In this document: positions 1-64,000 of the stretch, one piece after another
Numbering within the stretch: the stretch's first letter is position 1
How the letters are laid out: every line of letters begins with the position of its first letter
From: Celeribacter sp. HF31
GTDB lineage: Bacteria; Pseudomonadota; Alphaproteobacteria; Rhodobacterales; Rhodobacteraceae
Direction of reading: 5' to 3'
Length of the DNA stretch: 64,000 nucleotides
Assembly: GCF_011806455.1 (NCBI RefSeq)
Contig: NZ_JAATOT010000001.1
Location: forward strand, 620,001 to 684,000
Position numbers and translations under genes: made by a program
Notes under the pieces: generated by a model
What the model saw: only the letters and a program-made list of their open reading frames with translations
Databases searched by the model: none
What the model was told of the DNA's origin: nothing

Positions 1-44
1 GCGCGGTCGGCCTCGACGATGGCGGAGAGATCATTGTCATGCAT
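1..44 (-). CDS. 5' end of a minus-strand gene, product unknown
   Basis: An open frame runs off the left edge. It begins with ATG at 44-42 and reads MHDNDLSAIVEADRA before the window ends. A GGAG lies about ten bases upstream. It is divergent from the aldehyde dehydrogenase, so both could share the promoter region 45-210. The short N-terminus resembles those of some class III aminotransferases, which would fit an amine-degradation locus, but fifteen residues cannot support a name. Confidence 0.4.
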   Translation of the reverse strand, partial: MHDNDLSAIVEADR

Positions 45-211
45 TGGGGAAACTCCATTCTTGACCCGACAATCCAGTCGGGCGTGCGCGAGCGGTCATA
101 GTCTCAGTCAAAAGCAATTATAAGGACAGATCAATGGGGCGGGCTGTCTGGACTCACTCTTTCCATTCTCTGGCACCTTTGCCGTCGCCGTTTTTGCGGC
201 AAGGAAAGGGT

Positions 212-1702
212 ATGACAAAAGCATTCACCCCTCCCGCCGACGCCGTGGCCGCCATCGCCGCCTATCGCAACCTCAACCTTGTGGGTGGCGCGGGGGTGAC
301 CGTGGACCGTGGCCTCGACGTGTTGAACCCTGCCACAGGCGCGGTTCTGGGCCAAGCGGCGGCTTCCGGTGTGGCGGAGACCGAGGCAGCGGTGGCGGCA
401 GCGAAAGCGGCGGGTTCGGGTTGGGCCGCCATGCCAGCGCGCGAACGCGGCAAGGCGGTGGCCGCAGGTGGACGTGCCCTGTTGGAGCATTTCGAAATCG
501 TGGCGCAGGTTCTGGCCCGCGAGACCGGAAAAGCGATCCGCACCGAGTGCAGGGGCGAGGTGAAGACCGCCGCAGACATCCTTGAATTCTATGGCGGATT
601 GGGGTCGGAGCTTAAAGGCGAAACCATCCCGTTCAACCCGCGCATGTTGACTATGACCACCCGCGAACCGCTGGGTGTGGTCGCCGCGATCGTGCCGTGG
701 AACGTGCCTTTGGTCCTGATGATGCTGAAGATCGCGCCTGCGCTGGTGGCGGGCAACACGGTGGTGGTGAAGGCGTCCGAGGAAGCGCCTTTTGCCACCT
801 ATCTGGCCGCAGACATTCTGATGCAATTCCTGCCCGATGGCGTTTTGAACGTGATCAACGGCACTGGCGCCGACTGTGGCGCGGCGCTCACGGCGCATGC
901 GGATGTCGCTAAGATCACCTTCACCGGCTCGGAGGCCGTGGGCGAAACCGTCTACAAAGCGGGGGCCGCGCGCATCGTGCCGGTGTCCTTGGAATTGGGC
1001 GGCAAATCCCCGATGATCGTCTGCGACGACGCCAATCTGGACAAGGCGGTGGCGGGCGCCATCTCTGGCATGCGCTTCACGCGGCAGGGGCAAAGCTGCA
1101 CGGCGTCCTCGCGGATTTATGTGCATGAGAGCCTCTATGACGCCTTCCTCGCGGCGTTGATCGAGGCGTTGAACGCGCTCAAAATTGGCGACCCGCTGGA
1201 TGAGGCCACAGACATCGGCACGATCATCAACGCCAAACAGGCCGCCGTGGTCGCGGGCTATGTGGCGCAAGCCGAGGGCACAGAAGGCGCGCGTGTGATC
1301 CGCTGTGGTCAATTGCCCGAAGGCGCCAATCTGACCCCCGATCTCTTTGCTCTGCCGACGCTGTTGCTCGACCTGCCCGAAGATCATCCTTGCGTGCAAA
1401 ACGAGATTTTCGGCCCCGTCGCCGTGATCCAGAAATGGTCCGATTATGACGATGTGATCGCGAAAGCCAATGACAGCCGCTACGGGCTGGCCGCCACCGT
1501 CTGGACCGAAAACCTGTCCCGCGCTTTGGATGCCACGTCGCGGCTCAACGCGGGCTATGTGCAGGTGAACCAGAACCTGACGATCCAGCCCAACGTCTCC
1601 TACGGCGGTTTCGGGCGGTCGGGGCTGGGCAAGGAGGCGTCTCTGGAGGCGATGCTCGCGCATTTCACGCGCTCGAAGACGATTGTTATTGCGATGGATT
1701 GA
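212..1702 (+). CDS. NAD(P)-dependent aldehyde dehydrogenase
   Basis: About 496 residues, normal for the ALDH superfamily. It oxidises an aldehyde to the acid in the cytoplasm. Visible are the VAAIVPWNVPLVL segment, the catalytic-glutamate motif SLELGGKSPMIV, the catalytic cysteine in RQGQSCTASSRIYV, and the ENEIFGPVAVIQ and SYGGFGRSGLGKE motifs. The start at 212 follows an AGGAAAGGG ribosome site three bases upstream; an in-frame ATG at 134 would add 26 residues of non-ALDH character and has its own AAGGACAG, so it cannot be excluded. Next to a MocR regulator and a polyamine-type ABC importer, the substrate is probably an aminoaldehyde or semialdehyde (inference). Family call is firm, substrate is not. 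Confidence 0.93.
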   Translation: MTKAFTPPADAVAAIAAYRNLNLVGGAGVTVDRGLDVLNPATGAVLGQAAASGVAETEAAVAAAKAAGSGWAAMPARERGKAVAAGGRALLEHFEIVAQVLARETGKAIRTECRGEVKTAADILEFYGGLGSELKGETIPFNPRMLTMTTREPLGVVAAIVPWNVPLVLMMLKIAPALVAGNTVVVKASEEAPFATYLAADILMQFLPDGVLNVINGTGADCGAALTAHADVAKITFTGSEAVGETVYKAGAARIVPVSLELGGKSPMIVCDDANLDKAVAGAISGMRFTRQGQSCTASSRIYVHESLYDAFLAALIEALNALKIGDPLDEATDIGTIINAKQAAVVAGYVAQAEGTEGARVIRCGQLPEGANLTPDLFALPTLLLDLPEDHPCVQNEIFGPVAVIQKWSDYDDVIAKANDSRYGLAATVWTENLSRALDATSRLNAGYVQVNQNLTIQPNVSYGGFGRSGLGKEASLEAMLAHFTRSKTIVIAMD

Positions 1703-1784
1703 GGGGCGCTGAAAAGCAGGGAAAGGTTTTGAGGAAGTGGCGTAAGTCGGGCTTGCGTCCAGAGAGGACATTGGCCACGAGGGT

Positions 1785-1911
1785 GTGCGCCGGACCGTGG
1801 GCAGGCGCTAAAACATCTGAATGATGCGCTTTATGTTGGCAAAATCCGAAAAAGATCAGATCGTTGCGCGAGGATTGCAATGCGCCTGACCGCCGGGACG
1901 GTCCGGCGCAC
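1785..1911 (-). repeat. Structured intergenic repeat, copy A
   Basis: Lies between the convergent aldehyde dehydrogenase and MocR genes. Its ends are a perfect 13-base inverted repeat (GTGCGCCGGACCG at 1785-1797, reverse complement at 1899-1911). Read on the minus strand, it contains a second inner stem (CAGGCGC with GCGCCTG) and the core CAACATAAAGCGCATCATTCAG, shortened here from the family pattern. It aligns along its length with the repeats at 8239-8372 and 10756-10898; this is the most divergent copy. Confidence 0.7.
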
Positions 1912-1940
1912 GCCCGGCGCCTTCGGCTTGATTCCGGGCG
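1911..1940. terminator. Hairpin between convergent genes, possible terminator
   Basis: CGCCCGG (1911-1917) pairs with CCGGGCG (1934-1940). It directly abuts repeat copy A. There is no strong T-run on either side, so termination is only possible, not shown. Confidence 0.35.
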
Positions 1941-1982
1941 GTTGTGCTTCGTTTGCAGGAAAGGTTTTCCGATAGCCGTAAA

Positions 1983-3467
1983 TCAGCTTTTCTGAGCGCC
2001 GCGAACCGCTTCAATCACGACCCTCAACTCCGCAATTCCCGGCGCGATCTTGTCAAAGTCAATCGCGCCGAAGCCCAGCCTTAGGCGGTTGCGCGGCGCG
2101 CCCTCGCGCAGATAATGCGGTGTGCCGTCCTCGACCAGAACGCCGCGCGCTTCGGCCTTGTCCTTGACCAATCCGGCCTCGACACCCTCGGGCAGGGTGA
2201 TCCAGACACCCGAGCCGCCGGTGGTCATGGTCACCTCACAGCCGGGCAATTGCCGGTCAATCTCGCGCAGCATTTCGCGCCATTTTTCCGCCATCCCACG
2301 CCGATGCCGCCGGATGTGGGCGTCGTAATGGCCTTCGGACAGAAACAGCGCCATGGCGCGTTGGGCCAGCGCGGACGGATGGCGATACATCAGGCGCCGC
2401 AGGTGACGCAATTCGCGGATCACCTCGCGGTCGGCGGCGATGAACCCCAGTCGGATGCCGGGAAACAGCGGTTTCGTCAGCGAGCCGATGTGGATCACCC
2501 GCCCCGTGGCATCGAGCGCCTTGAGCGTCGGGTGTTGGGCGCCGACGAAGTTCAGCTCATGTTCGTAATCGTCCTCGAGAATGAGGAAATCCTGCGCGGC
2601 GGCGGCCTCCAGAATGGCCAGACGGCGCTCCATCGGCATGGTGATATTGGTCGGGCTCTGATGCCCCGGTGTCAGGTAGACCATGTCCGCCTCGGCCAAT
2701 TCCGGCCCGGGTTTCAAGCCCTTGCGGTCCACCGGCAGGGGGATGACCTGCGCGCCTTGAGCGGCAAAGATGTTGCGCGCATCGACATAGCCGGGGTCCT
2801 CGATGACAATGCTGCGTCCGGGCGCCAGAAACAGGTTGGCGACCATCCAGATCGCGTTTTGCGCGCCCACGGTGATCAGCAATTCATCGGGTTCGGCGCG
2901 AAAGCCGCGCTGGGGCAGGATGCGGCGCGAGATTTGATCGAGTAAAAGCGGATCGTCGGCGTCGACCCGGTCGTCTGCCCAGGACCCGACATGGCGCGTC
3001 GTGCCCGCCCGGCGCAGGCAATCGCGCCAGCGGGCGACGGAAACCTCGTCGCGCCCGACCTGGCCGTAGAGAAACGGGTAGGGGAAGTGCCGCCAATCCT
3101 TGCGCTTGTCGATGTTGATCTGCTCAGAAAACCTGCGCGGCAAAAAACGGTCGAAATCGGGGGGCGTTCCGCCACCGCTTTGACGACGCGGCGGCGCGAC
3201 GTTGAGTTTTTCGCGGACGAAATTCTCGTCGATGAAATAGCCGCGCCGGGGTTTTGCGGTGATGAACCCGTCCTGATGCAAGCGGTCGTAGACAATCGAG
3301 ATCGTATTGCGCGAGACCTTGAGCGTCTTGGCAAACTCGCGCGACGAGGGCAGTGGATCGACGGGCGAAAGCGCGCCGTCGAGAATGGCCTGAATGAGGC
3401 GCTCCTGAATCTGATGCTGAAGCGAGGCGCTTTGGTCAAAGCCCTGTTCGAAATACCGGTCCAGCAT
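1983..3467 (-). CDS. MocR/PdxR-family transcriptional regulator (GntR helix-turn-helix fused to aminotransferase-like domain)
   Basis: About 494 residues, typical for MocR proteins. Residues 10-75 form a GntR winged helix (PLPSSREFAKTLKVSRNTIS, then a GYFID linker). The rest is a fold-type I aminotransferase domain with LILEDDYEHELN and the probable PLP lysine in HIGSLTKPLFPGIRLGF. Such proteins sense PLP adducts of amino compounds and bind direct repeats near divergent genes. It faces the importer at 3751, whose likely operator lies between. The start at 3467 is an ATG (MLDRYFEQG); a TTG at 3488 would add seven residues. Regulation of the importer and aldehyde dehydrogenase is inferred from position. 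Confidence 0.9.
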   Translation of the reverse strand: MLDRYFEQGFDQSASLQHQIQERLIQAILDGALSPVDPLPSSREFAKTLKVSRNTISIVYDRLHQDGFITAKPRRGYFIDENFVREKLNVAPPRRQSGGGTPPDFDRFLPRRFSEQINIDKRKDWRHFPYPFLYGQVGRDEVSVARWRDCLRRAGTTRHVGSWADDRVDADDPLLLDQISRRILPQRGFRAEPDELLITVGAQNAIWMVANLFLAPGRSIVIEDPGYVDARNIFAAQGAQVIPLPVDRKGLKPGPELAEADMVYLTPGHQSPTNITMPMERRLAILEAAAAQDFLILEDDYEHELNFVGAQHPTLKALDATGRVIHIGSLTKPLFPGIRLGFIAADREVIRELRHLRRLMYRHPSALAQRAMALFLSEGHYDAHIRRHRRGMAEKWREMLREIDRQLPGCEVTMTTGGSGVWITLPEGVEAGLVKDKAEARGVLVEDGTPHYLREGAPRNRLRLGFGAIDFDKIAPGIAELRVVIEAVRGAQKS

Positions 3468-3590
3468 CCTCGTGTCTCTTCTGCCCAAGGGCCTCTGGCC
3501 CGTTTCGGTTCTGCCAGTGTGGCGGGCGCTCTCCTTGCGTCAACGCCACTCTATTGTGCAGCGTGGTGCCGTCCAGAGGGGAAAGCGCCT

Positions 3591-3627
3591 CTGGTCCTAT
3601 AGTTTGCCCCTTCTGGCTCTAAATTGA
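3591..3627 (+). promoter_or_regulatory. Candidate MocR operator: direct repeats
   Basis: CTGGTCCTATAGTTTG at 3591 and CTGGCTCTAAATTG at 3613 are imperfect direct repeats 22 bases apart, about two helical turns, as seen at TauR/MocR sites (CTGGAC-type half sites). A 7-bp inverted repeat (CCAGAGG / CCTCTGG, about 3573-3597) overlaps the first half. They sit between the regulator and the importer it faces. Confidence 0.45.
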
Positions 3628-3750
3628 GCAGAAGCCGCCCTCCTAGGCTTTTGCAAGAGCGGTCTCTGATCGGTCTCTGACCAGTTTCGGGCCAGAGGAC
3701 CGCCGCATAACAACCAAAAAGTTCACGGCAAAACGTTCACGGGGAGTGAC

Positions 3751-4902
3751 ATGACGACATTCAAAACCAGCAGCCGCACCAACACTGGCCTCAAGCGCCG
3801 CAGCTTTCTCAAAGGGTCCGCCACAGTTGTGGCCGGCCTCGCAGCCCCCACCATCGTGAGCCGGTCGGCTTTGGCGTCTTCGGGCGAGATCAACGTGATG
3901 ATGTGGTCCGACTACCTGCCGGAAAGCTTCGTGACGGCCTTTGAAGGCTCGACCGGCATCAAGCTCAATTTCACCGGCATCGGCTCCAACGAGGAGATCA
4001 TCAACAAACTCAAAGCCACCGGCGGAGAAGGGTTCGACATCGTCTCGCCGACCGTGAACCGCAACCTTTTGTGGGCGGAACTGGGGCTTTTGCAGCCCTT
4101 CGATATGACGAAAATCGCCATTGAAAAGGTCAACCCGGCGATGGCTCTGGGCGAAAAACACTGGAACTTCGGCGGCGAAGGCACGTTTTGGGTGCCGCAT
4201 ATCTGGGGCACCGAAGGGGTTGCTTGGCGCACCGACATGTTCACGCCTGCGGGCGAGTTCCCGTCGTATTACGACATTTGGGACGACGCCAATGCGGGCA
4301 AAACCATGGGCCGCGGCCATTCTATGTTGTTGGGGCTTGGCCTCGGCATGGAACGCCTTGGCATGATGGAGCCGGGCTCGATGTGGGCGGCCTATGAAAG
4401 CCCTGAGAAAATGACCGAGGTCTGGACCAAGGTTGTCGAGCATGCAATTGAAAAGAAAGGCAATATCAAGCTGATCTGGAATGATGCCGACACTCAGAAG
4501 AACGGGCTTTTGAACGAGGGCGTCATTGTCGGCCAGACCTGGGACGGCCCGCCGATCGCTCTGAAAAACGAAGGCGAGCCGGTGATGTACCGCGCGCCGG
4601 TCGAGGGCGCGATGGCCTGGGTCGATGGCATGGCGATGCCGACGGGGGCGACCAATATCGAACAGGTCTATGCTTTCATCGACGCCTGTTACAACCCGGA
4701 ATGGGCCGGTGAGGCGATCAAGACCCATGGCTATAACTCGCCGGTGCTGGGCGCTGATGCCTTTGGTGGTGAGATCTATGCCAAGAACTTTGCCGATGCC
4801 TATCCGGGCGAGGCCTTGGCGAACCTCAACGCCTGGCCGGCAGAGGCGCCGTGGTATTCGGAAATGCGCACCGAATTCACCAATAAATTCCTCTCCGCCT
4901 AA
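3751..4902 (+). CDS. ABC transporter periplasmic binding protein, PotD/PotF (spermidine/putrescine) family
   Basis: 383 residues with a twin-arginine-like leader (KRRSFLKGS, hydrophobic stretch, cleavage near SALA-SSGE), so it is probably exported folded. The mature part begins INVMMWSDYLPESFVTAFEG, as in PotD/PotF binding proteins. It captures the substrate for the transporter encoded just downstream. GGGGAG precedes the ATG by five bases. A hairpin follows the stop, which may give this gene more transcript than the membrane genes. The ligand may be a polyamine or a related amine or amino acid; sequence alone does not decide. Confidence 0.9.
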   Translation: MTTFKTSSRTNTGLKRRSFLKGSATVVAGLAAPTIVSRSALASSGEINVMMWSDYLPESFVTAFEGSTGIKLNFTGIGSNEEIINKLKATGGEGFDIVSPTVNRNLLWAELGLLQPFDMTKIAIEKVNPAMALGEKHWNFGGEGTFWVPHIWGTEGVAWRTDMFTPAGEFPSYYDIWDDANAGKTMGRGHSMLLGLGLGMERLGMMEPGSMWAAYESPEKMTEVWTKVVEHAIEKKGNIKLIWNDADTQKNGLLNEGVIVGQTWDGPPIALKNEGEPVMYRAPVEGAMAWVDGMAMPTGATNIEQVYAFIDACYNPEWAGEAIKTHGYNSPVLGADAFGGEIYAKNFADAYPGEALANLNAWPAEAPWYSEMRTEFTNKFLSA

Positions 4903-4911
4903 TTCCGATCT

Positions 4912-4941
4912 GGCCCCGTGCGGATCTGCGCGGGGCCTTTT
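4912..4941 (+). terminator. Intercistronic hairpin, partial terminator
   Basis: GGCCCCG (4912-4918) pairs with CGGGGCC (4931-4937), followed by TTTT. Placed between the binding-protein gene and the ATPase gene, it probably attenuates or protects transcript ends rather than stopping the operon completely. Confidence 0.55.
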
Positions 4942-4967
4942 CGCACTCAATTCATAAGAGAGGCAAC

Positions 4968-6083
4968 ATGCCCGACCAGACCCCAGATCGCATCCCCGAC
5001 CGTTCTGTCCTCCTCGATCACGTCTCCATCCGCTTTGGCAACTTCACCGCTGTCGACAACGCCAATCTGAAAATCAATTCCGGCGAATTTTTCTCCTTTC
5101 TCGGGCCGTCTGGCTGCGGCAAGACCACCATGCTGCGCTGTATTTCTGGCTTTTCCGAACCGACCGAGGGCAAGGTTTTGATCGGTGGCAAGGATATGGC
5201 CGGTGTCGGCCCGAACAAACGCCCGACCGCGTTGATTTTCCAGCATCTGGCGCTTTTCCCGCTGATGACTGTGGCCGAGAACATCGCCTTTCCTCTGGAG
5301 GTGCGGGGCGTGTCTAAAAAAGAGCGGCGCAAAAAGGCGGACGAATTGTTGGACATGATCGCCCTGCCGGGGATCGGCGACAAGAAGGTCTCGGAACTCT
5401 CCGGCGGCCAGAAACAGCGCGTGGCGATTGCTCGTGCGCTGGCCGTGGAGCCGGATATTTTGCTCTTGGACGAGCCTTTGTCAGCGCTCGATCTCAAGCT
5501 GCGCCAGCACATGCGCACGGAGCTGCGTGCTATTCAAAAGCAGGTCGGCGTGACCTTTATCTACATCACCCACGACCAAGGCGAGGCGTTGACCATGTCC
5601 GACCGTGTGGCCGTGATGAGCCGCGGTGTGATCGAACAGGTGGGCGAACCGGATCGAATTTACAATCGTCCTCGGTCGGCTTTCGTGGCGTCTTTTGTTG
5701 GCGAAAACAACGCGTTGCAGGGCGTCATCAAGGGGCAGTCGGGTGACTTGGCAGCCCTTGAGACGCCGATGGGCACCTTTGAGGCGCGTGTCGGTGGCGG
5801 GCGTAAATACAAGGCAGGTGACGAGGCGCTTTTGTTTGTGCGGCCGGAACAGCTCATTCCCTGTGCAACCGAAAACACGTTTCAGGCGACGCTTTCCCGT
5901 CAGGAATTCGAAGGTGCGACCAACCATGTTTTTGCCAAGGCTGGCGACACGGAATTGCGTATCTCCATGGTGAACGCGGGGCTGGCGGGCAGCTTGCCGG
6001 GGCAGGGCGAAAGCCTGTCGTTAGGCTTCGCGCCGATGAATGGCACCATCCTTCCGGTCGGCCATATGGCGAGTGAATCATGA
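4968..6083 (+). CDS. ABC transporter ATP-binding protein, PotA/PotG type
   Basis: 371 residues: ATPase domain (about 10-245) then a C-terminal TOBE-like regulatory domain. Walker A is GPSGCGKTT, the signature is LSGGQKQRVAIARAL, Walker B is ILLLDEPLSALD and the switch histidine is in YITHDQGEAL. It powers import through the two permeases that follow. Its stop codon overlaps the next start by four bases (ATGA), showing translational coupling. Confidence 0.94.
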   Translation: MPDQTPDRIPDRSVLLDHVSIRFGNFTAVDNANLKINSGEFFSFLGPSGCGKTTMLRCISGFSEPTEGKVLIGGKDMAGVGPNKRPTALIFQHLALFPLMTVAENIAFPLEVRGVSKKERRKKADELLDMIALPGIGDKKVSELSGGQKQRVAIARALAVEPDILLLDEPLSALDLKLRQHMRTELRAIQKQVGVTFIYITHDQGEALTMSDRVAVMSRGVIEQVGEPDRIYNRPRSAFVASFVGENNALQGVIKGQSGDLAALETPMGTFEARVGGGRKYKAGDEALLFVRPEQLIPCATENTFQATLSRQEFEGATNHVFAKAGDTELRISMVNAGLAGSLPGQGESLSLGFAPMNGTILPVGHMASES

Positions 6084-7003
6084 AACAGTTGAAGCTCGCT
6101 TACACCACCTTGCTCGCCAAACACGGCATGGGGGCCGCGCTGTTCATCGCCATCGCGGTGACGCTTTGGGTCGTCGTGTTCATCACCCTGCCGCAGCTTT
6201 CGATGCTGGATTATTCCTTTCGCTTCAACCTGCCCGCCGATCAGCTCGGCACCGAGGCGGATCACTACACGCTGGAGCAATATCGCAGCTTTTTCTTCAA
6301 CGCGGACGGCTCCTTCAACACGCTCGACATCATGATCCTGATCCGCACGCTGATTGCGGCGCTGATCGTGACGATGATCGATGTGCTGATCTGCTATCCC
6401 ATCGCCTATATCCTCGCCCATGGCGCCAAGGGCGTCGCCGCGCGGCTCATGGTGATCGGGCTGGTCATTCCCTATTGGATCAACGAGATTCTGCGCGCTT
6501 TTGCCTTTCGCGTCTTGTTTGGCTCCACGGGTGTCGTGAACACCTGGGGGATGCAAATGGGGCTTTGGGACGCGCCGGTGGATTTCATCCGCGCCGATGT
6601 GGCGCTCTATTGTGGTCTCGCCTACGCCTATATCCTCTTGATGGTGTTTCCGATGTACAACGCCATCGAAGCGCTGGATCACACCCAGGTCGAAGCCGCC
6701 CGCGACATGGGCGCGCCTTTGTGGCGGGTGCATTGGCGGGTGGTCTTGCCGATGGCGAAACCCGGCATCGTCTCGGGGGCGACGATGGTTTTCATGCTGA
6801 CCGCAGGGGCACTGGCCGCGCCGCAAATCCTGGGCGGGCCCTCGTCCCTGTGGTTCACGCAGCTCATCTATCAATGGTTTAACGAATCCTCGAACTGGCC
6901 CAGAGGCTCGGCCTATGCCGTGGTGCTTTTGGTGACCTGTATCAGTTTCGTTTTGCTGATGATGCGGGTGTTCAAGGTCTCCGTCGGGGAGATTGGCAAA
7001 TGA
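6080..7003 (+). CDS. ABC transporter permease, PotB/PotH type
   Basis: 307 residues with about six membrane segments and the EAA loop typical of binding-protein-dependent permeases (VEAARDMGAPLWRVHWRVVLP). It forms half of the inner-membrane channel with the product of 7000-8184. It overlaps both neighbours by four bases. Confidence 0.92.
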   Translation: MKQLKLAYTTLLAKHGMGAALFIAIAVTLWVVVFITLPQLSMLDYSFRFNLPADQLGTEADHYTLEQYRSFFFNADGSFNTLDIMILIRTLIAALIVTMIDVLICYPIAYILAHGAKGVAARLMVIGLVIPYWINEILRAFAFRVLFGSTGVVNTWGMQMGLWDAPVDFIRADVALYCGLAYAYILLMVFPMYNAIEALDHTQVEAARDMGAPLWRVHWRVVLPMAKPGIVSGATMVFMLTAGALAAPQILGGPSSLWFTQLIYQWFNESSNWPRGSAYAVVLLVTCISFVLLMMRVFKVSVGEIGK

Positions 7004-8184
7004 GCAGGCACACGCTTTTCGGCGGCGCCTATGCGCTTGCCTTCTTCGCTTTCCTCTTCGGCCCGCTGGTTATCATGGCGACGACCGCTTTCAACTCCTC
7101 GCGCTTTCCGCGTGTGGCGCCGTGGGAGTGTTTCACCACCGGCTGGTTCGGCGAGTTGTTCGGCAATGCGCGCCTGATGGAAGGCTTGATGAATTCCGTG
7201 ATCATCGGCGTGGGGGTCGTGGCCTTGGCCGTGCCCATCGGGCTGGCGGGGGCTTTGGCCTTGTCCGAGCTACCACCCAAGCTGCGCTCGATGCTCTACA
7301 CGGTGTTGATCCTGCCGATCCTGATCCCCGGCGTTGTTTTGGGGATTTCGACCATCGTGCTCTGGGGCCAGATCACGCGCGGCACGGGAGCGGGGTTCTT
7401 GTATAACGGCTATTTCCTGACCATCGTGGGCCAGATCACCTTTGTCTCCGCCTATGCCATGTTGGTGTTCATCGCGCGACTGCAACGGTTTGACGCGACC
7501 CAGACCGAAGCCGCGCTGGATTTGGGCGCCACGCCCGGTCAGGCCTTCCGCAAAATCCTCTTGCCCTTCATGGCGCCCGCCATCGGCTCGGCGGCGTTCA
7601 TCACGCTTTTGGCCTCCTTCGAGAACTACAACACGACTGTGTTCACCGTTCTCTCTGAAAGCACCTTCACCACGGCCTTGGCCTCCAAAGTGCGTCACGG
7701 CACCGATCCTTCGCTCTCTGCGCTGGCGGTGATCATCATCACGCTGACACTGGTCGGCGCGCTCACGAATGAGGCCTATCAGCGCCGCAAAGAGGCCGAA
7801 GCCGGTGGCCGCGCCTCGCGCTCGCCGCTTTATGCCAATCCGGTGACCCGCGCGCTGACCCATCCCGGCATCGTGTTTGCGATCCTCGTGACGGCGATCG
7901 GCGGGATAACTTACGCGGGCTCGCAATATGACAGCTCGGTCTGTGAGGCCGCCGTGTTGCAGGAGAAACTGGATCGTCAGGAAGAGCTGCGCGCCGAACA
8001 ACGGGCGAGGATCGAAGCGCAGGAAGCGGAGCAGGGCGTGACCGTGCCGAAACCCGACAGCGCCTTTGGTGGGGCCTTCGGGGGTGTTGGGACACCTGCC
8101 GCACCCGCGGCTCCGAAGCCCGAAAGTCCGTCGGCTTTTGGTGGGGCGTTTGGCGGGATCACGGCTCCGAAAACGGAGGAATAG
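7000..8184 (+). CDS. ABC transporter permease, PotC/PotI type, with unusual C-terminal extension
   Basis: 394 residues, roughly 110-130 more than usual for this family. Residues 1-270 are a standard six-helix permease with an EAA loop (TEAALDLGATPGQAFRKILLP). After a linker comes a seventh hydrophobic segment (about 290-310), a single cysteine, a charged region rich in Glu/Arg/Gln that could be a short coiled coil, then a Pro/Ala-rich tail in which SAFGGAFGG occurs twice. The frame stays open to a clear terminator, so the tail is not a frameshift artefact. Its role is unknown; it may be a regulatory or interaction tail. Confidence 0.9.
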   Translation: MSRHTLFGGAYALAFFAFLFGPLVIMATTAFNSSRFPRVAPWECFTTGWFGELFGNARLMEGLMNSVIIGVGVVALAVPIGLAGALALSELPPKLRSMLYTVLILPILIPGVVLGISTIVLWGQITRGTGAGFLYNGYFLTIVGQITFVSAYAMLVFIARLQRFDATQTEAALDLGATPGQAFRKILLPFMAPAIGSAAFITLLASFENYNTTVFTVLSESTFTTALASKVRHGTDPSLSALAVIIITLTLVGALTNEAYQRRKEAEAGGRASRSPLYANPVTRALTHPGIVFAILVTAIGGITYAGSQYDSSVCEAAVLQEKLDRQEELRAEQRARIEAQEAEQGVTVPKPDSAFGGAFGGVGTPAAPAAPKPESPSAFGGAFGGITAPKTEE

Positions 8185-8185
8185 G

Positions 8186-8212
8186 AAAGGGGGCCAAACG
8201 GGCCCCTTTTTC
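8186..8212 (+). terminator. Rho-independent terminator of the importer operon
   Basis: AAAGGGG and CCCCTTT flank a short GC loop and are followed by a T-run, directly after the stop at 8184. Confidence 0.8.
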
Positions 8213-8238
8213 TTCGCCCGAATAGCACCGCAGGTGCC

Positions 8239-8372
8239 GGGCGAGCGCCTGCCCGTTCCGGCGGGCTGGCGCTTTTCTGCGTCTGACGTCGTCTCAATGG
8301 ACTACGGATTTGGCTGGCATAAACTGCACTGCTCAAAGCTCGGAGCGCCACCCCACGGGCAGGCGCTCGCCC
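8239..8372 (+). repeat. Structured intergenic repeat, copy B
   Basis: Perfect 18-base terminal inverted repeat: GGGCGAGCGCCTGCCCGT at 8239-8256 and its reverse complement at 8355-8372. Inside are an inner stem (TGGCGC with GCGCCA) and the core TTTGGCTGGCATAAA followed by TGCTCAAAG, shared nearly exactly with copy C. It lies between two convergent transcription units and contains no gene. Confidence 0.75.
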
Positions 8373-8385
8373 TTTGTGAATCCGA

Positions 8386-9174
8386 TCACTCCGGGATCGT
8401 CCGCGCGTAGCCCTCTGTCGACAAATCGCGCAACTCCTTGAGCATCTCAACAAAGCCCGCAACCTGATGTGCACAGGTGGCCGCACCCTTCTCAGCCGTC
8501 GCCAGATGCGCCTCGCCCACCGTGCCTTTCGGGTTCAAATCCTTTGAGACCCACGCGAGGTTCACCGGACCAATCGGAGAAATCGGCGCGGTCTCCGCCG
8601 TCGAACGGAAATCCTCGGCCATCTCCATATCCACCAAAGCGGGCTTGAAATGCAGCATCAAGGAGGTCTCAAGATCGCCGCCATGGATGCCAAAATTGCT
8701 CTCTTGCGCGCTATACATGCCCTCGGGTTTGCCGAAATTGCCCCATTGGCATTTCACGACCATCATGCCCGCCTGCACGCGCAGCTCACGCCCCAGAATG
8801 GAGATCAGGTCCAGATTTCCGCCATGGGAATTGACGATCACCATCTTCTTGAGACCGGCGCGGGCCACGGAAAGCCCGATCTCGGTCCAGGCGTCCAAAG
8901 CCGTTTTGGCCGTATAGGTCAGCGTGCCCTTGGCGTGGATATGCTCGTTCGACTTGCCCACCGCCTGCACCGGCAGGATGAGGATGTCGAGATCCTCGGG
9001 GCAGGTCGCGCGCAACTCGGCCAACATGCCCTCGTTGATGTAAGTGTCCACGCCCACAGGCAGATGCGGCCCATGCTGTTCCACGGCTGCGGTAGGCAGG
9101 ATGACGATGGTTTTCTCGGGGTCAAAGGTGGCGAATTCCGTGGTGCGGAACTCGGCCCAGTCAAAGCGTCTCAT
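8386..9174 (-). CDS. Creatininase-family amidohydrolase
   Basis: 262 residues, the usual size of the family, which hydrolyses cyclic or linear amides with two metal ions. Metal-site signatures are visible: TAAVEQHGPHLPVGVDTY (Glu, His, Asp), VNSHGGNLD and GGDLETSLMLHF. It is the last gene of the 8386-16966 minus-strand cluster and overlaps the oxygenase gene by four bases. Creatinine itself is only one candidate; family members also act on formamides and other lactams. Family firm, substrate open. Confidence 0.9.
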   Translation of the reverse strand: MRRFDWAEFRTTEFATFDPEKTIVILPTAAVEQHGPHLPVGVDTYINEGMLAELRATCPEDLDILILPVQAVGKSNEHIHAKGTLTYTAKTALDAWTEIGLSVARAGLKKMVIVNSHGGNLDLISILGRELRVQAGMMVVKCQWGNFGKPEGMYSAQESNFGIHGGDLETSLMLHFKPALVDMEMAEDFRSTAETAPISPIGPVNLAWVSKDLNPKGTVGEAHLATAEKGAATCAHQVAGFVEMLKELRDLSTEGYARTIPE

Positions 9175-10097
9175 GTGATGTCCTTCGGTGTGTAGGTCGC
9201 GTCCAACCTTGAGCGCAGATAATCGGCGCCGGTGACCGCGGGGTATTTGGCCTCGCCCGTGCCCGGCAGAGCGGCAATCACGCTGTCAGGGTTCGGGTCG
9301 AGGAAAAAGGCGATGGAGCGGCGGGCGGTTTTGGGCGGCAACACCCGGTGCGGGGTCGAGACATAGATGTCATTCGACCAACGCATCAGGCAATCGCCGA
9401 TGTTGACCACGTATGCCCCCGGCACATGCGGCACGTCGATCCAATCGCCGCCACGGGGGCGGACCTGCAACCCGCCGACACCGTCGGTCATGAGCATGGT
9501 CACAGAGCCGTAATCCGTATGCGCGCCTGCGCCGATGCCTTCGCCGTCCGGGGCCGCCGGGTAGGAGAGCACACGCAGCGTCGCCATCGGTTCGGTGAAG
9601 TGCGGCGGGAAGTAGCCTTCGGGCAGGTTCAAATCCATCTCGAACGCCCGGTGCAGCGCGACCGAGAGGTGCAGCACGGCGTCGTAGTAATCGAGCATGG
9701 TATCGCGAAAACCGGGCACCTCGGGCCAGACATTCACACCACGAAACGGCTCACCGGCAACGACGCGCGGGTCGTCAGAGGGAAGATCAAAGCCGACGTT
9801 GAACGCCTCTTTGCGGTCCATCTGGCCGGAGGTCTCGTCCAAGGCTTCGGAGCCCTGACAGGCCCAGCCCCGGTTGTGCGGGTTGTTTCGAATGTCGATT
9901 TTCGCTTTTTCCGCCATGGGCAGCGCGAAAAATGCGTCGCCCTTGGCGAAGACATCCGCGATCAAATCCTCTGGGATGCCGTGGTTCGACACGAGAAAGA
10001 ACCCCGTGTCGCGGCAGGCACGCCCGAGGTCTGTCACGAAGCCGTCGACGTCCGTGCCTGTGGCAAAGCGGCTCCAATCGAGAACAGGAATGTCCAT
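9171..10097 (-). CDS. Isopenicillin N synthase-like 2-oxoglutarate/Fe(II) oxygenase
   Basis: 308 residues. N-terminal DIOX_N region (PVLDWSRFATG, GFFLVSNHGIP) and C-terminal jelly roll. The iron triad is present: HTDYGSVTML (His, Asp) and STPHRVLPP (His), with the 2-oxoglutarate arginine in ARRSIAFFLDPN. It probably hydroxylates a small organic substrate with O2 and 2-oxoglutarate. The operon (creatininase, deaminase-like, FAD oxidase) suggests ring or side-chain oxidation of an N-containing compound; that is inference. Confidence 0.9.
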   Translation of the reverse strand: MDIPVLDWSRFATGTDVDGFVTDLGRACRDTGFFLVSNHGIPEDLIADVFAKGDAFFALPMAEKAKIDIRNNPHNRGWACQGSEALDETSGQMDRKEAFNVGFDLPSDDPRVVAGEPFRGVNVWPEVPGFRDTMLDYYDAVLHLSVALHRAFEMDLNLPEGYFPPHFTEPMATLRVLSYPAAPDGEGIGAGAHTDYGSVTMLMTDGVGGLQVRPRGGDWIDVPHVPGAYVVNIGDCLMRWSNDIYVSTPHRVLPPKTARRSIAFFLDPNPDSVIAALPGTGEAKYPAVTGADYLRSRLDATYTPKDIT

Positions 10098-10718
10098 TTA
10101 CCCCTCCTTCGGCGCAGGCGCCGCGATCAATTTGTCGAGCCGCTTTTGAACCCGCGTCAGGTGTTTGGCGCGGCTATCCGGCGTCGAGCTGTCCATCAGG
10201 AAATGCGCGGCAAAGGCGGTTTTGCACCGCTTGGCCAAGATCACCCGAAGCCCGCGCATGAGCGTGCGTTTGCCGGGTGCTCCGACAAAGAAGGTCAGCC
10301 AGCGCGAGGCGCCGCAGGTGGTGAAAACGCCCAGCTTGGTGATGTGGGTCAGGCCGGGTTTGATGTCATCGCCCTCTTTTTGCGGCATGATGAAGGCGAC
10401 GCCCGACACCATGGTGCGGTCGAGCCAGCCCTTGAGCATGGCGGGCAGGCCGTACCACCAGGTCGGATAGACGAAAATAAGGCTGTCGCACCACTCAAGG
10501 TCCGTGCAGTCGCGGTCCACGAGGACGCGGTTCTCCGGCACGTTTTCGTAGATTTCATGCTCATGGGCGGAGAGCACCGGATCGAAGCCCTCGGCATAGA
10601 GATCGCGCAGGCGATACTCCACGCCTGCGGTCTCAAGGCGCGCGACCACGAGGTCGCGGATGCCGCGGTTAAACGAGGTCTCGCGCGGGTGACAATAGAC
10701 GACGAGGGCGCGTTTCAT
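10098..10718 (-). CDS. Flavodoxin-fold NAD(P)H oxidoreductase (quinone reductase/KefF family)
   Basis: 206 residues from ATG 10718, which has GGGGGAG eight bases upstream; a longer frame would run into repeat copy C and is rejected. The N-terminus KRALVVYCHPRETSFNRGI and the IFVYPTWWYGLPAMLKGWLDR segment are hallmark flavodoxin_2 motifs that bind FMN or FAD. It likely passes electrons from NAD(P)H to a flavin, quinone or the neighbouring oxygenases. A second homologue lies one gene upstream, with repeat C between them. Confidence 0.88.
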   Translation of the reverse strand: MKRALVVYCHPRETSFNRGIRDLVVARLETAGVEYRLRDLYAEGFDPVLSAHEHEIYENVPENRVLVDRDCTDLEWCDSLIFVYPTWWYGLPAMLKGWLDRTMVSGVAFIMPQKEGDDIKPGLTHITKLGVFTTCGASRWLTFFVGAPGKRTLMRGLRVILAKRCKTAFAAHFLMDSSTPDSRAKHLTRVQKRLDKLIAAPAPKEG

Positions 10719-10755
10719 GACTGAATCTCCCCCGCGCGGAACAAAGGCCGCAGGC

Positions 10756-10898
10756 CGCCGCGCGCTCGCCTGACCGTCCCGCGGTCTGGCGATTTTGCTG
10801 TCGAATTGCACTGACGAGAATGCGCAAGGACTTGGCTGGCATAAAGCACTTTGCTCAAAGGGTGTTTCGCCAGCCCCCGGTCAGGCGACCGCGCGGCG
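10756..10898 (+). repeat. Structured intergenic repeat, copy C
   Basis: Terminal inverted repeat of 21 bases with one mismatch (10756-10776 against 10878-10898). The inner stem is CTGGCGA with TCGCCAG, and the core is CTTGGCTGGCATAAA followed by TGCTCAAAG. It sits inside the minus-strand operon between two flavodoxin-fold genes, so it is transcribed, although its family orientation is opposite to the operon. Confidence 0.75.
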
Positions 10899-10914
10899 TC
10901 TTGGGAGGTCTGCA

Positions 10915-11505
10915 TCACATCGCCTCCATTTCGCGCCGCACCCGCTCCAGATGCGCTTTGAGCTTCGGCTCCGTGTTCCGGTTCATGTCGTAACAGGCGA
11001 TGTATTTTTTCTTCGGCATGCCACAGGCATACCACACCGGCCGGGTGACGCATTTGCGGGGCGGGTCGCCGTTCATCATCGCTCTCAGACGTGTGCCGCC
11101 ATAGGTGGTGCAGGCGTAGAGCTTCTTGATGTTGGTGAGACCCGGACGGACCTTGCCATCCACCAGTTTGAAGCTGACGCCCGGAAGGAAAATCCGGTCG
11201 AGAAAGCCCTTGAGGATCGCCGGATAGCCGAAATTCCACACCGGGAAAACCATGACCAGCGCATCGGCGGCCTGAAGCCGTTCGACGTATTCGCGTACTG
11301 GTTCGATATTGGCGGGCTCGTCGTGATAGCCGCGACGGTCCTCCATCGTGAGCACCGGTTGAAAGCCCTCGACGTTCAAATCGCAATCGTCGACCTCCCA
11401 GCCGGATTTGGTGAGCGTCTCCACGACCACCTCATGCACCGCCGCGTTGAAGCTTTCCGGGCAGGGGTGGGCGTAGAGGACGAGAACGCGTCCTTTGGAA
11501 CTCAT
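10915..11505 (-). CDS. Flavodoxin-fold NAD(P)H oxidoreductase (quinone reductase family), second copy
   Basis: 196 residues. GRVLVLYAHPCPESFNAAVH at the N-terminus and MVFPVWNFGYPAILKGFLDR mark the flavodoxin_2 fold. It is clearly diverged from the homologue at 10098-10718, so the pair is old or the two have different partners. Four-base overlap with the FAD oxidase gene upstream (11502-11505). Confidence 0.87.
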   Translation of the reverse strand: MSSKGRVLVLYAHPCPESFNAAVHEVVVETLTKSGWEVDDCDLNVEGFQPVLTMEDRRGYHDEPANIEPVREYVERLQAADALVMVFPVWNFGYPAILKGFLDRIFLPGVSFKLVDGKVRPGLTNIKKLYACTTYGGTRLRAMMNGDPPRKCVTRPVWYACGMPKKKYIACYDMNRNTEPKLKAHLERVRREMEAM

Positions 11506-12920
11506 TCCTCACCTTCGCTTTCTGGCTCCGGTTTCGGCGTGATCTTGGCGTAGGAATACATGTCGGCGTAGTCGAAATCCGGCTCGTCCCAAGCGATCAT
11601 CTTGCCGGGGTTCAAAAGGCCCTTCGGGTCCGCCTCGCGTTTGAAATCGAGCTGGCGTTTGTCGGTCGACTGACGCCCGCCTTCCTCCAAGGTGTAGCGA
11701 TGCGGGTTGAAGATCATGCAATCCATCGCCTCGTGTTTGGCGACCAAGTCATCGAGCTGCGCCTTGTCCTTCGGGAAGACAATCGGCAGACCCGCAAAGG
11801 ACAGCCCTGCGCCCTCGCGCATGACTTCGAGATGCATGTAGAGATCGTCCTTGAAGGTTTCATAGGCACTCATGATCTTTTCGATGTCCGACCCGTAGCG
11901 TACCTGAAGATAGGTCAGGTCTTTCTCGAACTTGAGCGCGCGCAGCGTGGTATGGTTCCAGCCATATTCATAGACCGGACCGGGGTGGCGATCCCATTGC
12001 ACATCATCGGAGCGGTAGATCACCTCCGCCCCCTCATAGCGGTCCAGAAGCGTCTGGAAGCCCGCCATGGAGTGCGGCGCGACCATGAGGCCACAGAGGT
12101 GGTCACTCTCGGTGACATGGGCCTTCACACGCTGGAAATACTTATGCGCGATGGGGGCGGCATAGACCGAGGCGAGTTTGATCAGAATGCCCGGCTCGGA
12201 GGTCAAAGCGCCTGCGAATTCAGTCGCCATGCGGAAGGTGTCAAAGCGCACGAACATCTCGACCCATTCGTAGGCGGGGGCGAGCGGCATTTCGATCTCG
12301 GTGATGATGCCGTTGGTGCCATAGGCGTGGGAGACGCGGTGCAGCTCCTCGCCGGTGAACTCAAGCGCGCGCGGTTCGGCCTCCATGGTGATCACCCGCA
12401 GGCGGTCGATGTTGCCGAGATCGCGCAAAGCGCCCCAGTTTGCGGACCCGACCCCACCGGAGCCGCCCGCGATGAAGCCGCCAAGCGAGGCCTGCGAATA
12501 GGTCGAGGGGAACATGCGCAGCTCCTGACCCGACTTTTCTTTCAACTCGGCGTCCATCTCCTTGATGATGATGCCGGGTTCGGCGACGACATAGCCCGCG
12601 CCGATCTCCTTGATCTTGTTCATCTTTGTCAGATGCATGACGCAGCCGCCGGAAAGGGGCATCGCCTGACCGTAGTTGCCGGTGCCGCCGCCGCGACAGG
12701 TGACGGGCACGTCATGTGCGTAACAGGTCTTCAAGACCTCGATCACCTCGGCTTCGGAGGTCGGGTTGACCACGAAATCGGCCTGAAGGTGATCCATCTC
12801 GGCCTTCAAAACCGGCGAGTACCAAAAGAAGTCGCGCGATTTGTTGCGGACGGTGGCGGGGTTTTCTTCGATGTCCAGATGGGACAGGGCGGCCATGGCC
12901 GCAGCGGAATTTTTGTTCAT
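11502..12920 (-). CDS. FAD-linked oxidase (GlcD/PCMH family)
   Basis: 472 residues. FAD-binding PCMH domain with TCRGGGTGNYGQAMPLSGG, then FIAGGSGGVGSANWGALRD, and a C-terminal cap ending in FNPHRYTLEEGGRQ and LLNPGKMIAW. Such enzymes oxidise hydroxy acids or similar alcohols, passing electrons to quinones or other carriers. Two flavin reductase-like genes follow it. Substrate not determinable. Confidence 0.88.
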   Translation of the reverse strand: MNKNSAAAMAALSHLDIEENPATVRNKSRDFFWYSPVLKAEMDHLQADFVVNPTSEAEVIEVLKTCYAHDVPVTCRGGGTGNYGQAMPLSGGCVMHLTKMNKIKEIGAGYVVAEPGIIIKEMDAELKEKSGQELRMFPSTYSQASLGGFIAGGSGGVGSANWGALRDLGNIDRLRVITMEAEPRALEFTGEELHRVSHAYGTNGIITEIEMPLAPAYEWVEMFVRFDTFRMATEFAGALTSEPGILIKLASVYAAPIAHKYFQRVKAHVTESDHLCGLMVAPHSMAGFQTLLDRYEGAEVIYRSDDVQWDRHPGPVYEYGWNHTTLRALKFEKDLTYLQVRYGSDIEKIMSAYETFKDDLYMHLEVMREGAGLSFAGLPIVFPKDKAQLDDLVAKHEAMDCMIFNPHRYTLEEGGRQSTDKRQLDFKREADPKGLLNPGKMIAWDEPDFDYADMYSYAKITPKPEPESEGEE

Positions 12921-12924
12921 GATA

Positions 12925-14214
12925 TTAGCTCACGATCTCATCAAGTTCAGAGTAAGACGGCAGGGTGCGGTCAATGGGATCTCCGTCCCTCAAAACCACC
13001 CTGTCGGATTGCGGGCGGGCGAAGAGCTCGGTCCAGCCGCGTGCGTTGCAGATGACCAGATCGGCAGGGGCGCCGTCCGTCAGGTTTGGGGTGTCAAACC
13101 CACAGGCCCGCGCCGGATTGGTCAGAAAGGCATTCACCCAGGGCACATCCGTGTGGTCGAGGTGACAAATCCGCGTCGCCTCGCGCATCACCTCGATCAT
13201 GTCGAGATCGCCATAGGCGTAGAACGGATCGCGGGTGTTATCAGAGGCGAAGGAGACGTTGACCCCCGCCGCGTTCAACTCATGCGCCATGGTGACACCG
13301 CGCCAACGTGGCGTGCGGCCCTTGTAGCGGTCTTGCAGATACATGTTGCACATCGGCAGCGACACGACGTTGAGCCCGGCCTTGGCGACGAGCGCGATGA
13401 TCTCTTCGGCCACCTCGTCCGGCATCACCGAAATGGAACAGCAATGGCCCACCGTGACGCGGTTCTTGAACCCCAGCTCGATCACCGTCTCCGCAATGGT
13501 GCGCAGCGTGTCGGAGGTCGGATCGTCTGTCTCATCGACGTGGAAATCGACGTCGAGATCATAGATCACCGCGAAGTGGAAGAAATCCAGCAGCCGTTCT
13601 TTCAGATCCGGCACCGGGTAGGTGACAGAGCCTAAGATCTGTCCGGCGTCCGCGACGATTTTCGCAATGGCCGGGAAGTCGCCCTGATCCTTGAAAACCT
13701 TGTCGATGGCGACCAGACAGGAGGCCTGCAACTCGATCTTGCCCCCCCATTTGTCTTGCATCCGCTTGACCACGCCAAAGGACGACGACGCCAGCGCGTC
13801 CAGGCTGTCGATATGGGTGCGGATGGCCTTGGTGCCATGGGCATAGGCGCAGCGCAGCGCGAAATCCATCCGCGCTTCGACATCCGCCGCCGTCCAATTC
13901 GCGTGGTCCGCGTGAACGGTCTCCAAGGCCCCCATAAAGGAGCCATCCGGGTTCGAGGCGCGGGGCCAAATATGGCCCTTGTCGAGATGCGTGTGCATGT
14001 CGACGAAGGCCGGAAAGACCATCGCGCCTTTCATGTCGATCTGAGGTATGTCGATCACGGTTTCGGCCGGTTGCCCAGCGTCCGTTTGCGTGATCTTTCC
14101 ATCTGTGATCGTGAGATCGGTGGTGATGAGGTCCCCGGATTGGCCCATGAGGCTGGCCGGGACCGTGACATTTCGAAGTGTCTTCGCGCCGCTGGGCAGA
14201 ACGCAAAAGCTCAT
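12925..14214 (-). CDS. Cytosine deaminase-like metal-dependent amidohydrolase
   Basis: 429 residues from ATG 14214, preceded by TAAGGACT; a 14-residue longer frame would overlap the permease gene. The metal-site motifs are DMHTHLDKGHIWPR, DFHVDETDDPTSDTL, VTVGHCCSISVM and VSFASDNTRDPF (catalytic Asp), all as in CodA/AtzC-like enzymes. It removes an amino or substituted amino group from a pyrimidine, triazine or imidazolone ring. CodA-type enzymes can also deaminate creatinine, which is notable beside a creatininase homologue, though the pathway is not established. Confidence 0.88.
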   Translation of the reverse strand: MSFCVLPSGAKTLRNVTVPASLMGQSGDLITTDLTITDGKITQTDAGQPAETVIDIPQIDMKGAMVFPAFVDMHTHLDKGHIWPRASNPDGSFMGALETVHADHANWTAADVEARMDFALRCAYAHGTKAIRTHIDSLDALASSSFGVVKRMQDKWGGKIELQASCLVAIDKVFKDQGDFPAIAKIVADAGQILGSVTYPVPDLKERLLDFFHFAVIYDLDVDFHVDETDDPTSDTLRTIAETVIELGFKNRVTVGHCCSISVMPDEVAEEIIALVAKAGLNVVSLPMCNMYLQDRYKGRTPRWRGVTMAHELNAAGVNVSFASDNTRDPFYAYGDLDMIEVMREATRICHLDHTDVPWVNAFLTNPARACGFDTPNLTDGAPADLVICNARGWTELFARPQSDRVVLRDGDPIDRTLPSYSELDEIVS

Positions 14215-14222
14215 ATAAGTCC

Positions 14223-15077
14223 TTATGACTCCCGTTTGATCGCACTTTCGTGCCATTTGTGCAGCAATGCGTGAGAGAGCAAAGAGGCTGCGGTGAAGAT
14301 CACGACACCTGTCGCCGCAATCAAAAGAAGGGCCGCGAACATGCGCGGAATGTTGAGGCGGTAACCGGCCTCAAGAATGCGAAACGCCAGCCCCGATCCG
14401 ATGCCGCCGGTGCCTGCGACATATTCGGCCACAACGGCGCCGATCAGGGACAGACCACCCGCGATGCGAAGCCCGCCCAAGAAATAGGGCAGAGCGGTCG
14501 GCAGTTGCAAATAGCGCAGCCGCTGCCAGCGCGTTGCGCCGTAGATTTTATAGAGATCGCGCAGGTTGTGGTCCGTCGAATTGAGGCCGAGCGTGGTGTT
14601 CGACAGGATCGGGAAAAACGCCACGATCCAGGCACACAAGAGCAGCCCCGCAATCCGGCTATCGACATAAATAAAGATCAGGGGCGCGATGGAAACCACC
14701 GGCGTCACCTGCAAGATGACGGCGAAGGGGTAAAACGACATCTCGAAATAGCGCGACTGGGTGAAGAGGATCGCAAGGCCCACGCCGCCAATCACAGCGA
14801 CCGCCAGCGCGGCCAGCGTGATCTTCAGCGTCACAATGAGCGCATCCGACAACATGCCCCAATCCTTGATCAGCGTCTCAAGCACCAACCCCGGCCCCGG
14901 CAGGATGTAATGCGGAATGTCGTTCCACACCACCATGCGGTCCCAGAGGAAAATCGCCAAGGCGATCACCAACACGGGCAAAAGCCATTTCGCAATCTTT
15001 TCGCGCTTTTCAGCGCGGGCGTAGCGCAGCTCTTCTTCGTCCACGAGAGTTGCGGTGTTCATATCTGTCGTGCTCAT
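14223..15077 (-). CDS. ABC transporter permease, SsuC/TauC/ThiX type
   Basis: 284 residues with six membrane segments after an N-terminal charged stretch and an EAA-type loop ([22 protein letters not shown]). It pairs with the ATPase upstream (overlap of four bases, 15074-15077). The family imports sulfonates, taurine, nitrate or hydroxymethylpyrimidine-like compounds. Confidence 0.9.
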
Positions 15078-15880
15078 GCCGAGGCCCTCGTGCCATGTTC
15101 ATTCATTGCACCATGCAGCGCGTCGGAGGCCTTGCGGCACAGCTCGGCATATTCCGCAGAGGTCCGAAACTCCTCGGTGCGCGGGTAGGGCGCATCGACG
15201 GTCACCTCGGATGACACCCGCCCGGGGCGCGCCGCCATGACGACGATGCGGTCCGACAGGAACACGCTCTCAAACACCGAGTGGGTGACGAAAATCACCG
15301 TGCATTTCAATTTGTCACGCAGCTCCAACAGATCGTTGTTCAGCTTGTGCCGGGTGATTTCATCCAGGGCCGCGAAAGGTTCGTCCATCAGGATCAGCCG
15401 CGGCTCGGTCACAAGAGAACGCGCGATGGAAACGCGCATTTTCATGCCACCCGACAGCTCGCGCGGATAGCTCTTTTGGAACTTCTCCAGACCCACCATC
15501 TTGAGCGCCCACATGATCTCGTCTTGCACGTCGCGAATGGATTTGCCGCGCAGACGGAAGGGCAACCAGACGTTCTGTTCGACTGTGGCCCAGGGCATCA
15601 GCGTCGGTTCCTGAAACACCACGCCCAGATCGCCGGTCTTCTGCCCGCCTTCCCAGTTGATATGCCCGGAGGTTGGGCGCATCAGGCCGGAAATCAGCCG
15701 CAAAGCCGTGGATTTGCCACAGCCCGACGGCCCCAGAAGCGAAATGAAATCGCCTTGGTTCACGGTCAGGTTCATATCCTTGAGCGCCACGACCGTGCCG
15801 CCGAAGACCTTGTCCACATTGGACATCTCCAACAGTTTGTCGCGCTGGCCCATGGGCGGAATGGATGGGGGGAGGGTCAT
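15074..15880 (-). CDS. ABC transporter ATP-binding protein, SsuB/TauB/ThiZ type
   Basis: 268 residues. Walker [14 protein letters not shown], signature [15 protein letters not shown], Walker [14 protein letters not shown], switch [11 protein letters not shown]. It is the only ATPase in this operon and drives the permease at 14223. Confidence 0.93.
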
Positions 15881-15904
15881 GTGCGTCTTTCGAAATCAAA
15901 GGAG

Positions 15905-15937
15905 GCGAGGGCGGTGAAAAGCGTGATCCGCCCTCGC
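15905..15937 (-). terminator. Intercistronic hairpin after the binding-protein gene
   Basis: A perfect 10-bp stem (GCGAGGGCGG at 15905-15914 with CCGCCCTCGC at 15928-15937), followed on the minus strand by TCCTTTGATTT. Probably attenuates or stabilises transcript so that the binding protein is made in excess. Confidence 0.55.
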
Positions 15938-15958
15938 TATGTCTTTGGGAAATGGACT

Positions 15959-16966
15959 TTATTTCAGGTCCATGCCAACTTTTGCGTTGGTGAACTCAAG
16001 CGTGTAGGCGGCGGAGTAATCCAGACCCGCTTCGATGACGCCGGCGTCGACCATCTTGTCGTAAAAGTCCGCGATCTTCTCGTCGGTCATCGCCCCGATG
16101 CCCAGCTCAAGCGCGTCGCCGCTGTCGACGATGCCTTCGGATTTCATCTTCTCAATCGCGAAGTCGATCTTGTCCTGGGTCATGTCCGGGTTGTCGGCCA
16201 TGATCATCTCATTGGCGGCGGAGTTGTCGTTATAGAGATAGTTGTACCAGCCCTTCGCCGACCCATCGACGAAACATTTCACCGCCTCCGGGTTTTCGTC
16301 GATGGTCTTTTGCATCGTCTCGATGGTGGTCGCATAGGTCGAATAACCGGCGTCCGCGATCAGGAAGACGTCAGGCGTAAAGCCGCCCTCTTTCTCGATC
16401 ACATAGGGCTCCGACGACAGGTAGCCCTGCATGGATTTCATCTCATCGGCCAAAAACGGCGCCGGGTTGAAGGTGTAGGGCTCGCGCTGCTCAACCGTGA
16501 ACCCGTAGGCGGCGATCATCCACTGGTAGTAAGACGCAAAGCCGTTGTCGCCGATCAGGAGCGTGGTCTTTTTCAGGTCTTCGAAGGTTTCCGCGACGCC
16601 CGGATGCGCGATGATCACCTGCGGGTGTTTTTGGAAGGTGGCGGCCACGGCCACGACCGGAATGCCCTCTTTGGCGGCGTTGAAGGCCTGCAACAGATCG
16701 CCGCCCATGTGGAACTGGATCTTGTCGGCCATCATCAGCGCGCGGTTGTTCACCTGCGGGCCGCCGGGCTGAATGGTGACGTCGAGGCCGCAGTCCGCAT
16801 AGGTGCCGTCGGCCACGGCTTGGTAATAGCCGCCGTGCTCGGCCTGCGCCAGCCAGTTGGTGCCAAAGGACACAGGGGTCAGGTCTTGCGCCATGGCTCC
16901 GGTGAGCGCAGTGGTGGACGTGGTCGCGGCAAGGGTCAGCCCCGCGAGGACGCGTTTCATGGTCAT
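15959..16966 (-). CDS. ABC transporter substrate-binding protein, NMT1/THI5-like
   Basis: 336 residues from ATG 16966, with CGGAGAA upstream; a longer frame into the promoter is rejected. Signal peptide with cleavage after GAMA. The mature N-terminus VSFGTNWLAQAEHGGYYQAV and LLIGDNGFASYYQWM are typical of the NMT1/THI5-like proteins that bind pyrimidine-type or sulfonate ligands. First gene of the minus-strand cluster that runs to 8386. Together with the deaminase-like enzyme it hints at a pyrimidine-like substrate. Confidence 0.88.
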   Translation of the reverse strand: MTMKRVLAGLTLAATTSTTALTGAMAQDLTPVSFGTNWLAQAEHGGYYQAVADGTYADCGLDVTIQPGGPQVNNRALMMADKIQFHMGGDLLQAFNAAKEGIPVVAVAATFQKHPQVIIAHPGVAETFEDLKKTTLLIGDNGFASYYQWMIAAYGFTVEQREPYTFNPAPFLADEMKSMQGYLSSEPYVIEKEGGFTPDVFLIADAGYSTYATTIETMQKTIDENPEAVKCFVDGSAKGWYNYLYNDNSAANEMIMADNPDMTQDKIDFAIEKMKSEGIVDSGDALELGIGAMTDEKIADFYDKMVDAGVIEAGLDYSAAYTLEFTNAKVGMDLK

Positions 16967-17086
16967 GTAAATTCTCCGTGGGTGAAATTCCGACCCCCAC
17001 GTTAGTGAGCCTCTTGTGCGGAGAGCAGCAGACGCGGGGCGTGTTCTTGTGCACAATCTGCAAATGCCAAAATAGAGGGCAGAATT

Positions 17087-17102
17087 CTGGCCGCTTGGTC
17101 AA
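17087..17102. promoter_or_regulatory. Degenerate RutR-like half-palindrome
   Basis: CTGGCCGCTTGGTCAA matches 11 of 14 defined positions of the RutR consensus TTGACCANNTGGTCAA, with the right half perfect. It lies in the divergent promoter region between the binding-protein gene and the RidA-like gene. The perfect site at 60215 makes a RutR-type regulator in this genome likely. A chance half-site remains possible. Confidence 0.3.
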
Positions 17103-17227
17103 ATTACAGGCAGTGGGTGGGAAAATCGGATGCGGAATTGTACACAATGGCGGCGTTCCGGGGCCCGAAATGGCACCGTGATCCGGCCTTTTGGCGAATC
17201 TGACAGAGACTCATCCCGGAGCATTTC

Positions 17228-17623
17228 ATGCACAAAGCCCTGACCCCATCCTCCATCGCCGCGCCCTTTGGCGCCTATTCGCATGGCATCGCCTCCGCGC
17301 CCGCGGGGCAGGTCATCGTGACGTCGGGTCAACTTGGTCTGGCCCCCGATGGCACCTGTCCCGAAGGCGTCAAAGCCCAAGCAGAACAGTGTTTCGCCAA
17401 TATCGACGCGATTTTGCAGGAGGCCGGCGCGACACGAGACACGGTGGTGCGCGTGAGCGGCTTTGTCACCGCCCGCGAGGACTTTCCAACCTATATGGCG
17501 GTGCGCGATGCCTGGCTTGCCGATGTGACGGTGAAACCCGCCTCGACGCTTTTGATCGTCACAGGCTTCACCCGCGAAGAGTTCAAGGTCGAGGTCGAGG
17601 TGACGGCGGTGGTGCCTGCTTAA
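17228..17623 (+). CDS. RidA/YjgF-like protein lacking the catalytic arginine
   Basis: 131 residues, one Rid domain (SSIAAPFGAYSHGI, VSGQ-like VTSGQLGLAPDG, VEVEVTAVVPA). Active RidA enzymes that hydrolyse reactive imines have an arginine in a PxR motif; here the equivalent stretch reads VKPASTLLIV, with serine instead. It therefore is probably not a classical imine deaminase, but may act on another ligand or a carbamate-like intermediate, as Rid subfamilies without the arginine do. GGAG lies six to eight bases before the start. Divergent from the catabolic operon and possibly co-regulated. Confidence 0.85.
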   Translation: MHKALTPSSIAAPFGAYSHGIASAPAGQVIVTSGQLGLAPDGTCPEGVKAQAEQCFANIDAILQEAGATRDTVVRVSGFVTAREDFPTYMAVRDAWLADVTVKPASTLLIVTGFTREEFKVEVEVTAVVPA

Positions 17624-17666
17624 TTTGCAACCACAGCGCGTGCCTGTTTTTTCGGCTTTCCGGCGT

Positions 17667-18602
17667 CTAGCCTTTGAAATCCGGGTTCGGCATCGGGTTC
17701 GACCAGGCCCGTTTGCCCGCCCGGTCCATCACGGTGACCCGCAACCACGGACTTTCGTGAAATCGCATCAAAGGCACCTCGGCGCGGGTCAGGCTTTCGC
17801 CATGCACCGCCAGTGCCGCCGAGCCGTGGCCTTGGACGATGACGGTCGCCACCGCGCTGCACGCCACTGTGACGGCCTTCTCCGTCACCTTGATCTGGCG
17901 CAGCTCCGGGCCTTGGCTGCTATAGAAATCGCCGCGTTTCAGAGCCGCTAAAAGGGCCTCAGGGGCGTTCTCCTCTGCTTTGACCATGACCCAGCCGCCG
18001 AAATGATCGGGCTCGGTGAAATGCGCGTCATCGGTGGCGATCACCGTTAGATCGCGGCCTTCCGAGAGCAACAGATCGGCATAAAACGCCCCATCCGCCC
18101 GGTCGCAGCCCATGGCGCAGCCGTGGTTGTAAATCTCCACTGCATGGGCTGCCTCAATTGAGCGGGCATCGGCCAAGCTCATTCCCGACCACTGCGGATG
18201 CGCGACGGCGACGAAAGCGCCCGCGTCGCGTGCCCGCTGCGCCAGCTCCGGTCCGCTTTCCTGACCGTCCACAGGGACAAAGGCCGGGGAATGTGAGCGG
18301 GCGAACTCCAAAGGCAACCCGACCGCAAGAATGTGCCACAGCTCGCCATTCTCCATCGCGCCGGAATGCAGCTCGGCGCCGAAAAGCGTCGTAAAACCCT
18401 CGTCGCGGAACGCGGTCGTGTCCACCAGCGGATAGTCATAGATGCCGACGAAATGATCGGTCAGGGCAATGAAATCATAGCCCTCCGCCTTATAGCGACG
18501 GCAGACCTCGGCGGGGTCCAGCGCGCCGTCCGAGCGGTTCGAATGGGTGTGCAGGTTGCCGCGATAGAAACGGCCGGGGGCGGTGAAGGCGGATGGGATC
18601 AT
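17667..18602 (-). CDS. PHP-domain metal-dependent phosphoesterase
   Basis: 311 residues from ATG 18602, which has GGAG seven bases upstream; ATG 18614 is an alternative without a good ribosome site. The N-terminus carries the PHP metal motifs RGNLHTHSNRSDG (HxH, Asp) and DFIALTDHF, later VAVAHPQWSG and TDDAHF. The C-terminal part (about 220-311) is a small beta-rich extension. It probably hydrolyses phosphate esters; the substrate is unknown. It stands alone. Confidence 0.83.
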   Translation of the reverse strand: MIPSAFTAPGRFYRGNLHTHSNRSDGALDPAEVCRRYKAEGYDFIALTDHFVGIYDYPLVDTTAFRDEGFTTLFGAELHSGAMENGELWHILAVGLPLEFARSHSPAFVPVDGQESGPELAQRARDAGAFVAVAHPQWSGMSLADARSIEAAHAVEIYNHGCAMGCDRADGAFYADLLLSEGRDLTVIATDDAHFTEPDHFGGWVMVKAEENAPEALLAALKRGDFYSSQGPELRQIKVTEKAVTVACSAVATVIVQGHGSAALAVHGESLTRAEVPLMRFHESPWLRVTVMDRAGKRAWSNPMPNPDFKG

Positions 18603-18712
18603 GGTTTGCTCCATTGGTCGAACGCGGGTTTAGGAGCCGCGCGTGACATCACCGTGACAGAGTAGCAAAACCCTGCCGCGGGTCATGGAGCCAGAAGCCG
18701 AAAATGTTGGGA

Positions 18713-19354
18713 TCAGAGCTTGACGCCCATGCGTTTGAGCACGGGGGCCCATTGCTGTTTCATCGGCGCGTATTTCGCCTGAGACTGGTCGAAAATCGAC
18801 AGGCCTTCGCGCGCCAGATCGACATAGGCGGCGCGTTCGGAAATCATCGTGACGATTTCCTGCCCGTTGGCCTCGAGAAACTCCTTCAAAAGCCGCCCGT
18901 CCTTGCGCCGCGGGTCGATGCGCGAGCCGATGGGCAGGATGTCGACCTTCTCCTTGCGGATGCGTTTGAGATCGCGCAGCGTCTTCAGGAATCCTTTGAC
19001 CGCCAGCTCGTCGAACATTGAGGGCATCACTGGCGTGACCATGAAATCCGCCTCTTTCAGAAACGGCTTGGCGTCCTCCGCCTCAAGCCCCGCGCCGCTG
19101 TCGATCACCAGCCATTCGGTCTTTTTCGGCACCGAGGGCCGCGCGCCGCTTGATCCGGGCCCGGACCAGTCGAGCACCGGAATATGCGCCGCATAGGCCG
19201 AGCGCCGTTTGCCCCACATCCGGGCGGATTGCTGCGGGTCGGCATCGGCCAGCGCGACCTTGCGCCCGGCGGCTTTGAGCGCGGCCGCGAGCGTGATCGC
19301 CGTCATCGTCTTGCCGGAGCCACCTTTGCTGTTGGCGACGAGAAGCGTCTTCAC
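18713..19354 (-). CDS. Orphan ParA-family ATPase
   Basis: 213 residues, a short ParA/MinD type without an N-terminal DNA-binding domain. Deviant Walker A SKGGSGKTMTAITLA, ADADPQQSARMW, and Walker B-like WLVIDSGAGL. Such proteins position plasmids, chromosomes or protein cargo on the nucleoid. It follows a tiny ribbon-helix-helix gene by three bases, a ParA plus small-CopG-like organisation seen on plasmids, but no ParB or plasmid genes are nearby. Confidence 0.88.
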   Translation of the reverse strand: MKTLLVANSKGGSGKTMTAITLAAALKAAGRKVALADADPQQSARMWGKRRSAYAAHIPVLDWSGPGSSGARPSVPKKTEWLVIDSGAGLEAEDAKPFLKEADFMVTPVMPSMFDELAVKGFLKTLRDLKRIRKEKVDILPIGSRIDPRRKDGRLLKEFLEANGQEIVTMISERAAYVDLAREGLSIFDQSQAKYAPMKQQWAPVLKRMGVKL

Positions 19355-19357
19355 GGG

Positions 19358-19522
19358 TCACGATCCTTTCTTGGAATTCTTCTTGAGGAATTTGCGGATA
19401 TGGTCGCGCAATTCGCGCGAGGCGGAGGTGTCCATATCCTCGCAAAGCGCCACGAACTCATCCCGGTCCGCCTTGGGCAGGCGGATGATCAGGGTGCTGT
19501 CTTTTTTGGTCTTAGGCGCCAT
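19358..19522 (-). CDS. Small ribbon-helix-helix protein, ParA partner
   Basis: 54 residues, translated by hand: a lysine-rich start (MAPKTKKD), a beta strand STLIIRLP, helix ADRDEFVALCEDM, turn, helix SASRELRDHIRKFL, and a basic tail. This is the layout of Arc/CopG-type DNA-binding dimers. It ends three bases before the ParA start, so the two are coupled. It could bind centromere-like repeats just upstream and repress its own promoter. Not matched to a named family. Confidence 0.72.
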   Translation of the reverse strand: MAPKTKKDSTLIIRLPKADRDEFVALCEDMDTSASRELRDHIRKFLKKNSKKGS

Positions 19523-19541
19523 GTTTCCATCCTGTTTTGCC

Positions 19542-19558
19542 TATACGCTGTATATACG
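19542..19558. promoter_or_regulatory. Candidate operator of the RHH-ParA operon
   Basis: TATACGCTGTATATACG, a repeat of TATACG-type units containing the palindrome GTATATAC, beside TTGACA (19559-19564, minus strand). It lies 20-36 bases upstream of the RHH start, where a self-repressing CopG-like protein would bind. Confidence 0.4.
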
Positions 19559-19685
19559 TGTCAAAGCAGGGGTCAAGAGAGGCTCAGCGGTTTTTACGCG
19601 TTTTTTCCGGTCTTTTTCGACGCTTACAAGAGAGCGGCCGATGCACGGTGGCAGCGGAAAACATCAATAAGACATTGGTCTCGGA

Positions 19686-20180
19686 TCAGACCCCGCCCGA
19701 ATGTACCACCTCGTAATAGATTTTCTCAAGCTCTTCCTTATGTTCGGCTTCTTCGTTGGCGAGGAAGGTGAAAGCCTCTTTCAAGGGCCCCTCGGGCGCC
19801 GTGTCGGCCAGTTCCGTGTACTGATCCATCGCCGCCGTTTCGCGCAAAAGCGCGTATTGAAGTACGGTCTGATCGTCCGGGTTCTCGCCCAGATCGGGCA
19901 CCTGCACACAGTCGGAAAACTTGCCATCCGCCACGGGGCGCTGGATTTTTTCGGCCATCACGTCGGAGACTTTCGGGTCATTGGCGAGTTTGGTGAACAG
20001 GTCCACGTGACCCTGTTCCTCCTCGGCCAGTTCATCCACAAGCCAGCGAATGTTTTTCGACACTTTCGGCGCCAGAGCTTTGTAGAAATCCCGCGCCACG
20101 ACTTCGAAGGACGTCGCCGTGTCCATGATCTCCTTGACCGTGGTCAGGCCGGAGAGTTTTTCCTTGTTGGCTTCACTCAT
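19686..20180 (-). CDS. Rubrerythrin/ferritin-like di-iron protein
   Basis: 164 residues in a four-helix ferritin-like fold. The two di-iron half sites are visible: FEVVARDFYKAL with EEEQGHVDLF, and LRETAAMDQYTEL with EEAEHKEELE. No rubredoxin domain. It probably reduces peroxide or handles oxygen and iron. Start at 20180 (GGGAGA upstream) overlaps the flavoprotein stop by four bases, so it is the last gene of the 30871-19686 operon. It may protect the oxygen-sensitive iron-sulfur complex coded upstream (inference). Confidence 0.87.
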   Translation of the reverse strand: MSEANKEKLSGLTTVKEIMDTATSFEVVARDFYKALAPKVSKNIRWLVDELAEEEQGHVDLFTKLANDPKVSDVMAEKIQRPVADGKFSDCVQVPDLGENPDDQTVLQYALLRETAAMDQYTELADTAPEGPLKEAFTFLANEEAEHKEELEKIYYEVVHSGGV

Positions 20181-21973
20181 TGTACTTTCTCCCTTTTGGC
20201 CGCGAGCATTTTGCCCACGGAGACGGCGACGCGATGCCCGTCGGCCACGGCATGGATGACGTCGGGGCCAGAGACCGCATCGCCCGCCGCCCAAAGCCAC
20301 GGTTCCGAGGTCTGCCCAGTGCTGTCGATCATGATCCGGCCCCGGTTCCATTCGAGTTTCTCGGTCAGCGCCTCGCCCAAGAGCGAAATATCGGCCATTT
20401 GCCCGATGGCTTCGACGACCATCCCGGCGGGGTGGATCATCTCATCCGCCTCGTCGTATTTCGGAGCAAAGCGGCCTTGGTCGTCGAAAATGGCCTGCAC
20501 TTTCCAGGTTCTGAGGCCCATGACCGTCTCGCCGTCGAGCACGATCTCCTGCGGCCCGCGCGCTGGGTAGATTACGCAGCCTTCTTCCTGTGCCTCTTCG
20601 ATCTCTTCGCGGTCAGCGAGGAAGCGATCGAGGTCTTCGAGCGCGGTGACCGTGACGCCGACCCGACCGTATTTGATCTTTTGCAGCCGCGCCATGCTTC
20701 GCGCGATGTCCATCGCCACGTTGCCGCCGCCGATGACGGCCACCTGTTCGGGCACGGGAACCTCAACGCCTGCCGTGATCCTGCGCAACAGGTCAATCGC
20801 GGCTTCGGCTTTGTCAGACCCTGGCACACGGGTCGAGCGGCCTTGGTGCAAGCCGATGGAAAGCACGACGGCGTCATAGGCCTTGGCAAGCTGCTCCATC
20901 GAGATTTCATGGCCCACCCGCATGTTGCAGCGGATCTCTACGCCCATGGCCTCAATGACGGAAATCTCGTGGTCCAAGACGTCATAGGGCAGGCGGTATT
21001 CCGGGATGCCGTAGCGCATCATGCCGCCGGGCTTGTCCAGCGCCTCGAACACCACAACCTTGTGGCCTTTGCGGGCGAGATCGAAGGCGGTGGTGAGACC
21101 CGCAGGCCCGGCACCGATCACGGCGACCGACTGGCCGGTTTCGGGCACATCGGGTTTCTGGATCAGGTCGAAATAGCGGTCTTTGTCCACGGAATCCGTG
21201 ATCGCGCGTTTCAGCCAACGGATCGCAATCGCATCGCCTTCGTGCATCGCGGCGCAGGTGGTTTCGCATTTGTGGGTGCAGATGCGCCCGCAGGCCTGCG
21301 AAAACGGGTTGGTCTCATAGAGCAATTGCAACCCGCCCTCGAAATCACCGTCGCGGACCTTGGCGATATAATCCGGGATGTCCATATGCGCCGGGCAGGT
21401 GGCGACGCAGAGCCCGCATTCGACGCAACGGTCGGCCTCAATGACGGCCTGCTCCGGCGTGAACCCGTCGACGATCTCGCAGAAATTGCCAATTCGGTCC
21501 TCGGGCGCCAATTCCCCCATCGGCGCGCGGGTGGTGCCGGTCAGGCGGCGGGTGTCTTCGCGTTGATAGCCTTTCGGCTCCAGATCCCAGCTCTTGCCAT
21601 CGACGCCGGGGACGAAGCGAAACGCATCGGGGTCGCTGTCGACCCAGGTGTATTCGTTGGACATCGTCAGAGACCCGGTCATGCAGACATCGACGCACAA
21701 AGCGCACCAGCAGCAGCGGCCATAGTCGATCATGGGTCTGAGCCCCGAGTCTCCGGGACCGGCCTCTTGGCCCTCGACCGGCACCATATCAATGGCGGCG
21801 TTTTGGCAAATCTCTTCGCAGGAGCCACAGCCAATGCATTTGTCCATGTCATTCTGGTGAAAGCCGCGATAGCGATCCGCGCCCGGCCGGTTGAACGGGT
21901 CTTTGATGGTCACCGGATCGTTGATCACATGTTTCCACGCGGTGAAGGGGGAGAGTACGTCACGAAGGGACAT
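20177..21973 (-). CDS. NuoI/MbhN-like ferredoxin domain fused to GltD/NfnL-like FAD-NAD(P)H oxidoreductase
   Basis: 598 residues. Residues 30-110: two [4Fe-4S] sites, CIGCGSCEEIC and CCWCALCVDVC, in the NuoI/MbhN manner. Residues 185-250: further cysteines as in GltD/NfnL, CVECGLCVATC and CGRICTHKCETTC. Then FAD motif VAVIGAGPAGLTTAFDLA, NAD(P)H motif VAVIGGGNVAMDIARS, and closing FAD motif LWAAGDAVSGPDV. In normal complex I or Mbh, the NuoI-type subunit is a separate ferredoxin of about 150-180 residues; here it carries a whole pyridine-nucleotide dehydrogenase. I infer that the complex exchanges electrons between NAD(P)H and a quinone, ferredoxin or other partner, coupled to ion flow. Six bases follow the NuoD-like stop. 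Confidence 0.9.
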   Translation of the reverse strand: MSLRDVLSPFTAWKHVINDPVTIKDPFNRPGADRYRGFHQNDMDKCIGCGSCEEICQNAAIDMVPVEGQEAGPGDSGLRPMIDYGRCCWCALCVDVCMTGSLTMSNEYTWVDSDPDAFRFVPGVDGKSWDLEPKGYQREDTRRLTGTTRAPMGELAPEDRIGNFCEIVDGFTPEQAVIEADRCVECGLCVATCPAHMDIPDYIAKVRDGDFEGGLQLLYETNPFSQACGRICTHKCETTCAAMHEGDAIAIRWLKRAITDSVDKDRYFDLIQKPDVPETGQSVAVIGAGPAGLTTAFDLARKGHKVVVFEALDKPGGMMRYGIPEYRLPYDVLDHEISVIEAMGVEIRCNMRVGHEISMEQLAKAYDAVVLSIGLHQGRSTRVPGSDKAEAAIDLLRRITAGVEVPVPEQVAVIGGGNVAMDIARSMARLQKIKYGRVGVTVTALEDLDRFLADREEIEEAQEEGCVIYPARGPQEIVLDGETVMGLRTWKVQAIFDDQGRFAPKYDEADEMIHPAGMVVEAIGQMADISLLGEALTEKLEWNRGRIMIDSTGQTSEPWLWAAGDAVSGPDVIHAVADGHRVAVSVGKMLAAKREKVQ

Positions 21974-21979
21974 GTCGGG

Positions 21980-23158
21980 TTACCTCTCGATCTCGGGCGG
22001 ATAGGTGTGCAGCGACACCATGAGCGCCGCGATGTCGGAAATATTGGTGCCGGGGATGAGGTGTTCGAGCAAAGCCATGGCGTGGGTGTACGACGGCCCC
22101 CGGACATTGACGCGGCGGGGATAGCCGGTGCCGTCGGTGACCAGATAATAGCCATATTCGCCGCGCGAGCTTTCGCCCTTGATATAGGTCTCGCCGCGCG
22201 GGATTTTCCAATGCAGCACGTTGGGCAGGTTGGTCATGACCTCGCCCTCTTTCGGCATCTTTTTCAGGATCTGCCGGATGAGTTGAATGGTCTCATGCAG
22301 GTCTTTGAACCGCACGAGGGTGCGGGCGTAGATGTCCGACGCGGTCTCCGTGTGCACTGTGAAGTCGAGCTGATCGTAGACCAGATAGGGGCTGTCTTTG
22401 CGCACGTCTTTCGCCACACCGCCGGCGCGCGCGTTCGGGCCGGTGACGCCGTAGGTCTCAAACAGCGCCGGGTCGATCACGCCCACGCCTTGAGTACGGG
22501 TTTTGAACACAGAGCTGTGGAACATCAGCTTTTCGGCGTCGGCCAAGTATGTCTCGGCGGTCTGAAGCACCTCTTCCATCCGACCCTCAAAGCCCTCGGG
22601 CAGATGCGCCCGCACGCCACCCGGCAGGATGAACATGTGATAGATGCGCGCGCCGGTGAGTTCCTCGAACCGATCCAGCATGATGTCGCGGGTGTAGGTC
22701 ATCCATTGGCCCACGACGCCAAGGCCCAAAGCGCCGGAAATGCCACCCATCGCCATCATGTAGCTGTTGAACCGACCCATTTCCAAAATCAACGTTCTGA
22801 TCCAATTGGCCATTTCGGGCACTTCGATGCCCGCCAGCTCCTCAACGGCGGCGGCGTAGCAATATTCGTTGAAATCCGGCTCCGGCACGCAGACGCGGCA
22901 GACGATGGGAAAGACCTGAATGAAGGTCCGGCGCTCCATCAGTTTCTCAAAGCCGCGGTGCAGATAGCCGACATGGGTCTTGCCCTCGACGACCTCATCG
23001 CCACAGACGGTGAGTTCGACCGACATATTGCCGGTGATGCCGGGGTGGTTTGGACCGTGCCAGAGTTTCAGGTACTTGCCGGTCTCCAGATCGACCTCGA
23101 TTTTGCCATCGGGGCCGGGGGCGGGATATTGCGAGCGGTCGGGCTTAAACGAAAACAT
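21980..23158 (-). CDS. NuoD/MbhL-like large subunit (incomplete NiFe motif)
   Basis: 392 residues, the NiFe-hydrogenase large-subunit/NuoD family. LWHGPNHPGITG begins the fold. The N-terminal pair that ligates NiFe in hydrogenases is kept as IVCRVC, but the C-terminal end, ALMVSLHTYPPEIER, has no cysteine pair. It therefore cannot hold a normal NiFe centre, and is not a hydrogenase. Archaeal MBX/MBS large subunits have, as I recall, a similar half-motif. The ATG at 23158 overlaps the NuoC-like stop (TGATG). Confidence 0.93.
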   Translation of the reverse strand: MFSFKPDRSQYPAPGPDGKIEVDLETGKYLKLWHGPNHPGITGNMSVELTVCGDEVVEGKTHVGYLHRGFEKLMERRTFIQVFPIVCRVCVPEPDFNEYCYAAAVEELAGIEVPEMANWIRTLILEMGRFNSYMMAMGGISGALGLGVVGQWMTYTRDIMLDRFEELTGARIYHMFILPGGVRAHLPEGFEGRMEEVLQTAETYLADAEKLMFHSSVFKTRTQGVGVIDPALFETYGVTGPNARAGGVAKDVRKDSPYLVYDQLDFTVHTETASDIYARTLVRFKDLHETIQLIRQILKKMPKEGEVMTNLPNVLHWKIPRGETYIKGESSRGEYGYYLVTDGTGYPRRVNVRGPSYTHAMALLEHLIPGTNISDIAALMVSLHTYPPEIER

Positions 23159-23700
23159 CACTTGGCTCCTTTCGGATAATCCGCATAGAGCGTCTTTTGC
23201 ATATGCGTTTTCGGGTCATGGGTGACGCGGCCCGGGCGGTCGTTGTAGGTCTGCTGTGAATACGCCAGCGTGTCGAAATCGCGCCGGTAGGGGGGCAGGT
23301 CGGTCCAGCCCTCAAGGATAAACTCCTCATCCACACGCGGGGAGCCGGGGAAGGTGATGCCGAACATCTCTCTGAGCTCGCGCTGATAGGTGGCCGCCGT
23401 CGGCCAGAGGTCGTGGATTGTGTCACCGGTCGCGTCTTCACGGTCCAACATGACCCGCAGCGCCAGCGTCAGGTTGGCGACGCGGTTGTTGACCATATAG
23501 GTGAGCTGGAACTGCTGCTCTTCGATCCAGTCGACGGCGGTGAGCAATGTCAGATGGGTGAACCCCTCGACATCGCGCAGCTCGGTCAGGATCGCGCGCA
23601 GCTCGAAGCGTTTGACGGTCACGAAACACAGGTCATCGCGTTGAAACACCGGCGTTCCAAGGTGATAGCGGTCTTTGAGGCGGTATAGGATGTGTCTCAT
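23158..23700 (-). CDS. NuoC/MbhK-like 30-kDa subunit
   Basis: 180 residues from ATG 23700, which follows GGTGAG by five bases; a TTG twelve bases upstream is less likely. FTHLTLLTAVDWIE and the signature YQRELREMFGITFPGSPR are those of the complex I 30-kDa subunit. It links the NuoB- and NuoD-like subunits in the peripheral arm. It is separate from NuoD here, as in Mbh/Mbx. Confidence 0.92.
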   Translation of the reverse strand: MRHILYRLKDRYHLGTPVFQRDDLCFVTVKRFELRAILTELRDVEGFTHLTLLTAVDWIEEQQFQLTYMVNNRVANLTLALRVMLDREDATGDTIHDLWPTAATYQRELREMFGITFPGSPRVDEEFILEGWTDLPPYRRDFDTLAYSQQTYNDRPGRVTHDPKTHMQKTLYADYPKGAK

Positions 23701-23705
23701 GATGC

Positions 23706-24398
23706 TCACCAATTGTAATCCGGCATGTCCCAGTCACGGATCACCGCCTTTTGGTTGGCTTTGTACTGGTCGAAATTTTCGGCATAGAGGTTCGCGCCTT
23801 CGCCCTTGCCCTCTTTGATCACGCGCTTGAGTTCCATGAACCCATGAAGCAGCGCCTCGGGCCGGGGCATGCAGCCCGCGACATACATGTCCACGGGCAG
23901 GTAATCGTCGAGACGCTTGATCGTGTTGTAACTGTCCCAATACATGCCGCCGTTGATGGTGCAGGAGCCAAGGCCCATGACATATTTCGGCTGTGGCATC
24001 TGCTCATAGGCGCGGATGGCGCGTTTGAGGGTTTTGACCGACAGATAGCCGGAGATCACCAGAAGGTTCGCCTGACGCGGGGTGGGCCGCCACTGGATGC
24101 CATAGCGATAGGCATCGAAGCGCGGCGTCATCAGAGGGCGCATCTCGATCGCGCCGCAGCCGGTGCCAAAGCCCAGAATCCAAAGCGAATTCGCCCGCGC
24201 CCAGTTGTAGAAATCTTCTACAATCTTGGAATAGGCCTTGGGGTGAACCTTGGGTTTGGCTTCGCAGAAATAATCCCGCAGCGGGTCGATGTCGATTTCC
24301 TGCCCGTCGGGGGTTGTGACCTTGCGCGGGCGCAGCTCTTCGCGGAGCGGCACCTCTGTGTCGGGGTTCTTGAGGAACTTGTCGTCAACGTCTTTCAT
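23706..24398 (-). CDS. NuoB/MbhJ-like small subunit with altered cluster site
   Basis: 230 residues from ATG 24398. The N-terminal 60 residues are polar and extra to the core. Cluster N2 ligands expected in NuoB are two adjacent cysteines plus two more. Visible are GFGTGCGAIEM, where the second of the pair is glycine, LGSCTINGGMY and VAGCMPRPEAL. So only three of the four usual cysteines are seen, a feature that needs explaining by another ligand. It lies between NuoH-like and NuoC-like genes, as in Mbh operons. Confidence 0.92.
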   Translation of the reverse strand: MKDVDDKFLKNPDTEVPLREELRPRKVTTPDGQEIDIDPLRDYFCEAKPKVHPKAYSKIVEDFYNWARANSLWILGFGTGCGAIEMRPLMTPRFDAYRYGIQWRPTPRQANLLVISGYLSVKTLKRAIRAYEQMPQPKYVMGLGSCTINGGMYWDSYNTIKRLDDYLPVDMYVAGCMPRPEALLHGFMELKRVIKEGKGEGANLYAENFDQYKANQKAVIRDWDMPDYNW

Positions 24399-24402
24399 AG
24401 GA

Positions 24403-25320
24403 TCACACCACCAGAATGGAGAGGACGCCGATGGGCAGCCCCCATTTGAGGAAGAAACGGATGCTCTGCTCGACCCGGAACCGGGGATGCACGACACCGA
24501 TCACGACGGAGATCATGTAGAGGCAGAACACTTTGATCGCGAACTCGGCCCAGCTCGTGGCGCCCCCGAAGAAGAGGTTCATGTAGATGACCGTCTTGGC
24601 GACCGGGAAGAGCACGCGATTGGTCTGCATCAGAGCAAGGTAGGAGGAATGGTATTCGGTCGGCGGGCCGATGGGGATTTCCTGCGGCGCCATGGCGACA
24701 TCGAAGGGCGAGCGCATCATGGTGCCGACAAAGGCGACCATCGCGGCGACTGTGGCCAGAGGATTGGTGAAGACCGTCCAGTTGAAGATGGAGCCCTGTT
24801 GGGCGGCGACAATCTCGGTGATGTCGAGGGTCTGGTATTGGAGAGAGAGCGCAAAGACGCCCAAGGCCAGAGGCAGTTCGGCCATGGTCACCTGCGCCAG
24901 ACCGCGAGAGACGCCGATGGCGCTATGTGGATGGCCGCTTTCGCCAGCCCCCAAAGCCATGCCAAGCGTGCCGAAGAACACGAAATAGAGCGCAAGGATC
25001 AGATCGCCTGCATAGGAGAAGTTCTGATGCCATTCGGAGCCATAGATCGTCGGGACGAACATCAAAAGGCCGACACCGCCCGTCAGCCGGAACACCGGCC
25101 CGAGGTAATACATCACGCCATGGGAGATCTTGGACCGCAGCGCGATGTTCTTGAGCAAATCGACATAGTTCTGCCAGACCGGGATGCCGTAACGCCCCCC
25201 GACCCGCGCACCGATCTTGCGCACCACGGCGGTCATCACCATGCCGTAGTTGATCACGATGAAGAGCGTCAAAAGCGCATAGGCGATCTGGACCCATTCG
25301 AAATTCGGAAACGCGGTCAT
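24403..25320 (-). CDS. NuoH/MbhM-like membrane subunit
   Basis: 305 residues, about eight membrane segments. RKIGARVGGRYGIPVWQNYVD and MRSPFDVAMAPQEIPIGPPTEY are conserved NuoH/HycD segments at the junction of membrane and peripheral arms. It overlaps the antiporter gene by four bases. It connects the redox part with the ion-translocating part. Confidence 0.93.
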   Translation of the reverse strand: MTAFPNFEWVQIAYALLTLFIVINYGMVMTAVVRKIGARVGGRYGIPVWQNYVDLLKNIALRSKISHGVMYYLGPVFRLTGGVGLLMFVPTIYGSEWHQNFSYAGDLILALYFVFFGTLGMALGAGESGHPHSAIGVSRGLAQVTMAELPLALGVFALSLQYQTLDITEIVAAQQGSIFNWTVFTNPLATVAAMVAFVGTMMRSPFDVAMAPQEIPIGPPTEYHSSYLALMQTNRVLFPVAKTVIYMNLFFGGATSWAEFAIKVFCLYMISVVIGVVHPRFRVEQSIRFFLKWGLPIGVLSILVV

Positions 25321-28300
25321 GACGAGGCTCCCATGCTGATCAGGTAGACGGCGATGACGAAGAGCAAGAGGTGCACCGCATAGGTCTGGCCGTTGCCGGT
25401 GTAGAGTTTGCGGCTGAACTCGGCGGTGCCATGGAGCGCATTGGTGACGCCGGTCCAGAAGCTTGTGGACACAGGGGTCTCAAGGAACCCCATCGCCTTG
25501 CGGTAGGGCGCAAAGAAGTTCCAGGCGAAATGCGTGGTCTGCGGTTTGAACGGGCGTTCTGCCGAGAAGACGATGTTGAATTGTTTCACGCGCTGGGCGT
25601 TGTGGTTCATCCAAATGAGCAGGCCCAGCACGGTGACGAACACCACGATGATCACGCCCCAGATCGCCACAGGGTTCCAGGTGCCGTAGGCGCTGTTGAC
25701 GATCCGCCCGGACCACACCAGCGGCTGATCCCCGAAGAGCGTGCCAATATAGCGGTCCACGCGCTGAAGGATCATGCCGGGAAGGGCGGCGAAGGCGATG
25801 AGGAAGGCGACAAACAACATCTGCGGCAGGATGATCCAGAAGGGGGCTTCTTTGACTTGGCGCAGGTTGTCCTTCGGTTGACCGAGGAAGATCGTGTGGA
25901 TGAGCCGGAAAAGATAGAGAAAGCCCACAGGCCCCGCCATGAAGACCAATACCATAGGAAGGCGCAGATCGGTGGACATGATCGCATTGTAGAAAATCCA
26001 GCGCCCGCCAAAGCCCGACAGCGGCGGCACGCCGGACATGGCGATGATGCCGACGAGCACAGAGACAAAGCTCAAAGGCATGAGGGTGATCAACCCGCCC
26101 ATCTGGTACATGAGCCGCGTGTGGGTGCGTTCTTTCACACCACCGACGGCGAGGAACAGCATGCTCTTGTAGACGAAATGGTTGATCGCGAACATCATCG
26201 CCAAAAGCCAGCCGAGATGGTTCATCAGAGCGAGACCGAAGACCGCGTAGCCCATCTGGGAAATGGAGCTATAGGCGAGAAGCCGTTTAGCATCCTCTTG
26301 GAAGGCGGCGAGAACCGCGCCGATAAAGGCGGAAAGCGCGCCCAGCCAGACGAGAAGATGGGTGAGGTCGACCCCATAGAGGCGTTGATGCCCCATCTCC
26401 ATCACGAGCACGAACAAGCCGAAGAGACCTGCCTTCAAGAGAATGCCTGACACCATGGGGGAGACATCCGTCTCGGCTTCGGCATGAGCCCCGGGGAGCC
26501 AGATATGCAGCCCCATCGCGGCGGTTTTCGTCAGGAACCCCAGAGCCAGAAGGACAAAGACCCAAGGCGCCAGCGTGCCGGTCAGCTCGGAGAGATCTTC
26601 GATCCAGAATATCCGCTGGCCTTGGGCCGCGAGGGCAAAGCCCGCCAGCAAAGCAAAGGCCCCGCCCAAAGAGAAGAGGATGTAGGACAACGCATGCGGC
26701 TCGCTTTCCTTGCCGCGCAGAATGAGGAAATAGGACCCGATGGTGAGCATTTCCCAGGCGGCAAAGAATTGGAACGCGGTGAAAGCCTCCAAAAGCAGCG
26801 CCATCCCCGCATACATGATCATCGCGGGCGCATAAAATCCCATGCGACGGCCCTGATGATGGAAAGACGCGAGGAACAGCACCGCACCGCCCAGCATCAT
26901 GATGATCATGAACACAAGGCGCAGCGGGTCGAGGTCTTGGTAGGAGATCACGAACCAGACCACGAGGCCCGCCATGGCAATGGCGTTTTTAACCCGCGCG
27001 GGCAGGATGTCCATCGGCAGGAACAGAAGCGCGAACAAGAGGGGCAGGGCGGTCATCACATTGCCCTGATCGCTCAACGCGCCCCAGACCCAACCCAAGC
27101 CCCAACCCGCGAGCATGGCGATCAGCACGATGGTCTCACGGCTGAGATGATAGGTCAGGCTGCGCTGGGCGTCGTGTTTGATCGCCTTGCCGAACCAACG
27201 GAACAGTACACCCGCCTCGATGAGCGCCGCGATCAGGAAGATGGCGAGCATCGGCAGCTGACCCGTGGCGGCGAATTCATGCACCAGCACCCATTTGGCA
27301 TAGAACGCGGGGAAGGGCGGCAGGCCGGTGAGCATGGCGATGAACGTCGCGAAGGCGACGACCAGAGCCGGGTTTTGGCATAGGGCGGCCCAGTCGGAGA
27401 GGGTGCGCCCCTTGACCATGCCGGAAAGCCAGAACAGCCCGGCTTTGGCCACGGCATGCGAAATCACGATCCCGCCCGCGACATAGGCAAAATCCGCGCC
27501 CAAAAGCGCCTTTTGCCCGACGACCAGCAGGACAAGTCCGATCTGGCCGACGGAGGAATAGCCCAACAGCCGCCGATCATGGCTTTGCGACAGCGCCAAA
27601 AGGTTCGCGCCGACAAAAGTGACGATCCCGACGCCCGTCGCCAGCGGCAACCAAGCGGGACCTGCGGCGGTAAAGAGCTTGTCTGCGGCAAAGAGTGCGG
27701 CCGTGCCGGAGGCGGCGGAGAACAGCGCTGAAAATCCGGGATGGGCGGATTCGTAAATGTCCAAGGCCCAGCCATTGGCGGGGAAGGGTTTCAGCTCCAA
27801 GACCAAAGCTATGAGCACGAGGAAAGTGGCCAGAGAGGCGCCTGTGAAGGCCATCGGAGTGGCCGCGATGTCGTCGATATTGAGCGAGCCATGGGCGTGA
27901 TAGGTGAAGATGACGCCCACCAGAAGCAGGATCGAAATCACCTGAGAAACAATGAGATATTTGAACCCGGCGGCCAGCGCGCGGGTGTCTTTCGACAAAA
28001 GCACAAGCCCGGCGGTGGCGATCACGATCAGCTCTATGAAGACGAAAAGGTTGAACAGGTCGCGCGTCAGGATCAGCCCCGACAGCGCCATGATCAGCAC
28101 CAAAAGCACCGCCATCGCCCGGCGCCCCAGCCGCATCAGATCGGCGCGCATATAAAAGGCGGACAAAAGCCCCGTGAGGGTGACCACGGAGATTAACGCC
28201 GCCTCTGCGCCGCCCATGAACAGGTTGATCGCAAAGGGCGGTCGCGCGCCTGCGGTCAGGATTTCGACGGGCTGGGTCTGGCCCAGGACCAATCCCACGA

Positions 28301-28442
28301 CCCAGGACAGGGCCACGAATGACATGGCGGCCAGCGCGGCGATGGTGACGTAAAACGCCGGGCGTTCGGAGGTGCCGCGCAAAAGCCCGAGGATGAAAGC
28401 GGCGCCGAGGCCGGCTGCGAGGATGAGAAGAGGGCTTACCAT
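25317..28442 (-). CDS. Fused double antiporter-like subunit (two NuoL/M/N-MrpD-type modules)
   Basis: 1041 residues, about twice the usual length. Module 1 (about 1-480): FNLFVFIELIVIATAGLVLL, the broken-helix lysine region LELKPFPANGWALDIYESAH, YSSVGQIGLVLLVVG and HAVAKAGLFWLSGMV. Module 2 (about 500-930): FQFFAAWEMLTIGSYFLIL, FLTKTAAMGLHIWLPGAHA, ILLKAGLFGLFVLV, YSSISQMGYAVFGLAL and NHFVYKSMLFLAVGG. Residues 930-1041 hold a further membrane segment and a soluble loop. Both modules keep the glutamate and lysines used for ion pumping. Archaeal MBX has two separate such subunits; here they are one polypeptide. One uninterrupted frame, so not an assembly frameshift by appearance. Confidence 0.92.
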   Translation of the reverse strand: MVSPLLILAAGLGAAFILGLLRGTSERPAFYVTIAALAAMSFVALSWVVGLVLGQTQPVEILTAGARPPFAINLFMGGAEAALISVVTLTGLLSAFYMRADLMRLGRRAMAVLLVLIMALSGLILTRDLFNLFVFIELIVIATAGLVLLSKDTRALAAGFKYLIVSQVISILLLVGVIFTYHAHGSLNIDDIAATPMAFTGASLATFLVLIALVLELKPFPANGWALDIYESAHPGFSALFSAASGTAALFAADKLFTAAGPAWLPLATGVGIVTFVGANLLALSQSHDRRLLGYSSVGQIGLVLLVVGQKALLGADFAYVAGGIVISHAVAKAGLFWLSGMVKGRTLSDWAALCQNPALVVAFATFIAMLTGLPPFPAFYAKWVLVHEFAATGQLPMLAIFLIAALIEAGVLFRWFGKAIKHDAQRSLTYHLSRETIVLIAMLAGWGLGWVWGALSDQGNVMTALPLLFALLFLPMDILPARVKNAIAMAGLVVWFVISYQDLDPLRLVFMIIMMLGGAVLFLASFHHQGRRMGFYAPAMIMYAGMALLLEAFTAFQFFAAWEMLTIGSYFLILRGKESEPHALSYILFSLGGAFALLAGFALAAQGQRIFWIEDLSELTGTLAPWVFVLLALGFLTKTAAMGLHIWLPGAHAEAETDVSPMVSGILLKAGLFGLFVLVMEMGHQRLYGVDLTHLLVWLGALSAFIGAVLAAFQEDAKRLLAYSSISQMGYAVFGLALMNHLGWLLAMMFAINHFVYKSMLFLAVGGVKERTHTRLMYQMGGLITLMPLSFVSVLVGIIAMSGVPPLSGFGGRWIFYNAIMSTDLRLPMVLVFMAGPVGFLYLFRLIHTIFLGQPKDNLRQVKEAPFWIILPQMLFVAFLIAFAALPGMILQRVDRYIGTLFGDQPLVWSGRIVNSAYGTWNPVAIWGVIIVVFVTVLGLLIWMNHNAQRVKQFNIVFSAERPFKPQTTHFAWNFFAPYRKAMGFLETPVSTSFWTGVTNALHGTAEFSRKLYTGNGQTYAVHLLLFVIAVYLISMGASS

Positions 28443-28798
28443 TTCAGCTCCGTAAAATCAGAGATGTCGAGGCTGCCGCGGGCGCGGAACAGCCGGTAGG
28501 CATAGGCGAGCATCAAGGCGGTGACGCCGAGGCCGATGACGATGGCCGTGAGGACGAGCGCTTGCGGTACCGGGTCGGTGATGCGCGTTGCGGCCTCTGC
28601 CACGGGGACCGCCTCATCAAGGATTGGCGCGCTGCGTCCGGGCAGGTAGCCGACCGACACGAGCACCACGTTCACGCCGGTGCTGGCGATGGTGAAACTC
28701 ACGATCATGCGGATGATGTCGCGGTTGGTGAGCGCGCCGTAAAGGCCCAGAAGGATGAGAGAAAATCCCAAAGCCATGGCGATCTGAGACAGCATCAT
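28436..28798 (-). CDS. MrpC/MnhC (NuoK-like) subunit
   Basis: 120 residues, three membrane segments, with NRDIIRMIVSFTIASTGVNVVL and DPVPQALVLTAIVIGLGVTAL, the standard MrpC/NuoK signature. Overlaps both neighbours. In Mbh this is MbhG. Confidence 0.92.
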   Translation of the reverse strand: MMLSQIAMALGFSLILLGLYGALTNRDIIRMIVSFTIASTGVNVVLVSVGYLPGRSAPILDEAVPVAEAATRITDPVPQALVLTAIVIGLGVTALMLAYAYRLFRARGSLDISDFTELKW

Positions 28799-29502
28799 TG
28801 CGCGTCCTCCGTGTCTTCAAGCGAGGTGAGGATCGAGGAGAATTCTGCCCCAACCTTGAGCCCGATGAGGATGTAGATCAGCGGGATGGCGCCTGCGGAA
28901 AATACCGACCCGAACCAGCCCAAAGGCAGGATGCGGTTGTCGAGAAAGCCGCCTGCGAAGATCATGCCCAGAAGGCCAAGGATCACGTAGATCAGACCCG
29001 CCGAGCTCTCGATCCGGGAAATCAGGCGATGCGAAAACCGCTCCGCCGGATCGGCGAGAAGCATCAACAAAAGGCCCGAGGCCACAATCGCCCCGCCTTG
29101 AAACCCGCCGCCCGGGGTCAGGTGGCCGTTGGCGAAAACATAGGCGCCGAAGAGCAAGATCACCGGCACCAGCATCCGCGTGCCCGTGGTCAGCAATTCG
29201 CCCGAGGGCAGAAACCCCGAACCGGAGCGGCCTTTCGGCGCTTTCGATTGGGCCAGAACCAGCCCGACAATGGCGGCGGTGAGGAACAGAACCGTCACTT
29301 CGCCCAATGTATCGAGGCCACGATAGGTGACGATGATCGCGGTGACCACGTTCTGCGCGCCGGTCTCTGGCACGGTCTGGGTGGCGTAATAGCTGGCCGT
29401 GCGGTTCAGCGTCTCATCGGGGGTGAACCCCACGAAAAGTGCGAAAAACACCGTGCCCAAGAGAGCCAGCAACACGAGTGGAATGAAACTGCGTGTGGTC
29501 AT
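28795..29502 (-). CDS. MbhE-MrpB (MnhB) fusion subunit
   Basis: 235 residues. The first 85 residues match the C-terminal end of MrpA/MbhE (VTYRGLDTLGEVTVLFLTA). Residues 100-225 are MrpB/MbhF (FANGHLTPGGGFQGGAIVA, LPLGWFGSVFSAGAIPLIY). In Pyrococcus Mbh these are separate genes. Overlaps of four bases with both neighbours show coupling. Confidence 0.88.
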   Translation of the reverse strand: MTTRSFIPLVLLALLGTVFFALFVGFTPDETLNRTASYYATQTVPETGAQNVVTAIIVTYRGLDTLGEVTVLFLTAAIVGLVLAQSKAPKGRSGSGFLPSGELLTTGTRMLVPVILLFGAYVFANGHLTPGGGFQGGAIVASGLLLMLLADPAERFSHRLISRIESSAGLIYVILGLLGMIFAGGFLDNRILPLGWFGSVFSAGAIPLIYILIGLKVGAEFSSILTSLEDTEDAQ

Positions 29503-29750
29503 TTCGAACCCTCCCTACGGATGCGGCCCAGAACGAAAAAGAACAGGAAGGTGGTGAGGCCCGATCCGATTGCGGCCTCGGTCATCGCCACGTCAGGCGC
29601 GGCGAGAAGGAGGAAGAGAACCGAGGCGAAAAGCGACACGAGACCGGCGGAGAGCACAGCTATGGCGGTCGAGCGGGTCGTAAGCGCCATGAGCGCCGCG
29701 CCCAGAGTTGCGACGGCCAGAACGGCGGCCACGAGGGTCAAAGCGGTCAT
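29499..29750 (-). CDS. MbhD-like (MrpA C-terminal) subunit
   Basis: 83 residues, three membrane segments. LLAAPDVAMTEAAIGSGLTT is the conserved MrpA/MbhD motif. The start at 29750 overlaps the MrpG stop by four bases. Too small to be a full MrpA; the antiporter core is coded at 25317-28442 instead. Confidence 0.85.
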   Translation of the reverse strand: MTALTLVAAVLAVATLGAALMALTTRSTAIAVLSAGLVSLFASVLFLLLAAPDVAMTEAAIGSGLTTFLFFFVLGRIRREGSK

Positions 29751-30088
29751 GCCAAATCCTCCGCATCTTCGTCGAGCCTGTCGGCCTTGGTCTCCGGCGT
29801 CATCGGCGCGTCGGAACGATGCGCGGCGCGGGCCAGAACCTGGGATGACAGGGGGTTGGTGAACATCAGGAAAAGCATGATCAGAAGGAGCTTGATCGAC
29901 CACGAAGGCATGATCAGGGCGGCGCCAACCAGTACCATAAGCGTGCCCAAGGTGGTCGCTTTCGTGCCCGCCTGAATGCGGTTGTATATGTCGGGCATGC
30001 GCACAAGGCCAAGGCCGCCAAGCGCCAGAAACAGCGCCCCGCCGAGCATCATCAGGGCACCGATTGTATCGAAAAATCCTGACATCAT
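29747..30088 (-). CDS. MrpG/MnhG subunit
   Basis: 113 residues, three membrane segments and a charged C-terminal tail. LGLVRMPDIYNRIQAGTKATTLG is abridged here to its family hallmark, RMPDIYNRIQAGTKATTLG. Overlaps MrpF and MbhD-like genes by four bases. Confidence 0.92.
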   Translation of the reverse strand: MMSGFFDTIGALMMLGGALFLALGGLGLVRMPDIYNRIQAGTKATTLGTLMVLVGAALIMPSWSIKLLLIMLFLMFTNPLSSQVLARAAHRSDAPMTPETKADRLDEDAEDLA

Positions 30089-30345
30089 TCGCCCCCCTCC
30101 AGATAGCGCGCGGCGACGATGACGCCGAGGAACGACAGGAGCGCATAGACCAGAGCGACGTCGAGATAGATCGACCGACCGGTGATCAAAGCGGCCAAAA
30201 CGATGCCAGTGACGGAGATGATCGTCAGCACGTCAAAGGCGACCACGCGGTCCAAGGCGCGCGGGCCTTTGACGAACCGCCACGCGGCCAGAGCGAAGGC
30301 CGCAAAGACCAGACAGCCCGCCAATATGAGAAGCACGTCAGCCAT
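30085..30345 (-). CDS. MrpF/MnhF subunit
   Basis: 86 residues, three membrane segments. FVKGPRALDRVVAFDVLTI and YLDVALVYALLSFLGVIVAAR are the typical MrpF motifs. Eight-base overlap with MrpE. Confidence 0.92.
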   Translation of the reverse strand: MADVLLILAGCLVFAAFALAAWRFVKGPRALDRVVAFDVLTIISVTGIVLAALITGRSIYLDVALVYALLSFLGVIVAARYLEGGE

Positions 30346-30871
30346 ACATCACCTCCAGATAGCGTTCGAAGCCGGCGACGATCTCTTGTGTCGCGGCCTC
30401 GATGTCGGTGCTTTGGGCGACCACCCAATGCACATAGAGAAACTCGCCCTTGATCTCGCAGGTCAGCGTGCCGGGCGTGAGCGTGATCGCATTCGCCAAA
30501 AGCAACCGCCCGACCGGATCGGTCAGTTTCGTGCGCACCTTGACGATGGCCGGATCGACCGGCAGCGCAGGCGTCAGGACCAATTTGGCCAGCGCCAGAT
30601 TGGCCTTCACCAGCTCTTTCAGGAAATAGCCGATGAACAGGATGGCCGCGCCGATCCCCGCAGGTGTCAGGTGGAACCCCGAGAGAAACGACAGGTTGCG
30701 GGCGAAGAAGATCGCGATCACACCCGCGACAACGAGGCCGCTGATCAGGGTTGCAATCGACAGAGAGCCGTTGAGCAAAATCCAGAACAGGAACAGCGTC
30801 GCGAACAACCGTGTCGCGAGCGGGCGCCAAGGCGCGGCTGTTCCTTTGGAGAGTAAACCCGTGTCGCTCAT
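30338..30871 (-). CDS. MrpE/MnhE subunit
   Basis: 177 residues from ATG 30871, which has GGAGG eight bases upstream. TLTPGTLTCEIKGEFLYVHW is the MrpE signature near the C-terminus. It is the first gene of the operon; the order E, F, G, then MbhD, MbhE-B, C, antiporter, H, B, C, D, I matches archaeal Mbh/Mbx gene order. Confidence 0.9.
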   Translation of the reverse strand: MSDTGLLSKGTAAPWRPLATRLFATLFLFWILLNGSLSIATLISGLVVAGVIAIFFARNLSFLSGFHLTPAGIGAAILFIGYFLKELVKANLALAKLVLTPALPVDPAIVKVRTKLTDPVGRLLLANAITLTPGTLTCEIKGEFLYVHWVVAQSTDIEAATQEIVAGFERYLEVMYG

Positions 30872-31068
30872 TTGTGAGGCCTCCAAACTGTCTAAAGTGC
30901 GGTCGAAACGTTGGGTCTGAGCGTCTGGCGCACACCTCCTCCGTTCGGCGCCGCGATGGCGGGCCGTCATCCTCTCGGGAAAACATGACCTTAGGGAAAG
31001 ACGGGCCATATCGGGGGAGGGTTCGCGCTGTCCTGAGGGTCTTAAAGCACATATTCAAATCTCTCGAT

Positions 31069-31082
31069 TTGACCTCGGACAA
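31069..31082. promoter_or_regulatory. Degenerate FNR-like box between Mrp operon and dehydrogenase
   Basis: TTGACCTCGGACAA fits TTGAY-N4-RTCAA with one mismatch. It lies in the 305-bp divergent promoter region, about 200 bases from the MrpE start and 95 from the dehydrogenase start. The site at 38996 is stronger; this one may be chance. Confidence 0.3.
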
Positions 31083-31112
31083 AGAAACGGGATTTTTAGG
31101 GGGCAGAAAGGC

Positions 31113-31151
31113 TATTTCTGTTTTCTTATGGAACGGTTTAGGACAGAAATA
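31113..31151. promoter_or_regulatory. 9-bp inverted repeat upstream of dehydrogenase
   Basis: TATTTCTGT (31113-31121) and ACAGAAATA (31143-31151), 21 bases apart, end 25 bases before the dehydrogenase start. Could be an operator or a 5' leader hairpin. No matching regulator is recognised. The rest of 30872-31176 shows no gene. Confidence 0.4.
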
Positions 31152-31176
31152 TCCGCATCTTTTTGAAAGGCCGATC

Positions 31177-32130
31177 ATGACCCAAGCTGCCATCCTCGTC
31201 TCCGCCCCCTCTTTCACCGACGACGAACGCGCCCGGATCGAAGAGGTGGGCGTAACGGTTTACGCAGTTACGCCGGAAGAGCGCGCGGCCTTGCCCGAAG
31301 AAGTGCGTGCGGGCGTGCGCGCCATCGCGAACAAAGGGCACAAACCCATCGACGGCGCGCAGATGGATCTGTTTCCGAACCTCGAGATCATCGCGCAATT
31401 CGGCGTCGGCTATGACGCCATCGACGTGGCGGCGGCCAGCGCGCGGGGCATTCGGGTGACCAACACGCCGGATGTCTTGAACGAAGATGTGGCCGATCTG
31501 GCGCTGGCGATGATGCTCGCCTGGTCGCGCGAGATCCTGCGTGGCGACGGCTGGGTGCGGGACGGCACTTGGGGTCAGGGCCAGGAATTGCCGCTCAATC
31601 GCAAAATGTCCGGCGCGCCTGTGGGGATCGCGGGCATGGGCCGGATCGGGCGCGCCATCGCTGATCGCTGCGCGGGTTTTGGCATGCCGGTGCATTACAC
31701 CTCGCGCAGCGCAAAGGACACGCCGGAGGGCTGGACCTATCACGGTGAAGACGTCGTGGCGCTGGCTGAGGCGGTCGAGTGGCTGGTCGTGGCCGTGGTG
31801 GGCGGCGCGCATACCCAAGGCTACCTGTCGCGTGAGGCGATCCAGGCGCTTGGGCCCCGTGGCGTGGTGATCAACATCGCACGCGGCACCTGCATTGACG
31901 AAGAGGCTTTGATCGAGGCGCTTGAAGCGGGCGAGATCGCCGGGGCGGGGCTCGATGTCTTCTACAATGAGCCACATGTGAACCCGCGTCTGATCGCGCT
32001 GCCGAATGTGCTCTTGCAACCGCATCAGGCGTCTTCCACCGTGGAAACGCGGCGCGATATGTCCATCGCGCAATGTGCCAATCTGGCCGCTTACTTCGCG
32101 GGCCTGCCGCTGCCGACGCCGGTGAACTGA
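31177..32130 (+). CDS. D-2-hydroxyacid dehydrogenase (glyoxylate/hydroxypyruvate reductase-like)
   Basis: 317 residues from ATG 31177, with GAAAGG upstream; a longer in-frame extension is noncoding promoter. Rossmann motif VGIAGMGRIGRAIADRCAGF, catalytic Arg in NIARGTCIDEEALI, Glu in GLDVFYNEPHV, His in LLQPHQASSTVETRR. It reduces a 2-oxoacid such as glyoxylate or hydroxypyruvate using NAD(P)H. Sits between the energy operon and housekeeping genes without a shared operon. Confidence 0.9.
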   Translation: MTQAAILVSAPSFTDDERARIEEVGVTVYAVTPEERAALPEEVRAGVRAIANKGHKPIDGAQMDLFPNLEIIAQFGVGYDAIDVAAASARGIRVTNTPDVLNEDVADLALAMMLAWSREILRGDGWVRDGTWGQGQELPLNRKMSGAPVGIAGMGRIGRAIADRCAGFGMPVHYTSRSAKDTPEGWTYHGEDVVALAEAVEWLVVAVVGGAHTQGYLSREAIQALGPRGVVINIARGTCIDEEALIEALEAGEIAGAGLDVFYNEPHVNPRLIALPNVLLQPHQASSTVETRRDMSIAQCANLAAYFAGLPLPTPVN

Positions 32131-32277
32131 CGCGCGGGGTCCGGGCAGCGGTCATGGCAAAAGACCCACACCTGCGCAGAGTTGTGCAAATTTTGAACGA
32201 AAACCTGTTTCACGGCGTTTCACAAAGGGCTTTAAGTGGCTCATACGTATGAGAAGACTGCGAAAGGACGAAGGTCG

Positions 32278-32550
32278 ATGAAATATCTGCTCTTGGTGGG
32301 GGGGCTTTTGGCCTTGGCGGGGTGTGAGGCCCCTTTGACATCCGAAGGCTATCTTCAGGAGCTTCCTGAAGGTTTGGCAGAGGTGGCTGCGCCGAACCAG
32401 AATTTGGCGGCGGTTCAGATCAACCCGGAAGATGGCTGTTACTGGTATCGCCACGACGGCCCGGTCGAGACGACCTTGTTGCCGCTGCGTGCCAAGAACG
32501 GTCGCCCGATCTGCACCGAAGCGCCCGCGACGCTTGAAACCGCGATGTGA
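32278..32550 (+). CDS. Small lipoprotein, unknown function
   Basis: 90 residues from ATG 32278 (AAGGACGAAGG upstream). Lipobox LLALAGC with a short signal peptide. The mature part has two cysteines and the motif EDGCYWYRHDGPVETTLLP. No known domain recognised. Strong terminator follows. Confidence 0.75.
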   Translation: MKYLLLVGGLLALAGCEAPLTSEGYLQELPEGLAEVAAPNQNLAAVQINPEDGCYWYRHDGPVETTLLPLRAKNGRPICTEAPATLETAM

Positions 32551-32571
32551 TCACCTTCACAGGACGACATG

Positions 32572-32601
32572 AAAAAGGCAGGCTTAAGAGCCTGCCTTTT
32601 T
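32572..32601 (+). terminator. Rho-independent terminator
   Basis: Perfect 12-bp stem AAAAAGGCAGGC / GCCTGCCTTTTT with a TTAAGA loop. It works on both strands, between the lipoprotein and the convergent L,D-transpeptidase. Confidence 0.9.
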
Positions 32602-32637
32602 GTTTTCGGTATTGCCTGTGGTGCTTGGCCGGGACGC

Positions 32638-33309
32638 TTAGCTGGTCGCGGTCACGTAATGCTCGGCCGGGTAGAGGTGCGCCGTCACGCCGGTTTCCGC
32701 CCGGTCATAAAGATCAATGACATGCGCCATCACCATGCGCACACAGCCGGAACTGGCGCGGGTGCCGATGGAGCGCGGGTAGGGCGTGCCGTGGATGCGC
32801 AGGTAGGTGTCGCGATTGCCGACATAGAGATAGAGCGCGCGCGAGCCCAAAGCGTTGCGCGGACCCGGGTCCATGCCGTCGGCAAATTGCGCGTAGGTTT
32901 CCGGTTCGCGTTTGATCATCGCGGGGGTCGGTGTCCAGGTCGGCCATTTCGCCTTGCGCCGGATCGTGTAGGTGCCGGGGGTGTAAAGCCCGTCCCGCCC
33001 GATCGCCACGCCGTAGCGCATCGCAGTGCCGCCCTCTTCGACGAGGTAGAGATAGCGCGCAACCGCATCGACATGGATGTCGCCCGCTCTCAGACCGGCT
33101 TTGGCCTCGACCCGACGCGGCAGGAACCGGCTGTGCAGGCCCCAGGGGTTCGAGGTTTCGAGGTTGAAGTCCGCAGGCGTCACCTGTGCGTCCCATCTGT
33201 CCCAATCGCTTTTCGTCGCAGCCATGGCGGGCGTGGCAGCCACCGTTCCAAGGGCCGTGGCGCCAAACAGCGCGGTGGAGGTTTGGATGAAATGGCGACG
33301 GGTTAACAT
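32638..33309 (-). CDS. L,D-transpeptidase (YkuD family), Tat-exported
   Basis: 223 residues from ATG 33309 with AAAGGA upstream. Leader LTRRHFIQTSTALFG is twin-arginine-like, ending near AMAA. The YkuD domain has RIHGTPYPRSIG and the catalytic cysteine in ASSGCVRMVMAHV. It makes 3-3 cross-links in peptidoglycan or attaches proteins in the periplasm. Monocistronic. Confidence 0.9.
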   Translation of the reverse strand: MLTRRHFIQTSTALFGATALGTVAATPAMAATKSDWDRWDAQVTPADFNLETSNPWGLHSRFLPRRVEAKAGLRAGDIHVDAVARYLYLVEEGGTAMRYGVAIGRDGLYTPGTYTIRRKAKWPTWTPTPAMIKREPETYAQFADGMDPGPRNALGSRALYLYVGNRDTYLRIHGTPYPRSIGTRASSGCVRMVMAHVIDLYDRAETGVTAHLYPAEHYVTATS

Positions 33310-33581
33310 GGCGAATTCCTTTACGACTGAGCAGAGCGTAGTGATGGATGAGGTGGCAGCCCCAAGTGCGTTTCTTCCTAGGCTAAACCGATAAAAACGC
33401 AAGGCGTTCCCGCAGGGGAGTCACTTTTGCGTGTGAGTTTTCAGGATATTTTCAAAACGCGTGACCGATTTGAGGCGAAATATCCCCTCTGACCGGGCCA
33501 GTTGGTTACGCGAATTTGCTGAGATGAAGGGCGATAGAGATCGCCCAACTGGTTTAACGATTAAAGAAAACTCTAATATCA

Positions 33582-33614
33582 GACTCTGGTCAGGTGTTTT
33601 GCCTGACCAGAGTC
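33582..33614 (-). terminator. Terminator of the PFOR operon
   Basis: GACTCTGGTCAGG (33582-33594) pairs perfectly with its complement at 33602-33614 across a seven-base loop. On the minus strand a T-rich tract (TTAGAGTTTTCTTT) follows. Another structured stretch lies at 33498-33552 (CCAGTTGG / CCAACTGG around GGGCGAT-AGAG-ATCGCCC). The 33403-33621 gap has no gene. Confidence 0.8.
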
Positions 33615-33621
33615 AGAGGGG

Positions 33622-36600
33622 TCAAAACGACCCCGTGCCCATCACTCGGCTCGGGTCCGGGCCTTTTTCCATTTCGGCGAATTCCTCATAGGTGCGGTAT
33701 TTGTCGAGAATGCCCGATTGTGCCATCTCAAGAAGCTCGGCGGCTTCCTCGGGGCGCGATTGCGTGAGCTGACGATAGCGCAGCTCGCCATAGGCGTAGT
33801 CCTTGAACGGCAAGGTCGGGCGCGGGCTGTCGAGCCGGAAGGGCGGCGTGCCCGTGCCATGCAGTGCCGGATCGAACCGCAACAGCGGCCAATAGCCGGA
33901 TTTCACCGCTTTTTGCTGTTGGTTCAACCCTTTGCGCATGTCGATGCCATGGGCGATGCAATGCGAATAGGCGAGGATGATCGACGGCCCGTCCCAGGCC
34001 TCCGCCTCGCGGAAGGCTTGCAAGGTTTGCTGCGGATTGGCGCCCAAGGCCACCTGCGCGACATAGACATTGCCATAGGCGATGGCCTGAAGCGCCATGT
34101 CTTTGCGGTTGGTGCGCTTGCCTGCGGCGGCGAATTTGGCGATTGCGCCCAAGGGCGTGGCTTTGGAGGCCTGACCGCCGGTGTTGGAATAAACCTCTGT
34201 GTCCATCACCAGAATATTGACGTTGCGCCCCGACGCCAGCACGTGATCGAGCCCGCCATAGCCGATGTCATAGGCCCAGCCATCGCCGCCGACCAGCCAG
34301 ATCGCGCGTTTGACGAGATGGTCGGAGAGGGACAGCAAATGTTCAATGTCTTCGGACCGGGGCAGGCCGAGAAGCTTGGTTTTGAGCACTCCCACACGCT
34401 CGCGTTGGCTGCGAATTTCGGATTCGCGGACCTGCGGCGCGGTGAGGATGTCCTGCACCAGATCGTCGCCGACATCTGGCGCCAGCCTGCGCAACAGATC
34501 CTGCGCCAGAGCGCTCTGTTTGTCGGCGGCCAGACGGAAACCGAGACCGAATTCCGCGTTGTCCTCAAAGAGCGAATTGGCCCAGGCCGGACCGCGACCT
34601 TCTGCGTTCTTGGTCCAGGGCGTCACCGGCAGGTTGCCTCCGTAAATCGACGAACAGCCGGTGGCATTGGCGACCATGAGCCTGTCGCCGAACAACTGGC
34701 TGAGCAATTTGACATAAGGCGTCTCGCCACAGCCCGCACAGGCGCCGGGGAATTCGAACAAAGGCTCAAGGAATTGCACCCCGCGCACATTGGCGAAATC
34801 CACCCGCGAGCGATCGTTGACCGGCAGGCTCTCGAAAAAGGCGATGTTCTCGCGTTCGCGTTCCGGCAGGTCTTCTTTGAGATGCAGGTTGATCGCTTTT
34901 TGTGTCGGATCGTCTTCCGAGATCGCCGGGCAGGCCTCGACACAAAGGCCGCAGCCGGTGCAGTCCTCGAGGTAAAATTCCAGCGCAAATTCCGCATCCG
35001 GGTAGCCGCGCGCGTTGACCGGGGCATGTTTGAAACCGTCTGGTGCCCCCTCGAGCAGGTCCTCGTCGAAATACTTCGCACGGATCACGGAATGCGGACA
35101 GACAAAGGAACATTGCCCGCATTGGATGCAGTCTTCGGCGATCCACACCGGCACCTCATCGGCGACATTGCGTTTTTCCCAGGCGGCAGTGCCGGAGGGG
35201 AAAGTGCCGTCGACGGGCAGGGCGGAGACGGGGATGTCGTCGCCCATGCCCTCCATCATTTTCGCGGTCACATCGCGCACGAATGACGGCGCATCTTCGG
35301 GCACCAAGGCGGGACGTTCGAGGATACTGGTGGGCGCGGCTGGCACAGCAATTTCATGCAGGCCCTTCAAAGCGCCATCGACGGCGGCAAAGTTTTTCTC
35401 CACCACCTCGCGGCCTTTTTTTGCGTAGGTCTTCTCGATCGCGTGTTTGATCTTTTCAATCGCTTCCTCGCGCGGCAAGACGCCCGAGAGCGCAAAGAAA
35501 CAGGTCTGCAAAATCGTGTTGGTGCGCCCGCCAAGGCCCAGCTCGCGGGCCGCCGTGGTGGCGTCGATCACGTAGAATTTCAGCCCTTTGTCGATGATCA
35601 CCTGTTGCACGGAACGCGGGAGGCGATCCCAGGTGGCCTCCGCCCCGTAGGGTGAATTCAACAGGAAAATCGCACCGGGTTTCGCCAGTTTCAGCACGTC
35701 CATTTTCATCAGGAAATGGAACTGATGACAGGCGAGGAAATTGGCCGAGGCGATCAGGTACGGCGCCGCAATCGGTTCGGGACCAAAGCGCAGATGGCTC
35801 TCAGTCACGGCGCCGGATTTGTGGCTGTCATAAACGAAATAGCCCTGGGCGAAATGATCCTCTTCGGCGGCGATGATTTTGACCGAGTTCTTGTTCGCGC
35901 CGACCGTGCCGTCCGCGCCGAGACCGTAGAACACCGCGCGCACGACGTTGTCTTTTTCGATGTCATAGGTGGGATCGACCTTGAGCGATGTGAAGGACAC
36001 GTCATCTGTGATGCCGACGGTGAAATTTGTTTTGGGCTGATCTTTCAACAGGTTGTCGAACACGGCCTTGGCCTGTGCCGGCGTAAAGTCCTTGGACGAC
36101 AGCCCATAGCGCCCGCCGATCACGCGCGGCATGGTGGCCCGTGTGCCGGTGGCGACGGCTTCGGCAAGCGCCGAGACGACATCGAGATAAAGCGGTTCGC
36201 CCGTGGTGCCGGGCTCTTTCGAGCGGTCCAGAACGGCGATTTTCTCGACCGTTTCGGGGAGTGCTGCGAAGAGGTGTTTCGGCGAGAACGGACGATAAAG
36301 GCGGACAGTGATCAGGCCGATTTTCTCGCCCTTGGCCTCCAGATCCGCGACGGTCGCAGAGATCACATCGACGCCCGAGCCCATGGCAATCACCACACGG
36401 GTCGCGTCCGGCGCGCCAGTGTAATCAAAAGGCTGATAGCGGCGGCCGGTCATGGCGCCCAAGGTGTTCATTTCCTCCGCGACGATCTCCGGCACGGCGG
36501 CGTAGAACGGGTTGGCGGCCTCGCGGCCCTGGAAGAACACGTCGGGGTTCTGCGCGGTGCCACGGATAAAGGGATTTTCCGGCGACAAAGCACGTTTGCG

Positions 36601-37257
36601 ATGCGCGCGCACCAGATCGTCGTCGATCATCGCCCGGATTTGATCGTCAGGGATGAGATCGAGCGTGTTGACCTCATGAGACGTGCGGAAGCCGTCGAAG
36701 AAATGGATGAAGGGAATGCGGGCTTTGAGCGTTGCGGCATGGGCCACGAGCGCCATGTCATGCGCCTCTTGAACGGAGGCCGAGGCCAGCATGGCAAAGC
36801 CCGTGGAGCGTGCGGCCATGACATCGGCATGATCGCCAAAGATCGACAGCGCATGCGTCGCAAGAGAGCGCGCGGCGACGTGGAACACGGTCGGCGTCAA
36901 CTCGCCCGCGATTTTGAACATATTGGGCAGCATCAGCATGAGACCCTGAGACGCGGTAAAGGTCGTGGTCAGGGCACCCGCTTGCAACGCGCCGTGGACC
37001 GTGCCCGCCGCCCCGCCTTCGGATTGCATTTCCTGAATGACCGGGACGTCGCCCCAGATGTTGTGCACGCCCTGCGCGGTCCAATCATCCGCAAGCTCGG
37101 CCATGGGGGAGGAGGGCGTGATCGGGTAGATCGAACAGACCTCGTTCACGCGGTAGGCGATATGCGCGACGGCGGCGTTGCCGTCCATGGTGGAATGGCT
37201 GTGGGTCGCTTCGCGGGTCTCGTTGGACGGCGGTGTGATGTGGTCGTGGTCAAGCAT
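33622..37257 (-). CDS. nifJ: Pyruvate:ferredoxin (flavodoxin) oxidoreductase
   Basis: 1211 residues from ATG 37257 with GAGGAGG upstream. Single-chain PFOR with all domains: N-terminal pyrimidine-binding domain (AYRVNEVCSIYPITPSSPM), gamma-like domain, two [4Fe-4S] sites (CIQCGQCSFVC and CTGCGLCVEAC), CAGCGETPYVKLLSQLFG, and TPP/Mg site GGDGWAYDIGYGGLDHV. It converts pyruvate and CoA to acetyl-CoA, CO2 and reduced ferredoxin or flavodoxin, in the cytoplasm and normally under low oxygen. The start overlaps the preceding flavoprotein gene by eight bases. FNR-like box at 38996 precedes the operon. Confidence 0.95.
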   Translation of the reverse strand: MLDHDHITPPSNETREATHSHSTMDGNAAVAHIAYRVNEVCSIYPITPSSPMAELADDWTAQGVHNIWGDVPVIQEMQSEGGAAGTVHGALQAGALTTTFTASQGLMLMLPNMFKIAGELTPTVFHVAARSLATHALSIFGDHADVMAARSTGFAMLASASVQEAHDMALVAHAATLKARIPFIHFFDGFRTSHEVNTLDLIPDDQIRAMIDDDLVRAHRKRALSPENPFIRGTAQNPDVFFQGREAANPFYAAVPEIVAEEMNTLGAMTGRRYQPFDYTGAPDATRVVIAMGSGVDVISATVADLEAKGEKIGLITVRLYRPFSPKHLFAALPETVEKIAVLDRSKEPGTTGEPLYLDVVSALAEAVATGTRATMPRVIGGRYGLSSKDFTPAQAKAVFDNLLKDQPKTNFTVGITDDVSFTSLKVDPTYDIEKDNVVRAVFYGLGADGTVGANKNSVKIIAAEEDHFAQGYFVYDSHKSGAVTESHLRFGPEPIAAPYLIASANFLACHQFHFLMKMDVLKLAKPGAIFLLNSPYGAEATWDRLPRSVQQVIIDKGLKFYVIDATTAARELGLGGRTNTILQTCFFALSGVLPREEAIEKIKHAIEKTYAKKGREVVEKNFAAVDGALKGLHEIAVPAAPTSILERPALVPEDAPSFVRDVTAKMMEGMGDDIPVSALPVDGTFPSGTAAWEKRNVADEVPVWIAEDCIQCGQCSFVCPHSVIRAKYFDEDLLEGAPDGFKHAPVNARGYPDAEFALEFYLEDCTGCGLCVEACPAISEDDPTQKAINLHLKEDLPERERENIAFFESLPVNDRSRVDFANVRGVQFLEPLFEFPGACAGCGETPYVKLLSQLFGDRLMVANATGCSSIYGGNLPVTPWTKNAEGRGPAWANSLFEDNAEFGLGFRLAADKQSALAQDLLRRLAPDVGDDLVQDILTAPQVRESEIRSQRERVGVLKTKLLGLPRSEDIEHLLSLSDHLVKRAIWLVGGDGWAYDIGYGGLDHVLASGRNVNILVMDTEVYSNTGGQASKATPLGAIAKFAAAGKRTNRKDMALQAIAYGNVYVAQVALGANPQQTLQAFREAEAWDGPSIILAYSHCIAHGIDMRKGLNQQQKAVKSGYWPLLRFDPALHGTGTPPFRLDSPRPTLPFKDYAYGELRYRQLTQSRPEEAAELLEMAQSGILDKYRTYEEFAEMEKGPDPSRVMGTGSF

Positions 37258-38926
37258 GGGAGGCCTCCTCAAGCTCTGGGCTCTCTGAAATCATCTCAAG
37301 CGCATGGCAGGGGCATTGGTCGAAACAGGTTTGACAGCCGGTGCATTTTTCGGGGTCGATCTCATAACCTTTGCCAACGCCGAGTTTGACGATGGCGTCC
37401 TCGGGGCAGGCGGCATAGCAATTGTCGCACTCATAGCATGACCCGCAGGAGTAACAACGCGACGCCTCGTAACGGGCTTCTTTCTCGGACAAACCGCTCA
37501 GCACCTCGTCGAAACTGTCGCGTTTGCTGGTGGCGAGTGCTGCCTGCTCCTTCGGGTCCACATCCGAATAGACCGGCAGGTGCAGCATATCGGCGGTGAC
37601 CAAAGCGGGCGGATCGGCGGGTGCGTAAACGCGCCCTACAAGCCAGGCGTCGATGTGCCGCGCAGCCAATTTTCCGTGGCCGGTGGCGATGGTGACCGAT
37701 TGCTGATCCGGGACCATATCGCCGCCGGCAAACACGCCTTCGCAGCCGGTCATCCGGCTCTCATCCACCTCGATCGTGCCATTCCAGCTAAACGTCAACC
37801 CAGGCACGGATTTGAGGAAAGAGCTGTCGGTCTCCTGACCCAGCGCCAGCACCACCGCATCGGCCGAAAGCGTCTCGAACTCGCCGGTCGGATGCGCCTT
37901 GCCATCCGCGCCGATCTCCATCCGCTCGACTTTCAACGCGTCGCCGTCGATCTCCTTGATCGTGGTCAGCCATTTGATTTTGACGCCCTCGGCCATGGCT
38001 TCGTCCGCCTCGAATTCATGCGCGGGCATGTGGTCGCGGTCGCGGCGGTAGACGATGAGGGTTTCGGTGGCGCCGAGTCGTTTCGCCGTGCGCGCTGCGT
38101 CCATCGCCGTGTTGCCGCCGCCGTAGACCACGACACGGCGGCCTAAAAGCGGGGCTTCGCCCTTGGAGGCCTCGGACAGCAGGTTGACGGCGTCGAGAAT
38201 TTTCGGCGCTTCCTTGGCCGGGATGTCGACATGTTTGCCTGCACCTGCGCCAATGGCGAGGTAGACGGCATCGAAGCCGCCCGCCGCCTTCTCAGTCATA
38301 AGATCGGTGACCTTGTGATTGAGCGTGATTTTAACACCGAGCGCCTCGATCCGGGCGACATCCTGCGCCAGTTCTTCGCGGGGCATGCGGTAGGCGGGGA
38401 TGCCGAAATGCATCATGCCGCCTGCGATGGGACCGGCCTCAAAGATCTCGACCTCATGGCCCAGCCGCGCCAGATGATAGGCGGCGGAGAGCCCGGAAGG
38501 CCCGGCACCCACCACGAGAACCTTCTTGCCGGAGGGCGGGTTCAGCGCCGTGAACTGCCAGCCTTGCTCATTTGCCATATCGCCCAGAAACCGCTCGACC
38601 GCATGGATCGACACCGAGGCATCGACCTCGCCACGGTTACAGCCGCCCTCACAAGGATGATAGCACACCCGGCCATGCACGGCGGGCATCGGGTTCTCTG
38701 CGGTCAAAATCTCCCAAGCCGCGCGGTAATTTCCCACCATCGCCTCGGCCAGCCATTCGCGGATGTTTTCGCCCGCCGGACAGGCCGCCGCGCAGGGCGG
38801 GGTGAGGGTCACATAGGCGGGGATCTGGCTGCGCACGGGGCCGGTGCCCGCGGTTTTGCTCTGTCCTACGAGGGGGGTAAAATCGGCGCGTTTTGTGCCG
38901 GGTTTCGGATCGGCAGACTGGGACAT
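37250..38926 (-). CDS. GltD/NfnL-like FAD-NAD(P)H oxidoreductase with C-terminal 2[4Fe-4S]
   Basis: 558 residues from ATG 38926. GltD-type N-terminus with PPCAAACPAGENIREWLAEA and CYHPCEGGCNRG, FAD motif VLVVGAGPSGLSAAYHLA, NAD(P)H motif VVVYGGGNTAMDAARTA, FAD-closing GVFAGGDMVPDQQSV. C-terminal domain has CYSCGSCYECDNCYAACP and CTGCQTCFDQCP. It probably moves electrons between NAD(P)H and ferredoxin or directly from PFOR, as its gene is coupled to nifJ. It is related to the fused module at 20177-21973 but has ferredoxin clusters at the other end. Confidence 0.9.
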   Translation of the reverse strand: MSQSADPKPGTKRADFTPLVGQSKTAGTGPVRSQIPAYVTLTPPCAAACPAGENIREWLAEAMVGNYRAAWEILTAENPMPAVHGRVCYHPCEGGCNRGEVDASVSIHAVERFLGDMANEQGWQFTALNPPSGKKVLVVGAGPSGLSAAYHLARLGHEVEIFEAGPIAGGMMHFGIPAYRMPREELAQDVARIEALGVKITLNHKVTDLMTEKAAGGFDAVYLAIGAGAGKHVDIPAKEAPKILDAVNLLSEASKGEAPLLGRRVVVYGGGNTAMDAARTAKRLGATETLIVYRRDRDHMPAHEFEADEAMAEGVKIKWLTTIKEIDGDALKVERMEIGADGKAHPTGEFETLSADAVVLALGQETDSSFLKSVPGLTFSWNGTIEVDESRMTGCEGVFAGGDMVPDQQSVTIATGHGKLAARHIDAWLVGRVYAPADPPALVTADMLHLPVYSDVDPKEQAALATSKRDSFDEVLSGLSEKEARYEASRCYSCGSCYECDNCYAACPEDAIVKLGVGKGYEIDPEKCTGCQTCFDQCPCHALEMISESPELEEASHA

Positions 38927-38995
38927 GAGAGGCCTCACATGGATGTGGCTGGGCTATGGCTGGACGCAGCATCGCGGGGTTTCCCCGCCCGGGCG

Positions 38996-39009
38996 TTGAC
39001 ATATATCAA
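38996..39009 (-). promoter_or_regulatory. FNR-type (FnrL-like) binding site upstream of the PFOR operon
   Basis: TTGACATATATCAA is one base from the canonical TTGAT-N4-ATCAA. It lies 70 bases upstream of the flavoprotein start, a normal activator position. This predicts induction at low oxygen. Confidence 0.65.
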
Positions 39010-39169
39010 GGCTTGCATGCGAGAGGGTGGTCTCGCAACGCTATGATTTTTTTATCTCTTTTATTGAAACGAAATGTCGCAGGGGATGGGTGCCTTTTGG
39101 ACGCTGCGCAGGATCCTTGCGTATTGGATGCAGGGTTCGGACTTTACTTTCGCATATGAATTAAATAAA

Positions 39170-39179
39170 TGACTGGTCA
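39170..39179. promoter_or_regulatory. Candidate TetR operator
   Basis: TGACTGGTCA has arms TGAC/GTCA within AAATGACTGGTCAGTTATTT. It lies 35-44 bases upstream of the TetR start, where self-repression would act. Confidence 0.45.
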
Positions 39180-39213
39180 GTTATTTGCTGTCGCGACGAC
39201 TCGGGAGGCCCGG

Positions 39214-39918
39214 ATGTCTGAAGACAAAACGCCAGATACGGCACCCAAATTCCGCCGCCGCAAAGAGGCGCGCCCCGATGAAATTCTCGACGCCGCCTTG
39301 GATCTCTTTGTTGAGAAGGGCTTCGATCGCACAAGGGTCGAGGACATCGCCACGCGGGCGGGCGTCTCGAAGGGCGCGGTCTATCTCTATTTTTCCTCGA
39401 AAGACGCGGTGATCGAGGCGCTGGTGGACCGGGCCGTGGGGGGGATCGTGGGCGAGGTGGTCGATCAGATCGGCGGCTTTCGGGGCGATCCGCGTGACAT
39501 CCTGCGCCGCCTTGTGCCTCTGTTCATGGCGCGCACGTCCGACCCGCGCATTCTGGCCGTGCCGAAACTGGTGATCCGCGAGGCGCCGACCCATCCGAAA
39601 CTTGCCACGATGTATCGCGAGCGCGTGATCGGCCGCGCCTTGCCCGCGCTTGTCGCACTGTTTCGGCGGGGCATGGAGGGCGGCTATATCCGCAAGGTTG
39701 ATCCCGACATGGCCGTGCGCTGTGTGCTTGGACCATTTCTCATGCATGTGCTTTTGGCGGATGTGTTCGACATCTGGCCTGACAGTGAGGCGCCAAAGGA
39801 CCGGCCAAAGGACCTGCGTATCCCCGATCTGATCGACACTCATTTGACCCTGCTCTTTGCGGGACTCGACCCCATTCCCACCGATCCTCATACCGAAAAG
39901 GAGCCGCAAAATGGCTGA
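39214..39918 (+). CDS. TetR-family transcriptional regulator
   Basis: 234 residues from ATG 39214 with GGGAGG upstream. N-terminal helix-turn-helix: DEILDAALDLFVEKGFDRTR, then DIATRAGVSKGAVYLYF. The C-terminal domain is ligand-binding and unassigned. It overlaps the membrane-fusion gene by eight bases and likely represses this exporter operon. Confidence 0.9.
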   Translation: MSEDKTPDTAPKFRRRKEARPDEILDAALDLFVEKGFDRTRVEDIATRAGVSKGAVYLYFSSKDAVIEALVDRAVGGIVGEVVDQIGGFRGDPRDILRRLVPLFMARTSDPRILAVPKLVIREAPTHPKLATMYRERVIGRALPALVALFRRGMEGGYIRKVDPDMAVRCVLGPFLMHVLLADVFDIWPDSEAPKDRPKDLRIPDLIDTHLTLLFAGLDPIPTDPHTEKEPQNG

Positions 39919-40873
39919 TCTTCCAAGCTGGCTGGCCTCTGCCATCGCGGCGATTTATCCCGGATTTCTCGACACGCCGCCCTATGTCTATGACGGCTAT
40001 ATTGAGGGCGATTTTACCTATGCGGCGCCGGCCTCGGGCGGGCGGATCGAGACCATCGCGGTCTCCGAGGGCGATCAGGTCGCCAAAGGCGCGCTGATCT
40101 TTGCTTTGGAAGACGATCAAACCCGCGCAGCGCTGCGTTCGGCTGAGGCGCAATTGGCGCAGGCCGAGGCGCAGTTTGAGAACCTCTCGACCGGCTCGCG
40201 GCAGGCGGAAACGGATGTGATCCGGGCGTCCCTCAATCAGTCCCGCGTGGCCTTGGACATCGCGCAGACGCGGCTGACGCGGTCGGAAACGCTTTTGGCC
40301 CGAGGCGCCACGACACAGGCCACGGTGGACGATCAACAGGCCGCCGTGGATGAGGCGCAGGCGGCGGTGACGCGGCTTGAGGCCGAATTGAAAGTCGCGG
40401 AACTGCCCGCCCGCGATGCCGAGCGGCTGGCTTCCGAAGCGGCGGTGGAGGCGGCGCGGGCGCAGGTCGATCTGGCGCGCTCCGATCTCAATGACCGCAA
40501 GGTTTACGCCCCCGTCACGGGACAGGTGGAAAAGGTGTTTTTCGAGGCGGGCGAAGTGGCCGCCAGCGGCGCGCCCGTGGTGTCGCTCTTGCCGCCCGGG
40601 CAGATGACCGCGCTGTTTTTCGTGCCCGAATATGAGCGCGCCGATCTGAGCCCCGGCGATGTGGTGGCGCTGTCTTGCGAAGGTTGTGCGCCGGGGCTCA
40701 GCGCCAAGATCACCCGGCTCGCCTCCGACCCGCAATACACCCCGCCGATCCTCTACACGAAAGCCGAACGCGGGCGGCTCGTCTACCGCATCGAGGCCGA
40801 GGTGATCGACCCGCAGGGCGTGTTGCCGGGGCAGCCGATCACGGTCGATGCCTCCGCCGCTGTGGAGGAGTGA
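39911..40873 (+). CDS. HlyD-family membrane-fusion protein
   Basis: 320 residues. Lipoyl/biotinyl-like segment SGGRIETIAVSEGDQVAKGA, alpha-helical hairpin of Ala/Gln/Glu repeats (about 75-190), then DLNDRKVYAPVTGQVEKVFF. It spans the periplasm for an ABC-2 exporter. AAGGAG precedes the ATG by eight bases. Confidence 0.9.
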   Translation: MADLPSWLASAIAAIYPGFLDTPPYVYDGYIEGDFTYAAPASGGRIETIAVSEGDQVAKGALIFALEDDQTRAALRSAEAQLAQAEAQFENLSTGSRQAETDVIRASLNQSRVALDIAQTRLTRSETLLARGATTQATVDDQQAAVDEAQAAVTRLEAELKVAELPARDAERLASEAAVEAARAQVDLARSDLNDRKVYAPVTGQVEKVFFEAGEVAASGAPVVSLLPPGQMTALFFVPEYERADLSPGDVVALSCEGCAPGLSAKITRLASDPQYTPPILYTKAERGRLVYRIEAEVIDPQGVLPGQPITVDASAAVEE

Positions 40874-40876
40874 GCC

Positions 40877-41827
40877 GTGCCAGAGAAGGATGATGTTGCC
40901 ATTTCCGTCACCGGCCTGACCAAGGTTTTTGGTGACCGCAAGGTTGTCGATGACTTCGATATGGAGGTCAAAAAGGGCGCGATTTACGGCTTTCTGGGCC
41001 CGAACGGCTCGGGCAAAACCACCACGATCCGTATGATGTGCGGGCTTTTGACGCCGGATGGCGGGGCGGGGCAGTGTCTCGGCCTCGACATCGTGAAAGA
41101 CAGCCGCGAGATCAAGAAACGCGTCGGTTACATGACGCAGAAGTTTTCGCTCTACGAAGACCTGACCATCGCCGAAAACCTCGATTTCGTGGCGCGGATG
41201 TTCGGGATGGCGGGGCGCAAGCGTCTCGTCGAAGAGGCGGTGCGGGATCTTGGGCTTGAGGGCCGCGCGGGGCAATTGGCGGGCACGCTTTCGGGTGGCT
41301 GGAAGCAAAGATTGGCGCTCGCCGCCTGCATGATCCACAACCCCGATCTCTTGCTTTTGGACGAGCCGACCGCCGGGGTGGACCCCAAGGCGCGGCGAGA
41401 TTTTTGGGATGAAATCAGACGTTTGGCGGCGAAAGGTGTGACGGTTCTGGTGTCGACCCACTATATGGACGAGGCGGTGCAATGCGATCACATCGCCTAT
41501 ATCGCCTATGGCAAGAAGCTGATCGATGGCGCGGCGGAAGACATTCCGACGACCATCGGGCTGTCGACCTATGTGGTGAAAGGTCCTGATCTGAATGCCT
41601 TGGAAGAGCGGTTGAAACAGGAGGACGGCGCCGGGCAGGTGATCCGTTTTGGCGCGGAGCTGCATGTGTCGGGAACGGATAAGGTCGCGCTCGATGCGCT
41701 GGCCGCGCGTGAGGCGAATGGGCCCTATGAGTGGCAGGCGAAAAAGGCCGGGCTTGAAGAGGCGTTTATCTATCTCATGGCCGGCGCAAAGGACAATTTC
41801 GGCGCGCCGCTGGAGGAGGTCAAATGA
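40877..41827 (+). CDS. ABC-2 exporter ATP-binding protein (YbhF type)
   Basis: 316 residues beginning with GTG. Walker A GPNGSGKTTTIRMM, signature LSGGWKQRLALAACM, Walker B LLLLDEPTAGVDPKA, switch VSTHYMDEAVQ. Single ATPase domain, so it dimerises. Overlaps the permease start by four bases. Confidence 0.93.
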   Translation: MPEKDDVAISVTGLTKVFGDRKVVDDFDMEVKKGAIYGFLGPNGSGKTTTIRMMCGLLTPDGGAGQCLGLDIVKDSREIKKRVGYMTQKFSLYEDLTIAENLDFVARMFGMAGRKRLVEEAVRDLGLEGRAGQLAGTLSGGWKQRLALAACMIHNPDLLLLDEPTAGVDPKARRDFWDEIRRLAAKGVTVLVSTHYMDEAVQCDHIAYIAYGKKLIDGAAEDIPTTIGLSTYVVKGPDLNALEERLKQEDGAGQVIRFGAELHVSGTDKVALDALAAREANGPYEWQAKKAGLEEAFIYLMAGAKDNFGAPLEEVK

Positions 41828-42960
41828 ATCGTCTGTTTTCCTGGACCCGCTTTCTGGGCGTTCTCATCAAGGAATTCATCCAGATGAAGCGCGACCGCGT
41901 CACTTTCGCGATGATGATCGGCATGCCGGTGATGCAGCTTTTGCTCTTTGGCTATGCCATCGACACCGATCCGCACAACCTGCCGACCTTGGTTGAAGTG
42001 GCCGATGAAAGCCCCGTGGTGCGCAGTCTGACGGCGGCGATGGACACATCGGATTACTTTGATTTCATTGGCATTGTCACCTCTGAGGCCGAAAGCGCCG
42101 AAGCCTTGAAAGACGGCACGGCGACGGTGATCCTGACCGTGCCGCCGGGGTTCGAGCGCGATATGATCCGGGGGCTTAGGCCTGAGATTTTGCTTACAGT
42201 CGATGCCTCCGATCCGGTGGCGGCGGGCGGTGCGATTGGGGCGATGAACGGCGTGGTCGAGACCGCGATGAAGCAGAGCCTCACGGGGCCTCTGTCCTTT
42301 GCGGCAGGCTCAGAGCCGCCCTTCGAGATGGTGGTGCATCGGGCGTTCAACCCGTCGGAGGAAACCTCGATCAACATCGTGCCGGGGCTTTTGGCGGTGA
42401 TCCTGTCGATGACGATGATCCTGATCACGGCGGTGGCCATCGTGCGCGAGACCGAAAAAGGCACGATGGAAAGCCTGATCGCCACACCCGTGACCGCCGC
42501 CGAGGTGATGCTGGGCAAGATTTTGCCCTATGTGTTCGTGGGATACGTCCAGACCTTCGTCTTTCTGATCGCCGCGCGAGTGCTGTTCAATGTGCCGTTT
42601 TCCGGCTCGTTTCTGGCGTTCTTCCTGGGCTTTAACCTCTATATCATCGTCAATCTCGCCATCGGATTTCTGGTTTCGACCGTGGCACGGACCCAGATGC
42701 AGGCGATGCAGCTGTCGTTTTTCACCATCCTGCCGACGGTTCTGCTCTCCGGTTTCATGTTCCCGTTTTCCGCCATGCCCGGCTGGGCGCAGACCATCGG
42801 CACGGCGATTCCCGCAACGCATTTTCTGCGCCTCGTGCGCAAGGTGATGCTCAAGGGCGGGGGGCTTCCGGAGGTGGCGGGCAATATGATGGCGATTGTG
42901 GTGATCCTCGTGGTGGTCGTGGCGATTGCTTTGCGACGCTATCGCCAAACGCTTGACTAA
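41824..42960 (+). CDS. ABC-2 exporter permease (YbhR/YhhJ type)
   Basis: 378 residues: one N-terminal membrane helix, a large periplasmic domain, then five C-terminal helices, with IVRETEKGTMESLIATPVT and the SFFTILPTVLLSGFMFP stretch. YbhFSR-type systems often have two permease genes; only one follows here. It probably exports drugs or other small molecules. Confidence 0.9.
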   Translation: MNRLFSWTRFLGVLIKEFIQMKRDRVTFAMMIGMPVMQLLLFGYAIDTDPHNLPTLVEVADESPVVRSLTAAMDTSDYFDFIGIVTSEAESAEALKDGTATVILTVPPGFERDMIRGLRPEILLTVDASDPVAAGGAIGAMNGVVETAMKQSLTGPLSFAAGSEPPFEMVVHRAFNPSEETSINIVPGLLAVILSMTMILITAVAIVRETEKGTMESLIATPVTAAEVMLGKILPYVFVGYVQTFVFLIAARVLFNVPFSGSFLAFFLGFNLYIIVNLAIGFLVSTVARTQMQAMQLSFFTILPTVLLSGFMFPFSAMPGWAQTIGTAIPATHFLRLVRKVMLKGGGLPEVAGNMMAIVVILVVVVAIALRRYRQTLD

Positions 42961-43038
42961 AAGGCGAAAAAGAGAGGGTCGCGCGGTTTTCGAAGGCCCT
43001 CTGACGGCTTTGTCATATTCCTATTAAAATAATCAGGA

Positions 43039-43069
43039 TTGACATATCTGACCAAAGAAGTCAGTTAAT
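43039..43069 (+). promoter_or_regulatory. Promoter with TGA-N9-TCA iron box
   Basis: TTGACA at 43039-43044 with a weak -10 (GTTAAT, 43064-43069) 19 bases later. TGACCAAAGAAGTCA (43049-43063) fits the TGA-N9-TCA pattern of RirA/IscR-like Iron-Rhodo boxes and lies between the promoter elements, so a repressor would block transcription when iron is sufficient. Confidence 0.55.
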
Positions 43070-43166
43070 CTCCCTATGAAGAGTCAGGCGTGTCACAGCA
43101 CGCAGATTGGAAGGCCTCCGCAGAACGCAAGCAAAGCAGCGGGGGGAGACAAAGGGACAAGACCAC

Positions 43167-44420
43167 ATGAAACGTATGATGACGGCCATGATCGCAGCCA
43201 CGCTTCCGGCCGCCGCTTTTGCGGGCGAAGCCGAAGTTGTGAGCAACTACGCCGACATGGCCCACGCCGTCTATGAGGACAGCCTGATCAAGGCGCAGGA
43301 GTTGGACGCCGCCATCGCGGATTTCGTCGCGTCCCCCTCCGACGTGACGCTGGCCGCCGCCAAAGCCGCATGGCTTGAGGCCCGCGTGCCCTACCAGCAA
43401 TCCGAGGTTTACCGTTTCGGCAACCCGATTGTCGACGATTGGGAGGGCAAGGTGAACGCCTGGCCGCTCGACGAAGGTCTGATCGACTATGTCGATGGCT
43501 CTTATGGCGGTGCGACCGACGAAAACCCGCTGGCCGCGTTGAACGTCATCGCCACGCCGTCTTTCGAGCTGTCGGGCGAAACTGTCGATGCCTCCGAGAT
43601 CACGCCGGAACTTCTGGCCGAGACGCTGCACGAGGCCGATGAGGTCGAGGCCAACGTGGCCACCGGCTATCACGCCATCGAATTCCTGCTCTGGGGGCAG
43701 GACCTGAACGGCACCGATCATGGCGCGGGCGCACGTCCTTACACCGATTACCTGACCGGCGACGACTGTACCGGCGGCAACTGTGAGCGCCGGGCCGAAT
43801 ACCTCGTGTCCGCGACGAAACTTTTGGTCTCCGATCTGGAATGGATCACCGAGCAATGGGCCGAAGGCGGCGAAGCGCGCGCGGCTGTCGTGGACGATCC
43901 GACCGCAGGCATCACCGCGATGCTCACCGGCATGGGTTCGCTGTCCTACGGCGAACAGGCGGGCGAGCGGATGAAGCTTGGCGTCATGCTGAACGACCCC
44001 GAAGAAGAGCACGATTGCTTCTCCGACAACACTCATAACTCGCATTTCTATGACGGCATGGGCATCCACAATGTCTATTTCGGCAAATACATGCGCGTCG
44101 ATGGCACTGAGGTGAAAGGCGAGAGCCTTGCAAGCCTTTTGGCCGAGAAGGACGCAGGCCTCTCGAACGATCTGGGCCACGCTTTGGATCATACCATGGT
44201 CGAACTGGCCGAGATCAAAGCGGCGGCGGAAGCCGGGTTCTCCTATGACCAGATGCTGGCGCGCGGCAATGAAGCAGGCGAAGAGTTGATCATGTCGGCG
44301 GTCGATGCGCTGGTCGCTCAGACGCGCGAGATCGAGCGTGCCGTGAGCGTGCTCTCAGCCTCCGAGATCGAGGTCGAAGGCTCCGACAGCCTCGACAACC
44401 CGGACGCTGTTTTCCAGTAA
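43167..44420 (+). CDS. Imelysin-family (IrpA-like) periplasmic iron-regulated protein
   Basis: 418 residues with a signal peptide ending AAAFA-GEAE. The imelysin GxHxxE motif is in TGYHAIEFLLWG, followed by GTDHGAGARPYTDYL. Proteins of this fold are linked with iron acquisition; the fold suggests a metal or ligand-binding pocket rather than proteolysis. First gene of the iron operon behind the Iron-Rhodo-like box. Confidence 0.9.
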   Translation: MKRMMTAMIAATLPAAAFAGEAEVVSNYADMAHAVYEDSLIKAQELDAAIADFVASPSDVTLAAAKAAWLEARVPYQQSEVYRFGNPIVDDWEGKVNAWPLDEGLIDYVDGSYGGATDENPLAALNVIATPSFELSGETVDASEITPELLAETLHEADEVEANVATGYHAIEFLLWGQDLNGTDHGAGARPYTDYLTGDDCTGGNCERRAEYLVSATKLLVSDLEWITEQWAEGGEARAAVVDDPTAGITAMLTGMGSLSYGEQAGERMKLGVMLNDPEEEHDCFSDNTHNSHFYDGMGIHNVYFGKYMRVDGTEVKGESLASLLAEKDAGLSNDLGHALDHTMVELAEIKAAAEAGFSYDQMLARGNEAGEELIMSAVDALVAQTREIERAVSVLSASEIEVEGSDSLDNPDAVFQ

Positions 44421-44431
44421 ACACACTTTGG

Positions 44432-44457
44432 GGCGGCGCATCGAGCGCCGCCTTTTT
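44432..44457 (+). terminator. Intra-operon terminator/attenuator
   Basis: GGCGGCGC and GCGCCGCC (8-bp stem, ATCGA loop) followed by TTTTT, directly after the imelysin gene and 23 bases before bfd. Strong form; readthrough must be partial if the genes are one operon. Confidence 0.75.
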
Positions 44458-44479
44458 CCACAAGCCAAGAGCCGAGATC

Positions 44480-44716
44480 ATGATCGTCTGTTCCTGTAAC
44501 GCCATCACCGACCGCGACATCCATGCCGCCATCGACTGGATGCGGGCCGCGGACCCGGAGACGATCATCACCCCCGGAAAAGTCTACCGCGCCTTGGGGA
44601 AATCCCCCGATTGCGGCAACTGCATGTCGCTTTTCCTTTCCTCCATGCGCCAGAATGCTAACCTCAAGGTGCCCGCCGAATTGCGCGGGCTGAAAGACCA
44701 CCGCAAGAGAGGATAA
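44480..44716 (+). CDS. bfd: Bacterioferritin-associated ferredoxin
   Basis: 78 residues. Cysteines 4 and 6 in [10 protein letters not shown] and 45/48 in [10 protein letters not shown] bind a [2Fe-2S] cluster. It delivers electrons to bacterioferritin to release stored iron. Four bases before the bacterioferritin gene. Confidence 0.92.
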
Positions 44717-44720
44717 TCCC

Positions 44721-45206
44721 ATGAAAGGCGACGCCAAGGTCATTGAGTACCTGAACGCAGCACTCCGGTCCGAATTGACAGCCGTTTCCCAATACTGGCT
44801 GCACTTCCGACTTCAGGCCGATTGGGGGCTGGCGAAAATGGCTAAGAAATCGCGCGAGGAAAGCATCGAAGAGATGAACCACGCCGACAAGCTGATTGAC
44901 CGGATCATCTTTCTCGAAGGCCACCCGAATTTGCAAAAACTCGATCCGCTCAGGATCGGTGAAACCCCGAAAGAAACGCTCGAGGCGGACCTCGCCGGCG
45001 AGCAGGACGCGCTGGCGCTCTACAACGAGGCGCGGACTTACTGTGAATCTGTCGGCGACCATGTGTCGAAAGCGCTGTTCGAAGAGCTGATCGCCGACGA
45101 GGAAGGCCATGTTGATTTTCTCGAAACCCAGCTCGATCTCTACGCCCGACTTGGCGAGCAAGGCTATGCGCTGCTCAATGCGGCCTCGATGGACGAAGCC
45201 GAGTAA
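44721..45206 (+). CDS. bfr: Bacterioferritin
   Basis: 161 residues. Ferroxidase ligands E18, E51, H54, E94, E127 and H130 are all present, and the haem ligand M52 is present. It stores iron as a 24-mer. Its partner Bfd is coded directly upstream. Confidence 0.95.
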
Positions 45207-46764
45207 GGCCACTTTGCTTTTGGCCCTGTCCCTCATGGGGCAGGGTGCGTTTGCCGACCAACTTCTGATTTCTGGCCTGACAACTGATCCGCATCTGTCC
45301 ACCGTGCCCCGCACGGAGGCCGAGCGCGCGCGAATTGCGACGGTCATCGCACCCACAACGGATTTCACCAAAGCCGAAGCCTTCGAGGCCAACCAAGGCG
45401 GCGCGGGCACCGTCGCCGATCCGGGCGATGACACGGCTTTCACCTTGCCACCTGCGACGCTGCCCTTCGAGAAGAAACTGGATTTCGAACTGGGCAATGC
45501 GCTCTTTGCCAAGCTCTGGGTCTCCTCGCCGTCCTCCACCAAAGCCTCCGACGGGCTGGGGCCGCTTTATAATGCGCGGTCGTGCCAGCGTTGCCACGTC
45601 AACGACGGACGCGGCCATCCGCCGGAGCACGCGGGTGACGACCGCACTTCGATGTTCCTGCGTCTCTCCGTGCCCGCTGGTGACGCGCCTCTGACGGAAC
45701 TCGAATCCTATCTCGCTCAAGTCGATGGGCAGGGCGCCACCCCGCGCACCCGCCCCGTGCCGGGGTACGGTGGGCAGTTGCAGGACCTCGCGCTGGTCGG
45801 GTTTGCCCCGGAAGGCCGGATGGAGATCAGCTATCAGGAGATCCCCGTCACGCTGTCGGGCGGCGAGGTGGTCACCCTGCGTCAGCCGACTTATAGCATC
45901 GGCAATCCGGGTTACGGGCCTTTGCCCGACGACCTGCAAGCCTCCCCCCGGATCGCCAACCCGATGATCGGGCTGGGGCTCTTGGAGGCGATTCCCTCCG
46001 AAGACATTCTCGCGCTGGCCGACCCGGGGGATCGCGATGGCGATGGCATCTCCGGGCGGCCCAATCTGGTCTGGTCACGGCATTTTGATGCCCCCATTTT
46101 GGGACGCTTCGGCTGGAAAGCCGGCGAGCCGACGGTCGAAGAACAATCCGCTGCGGCCTTTCATGGCGACATCGGCATTTCCTCTCCGCTCTTCCGCGCG
46201 CCTGCGGGCGATTGCACGGCGGAACAGGCCGACTGCCGCGCGGCACCGCACGGCGCAGGCGACGCGCGCGGCGATGAGATCGACCAGACCGGCATGGATT
46301 TGGTGACGTTTTACGCCCGAAACTTGGCGGTGCCCATGCGTCGCGACGTGGATGACCCAGAGGTCCTGCGCGGCAAAGAGATGTTTGCCGAGGCCGGATG
46401 CGCGGCCTGTCACACTCCGAAACATGTCACCGCACGGCTCAGCGACGAGGACGATGCGCCGCGCTCGTTCCAGCTCATTTGGCCCTACACCGACCTGTTG
46501 CTCCATGACATGGGTGAAGGGCTGGCCGATCATCGCCCCGAACATCGCGCCACAGGGTCCGAGTGGCGCACAGCGCCTTTGTGGGGGATCGGTTTGACGG
46601 CGCGCGTTTCAGGGCCTACGACCTACCTTCATGACGGACGTGCGCGCACGCTTTTGGAGGCGGTGCTCTGGCATGGCGGCGAGGCCCAGAAGGCCCGCGA
46701 CGCCGTGGTGGAGATGCCCCCCGAAGACCGCGCCGCGCTCATTCGTTTTCTTGAAAGCCTCTAG
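45178..46764 (+). CDS. Di-heme c-type thiol oxidoreductase-like protein (DUF1111)
   Basis: 528 residues. Signal peptide from the ATG at 45178 ([19 protein letters not shown] to GAFA); this overlaps bfr by 29 bases in another frame. Two haem sites: [12 protein letters not shown] and CAACHTPKH. Family DUF1111, related to di-haem peroxidases. It typically sits between two imelysin genes in bacterial iron clusters, as here. Function unproven. Confidence 0.88.
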
Positions 46765-46774
46765 GGGACCCCAC

Positions 46775-47797
46775 ATGCGTTATTTCACGGCTCTTTGCTT
46801 TTCTCTGGCCCTGTCTGTGCCTCTGGTGCCTGCCATGGCCACGCCCTTGGACGAAGCACTGAGCCGTGCGGTGAACCAGCACACCATCCCAGCGGTGGAC
46901 CGCTTTGATGTCGCGACGGCGTTTCTGGCGGATGTGACGGAGGCCAATTGCCTGCCGGGCAATGTCAAACCCGCCTATGACGTGGCTTTTGATGCCTGGA
47001 TGGGCCTGCAACATCTGCATATGGGGCCGATTGAAAAGAACGGCCGCATCCTCGCCATCGCCTTTTGGCCCGACAAAAAGGGCATGATCCCGCGCACGCT
47101 CTCGGGCTACATCGCGGACCAGGACCCGGTGGTCGAGACGCCCGAGGCCTTCGCCGACGCCTCCATCGCGGTGCGCGGGCTTTTTGCCTTGGAGTACATG
47201 CTGTTTGACGATCAGTTCGACGGCTACGCCGAGGACAGCTATTCCTGCCACCTCGTCCAAGCCATCACCCACGACCTGCACCGTATGGCGGCGGAGATCA
47301 AAGAAGAATGGATCGCGCCCGACGGGTTCGCCCAGACGCTTTTGATGGCCGGGGAGGCGCCTCAGCCGCTTTATCTGACGAAAGAGGAAAGCGTTCAGGC
47401 GCTTTACACCATGCTGCTCTCGTCTTTGGAAAACACCAAGGATCAGCGCATCGGACGGCCCATCGGCACCTTTGACAAGCCGCGTCCCGAACGCGCCGAG
47501 GCGCGCCGCTCCGGCCGCTCCGAGCGCAATGTGATCCTGCAACTCGAAGCCGCCCGCGATCTGGCACGCAACCTGGCGCCGGGCGAGATGCCGCTCTCCG
47601 AGGAGGCTTTCGCAAAAACCATCGCCCTGACGGAGGCGCTGAATGATCCGTCCTTCGCGGGCGCGGGCGATCCGATGGGGCGGTTGAAGATCGAGATCAT
47701 CGGCCAGAATATCACCACCCTCATGGGCAACCTCGCCAATGAGATTGGCGCGCCTTTGGGGGTCGCCGCCGGGTTCAACTCGTCCGATGGCGACTGA
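46775..47797 (+). CDS. Imelysin-family protein, second copy
   Basis: 340 residues with signal peptide ending PAMA-TPLD, start at ATG 46775. It has an imelysin-like fold (FDAWMGLQHLHMGP, ALEYMLFDDQFDG) and differs strongly from the copy at 43167. Companion of the di-haem protein. Confidence 0.87.
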   Translation: MRYFTALCFSLALSVPLVPAMATPLDEALSRAVNQHTIPAVDRFDVATAFLADVTEANCLPGNVKPAYDVAFDAWMGLQHLHMGPIEKNGRILAIAFWPDKKGMIPRTLSGYIADQDPVVETPEAFADASIAVRGLFALEYMLFDDQFDGYAEDSYSCHLVQAITHDLHRMAAEIKEEWIAPDGFAQTLLMAGEAPQPLYLTKEESVQALYTMLLSSLENTKDQRIGRPIGTFDKPRPERAEARRSGRSERNVILQLEAARDLARNLAPGEMPLSEEAFAKTIALTEALNDPSFAGAGDPMGRLKIEIIGQNITTLMGNLANEIGAPLGVAAGFNSSDGD

Positions 47798-47849
47798 CCT
47801 CCGCCATTTTGAAAATCTTTTCCCGCAATAAAATCAAGAAACTGGAAAC

Positions 47850-48941
47850 ATGAGCACACGTCGTAACTTTCTCAAGGCAGCTTTGGCCGCAACTCTCGTT
47901 CCTCGTCTGAGCTGGGCGGATGCCGGATCGCCTGCCTTTCTAGGCGCGGCCAAGGACACCAATGGCGATTACGCACTTTACGGGTTGGACGAGACGGCCC
48001 AAATCCTGTTCCGCGCGCCCTTGCCGGCCCGCGGCCACGCCGCCGCGGCCCATCCGACAAAGCCTGAGGCAGTGGCTTTCGCGCGCCGTCCGGGGACTTT
48101 TGCTGTCGTGGTGAACTGTGCCACCGGCAAGATCACCCATCGTTTGGATGCCCCCGAGGGGCGACATTTCATGGGGCACGGGTTGTTTGTGAACGAGGGC
48201 GCGCTTTTGGTGACGCCGGAGAACAATTACGCCGAGAAAAAGGGCGTTTTGGGCATTTGGGACCGCGCCAAGGGCTATGCCCGCGTTGGCGAAGTCGCGA
48301 CCCACGGCATCGGTCCGCATGACATCCGCGCGCTCTCCGACGGCACGCTGGTGGTGGCCAATGGTGGCATCTTTACCCACCCGGAGATTGGCGAGGGGCG
48401 GCAAAAGTTAAACATTGACGAGATGGAGCCTTCGCTTGCCTATCTCTCTGCGAGTTTTGCCCTAGAAGAGAAGGTGGTTCTGGCGCCTGAGCTGCATCAG
48501 AACTCGATCCGTCACCTCGCGATCGGCCCGGACGATCAGGTCGCCTTTGCCATGCAATGGGAGGGCGATGAGATGGAGCTCGTGCCTCTGATCGGGTTGC
48601 ATCGCCGCGGCGAAGAGGTGCGTTTGCCCGAGGCCGAGATGGGCGAGCAATATGCGATGAAGGGCTACGCGGGCTCGATTGCCTTTGCGGGCGATGGCTC
48701 CGAGGTGGCAATCACTTCGCCGCGCGGCGGGCGGATGCATCGTTTTGCGCCCGATGGCACCTTCTTGGGCGCCGTGCTGCGCGGTGATATTTGCGGGCTG
48801 GCGCCCATGCGGGAGGGGTATCTCGGCTCCGACGGCTTTGGCGCGCTTTTGGCGCTCAAGGAGGGCATGTCGCCTCTGAACGCCGTGCCGGGTCTGGCCT
48901 GGGACAACCACCTGGTGGCTTTGCCGTCTTTGGTGGGGTAA
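47850..48941 (+). CDS. DUF1513 beta-propeller-like periplasmic protein
   Basis: 363 residues with a twin-arginine-like leader (STRRNFLKAALAATLVPRL). FVGGEWDG-type repeats are not perfect, but HGIGPHDIRALSDGTLVVAN and ITSPRGGRMHRFAPDGTFLG fit a propeller. It is the usual last gene of imelysin/DUF1111 iron clusters. Precise role unknown. Confidence 0.82.
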   Translation: MSTRRNFLKAALAATLVPRLSWADAGSPAFLGAAKDTNGDYALYGLDETAQILFRAPLPARGHAAAAHPTKPEAVAFARRPGTFAVVVNCATGKITHRLDAPEGRHFMGHGLFVNEGALLVTPENNYAEKKGVLGIWDRAKGYARVGEVATHGIGPHDIRALSDGTLVVANGGIFTHPEIGEGRQKLNIDEMEPSLAYLSASFALEEKVVLAPELHQNSIRHLAIGPDDQVAFAMQWEGDEMELVPLIGLHRRGEEVRLPEAEMGEQYAMKGYAGSIAFAGDGSEVAITSPRGGRMHRFAPDGTFLGAVLRGDICGLAPMREGYLGSDGFGALLALKEGMSPLNAVPGLAWDNHLVALPSLVG

Positions 48942-49236
48942 GCGCAGGTCGATAAAATTTTACAAAAATTTTGTCTAATTTTGAGGCAAAGCGGCAACAC
49001 CTCTGATTTTGCTGCTTTGTCCAACATGGTTACCAGAGTATGAATTTCTCATAAGAAACTGTTTTTGTATGATTTTGCGTGGAGTGATCCGTATGCGTTC
49101 ACAGCCTGCTGCCAAGAAGGTGAGCGCTGATTTTCGAGACAGGTCCCGGGTGCTCTTGCAGCCCCCCCGGTCCGCTACTAAGACTTGGGTAACACTTCCG
49201 CGCTAACACATCAGACGACACAACAGGCAGGGCCCG
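48942..49236 (+). other. clpP upstream region, no gene
   Basis: 295 bp, AT-rich in the first half (AAAATTTTACAAAAATTTT), no supported gene. A 37-codon frame at 49093-49206 with GGAG upstream was considered, but its product (Arg/Pro-rich) has no recognisable family. Promoter of clpP expected near the end. Confidence 0.45.
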
Positions 49237-49860
49237 ATGAAAGATCCGATTGATACCTACATGAACACGCTCGTTCCCATGGTGGTCGAGCAGACGAGCC
49301 GCGGCGAACGCGCCTATGACATTTTCTCGCGCCTCCTCAAAGAGCGCATCATTTTCCTCAACGGCCCGGTACATGACGGCATGTCATCGCTGATCTGCGC
49401 GCAGTTGCTGTTTCTTGAGGCGGAAAACCCGAAAAAAGAAATCGCCATGTATATCAACAGCCCGGGCGGTGTCGTGACCTCCGGCCTGTCGATCTACGAC
49501 ACCATGCAATACATCCGTCCGAAGGTCTCGACGCTGGTGATGGGGCAGGCGGCCTCCATGGGTTCGCTTCTTTTGACGGCCGGTGAAAAAGGTATGCGTT
49601 TCTCGCTGCCCAACTCCCGCGTCATGGTGCACCAGCCGTCCGGTGGCTACCAAGGTCAGGCGACCGACATCATGATCCACGCGCAAGAGACCCAAAAGCT
49701 CAAGGATCGCCTCAACCAGATCTATGTGAAGCACACGGGGCAGGAACTCCAGACCGTGGTCGATGCGCTTGAGCGCGACAATTTCATGTCGCCCGAAGAC
49801 GCCAAAGACTTCGGTCTGATCGACGAGATCGTCGAAAGCCGCGCGCCGCTCGCGGAATAA
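49237..49860 (+). CDS. clpP: ATP-dependent Clp protease proteolytic subunit
   Basis: 207 residues. Catalytic serine in [15 protein letters not shown], histidine in [13 protein letters not shown]. It forms the barrel protease that degrades proteins unfolded by ClpX, coded downstream. Confidence 0.97.
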
Positions 49861-50000
49861 AATGACGGGCGTCTCGGCCTGACCGGGTCGATGCGCCCTC
49901 TCGAAATGAGGGGGGAGAGCCGTCCAATCGGGTCATCAGGCAGAGAGATTTTGCCATTGTGCCCGAAAAACGGCTGTCCTACACTCTGTCAAATATCGCT

Positions 50001-50039
50001 CTTTGACCGGCTGGCCCCCGATGGGCCTATAGGTCAAAG
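50001..50039 (+). promoter_or_regulatory. Compound inverted repeat upstream of clpX
   Basis: CTTTGACC (50001-50008) pairs with GGTCAAAG (50032-50039), and GGCCC with GGGCC inside. It ends 36 bases before the clpX start. It could be a promoter-linked operator or a leader hairpin. The rest of 49861-50075 shows no gene. Confidence 0.45.
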
Positions 50040-50075
50040 CACAACGCAAGAGAGCCTGAGGCTCAGGGGAATGTG

Positions 50076-51344
<1,269 letters not shown>

Positions 51345-51365
51345 GAGATGCGTCCGAACGTTTTC

Positions 51366-51405
51366 AAAGCCCCGCTGCGGTTTCCGTCGGCGGGGCTTTG
51401 CTTTG
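51366..51405 (+). terminator. Terminator of clpX
   Basis: AAAGCCCCGC (51366-51375) pairs with GCGGGGCTTT (51390-51399), then GCTTT. Just after the clpX stop. Confidence 0.8.
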
Positions 51406-51538
51406 CCACCGGGGTGTGACGCGGATTTGAAGCGGATTTCAGCAGGAAAAGGCAGGGCGGGCAGCGGCTGCCCTCTGGACCTCCGCGCCTGGATGGTTCA
51501 TAGAAAGATGCAAGCGAAATTCGAAAGGTGACACCGTC

Positions 51539-51922
51539 ATGGGGATTTTGAACACGGCACTGCGGGCGTTGATCTGGTGGAAAGGTCAAACCATTGGCAC
51601 GCAGCTTTTCACATGGCGTCACGGCATCAAAGTCGGCGAAGATGCCCAGGGCAATGTCTTCTATCGCAATGAAAACGACAGCCGTCGCTGGGTTGTCTAC
51701 AATGGCGATGTCGAAGCCTCCCGGATCAGCCCGGATTGGCATGGCTGGCTGCACCACACCTTTGCGAACCACCCGGGCCATGAGGCGCTTGAGCACAAGC
51801 CCTGGGAAAAAGAGCATGTCGAAAATCTGACCGGCACCGTGGCAGCCTATGCGCCCGCGGGCTCGATCCGCCAGCCCAAGCCGATTGAGCGGCGCGATTA
51901 CGAGGCGTGGCAGCCCGAATAA
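51539..51922 (+). CDS. NDUFA12-like complex I accessory protein
   Basis: 127 residues. WHGWLHH and [20 protein letters not shown] are typical of the NDUFA12 (17.2-kDa) family that stabilises respiratory complex I in alphaproteobacteria and mitochondria. Its stop overlaps the next start (TAATG). Confidence 0.88.
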
Positions 51923-52386
51923 TGGCCGAAAATCCGACAGAAGTTGCGGTGGGCGCAGGCGTCGTGGCGCTGGCCTTCGGGTTTCTGGTCTATGCGGGCC
52001 AGATCACCGGGTTCGGCGCGGGCGCGTCCGATCACTACCAACTCACCGCGTCCTTTCGCTCTGCCGAAGGCATCTCGACCGGCACCGATGTGCGCCTTGC
52101 GGGCGTCAAGATCGGCACGGTCACAGCGATGGACCTCAACCGCGACACCTTCCGCGCCGAAGCCAAACTGACGCTCGACGGCGATATTGCGCTGCCGGAT
52201 GACACGGCGGCGATGATCTCGTCTGAGGGGCTTCTGGGCGGCAATTTCGTCGAACTGGTGCCCGGCGGCTCGATGTTCAATTTCGAGGATGGCCAGGTGA
52301 TCGCGGACACCCAGGGCTCCGTGAGCCTGATCAACCTCTTGCTGAAATTCGTCACCGGCAGCGGCGACGACGGAGCCTCGGAATGA
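51922..52386 (+). CDS. MlaD-family phospholipid-transport protein
   Basis: 154 residues: one N-terminal membrane helix and an MCE/MlaD domain (SFRSAEGISTGTDVRLAGVK, LLGGNFVELVPGG). It binds lipids in the periplasm for retrograde lipid transport. Other mla genes are not in the window. Confidence 0.9.
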   Translation: MAENPTEVAVGAGVVALAFGFLVYAGQITGFGAGASDHYQLTASFRSAEGISTGTDVRLAGVKIGTVTAMDLNRDTFRAEAKLTLDGDIALPDDTAAMISSEGLLGGNFVELVPGGSMFNFEDGQVIADTQGSVSLINLLLKFVTGSGDDGASE

Positions 52387-52922
52387 TCCGTTGTGCGGCG
52401 CTCATTGCTACCTTGGTCTTGAGCACGCCCATTTGGGCGCAAGACGGCGGGTTCAACGACGATCTGGAAACCGGTCTCGATGAGATCATCATCCAACCTT
52501 TGGATGAGGGCGAGCAGGTCGGCGGTTTTGGGGCTGGCGGGCTGTCGCTTGAAGATCTGCAAAACCTGCCCAATGACGGCTTTCAGCAAGAGCTGAAAGA
52601 CATCACCACCGAGCTTCAGGAAAATGTCGTCTCGGCGTCCGGGGCCACCGTGCGTGCGCTCGACAAGCTGACCGGCCAAGTCGAGGATTTGACGCTGGAG
52701 ACCGGTGGCACGCAAGTTTTCGGACGGATTGAGGTGTTTCTGGGCGATTGCCGCTACCCCGAGGACAACCCCTCGGGTAATGCCTATGCCTATCTCGTGG
52801 TCCGCGCGCAAGGTGACGAGGCCCCGGTGTTTTCCGGCTGGATGGTCGCCTCAAGCCCGGCTTTGAACGCCATGGACCACCCGCGTTACGACATCTGGCC
52901 CCTGAGCTGTAGCACGTCCTGA
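52383..52922 (+). CDS. Secreted DUF2155 protein
   Basis: 179 residues with signal peptide ending PIWA-QDGG. The C-terminal domain (ATVRALDKLTGQVEDL, QVFGRIEVFLGDCRYPEDNP) is DUF2155, with two cysteines. Envelope role unknown. Its 3' end overlaps the convergent aat gene by 37 bases. Confidence 0.85.
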   Translation: MIRCAALIATLVLSTPIWAQDGGFNDDLETGLDEIIIQPLDEGEQVGGFGAGGLSLEDLQNLPNDGFQQELKDITTELQENVVSASGATVRALDKLTGQVEDLTLETGGTQVFGRIEVFLGDCRYPEDNPSGNAYAYLVVRAQGDEAPVFSGWMVASSPALNAMDHPRYDIWPLSCSTS

Positions 52923-53530
52923 GACGTCAGGGGCTCTGCGTGTGCCGTGAAATCTGCCCGTGTTGTCAAGGCTTTGCTCAGGAGTGCGCGATATTCGGAT
53001 CGAGGAATTTCAATCCCGCCGAGGCTGGCGAGATGGTCTGTCAGAAATTGTGTATCAAAGAGCGTGAAGCCTGAGCGTCTCAGATGCGCGACCAGATAGG
53101 CCAGCACGATCTTCGAAGCACTGGGCACGCGCGAAAACATGCTTTCGCCGAAGAACGCCGTGCCTATGGCCAACCCATAGGTGCCGCCGACCAGCCGATC
53201 CCCCTCCCAAAGCTCGACGGAATGGCCAAAGCCCATCTCATGCAGCTCCGTGTAGAGATCTAAAATCGTATCGTTGATCCAGGTCTCGTCGCGATCGGCA
53301 CAGCCCTCCATCACGGCCTCGAAGGCCTGATCGAAGGACACGCGATAGCGGTCTTGCCGGATCAGCCGGGCCAGCGAGCGCGAGATGTGAAACCCGTCCA
53401 AAGGAATGACGCCTCGCTCGCGTGGATCGACCCAAAAGAGGCTCTCATCCTCGCGCGATTCCGCCATGGGAAAGACGCCATTGGCATAGGCTTGCAGGAT
53501 CAGTTCCGGGGTGAGTTCGACGTGGTTCAT
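52886..53530 (-). CDS. aat: Leucyl/phenylalanyl-tRNA-protein transferase
   Basis: 214 residues. ELILQAYANGVFPMAESRED, YRVSFDQAFEAVMEGCADR, ELWEGDRLVGGTYGLAIGTA and FTLFDTQFLTDHLASLGG are diagnostic. It adds Leu or Phe to N-terminal Arg or Lys, marking proteins for ClpAP (N-end rule). Its 3' end overlaps DUF2155. Confidence 0.95.
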   Translation of the reverse strand: MNHVELTPELILQAYANGVFPMAESREDESLFWVDPRERGVIPLDGFHISRSLARLIRQDRYRVSFDQAFEAVMEGCADRDETWINDTILDLYTELHEMGFGHSVELWEGDRLVGGTYGLAIGTAFFGESMFSRVPSASKIVLAYLVAHLRRSGFTLFDTQFLTDHLASLGGIEIPRSEYRALLSKALTTRADFTAHAEPLTSQDVLQLRGQMS

Positions 53531-53557
53531 GGCGGCAAATGTGACGTGAGTGCGGGC

Positions 53558-53588
53558 AAAAGAAAAGGCCGCGCATCACACGCGGCCC
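53558..53588 (-). terminator. Terminator of accBC
   Basis: GGCCGCG / CGCGGCC (53567-53587), followed on the minus strand by TTTTCTTTT, 25 bases after the accC stop. Confidence 0.8.
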
Positions 53589-53612
53589 TTCAAACTTTAG
53601 CGACGTTTCAGG

Positions 53613-54959
53613 TCAGCCCAGATTGGCCTCAAGCCATTTTTCCAGCCAGTGGATGTTGTAATTGCCCGTGAGCACATCCTCTTCCTGCAACAGCGCGTGG
53701 AACAGCGGGATCGTGGTGTCGACACCATCGACGATCAGCTCGCCCAGAGCACGGTTGAGACGCGCCAAGGCTTCGGGCCGGTCACGCCCATGGACAATCA
53801 GCTTGCCGATCAAACTGTCGTAATAGGGCGGGATCGTGTAGCCGTCATAAAGCCCGGAATCCATCCGAACGCCCAGACCGCCCGGCGCGTGGTATTGCGT
53901 GATCTTACCGGGGCAGGGCGTGAAATTCGGCAGTTTCTCGGCGTTGATCCGCACCTCGATGGCATGACCATCCAGCATCAACTCGTCCTGTGTGAAGGAC
54001 AGTTTTTCGCCGGAGGCAACGCGAATTTGTTCGCGCACGAGGTCCTGACGGAAAATCGCCTCGGTCACCGGGTGTTCCACCTGAAGACGGGTGTTCATCT
54101 CGATGAAATAGAACTCGCCGTCCTCGTAGAGAAACTCGATCGTGCCTGCGCCCTTGTAGCCCATCTCCGCGATGGCCTTGGCACAGATGCCGCCGATACG
54201 GGCGCGCTCTTCGGGGGAAATCGAGGGACCGGGGGCCTCTTCGAAAACCTTCTGGTGACGGCGCTGCAAGGAACAGTCGCGCTCGCCAAGGTGGACACCG
54301 CCGCCTTGACCGTCGCCGAAGACCTGCACCTCGATGTGACGCGGCTTCTGGAGATATTTCTCCATGTAAACCTCGTCATTGCCGAAAGCGGCTTTCGCCT
54401 CGGAGCGCGCGGTGCGGAAGGCGACTTCAAGCTCGGCCTCGTTCAGCGCCACTTTCATGCCGCGCCCGCCACCACCGGCTGTGGCTTTGATGATGACCGG
54501 ATAGCCCATGTCGGCGGCGGTTGTCTTGGCCGTCGCCACATCGGGCACGCCGCCTTTGGACCCCGGCACCACAGGGATGCCCAGTTTCTCGGCGGTCTCT
54601 TTCGCGGTGATCTTGTCGCCCATCTGGCGGATGTGTTCCGCGGAGGGCCCGATGAAGGTCAGGTCGTGATCTTCGACGATCTGCACGAAGGCGGCGTTCT
54701 CAGACAGAAAGCCATAGCCCGGGTGGATCGCCTGAGCGCCGGTGATTTCACAGGCGGCGATGATGGCCGGGAAGTTCAGGTAGGACTGGGCCGAGCTGTT
54801 CGGGCCAATACAAACCGCTTCGTCGGCCATCCGCACATGCATGGCGTCCGCGTCAGCCGTCGAGTGGACGGCCACCGATTGGATGCCCATCTCGCGACAG
54901 GCGCGGATCACCCGCAACGCGATCTCGCCCCGGTTGGCGATGAGGATTTTATCGAACAT
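53613..54959 (-). CDS. accC: Biotin carboxylase subunit of acetyl-CoA carboxylase
   Basis: 448 residues from ATG 54959 (AAGGGG upstream). ATP-grasp enzyme with [40 protein letters not shown] and [16 protein letters not shown]. It carboxylates biotin on AccB, first step of fatty-acid synthesis. Eleven bases after accB. Confidence 0.97.
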
Positions 54960-54970
54960 CGACAAACCCC

Positions 54971-55462
54971 TTATTCGATGATCATCAGAGGGGCGCCGAA
55001 TTCGACCGGGGTGCCGTCGTCCACGAGGACGCGTTTCACGGTCCCGGATTTCGGCGCGGGGATGTGGTTCATGGTCTTCATGGCTTCGACGATCAGAACG
55101 GTCTGACCTTCGGAAACCTTGTCACCCACTTTTACGAAAGGCGCAGCACCCGGTTCGGCGGCGAGATAGGCGGTGCCGACCATCGGTGAGGGCACGGCGT
55201 TCGGATCGTTGGCCGGATCGCCTGCGTCGGAGGCTGCGGCCGGTGCGGCGGCGGCGGGTGCGGCAGCCGGGGCGGCGGCGACAGGCGCGGGGGCTGCGGC
55301 CACGGTCTGAACGACCTGCGGGGCGGCGCGGCTCACGCGGACGTTGAGGCTGTCATTGTCGCCATATTCGCGCATGACTTCGAGTTCGGTGAGCTCGTTG
55401 GCGCTCAGGAGTTCTGCCAATGCCTGAATGAAAGCCACGTCGGCGTCGTTTTGCTTTGTCAT
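54971..55462 (-). CDS. accB: Biotin carboxyl carrier protein
   Basis: 163 residues, an Ala/Pro-rich linker in the middle, and the biotinylation site [12 protein letters not shown] at the C-terminal domain. Partner of AccC. Confidence 0.96.
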
Positions 55463-55778
55463 ATGTTCAACTCGGTTTTGGGCCGCTCAGGTCTCGTGTG
55501 GTTGCCAAGTCTGGCGGTCCGTTCGAGCCCGGGCTGATTGATCTTCTGCGTTCGTATATAGGCCTTGTGACGTTGCGTGAAAACCCGATAACAGACCCCG
55601 ACCCGGGGAGAATGGCGCAAACTCTGCCTATGTTTTGGGCGTCCACGCATGATTATGCGGCGTGAAGAGCGGGATAAGACCGAAAATGACCGGATCATAA
55701 ATTTTACCGCTTGATAAAAAATTGAAGCCTGCCACGCTCGAGTCACCAAGAAAAGCAAGCCAACAGGGAGCAAGCCCG
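55463..55778. other. Divergent promoter region accB/preT, no gene
   Basis: 316 bp without a supported gene. Near preT, TTTTACCGCTTGATAAAAAA forms a loose AT-rich inverted repeat that may hold the promoter. No RutR-like box was seen here. Confidence 0.5.
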
Positions 55779-57116
55779 ATGACCAACAGCCCGCTGACGC
55801 CCGGCATCACCGCCGGACGCCTGCCCGAGGAGAGCTATGCCGCGCAGTTTTCCGATCTGCACCCGGTGCTCGACGATCACGAGGCGCTCGTCGCCGCAGA
55901 CCGGTGTTATTTCTGCCATGACGCACCCTGCATGACGGCGTGCCCGACCTCGATCGACGTGCCCCTGTTCATCCGCCAGATCATGACCGGCACGCCCGAG
56001 GCGGCGGCCAAGACGATTTTCGACCAGAATATTCTGGGCGGCATGTGCGCGCGGGTCTGCCCGACGGAGACGCTTTGCGAAGAGGTCTGTGTGCGGGAGA
56101 TCGCAGAGGGCAAACCCGTCGAGATTGGCCGTTTGCAGCGCTACGCCACCGACGCGCTGATGGCGAAAGGCGTGCATCCCTACACCCGCGCCGAGGCGAC
56201 CGGCAAAACCGTCGCCGTTGTGGGCGCGGGCCCTGCGGGTCTGGCGGCGGCGCATCGTCTCGCCATGAAGGGCCACGACGTGGTGATGTTCGACGCGCGT
56301 CCGAAATCCGGCGGGCTCAATGAATATGGCATCGCCTCCTACAAGGCGCCCGATGGTTACGCCCAAAAAGAGGTCGACTGGCTGATGCAGATCGGTGGGA
56401 TCACGGTTGAGACCGGCAAGAAGCTCGGCGACGGGCTGACGCTCGACGGGTTGAAAGCCGACTATGACGCCGTGTTCCTCGCGATTGGTTTGGCAGGCGT
56501 CAACGCGCTTCGCGCTGAGGGCGAGGATGCCGACGGCGTGCTCGACGCGGTGGATTTCATCTCCGAGCTGCGGCAGGCCGAAGACCTGTCGAAACTACCC
56601 GTGGGCCGCAATGTCGTGGTGATCGGTGGCGGCATGACCGCTGTGGACGCCGCTGTGCAGGCGAAACTTCTGGGCGCGCAGAATGTCTCCATGGTCTATC
56701 GTCGGGGCCGGGCGCGGATGGCCGCCTCTGCTTTTGAACAGGACCTCGCCGCCTCGAAAGGCGTGCAGATTTTCTACAACGCGGCCCCCGTTGCGGTCTA
56801 CGGTGACGGCGCGGTCGAGGAGGTCGAGTTCGAGTATACCTCCGAAGAAGGCGGCAGTCTGAAAGGCACCGGCGAGACCTTCCGCTTGCCTGCCGATCAG
56901 GTGTTCAAGGCCATCGGTCAGACACTCGATGGTGCGCCGGAGGGGATCGAAATCACCGGCGGCAAGATCGCGGTGGACGCCGTCGGTCGCACCTCGATTG
57001 CGGGCGTCTGGGCCGGGGGCGATTGTGCCTCGGGCGGCGAAGACCTGACCGTGACTGCGGTGTCCGAAGGACGCGACGCCGCCGAAGACATCCACGCCAA
57101 GCTGATGGAGGGCTGA
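55779..57116 (+). CDS. preT: NAD(P)-dependent dihydropyrimidine dehydrogenase subunit PreT
   Basis: 445 residues from ATG 55779 (GGGAG nine bases upstream). Iron-sulfur part with CYFCHDAPCMTACP and CARVCPTETLCEEVC, FAD motif VAVVGAGPAGLAAAHRLA, NAD(P)H motif VVVIGGGMTAVDAAVQA. With PreA it reduces uracil and thymine to dihydropyrimidines. Coupled to preA by three bases. Confidence 0.94.
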   Translation: MTNSPLTPGITAGRLPEESYAAQFSDLHPVLDDHEALVAADRCYFCHDAPCMTACPTSIDVPLFIRQIMTGTPEAAAKTIFDQNILGGMCARVCPTETLCEEVCVREIAEGKPVEIGRLQRYATDALMAKGVHPYTRAEATGKTVAVVGAGPAGLAAAHRLAMKGHDVVMFDARPKSGGLNEYGIASYKAPDGYAQKEVDWLMQIGGITVETGKKLGDGLTLDGLKADYDAVFLAIGLAGVNALRAEGEDADGVLDAVDFISELRQAEDLSKLPVGRNVVVIGGGMTAVDAAVQAKLLGAQNVSMVYRRGRARMAASAFEQDLAASKGVQIFYNAAPVAVYGDGAVEEVEFEYTSEEGGSLKGTGETFRLPADQVFKAIGQTLDGAPEGIEITGGKIAVDAVGRTSIAGVWAGGDCASGGEDLTVTAVSEGRDAAEDIHAKLMEG

Positions 57117-57119
57117 GCC

Positions 57120-58418
57120 ATGGCCGATTTGACAAGCACCTTTTGTGGCATCACAAGCCCGAACCCCTTTTGGCTGGCCTCCGCGCCGCCGACTGACAAG
57201 GAATACAACGTCCGCCGCGCCTTTGAGGCCGGGTGGGGCGGTGTGGTCTGGAAGACCCTCGGCGAAGAGGGCCCGCCGGTCGTCAACGTCAACGGGCCGC
57301 GCTATGGCGCTATTCATGGCGCTGACCGCCGCCTCTTGGGCCTCAACAACATCGAGCTGATCACCGACCGTCCTTTGGAGGTGAACCTCGAAGAAATGAC
57401 GCGGGTGAAAAAGGACTATCCGGACCGGGCGCTGATCGCCTCCGTCATGGTGCCCTGTGACGCTGACAGCTGGAAAAACATCATTCCGCGCATTGCGGAG
57501 ACGGGGTGTGACGGCTTCGAGCTGAACTTCGGCTGTCCGCATGGCATGGCCGAGCGCGGCATGGGCTCTGCCGTGGGGCAGGTGCCCGAGTATATCGAGA
57601 TGGTGACACGGTGGTGCAAGGAAGCGACCGACCTGCCGGTCATCGTGAAACTGACGCCCAACATCACCAACGTGCTCTACCCGGCGGAGGCCGCGTTGCG
57701 CGGTGGCGCCGATGCGGTCAGCCTGATCAACACGATCAACTCGATCACGTCCGTGAACCTCGATGCCTTTTCGCCCGAACCGATGATCGACGGCAAAGGC
57801 ACCCACGGCGGCTATTGCGGCCCGGCGGTGAAACCGATTGCGATGAACATGGTGGCCGAAATTGCCCGCAACCCGGCGACGGCAAACCTGCCGATCTCGG
57901 GCATTGGCGGCGTGACCACCTGGCGCGATGCGGCGGAGTTCATGGCGCTTGGCGCGGGCAATGTGCAGGTCTGTACGGCGGTGATGACCTATGGCTTCAA
58001 GATCGTCGAAGAGATGATTTCGGGGCTGAGCCAATACCTCGATGAAAAGGAAATGGCGCTCGCCGATCTGGTCGGAAAAGCCACGCCCAATGTGACGGAT
58101 TGGCAGTATCTCAACCTCAATCACGTCACCAAAGCGGTGATCAATCAGGACGATTGCATCAATTGCGGGCGCTGCTATGCGGCCTGCGAGGACACTTCGC
58201 ACCAGGCCATCGAGATGAGCCCGGATCGCACTTTTACCGTCAAGGACGATGAATGTGTGGCCTGTAATCTCTGCGTCAATGTTTGCCCGATCGAAGGCTG
58301 TATCACCATGAAAACGCTAGAAAAAGGCGAGATGGACGAGCGCACGGGCAAGCCGGTTGGCGATTATGCCAACTGGACGACGCATCCGAACAACGTCGCT
58401 GCTGTTTCTGCGGAGTGA
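57120..58418 (+). CDS. preA: NAD-dependent dihydropyrimidine dehydrogenase subunit PreA
   Basis: 432 residues. FMN barrel (FELNFGCPHGMAERGMGSAV, PISGIGGVTTWRDAAEFMAL), then a C-terminal 2[4Fe-4S] domain with CINCGRCYAAC and CVACNLCVNVC. At the position of the DPD catalytic cysteine (GMGLACGQ in human enzyme), this protein reads GMGSAVGQ. As I recall, Escherichia coli PreA also deviates there. It works with PreT. Confidence 0.94.
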   Translation: MADLTSTFCGITSPNPFWLASAPPTDKEYNVRRAFEAGWGGVVWKTLGEEGPPVVNVNGPRYGAIHGADRRLLGLNNIELITDRPLEVNLEEMTRVKKDYPDRALIASVMVPCDADSWKNIIPRIAETGCDGFELNFGCPHGMAERGMGSAVGQVPEYIEMVTRWCKEATDLPVIVKLTPNITNVLYPAEAALRGGADAVSLINTINSITSVNLDAFSPEPMIDGKGTHGGYCGPAVKPIAMNMVAEIARNPATANLPISGIGGVTTWRDAAEFMALGAGNVQVCTAVMTYGFKIVEEMISGLSQYLDEKEMALADLVGKATPNVTDWQYLNLNHVTKAVINQDDCINCGRCYAACEDTSHQAIEMSPDRTFTVKDDECVACNLCVNVCPIEGCITMKTLEKGEMDERTGKPVGDYANWTTHPNNVAAVSAE

Positions 58419-58428
58419 GGCGGGATTT

Positions 58429-58452
58429 GTCGGCTGATTTCGGTCAGCCGAC
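58429..58452 (+). terminator. Hairpin directly after preA
   Basis: GTCGGCTGA / TCAGCCGAC, 9-bp stem with TTTCGG loop. No T-run follows, so it may mainly stabilise the mRNA end. The true terminator follows at 58520. Confidence 0.55.
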
Positions 58453-58519
58453 AGCACATTTCCCCACCGCAGGCGCCCCGGCACCTGCACATGCAGCGGG
58501 GGCACGACATCACCACAGG

Positions 58520-58548
58520 CCCCGAGACACTCTCGGGGTTTGTTTTTT
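58520..58548 (+). terminator. Rho-independent terminator of preTA
   Basis: CCCCGAGA / TCTCGGGG with CAC loop, then TTTGTTTTTT. Confidence 0.9.
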
Positions 58549-58629
58549 CGTCCCTGACAATCCGAACGGCAAAGCTCCGCAGGGTCACCCGCCGGCACGG
58601 TGATCGGGGTCGATTTCCATCTTGAAAAT

Positions 58630-58648
58630 TGCGCCATCCTGGCGCCAC
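58630..58648 (-). terminator. Possible terminator of the acidic-protein gene
   Basis: GCGCCA / TGGCGC stem (58632-58646), then AATTTTC on the minus strand, 25 bases beyond the stop of 58673-59263. Confidence 0.4.
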
Positions 58649-58672
58649 TGGTTTCGGAGATTGCCTCAGACG

Positions 58673-59263
58673 TCAGCCGTCAAAAGGTGTCCTCTGAACC
58701 GCCGCCGGGCCGGAGAGCCGGGCTTCTGGATCAATGGCCTCGGAGGGCGCATCGCTGAGCGCCATCACCTCTTCGGTGGCCATGTCTTTGGCATTGTCCT
58801 CAGAGGCGTTTGTCGTCACCTCCGGGGCCTCGGTCGCCTCCGCACCCTCTGCCTTCGCTGCATTTCTCGGTGCAATCGCCGCCTCATCTTCGGCTTGCGT
58901 GCGTTTCGCAGCAATCTCGGCAATCGTGTTGCGCAGATCGAGCTCGACCTCAAGGACAGAGGCCTGAAATGCCGGAGTCGGCCCGGTCAGGATGTCGTCG
59001 GGAAGCTCCGTTGTATCGGTGTCATATTCAGATGTCATCGCGCGCTCGGACGCGGTGACGGAGGACTCATCAGAGGCCTCGTCGATCTTGTAAGACAGGA
59101 TATCGCCATTCTGGCCGGGAAGCTCGTTCCCCTTTGTATAAGTTGCCGTTCCGTTCAGCGCGGTTTCCGCGATCTGAGGAACGTCTGGCTTCGGCGGATC
59201 TGGCGGTTGTCTGAATGCAAATCCACCACCTCCGAAAGCCGGCACGCCCGTGATATTGGTCAT
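58673..59263 (-). CDS. Acidic, low-complexity protein of unknown function
   Basis: 196 residues, ATG preceded by AAAGGAG at eight bases, so translation is credible. No signal peptide. A Gly-rich N-terminus (GVPAFGGGGFAF) and Pro-rich part lead into an acidic, Ala/Glu/Thr-rich region without hydrophobic core, probably disordered. No known domain. Between preA and the RutR-like gene, but not obviously part of the pathway. The 161-bp region upstream (59264-59425) has an inverted repeat about 59335-59390 and no gene. Confidence 0.6.
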   Translation of the reverse strand: MTNITGVPAFGGGGFAFRQPPDPPKPDVPQIAETALNGTATYTKGNELPGQNGDILSYKIDEASDESSVTASERAMTSEYDTDTTELPDDILTGPTPAFQASVLEVELDLRNTIAEIAAKRTQAEDEAAIAPRNAAKAEGAEATEAPEVTTNASEDNAKDMATEEVMALSDAPSEAIDPEARLSGPAAVQRTPFDG

Positions 59264-59425
59264 GCTAAGCTCCTTTTCTCAGGAGCCCCCACCGACATTC
59301 TTTATAAAGGGGTATGGTTTTTGAAGGGTTAATACCCCCGAGTATTTTTACTCTTGGTTAACAGGATTAACGCCGCCCCTGATCGGAGCGGCGCGACTCA
59401 CTTTCCAGCGGGTTAAGAGCCCGGA

Positions 59426-60064
59426 TCAGGGGGTCAGCATCCGGCGGAACAGCGTGTCGAGATAGGCCGCCGCATCCTCGAAATGCGCATCTCCCTCGGG
59501 CCGAAGGATCGCGCGCACCTGAGCGTCGAAATCGGCGTAATGCTGAGTCGTGGACCAGATCGAGAAAATCAGGTGATAGGGATCGACCGGCGCCAGTGCG
59601 CCCGAGGCGATCCAGCCGTCGATGACCTGGGCCTTTTCATCCACAAGGCTTTTCAATTCGCCCTCGATCTTGTCCATGATATTGGGCGCGCCCTGAACGA
59701 TCTCATTGGCGAACAAACGGCTCTCGCGGGGGTACTCGCGGGCCATCTCGAGTTTGCGCAAAACATAGGCGAGAAGCTCTTCGACCGGCTCACCGTCCGC
59801 CTCGATTTTACGCAGAGGATCGAGCCAATTCTGCATCAACTCGTCGATCAAGGCCCGGTGGATCGCCACTTTCGAGGGGAAGTAATAGAGCAGATTGGGC
59901 TTTGACAGCCCCGCCGCCTTGGCGATCTGATCAAGCGTGGAGCCGCGAAATCCATGCTGTGAAAACACGTCCAAAGCCGCTTCCAGGATGGTTTCTGTGT
60001 TCTTTTTCTGAATGCGTGTGCGCGGTTGTCGTCCGGGCATGTGTCGCTCGATTCCCATTTCCAT
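59426..60064 (-). CDS. rutR: RutR-like TetR-family regulator
   Basis: 212 residues from ATG 60064 (ATG 60058 is an alternative). HTH: TETILEAALDVFSQHGFRGS and AAGLSKPNLLYYFPSK. C-terminal: NWLDPLRKI, RESRLFANEIVQGAP and FSIWSTTQHYADFDAQV, all RutR-like. RutR senses uracil or thymine and represses pyrimidine genes. A perfect RutR box lies 150 bases upstream, before the divergent amidohydrolase. The rut oxidative genes are absent; here it appears to control the reductive pathway. Confidence 0.88.
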   Translation of the reverse strand: MEMGIERHMPGRQPRTRIQKKNTETILEAALDVFSQHGFRGSTLDQIAKAAGLSKPNLLYYFPSKVAIHRALIDELMQNWLDPLRKIEADGEPVEELLAYVLRKLEMAREYPRESRLFANEIVQGAPNIMDKIEGELKSLVDEKAQVIDGWIASGALAPVDPYHLIFSIWSTTQHYADFDAQVRAILRPEGDAHFEDAAAYLDTLFRRMLTP

Positions 60065-60214
60065 CCTGCCTTTTAGCGTCTGTCGCTTTATAATTGCCAA
60101 AAAAAACGCCAAATCGAAGTCTGAATTGCCTTAAATCCGCACTTGATGCAAGTTTGCATGGGTTTTAGGCGTTTGCTCTGTTTCGCGTCCGCGCGCGGTG
60201 CTGTTAGGGTGCTC

Positions 60215-60230
60215 TTGACCAAATGGTCAA
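60215..60230. promoter_or_regulatory. RutR box
   Basis: TTGACCAAATGGTCAA is a perfect match to TTGACCANNTGGTCAA. It lies 124 bases upstream of the amidohydrolase and 150 from the regulator start, in their divergent promoter. Confidence 0.85.
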
Positions 60231-60353
60231 AGTTGTTGGCCGGACTTGAGGGCCTGAGGCGGGCGCATCTGATCCGAAACATGCGAGACCGCCCCAACCC
60301 CAAGTTGGACCCCGATCATTTGGGACAGGACAGATTTTTGGAAAGGAAACCCC

Positions 60354-61604
60354 ATGGCCGCCGCTGGTGAAAACCTCAAGATCAACTCCGAACGTCTCTG
60401 GGACAGTCTGATGGAGATGGCGAAGATCGGGCCGGGGATTGCGGGCGGCTGTAACCGCCAGACGCTGACCGACGAAGATGCAGAGGGGCGCAAGCTGTTT
60501 CAGTCGTGGTGCGAAGCGGCGGGGATGACGATGGGCGTCGATGCCATGGGCACGATGTTCATGACCCGCGAAGGCACCGACCCCGACGCGCTGCCGGTTT
60601 ACGTCGGCTCCCACCTCGACACCCAGCCGACGGGCGGGAAATACGATGGGGTTCTGGGGGTTCTGGGCGCGCTCGAAGCGGTGCGGACGATGAACGATCT
60701 GGGCATCAAGACGAAACACCCGATCGTGGTGACCAACTGGGCCAACGAAGAGGGGGCGCGTTTTGCGCCCGCGATGCTGGCCTCGGGCGTTTTCGCGGGC
60801 AAACACACGATGGACTATGCCTACGGGCGCACGGACCTTGAGGGCAAGACCTATGGTGAGGAACTGGCACGCATCGGTTGGAAAGGCGATGAAGAGGTCG
60901 GCGCGCGCAAGATGCACGCCTATTATGAGCTGCACATCGAACAGGGGCCTATTCTGGAGGCCGAGGGTAAGGACATCGGCGTCGTGACCCATTGTCAGGG
61001 CCTGTGGTGGCTCGAATTCACGCTCACCGGCAAGGAGGCGCATACCGGATCGACCCCGATGGCGATGCGCACCAACGCAGGCCTTGCCATGGCGCGGATT
61101 CTGGAGATGGTGCAAGAGGTGGCGATGGATCACCAGCCGAACGCCGTGGGCGGTGTCGGCCAGATGCAATTCACGCCGAACTCGCGCAATGTGTTGCCGG
61201 GCACAGTGGTCTTTACGGTCGACATCCGCACGCCGGACATCGAAAAACTGACCTCCATGCGCAGCCAGATCGAGGAACGTGCCGCGAAGATTTGCGAAGA
61301 GATCGGGGTGGGCTGTTCCGTCGAACCCGTCGGCCATTTCGACCCGGTGACCTTCACCCCGGAGCTGGTGTCCAATGTCCGTAAAGCTGCGGAAACGCTG
61401 GGCTATTCGCATATGGATATCGTCTCGGGCGCCGGTCACGATGCCTGCTGGGCCGCCGCCGTGGCGCCCACCACGATGATCATGTGCCCCTGTGTTGACG
61501 GATTGTCTCACAATGAGGCCGAAGAGATCACGCAGGACTGGGCGGCTGCGGGGACCGATGTGCTGTTGCATGCGGTTTTGGAAACCGCTGAGATCGTGGA
61601 ATGA
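60354..61604 (+). CDS. M20-family Zn-dependent amidohydrolase (N-carbamoyl-beta-alanine/hydantoinase-carbamoylase type)
   Basis: 416 residues. Metal motifs VYVGSHLDTQPTGGKYDG, ANEEGARFAPAML, ELHIEQGPILE, and C-terminal GAGHDACWAAAVAPTTMI. It hydrolyses N-carbamoyl-beta-alanine to beta-alanine, CO2 and ammonia, the third step after PreTA and the dihydropyrimidinase (next gene). GGAAAGGAAA precedes the start. RutR box upstream. Confidence 0.92.
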   Translation: MAAAGENLKINSERLWDSLMEMAKIGPGIAGGCNRQTLTDEDAEGRKLFQSWCEAAGMTMGVDAMGTMFMTREGTDPDALPVYVGSHLDTQPTGGKYDGVLGVLGALEAVRTMNDLGIKTKHPIVVTNWANEEGARFAPAMLASGVFAGKHTMDYAYGRTDLEGKTYGEELARIGWKGDEEVGARKMHAYYELHIEQGPILEAEGKDIGVVTHCQGLWWLEFTLTGKEAHTGSTPMAMRTNAGLAMARILEMVQEVAMDHQPNAVGGVGQMQFTPNSRNVLPGTVVFTVDIRTPDIEKLTSMRSQIEERAAKICEEIGVGCSVEPVGHFDPVTFTPELVSNVRKAAETLGYSHMDIVSGAGHDACWAAAVAPTTMIMCPCVDGLSHNEAEEITQDWAAAGTDVLLHAVLETAEIVE

Positions 61605-61629
61605 GTATTTGAGCCAAGAAAAAGCAGGA

Positions 61630-61658
61630 GCGCGCCGGGGATAAGGCGCGCCGCTTTT
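61630..61658 (+). terminator. Intercistronic hairpin
   Basis: GCGCGCC (61630-61636) with GGCGCGC (61645-61651), followed by CGCTTTT. Between the amidohydrolase and dihydropyrimidinase; probably attenuating. Confidence 0.45.
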
Positions 61659-61676
61659 GCCAACAAGGAGAGAGTT

Positions 61677-63131
61677 ATGAGCAAGGTGATCAAAGGCGGC
61701 ACGGTTGTCACCGCCGATCTGACCTATAAGGCCGACGTGAAAATCGAGGATGGCAAGATCGTCGAGATCGGGCCGGACCTGACGGGCGATGAAATCCTCG
61801 ATGCGGAGGGCTGTTTTGTCATGCCGGGCGGGATTGACCCGCATACGCATTTGGAAATGCCCTTCATGGGCACGCATTCCTCGGATGATTTCTACGCAGG
61901 CACGCGCGCGGCGCTGGCGGGTGGCACCACCATGGTCGTCGATTTCGCACTGCCCGATCCGGGGCAGTCGCTCTTGGATGCGATCAAGGTCTGGGACAAC
62001 AAATCGGCGCGGGCCTGTTGCGATTATTCCTTCCACATGGCGATCACCTGGTGGGGCGAACAGGTTTTCGATGAGATGAAGATCATCACCGAAGAGAAGG
62101 GCATCAACACGTTCAAACATTTCATGGCCTACAAGGGCTCGTTGATGGTGAACGATGACGAGATGTTCGCCTCTTTCAAACGCTGTGCCGAGCTGGGCGC
62201 GACGCCTTTGGTTCATGCCGAGAACGGCGATCTCGTGGCCGAGATGACGACGAAACTATTGGCCGAGGGCAACACCGGGCCGGAAGCGCATGCCTATTCT
62301 CGCCCCTCGCAAGTGGAGGGCGAGGCGACCAACCGCGCGATCATGATCGCCGATATGGCGGGCGCGCCGCTCTATGTGGTGCACACCTCCTGCGAAGAGG
62401 CGCATGAGGCCATCCGCCGCGCCAAGATGAACGGCAAACGCGTTTGGGGCGAGCCGTTGATCCAGCACCTTGTGTTGGATGAGAGCGAGTATTTCAACGA
62501 GGATTGGGACCATGCCGCGCGCCGTGTGATGTCGCCGCCGTTCCGCAACAAAAAACATCAGGACAGCCTCTGGGCCGGGCTTGCTTCGGGCACGCTGTCC
62601 TGTGTCGCGACCGACCACTGTGCCTTCACGACGGAACAGAAACGCTACGGCGTGGGCGATTTCTCGAAAATCCCGAATGGCACGGGCGGCTTGGAAGACC
62701 GACTGCCGGTGCTCTGGACCATGGGGGTCGAGACGGGCCGCATCACGATGAATGAATTTGTCGCCGTAACCTCCACAAATATCGCGAAAATCCTCAACTG
62801 CTACCCGCAGAAGGGCGCGGTTTTGGTGGGCGCGGATGCCGACCTGATCGTGATGGACCCGACGATGTCGAAAACCATCAAGGCTGAGACACAGGCCTCT
62901 TCGATCGACTACAATGTCTTCGAGGGGATCGAGGTCACGGCACTGCCGCGCTACGTCCTGACTCGCGGCTATGTTGCGGTCGACAAGGGCGAGTTGAAGG
63001 CCAAGGAAGGCCACGGAGACTTCATCGCCCGCGATCCGAATGCGACGGTGAACAAGGCGCTGTCGAAGTGGAAAGAACTGACCGCCCCGCGTCCGGTGGA
63101 ACGCGCAGGCATTCCGGTGACCGGCGTCTGA
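61677..63131 (+). CDS. hydA: Dihydropyrimidinase
   Basis: 484 residues, start after AAGGAGAG. Metal motifs GIDPHTHLEMPFMG, carboxylated lysine in HFMAYKGSLMVND, PLVHAENGDL, YVVHTSCEEA, and catalytic Asp in CVATDHCAFT. It opens dihydrouracil or dihydrothymine, the second step of the reductive pathway. Confidence 0.94.
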   Translation: MSKVIKGGTVVTADLTYKADVKIEDGKIVEIGPDLTGDEILDAEGCFVMPGGIDPHTHLEMPFMGTHSSDDFYAGTRAALAGGTTMVVDFALPDPGQSLLDAIKVWDNKSARACCDYSFHMAITWWGEQVFDEMKIITEEKGINTFKHFMAYKGSLMVNDDEMFASFKRCAELGATPLVHAENGDLVAEMTTKLLAEGNTGPEAHAYSRPSQVEGEATNRAIMIADMAGAPLYVVHTSCEEAHEAIRRAKMNGKRVWGEPLIQHLVLDESEYFNEDWDHAARRVMSPPFRNKKHQDSLWAGLASGTLSCVATDHCAFTTEQKRYGVGDFSKIPNGTGGLEDRLPVLWTMGVETGRITMNEFVAVTSTNIAKILNCYPQKGAVLVGADADLIVMDPTMSKTIKAETQASSIDYNVFEGIEVTALPRYVLTRGYVAVDKGELKAKEGHGDFIARDPNATVNKALSKWKELTAPRPVERAGIPVTGV

Positions 63132-63142
63132 GCGTAAGCTAT

Positions 63143-63167
63143 GGGCAGGGCCGCACAAGGCCCGCCC
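63143..63167 (+). terminator. Hairpin after hydA
   Basis: GGGC-A-GGGCC with GGCCC-G-CCC around GCACAA. No T-run; probably attenuating. Confidence 0.35.
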
Positions 63168-63218
63168 GCACAACAGGGACAGGCTGCGAAACCGCAGCAA
63201 AAATAAAGACATAAGCCA

Positions 63219-63995
63219 ATGAAAAAGCCAGTCATCGACGCGCAGAACGTCGATCTTACCTTTCAGACCAACGACGGGCCTGTGCATGCGCTCAAGGACG
63301 TCAATCTCCAGATCGACAAGGGGGAGTTCGTGTCCTTCATCGGGCCGTCGGGCTGTGGCAAGACCACGTTCCTGCGCTGTATCGCCGGGCTTGAGACGCC
63401 CACCGGCGGCACGCTGACGGTCAACGGGTTGACGCCCGAAGAGGCGCGCAAGTCACGGTCCTACGGCTATGTGTTTCAGGCGGCGGGTCTGTATCCGTGG
63501 CGCACGATTGCGGGCAATATCAAGCTGCCGCTGGAGATCATGGATTTCCCGAAACAGGACATGGACAAGCGGGTCGAAAAGGTGCTGGACCTCGTGGACC
63601 TCAAGGGCTTTGGCAAGAAATACCCTTGGCAATTGTCCGGGGGCATGCAGCAACGCGCTTCGATTGCCCGTGCCTTGGCCTTTGATGCGGAAATTCTGTT
63701 GATGGACGAGCCTTTTGGTGCTTTGGACGAGATCGTGCGTGACAAGCTGAACGAAGAGGTTCTGAAACTCTGGGCCGCGACCAATAAGACCATTGGCTTC
63801 GTGACCCACTCGATCCCCGAGGCGGTCTATCTCTCGACCAAAATCGTCGTCATGAGCCCGCGTCCCGGTCGGATCACCGATGTGATCGAGAGCCCGCTGC
63901 CGAAAGAGCGCCCGCTGGAAATCCGCGACACGCCCGAGTTCATCGAGATTGCGCATCGGGTGCGCGACGGCCTCAGAGCGGGGCATGACGTATGA
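63219..63995 (+). CDS. ABC transporter ATP-binding protein for a pyrimidine-type ligand
   Basis: 258 residues. Walker A GPSGCGKTTFLRC, signature LSGGMQQRASIARAL, Walker B ILLMDEPFGALDE, switch FVTHSIPEAVYL. SsuB/TauB/ThiZ family. In Rhodobacterales this gene normally follows hydA, so it likely imports uracil-type compounds. Four-base overlap with the next start. Confidence 0.93.
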   Translation: MKKPVIDAQNVDLTFQTNDGPVHALKDVNLQIDKGEFVSFIGPSGCGKTTFLRCIAGLETPTGGTLTVNGLTPEEARKSRSYGYVFQAAGLYPWRTIAGNIKLPLEIMDFPKQDMDKRVEKVLDLVDLKGFGKKYPWQLSGGMQQRASIARALAFDAEILLMDEPFGALDEIVRDKLNEEVLKLWAATNKTIGFVTHSIPEAVYLSTKIVVMSPRPGRITDVIESPLPKERPLEIRDTPEFIEIAHRVRDGLRAGHDV

Positions 63996-64000
63996 GTAAA
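63992..64000 (+). CDS. Start of the ABC permease gene
   Basis: ATGAGTAAA at 63992 overlaps the ATPase stop by four bases (ATGA) and runs off the window. By position it should be a permease. Only three codons are visible. Confidence 0.5.

Follow-up and report, generated by a model that had tools for sequence, protein, structure and literature searches.

An MBX/MBS-type operon with a NuoI-GltD fusion in Celeribacter sp. HF31 and its predicted link to NAD(H)

A 13-gene operon of the MBX/MBS family

We identified on the minus strand of the window (the whole 64,000-nucleotide stretch of Celeribacter sp. HF31 DNA that was analysed) an operon of 13 tightly packed genes (19686-30871) that encodes the 12 subunits of a membrane complex and a rubrerythrin. 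Judged from sequence, the gene order, the NuoD tree and the three-cysteine proximal cluster assign the complex to MBX/MBS rather than to nuo. We propose, as the likeliest reading, an MBS-type enzyme that pumps ions and acts as an NAD(H):polysulfide/disulfide oxidoreductase, a finely balanced proposal for which nucleotide, substrate and direction are all inferred.

Neighbouring genes in the operon overlap by 4-8 bases or are separated by gaps of 4-6 bases. Using Pfam and NCBIfam models to assign the subunits, we found MrpE-like (30338..30871; PF01899), MrpF-like (30085..30345; PF04066) and MrpG-like (29747..30088; PF03334) proteins at the MbsA, MbsB and MbsC positions, followed by an MbhD-like protein (29499..29750; PF13244; MbsD position), an MbhE-MrpB protein (28795..29502; PF20501 and PF04039, that is, MbhE and MnhB; MbsE position) and an MrpC-like protein (28436..28798; PF00420 and MnhC/MrpC NCBIfam models; MbsG position). 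The double antiporter (25317..28442; 1041 aa; two PF00361 stretches) joins MbsH and MbsH' in a single chain; its open frame spans approximately 1040-1240 aa in most loci that have the entire gene, and the two antiporters are separate proteins at three loci (L131-L133). Downstream are the NuoH-like (24403..25320; PF00146; MbsM position), NuoB-like (23706..24398, with the start set at ATG 24398; MbsJ position), NuoC-like (23158..23700; PF00329; MbsK position) and NuoD-like (21980..23161; MbsL position) subunits and a NuoI-GltD fusion of 598 aa (20177..21973) with two NuoI-type clusters, a Fer4_20 domain and FAD and NAD domains. The last gene, which overlaps that of the fusion by 4 bases, encodes a rubrerythrin-like protein (19686..20180; PF02915) that was matched at 24 of the 80 related loci and is a probable accessory to the complex. 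An earlier note had named all of these genes and placed them on the minus strand, although it wrote of twelve genes while listing 13. The two MbsH-type antiporters and the MrpE/F/G/B/C-like and MbhD/E-like subunits are present, as membership in MBX/MBS requires, and a stand-alone Mrp antiporter is ruled out by the NuoH, NuoB, NuoC, NuoD and fusion genes that share the gene run.

The NuoD tree grouped the window protein, 39 other MBX sequences and MbsL in one clade (100/100), apart from complex I (98/93) and the hydrogenase/Ehr sequences (100/99), with some long branches flagged. Among solved structures, the best relative of the window NuoD was chain L of the Pyrococcus furiosus MBS (6u8y_L, 302 bits, vs 220 for Nqo4), and that of NuoB was 6u8y_J (210.7 bits, vs 140.9 for the best complex-I-type chain). 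NuoB also aligned with the three cluster cysteines of MBS, which form the catalytic cluster of that enzyme (PMC7684303), and had no tandem Cys; this proximal motif was read at 68 of 72 loci. Further, T43 and V92 of the window NuoD occupy, in our reading of the alignment, the positions of H38 and Y87 in Nqo4, the residues that serve quinone (PMC7684303). Together with a separate canonical NuoD in the host genome, these results bear out the claims that the complex is MBX/MBS-like, with a linked Mrp-type ion-pump module, and distinct from ordinary complex I, which we ruled out from the NuoD tree (the check that had been proposed), the lack of tandem Cys in NuoB and the replacement of H38 and Y87. 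The 'half NiFe motif' noted before in the large subunit is, more precisely, the N-terminal C-R-V-C of NuoD, and the C-terminal pair is missing. In the window and across the surveyed loci, this lone N-terminal CxxC pair in place of the four NiFe cysteines rules out a Group 4 [NiFe]-hydrogenase (L113 served for comparison).

The likeness to the P. furiosus MBS (PDB 6u8y) thus extends to the subunit set, the NuoD clade, the three-cysteine proximal cluster, the two antiporter subunits and the Mrp-like distal module. The window complex differs in having H and H' as one chain, in the loss of the cysteines equivalent to MbsJ C25 and MbsL C385, and in its NuoI subunit, which bears a GltD flavoprotein where ferredoxin feeds MbsN in MBS. 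Bacterial relatives include the MBX of Thermotoga maritima, with 13 subunits and homologous to MBS (PMC9431562), the 13-gene mbx of Thermoanaerobacter (PMC3608648) and a 'putative Mrp-Mbx complex' of the gammaproteobacterial Riftia symbiont (PMC11636981). The portions of these three reports available to us leave a GltD fusion unmentioned, and one may be present.

Distribution of the operon and a conserved upstream site

All 12 subunit genes were present at 59 of 80 related loci (genome contigs), spanning Bacteroidota, Chromatiaceae and Rhodobacterales. The arrangement is more than chance, because all 59 complete loci share the same order and strand; in the other 21, which have incomplete flanks or lack certain genes, the visible genes follow the same order. 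Within the genus, the operon is a presence/absence cassette, which we report as new, carried by 7 of 20 genomes. Its absence from three genomes (G017, G005 and G012) fits gain or loss alike; of the three, only G017 shows a faint trace of the 3' end of the rubrerythrin gene. The operon itself contains no sulfur gene among its 13 genes. SoxB was found in all nine MBX carriers and also in 9 of 13 non-carriers (the G019 match is split into two pieces) and is not informative on co-occurrence.

An operator-like site of the form TTGT-N6-TCAA (TTGTCCGAGGTCAA; 31069..31082, minus strand) lies approximately 200 bases ahead of the start of mrpE. We wrote this pattern after the sites had been seen and then counted it: it was present ahead of the operon in all 15 Rhodobacterales regions examined, against a background of 17 sites in 361,387 bases (both strands), and is absent in this form from the upstream regions of six other proteobacterial loci (L023, L026, L028, L029, L031 and L032). 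No exact FNR-type box was found upstream of mrpE; the site has one mismatch, and the window holds nine one-mismatch matches where 4.83 are expected by chance. The case for this new putative operator rests on conservation rather than on the FNR consensus.

A catalogued fusion with two nucleotide-motif subtypes

The NuoI-GltD fusion belongs to a protein family that is widespread and has an existing catalogue entry; it is no peculiarity of Celeribacter sp. HF31, and our scan for homologues gave at least 551 relatives. NF010590 (PRK13984, 'putative oxidoreductase'), a model that assigns no function, matches it over the full length with 846.6 bits, below the curated cut-off of 946; further fusions also scored under the cut-off (908.3, 662.5 and 571.9), and 1 of 14 control genomes scored above it. 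The view that this exact fused architecture has no known function holds to the extent that we found no paper assigning one to a fused NuoI-GltD/MBX architecture in the open-licence literature, but the architecture itself is neither uncatalogued nor rare.

Residues 143-597 of the fusion share the fold of the GltD-type flavoproteins NfnL/NfnB, StnC and NfnABC. The best structural match was NfnL (5jfc_L; Z 38.5, with 432 residues superposed at 3.1 A) and the best sequence matches were 9bov_A and 8oh5_C. These relatives form soluble complexes and carry a YRR motif, unlike the window module, which is one protein with NuoI, belongs to a membrane complex and has A-L-E instead (residues 444-446). The NuoI part was modelled with low confidence (pLDDT 45-81 per block), so the electron wire is putative at the level of structure.

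YRR holds the phosphate of NADP and sets NADP versus NAD use in DsrL (PMC7596348), a GltD-like nucleotide module of sulfur metabolism that displays the same split but partners sulfite reductase and lacks an ion pump (PMC7596348). The motif was present in all eight second-type fusions that were read and in all five solved relatives aligned. The window subtype, (A/S/C)-L-E plus a 6-residue insert, was found instead at 77 of 80 loci (L011-L090; the motif is unreadable in L027 and L063), or 84 of 88 when L001-L008, which partly duplicate the genomes of L011-L025, are included; the plain GltD proteins L009 and L010 were left out of the fusion counts. In eight of 50 host genomes, the LE type is accompanied by another fusion that has YRR (in G387, two of the four fusion matches were read). 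We describe these YRR and LE subtypes as new. With YRR missing at the NADP-phosphate position, the LE subtype is predicted to use NAD(H) rather than NADP(H), which narrows the NAD(P)H module of the earlier note.

In the fusion tree, a single branch set the LE type apart (support 93/99; recovered in 92% of 200 bootstrap trees), and the YRR sequences did not form a single clade. A basal position of YRR may be suggested by this tree, weakly so because the outgroup was a single long row. Nor is the motif a perfect marker, since ARKD occupies the motif position in C. ethanolicus (L008, L025) and one locus (L134) combines YRR in its GltD part with a NuoD that sits among the LE types. The LE sequences, for their part, do not come together as one clade when the tree is built from NuoD (2 changes).

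Candidate electron partners

The resemblance to NfnL and the invariant arginine of the EYR motif (R327) could point to flavin-based bifurcation at the GltD flavin, with NADH electrons divided between ferredoxin and the proximal cluster. Yet K255, invariant in 39 of 39 fusions, occupies the position of K170 in StnC: the flavin-side cluster has the lysine of StnC and NfnABC and not the glutamate found in bifurcating Nfn (4ylf_B and 5vj7_A), a feature that we report as new. StnC, as described (PMC10482914), does not bifurcate with this lysine, even though it also retains the arginine (R239). A bifurcating Nfn is ruled out by K255, by A-L-E in place of YRR and by the lack of an NfnS-like gene among the 13 operon genes, and bifurcation of any such kind at the GltD flavin seems the most improbable of the alternatives.

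Homology of the NuoB/C/D/H/I core could also suggest an NADH:quinone oxidoreductase that replaces complex I. The replacement of the two quinone residues of Nqo4 makes quinone an unlikely substrate, and the cysteine pattern of NuoB, the position of NuoD outside complex I and the canonical NuoD encoded elsewhere in the genome argue against this reading as well, making it very improbable.

Ferredoxin is the alternative that deserves most weight, even if we consider it unlikely. Ferredoxin reduced by an enzyme such as the NifJ encoded nearby would feed the NuoI clusters and, through them, the proximal cluster and/or FAD/NAD+ in an Rnf-like, ion-pumping reaction. MBS accepts ferredoxin electrons at its NuoI-like subunit (PMC7684303) and MBX had previously been put forward as a ferredoxin:NAD(P)+ oxidoreductase (PMC3608648). 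In addition, a NifJ gene lies 2.8 kb upstream of the operon and is present in all seven MBX carriers among the 20 genus genomes, and RnfC scored above the cut-off in none of 22 genomes. However, NifJ and MBX are physically linked in the genus, where related strains are not independent, and a direct flow from ferredoxin to NAD+ would skip the coupling chamber. In a survey of 296 family genomes that covered PFOR of the NifJ type only, the fusion was found in three and NifJ in one, the other two carriers having no NifJ-type PFOR. Dependence of MBX on a neighbouring NifJ is thus not upheld in the family (1 of 3 carriers), though it holds for 7 of 7 in the genus. Of the partners listed in the earlier note (ferredoxin/NAD(P)H or sulfur/quinone), quinone is therefore unlikely and ferredoxin possible.

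The NAD(H):polysulfide/disulfide reading starts from a 12-subunit membrane complex in which the ferredoxin-side subunit NuoI/MbsN is joined to a GltD/NfnL-type flavoprotein. NADH would donate a hydride to FAD, from which electrons would travel along the Fer4_20 clusters and then both NuoI clusters until they reach the site-differentiated proximal cluster. In the chamber formed by NuoB, NuoD and NuoH, this cluster could reduce polysulfide or another disulfide, or oxidise it when the enzyme runs in reverse. Redox chemistry on the sulfur side would power the transport of H+ and/or Na+ by both antiporter domains together with the Mrp-like distal module. Upregulation of mbxA in T. maritima upon sulfur addition (4.36-fold; PMC9431562) speaks for this reading.

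Possible roles in energy metabolism

The step from NADH to polysulfide is energetically small, given the polysulfide potential, and forward pumping would therefore be weak. The enzyme should be reversible and could serve as an NADH sink in fermenting anaerobes and, in sulfur-oxidising hosts, could pass electrons from sulfane sulfur to NAD+ at the expense of the ion gradient. The ancestry of complex I is traced to MBH/MBS-like machines, and NADH enters it via NuoEFG. The MBX/NuoI-GltD family would be a second route joining a nicotinamide nucleotide to an MBH/MBS-like core. More tentatively, it may be an NADH-linked, complex-I-like pump of separate origin, in which GltD/NfnL-NuoI took the place of NuoEFG once its nucleotide had changed from NADP(H) to NAD(H), and sulfane sulfur at the site-differentiated cluster took that of quinone. 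If so, the complex, reversed in Sox-bearing Rhodobacterales and Chromatiaceae, would be an ion-gradient-powered sulfane:NAD+ reductase.

The predicted NADP-type and NAD-type versions that stand side by side in some genomes offer a clean contrast in a mesophilic bacterium, one that bears on nucleotide preference, the substrate of the proximal cluster and ion stoichiometry. The findings also place a respiratory complex of anaerobes in marine Roseobacteraceae as a cassette that is gained or lost. It looks like a separate evolutionary wiring of NADH to an ion pump, with a chemistry predicted from sequence.

The MBX operon and its place in the MBX/MBS family

The minus strand of the window carries the packed Mrp-to-rubrerythrin run described in the earlier note. 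Its 13 genes (19686-30871), overlapping by 4-8 bases or spaced by 4-6 bases, encode MrpE, MrpF, MrpG, MbhD, MbhE-MrpB, MrpC, a double antiporter (1041 aa), NuoH, NuoB, NuoC, NuoD, the NuoI-GltD fusion and rubrerythrin. The operon has the GC content of the window as a whole (0.59-0.63; G000:C5:620001-684000, in a genome of 3.6 Mb). A ParA/MipZ-like ATPase gene (18713-19354) adjoins the rubrerythrin gene and also occurs in Celeribacter loci that carry MBX (L011-L013 and L025).

The best solved relative of both NuoD and NuoB was Pyrococcus furiosus MBS (302 bits versus 220 for complex I, and 211 versus 141, respectively). In a NuoD tree of 55 rows, several of whose long branches were flagged by the program, the window protein grouped with 39 other MBX rows and MbsL in one clade (100/100). 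Complex I formed a separate clade (98/93), which included the canonical NuoD that the window's own genome encodes elsewhere, and a third clade (100/99) united the hydrogenases with Ehr. The tree thus bears out the earlier claim that the complex is distinct from ordinary complex I. Two Ehr-like large subunits without any CxxC (L121 in G084 and L122 in G081) appeared as a long-branch pair beside the hydrogenases. NuoD indeed keeps half of the NiFe motif, as had been noted, with the N-terminal C-R-V-C present and the C-terminal cysteines of NiFe enzymes absent. NuoB retains three cluster cysteines of MBS and lacks the tandem Cys pair of complex I; unlike MBS, it has lost the equivalent of C25, a cysteine that does not ligate the cluster (PMC7684303). 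With T43 and V92 at the Nqo4 H38 and Y87 positions (alignment read by eye), these cysteine patterns make the chamber look MBS-like.

Distribution and genomic context

A scan of genome_contigs returned at least 551 fusion relatives, of which 80 loci were kept for analysis. The complete set of 12 subunit genes was present in 59 of these, with identical order and strand in every one. Hosts among the matches listed include Bacteroidota, Chlorobiota, Cloacimonadota, Neomarinimicrobiota, Delongbacteria, Aminicenantes, Spirochaetales, Chromatiaceae and Rhodobacterales; the nearest named relatives listed were Celeribacter (fusion 90-92% identical). The fusion is catalogued as protein family NF010590, whose length the window match spans at 846.6 bits, under the cut-off of 946, as were three other fusions tested. 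The complex is real and conserved, and belongs within MBX/MBS as a variant rather than to a separate kind.

Genes 3' of the fusion varied: a dihydroorotate-dehydrogenase-like gene in 34 loci (e.g., L044 11790-12779; those listed mostly Bacteroidales), a CBS-domain protein in 17 and a rubrerythrin-like protein in 10. Elsewhere in the window (55722-58418), a PreT-like gene (Fer4_20 + Pyr_redox) lies beside a PreA-like one (DHO_dh + Fer4), a pair that probably serves reductive pyrimidine degradation.

In a sample of the window's own family in which nearly every genus was represented by one genome, the fusion was found in 3 of 296 genomes. Three MBX-free genomes of the window's genus (G017, G005 and G012) align collinearly with the window on either flank of the operon and are missing the segment between 19.5-19.8 kb and 31.2-31.3 kb, through which the MBX-bearing G007 aligned at 94%. 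A weak match in G017 to the final 114 bases of the rubrerythrin gene suggests that this genome may have lost the operon.

A NifJ-type PFOR and the window's other GltD-like protein, GltD2, are encoded by adjacent genes (33622-38938, minus strand). Among 20 genomes of the genus, MBX was present in 7 and NifJ in 11, including all 7 MBX carriers. NifJ was found in only 1 of the 296 family-sample genomes, so the two other MBX carriers in that sample are without it. SoxB was present in 18 of 22 genomes, all 9 carriers among them, and RnfC scored above the cut-off in none of the 22. Upstream of mrpE, TTGT-N6-TCAA occurred in all 15 Rhodobacterales regions at differing distances, and both strands of these sequences (361,387 bases) contained 17 such sites in total; it resembles half-sites of the FNR/CRP family. 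A perfect FNR-type palindrome, TTGAY-N4-RTCAA, lies upstream of the GltD2-NifJ pair (38996-39009), and similar palindromes are found near this pair in G005 and G012.

Nucleotide motif and proposed electron path of the fusion

The five solved GltD-like relatives aligned, and GltD2 as well, carry the NADP-phosphate-binding YRR. At its place the window and most relatives (77 of the 80 loci, L011-L090) have (A/S/C)-L-E, preceded by six extra residues. NADP phosphate is bound by Y310-R311-R312 in NfnB; DsrL-2, with YRR, uses NADP(H) only, and DsrL-1, which lacks it, either needs NAD(H) or favours it, S/T-L-E being one of its motif combinations (PMC7596348). Because the motif difference is clear and DsrL offers a precedent, the LE-type fusion is predicted to use NAD(H). 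With a paralog as query against 50 of the 80 host genomes, eight genomes had more than one fusion, and YRR was present in all eight second-type fusions read (L137-L143 and L149). In a fusion tree built without the motif columns, a branch supported at 93/99, and present in 92% of 200 bootstrap trees, placed the LE rows together on one side, and YRR rows adjoined the outgroup, a single long row. The simplest reading is that nucleotide use changed from NADP(H) to NAD(H). Against so simple a history count the ARKD motif of the C. ethanolicus fusion and the mosaic MBX copy of L134 (G076:C36). In the latter, NuoD and the NuoI part lie near LE types and the GltD part, with 39% identity to that of the window, has YRR, a pattern suggestive of GltD module exchange. 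The antiporters of L134 are fused as in the window; those of L131-L133 are separate proteins. The C. ethanolicus fusion (L025 10001-11797) shares only 70% identity with its window counterpart, against 77-95% for the other subunits, as if its gene had been replaced or were diverging.

The AlphaFold model of the fusion (mean pLDDT 79.8) was mostly above 85 from residue 281 onward (63-97) and reached 45-81 per block of ten residues in the NuoI part. Its best structural match was NfnL (5jfc_L; Z 38.5, 3.1 A over 432 residues), and Foldseek returned 5jca_L (E 1.2e-37). At the flavin-side cluster, 39 of 39 family rows and 8 of 8 YRR fusions have lysine at the K170 position, like StnC, a non-bifurcating shuttle (PMC10482914), whereas 4ylf_B and 5vj7_A have glutamate there (alignment read by eye). 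Electrons could pass from NAD(H) along a linear path, by way of FAD and the clusters, to the proximal cluster, although the NuoI part of the model is too weak to trace it.

By analogy with MBS, which also guides the view of reaction direction, the substrate of the complex would be sulfane. Cellular NADH/NAD+ generally has a potential more positive than -320 mV, that of NADPH/NADP+ being more negative (PMC7596348). Given these potentials, a YRR-type MBX would suit sulfane reduction, and an NAD-type MBX could run in either direction.
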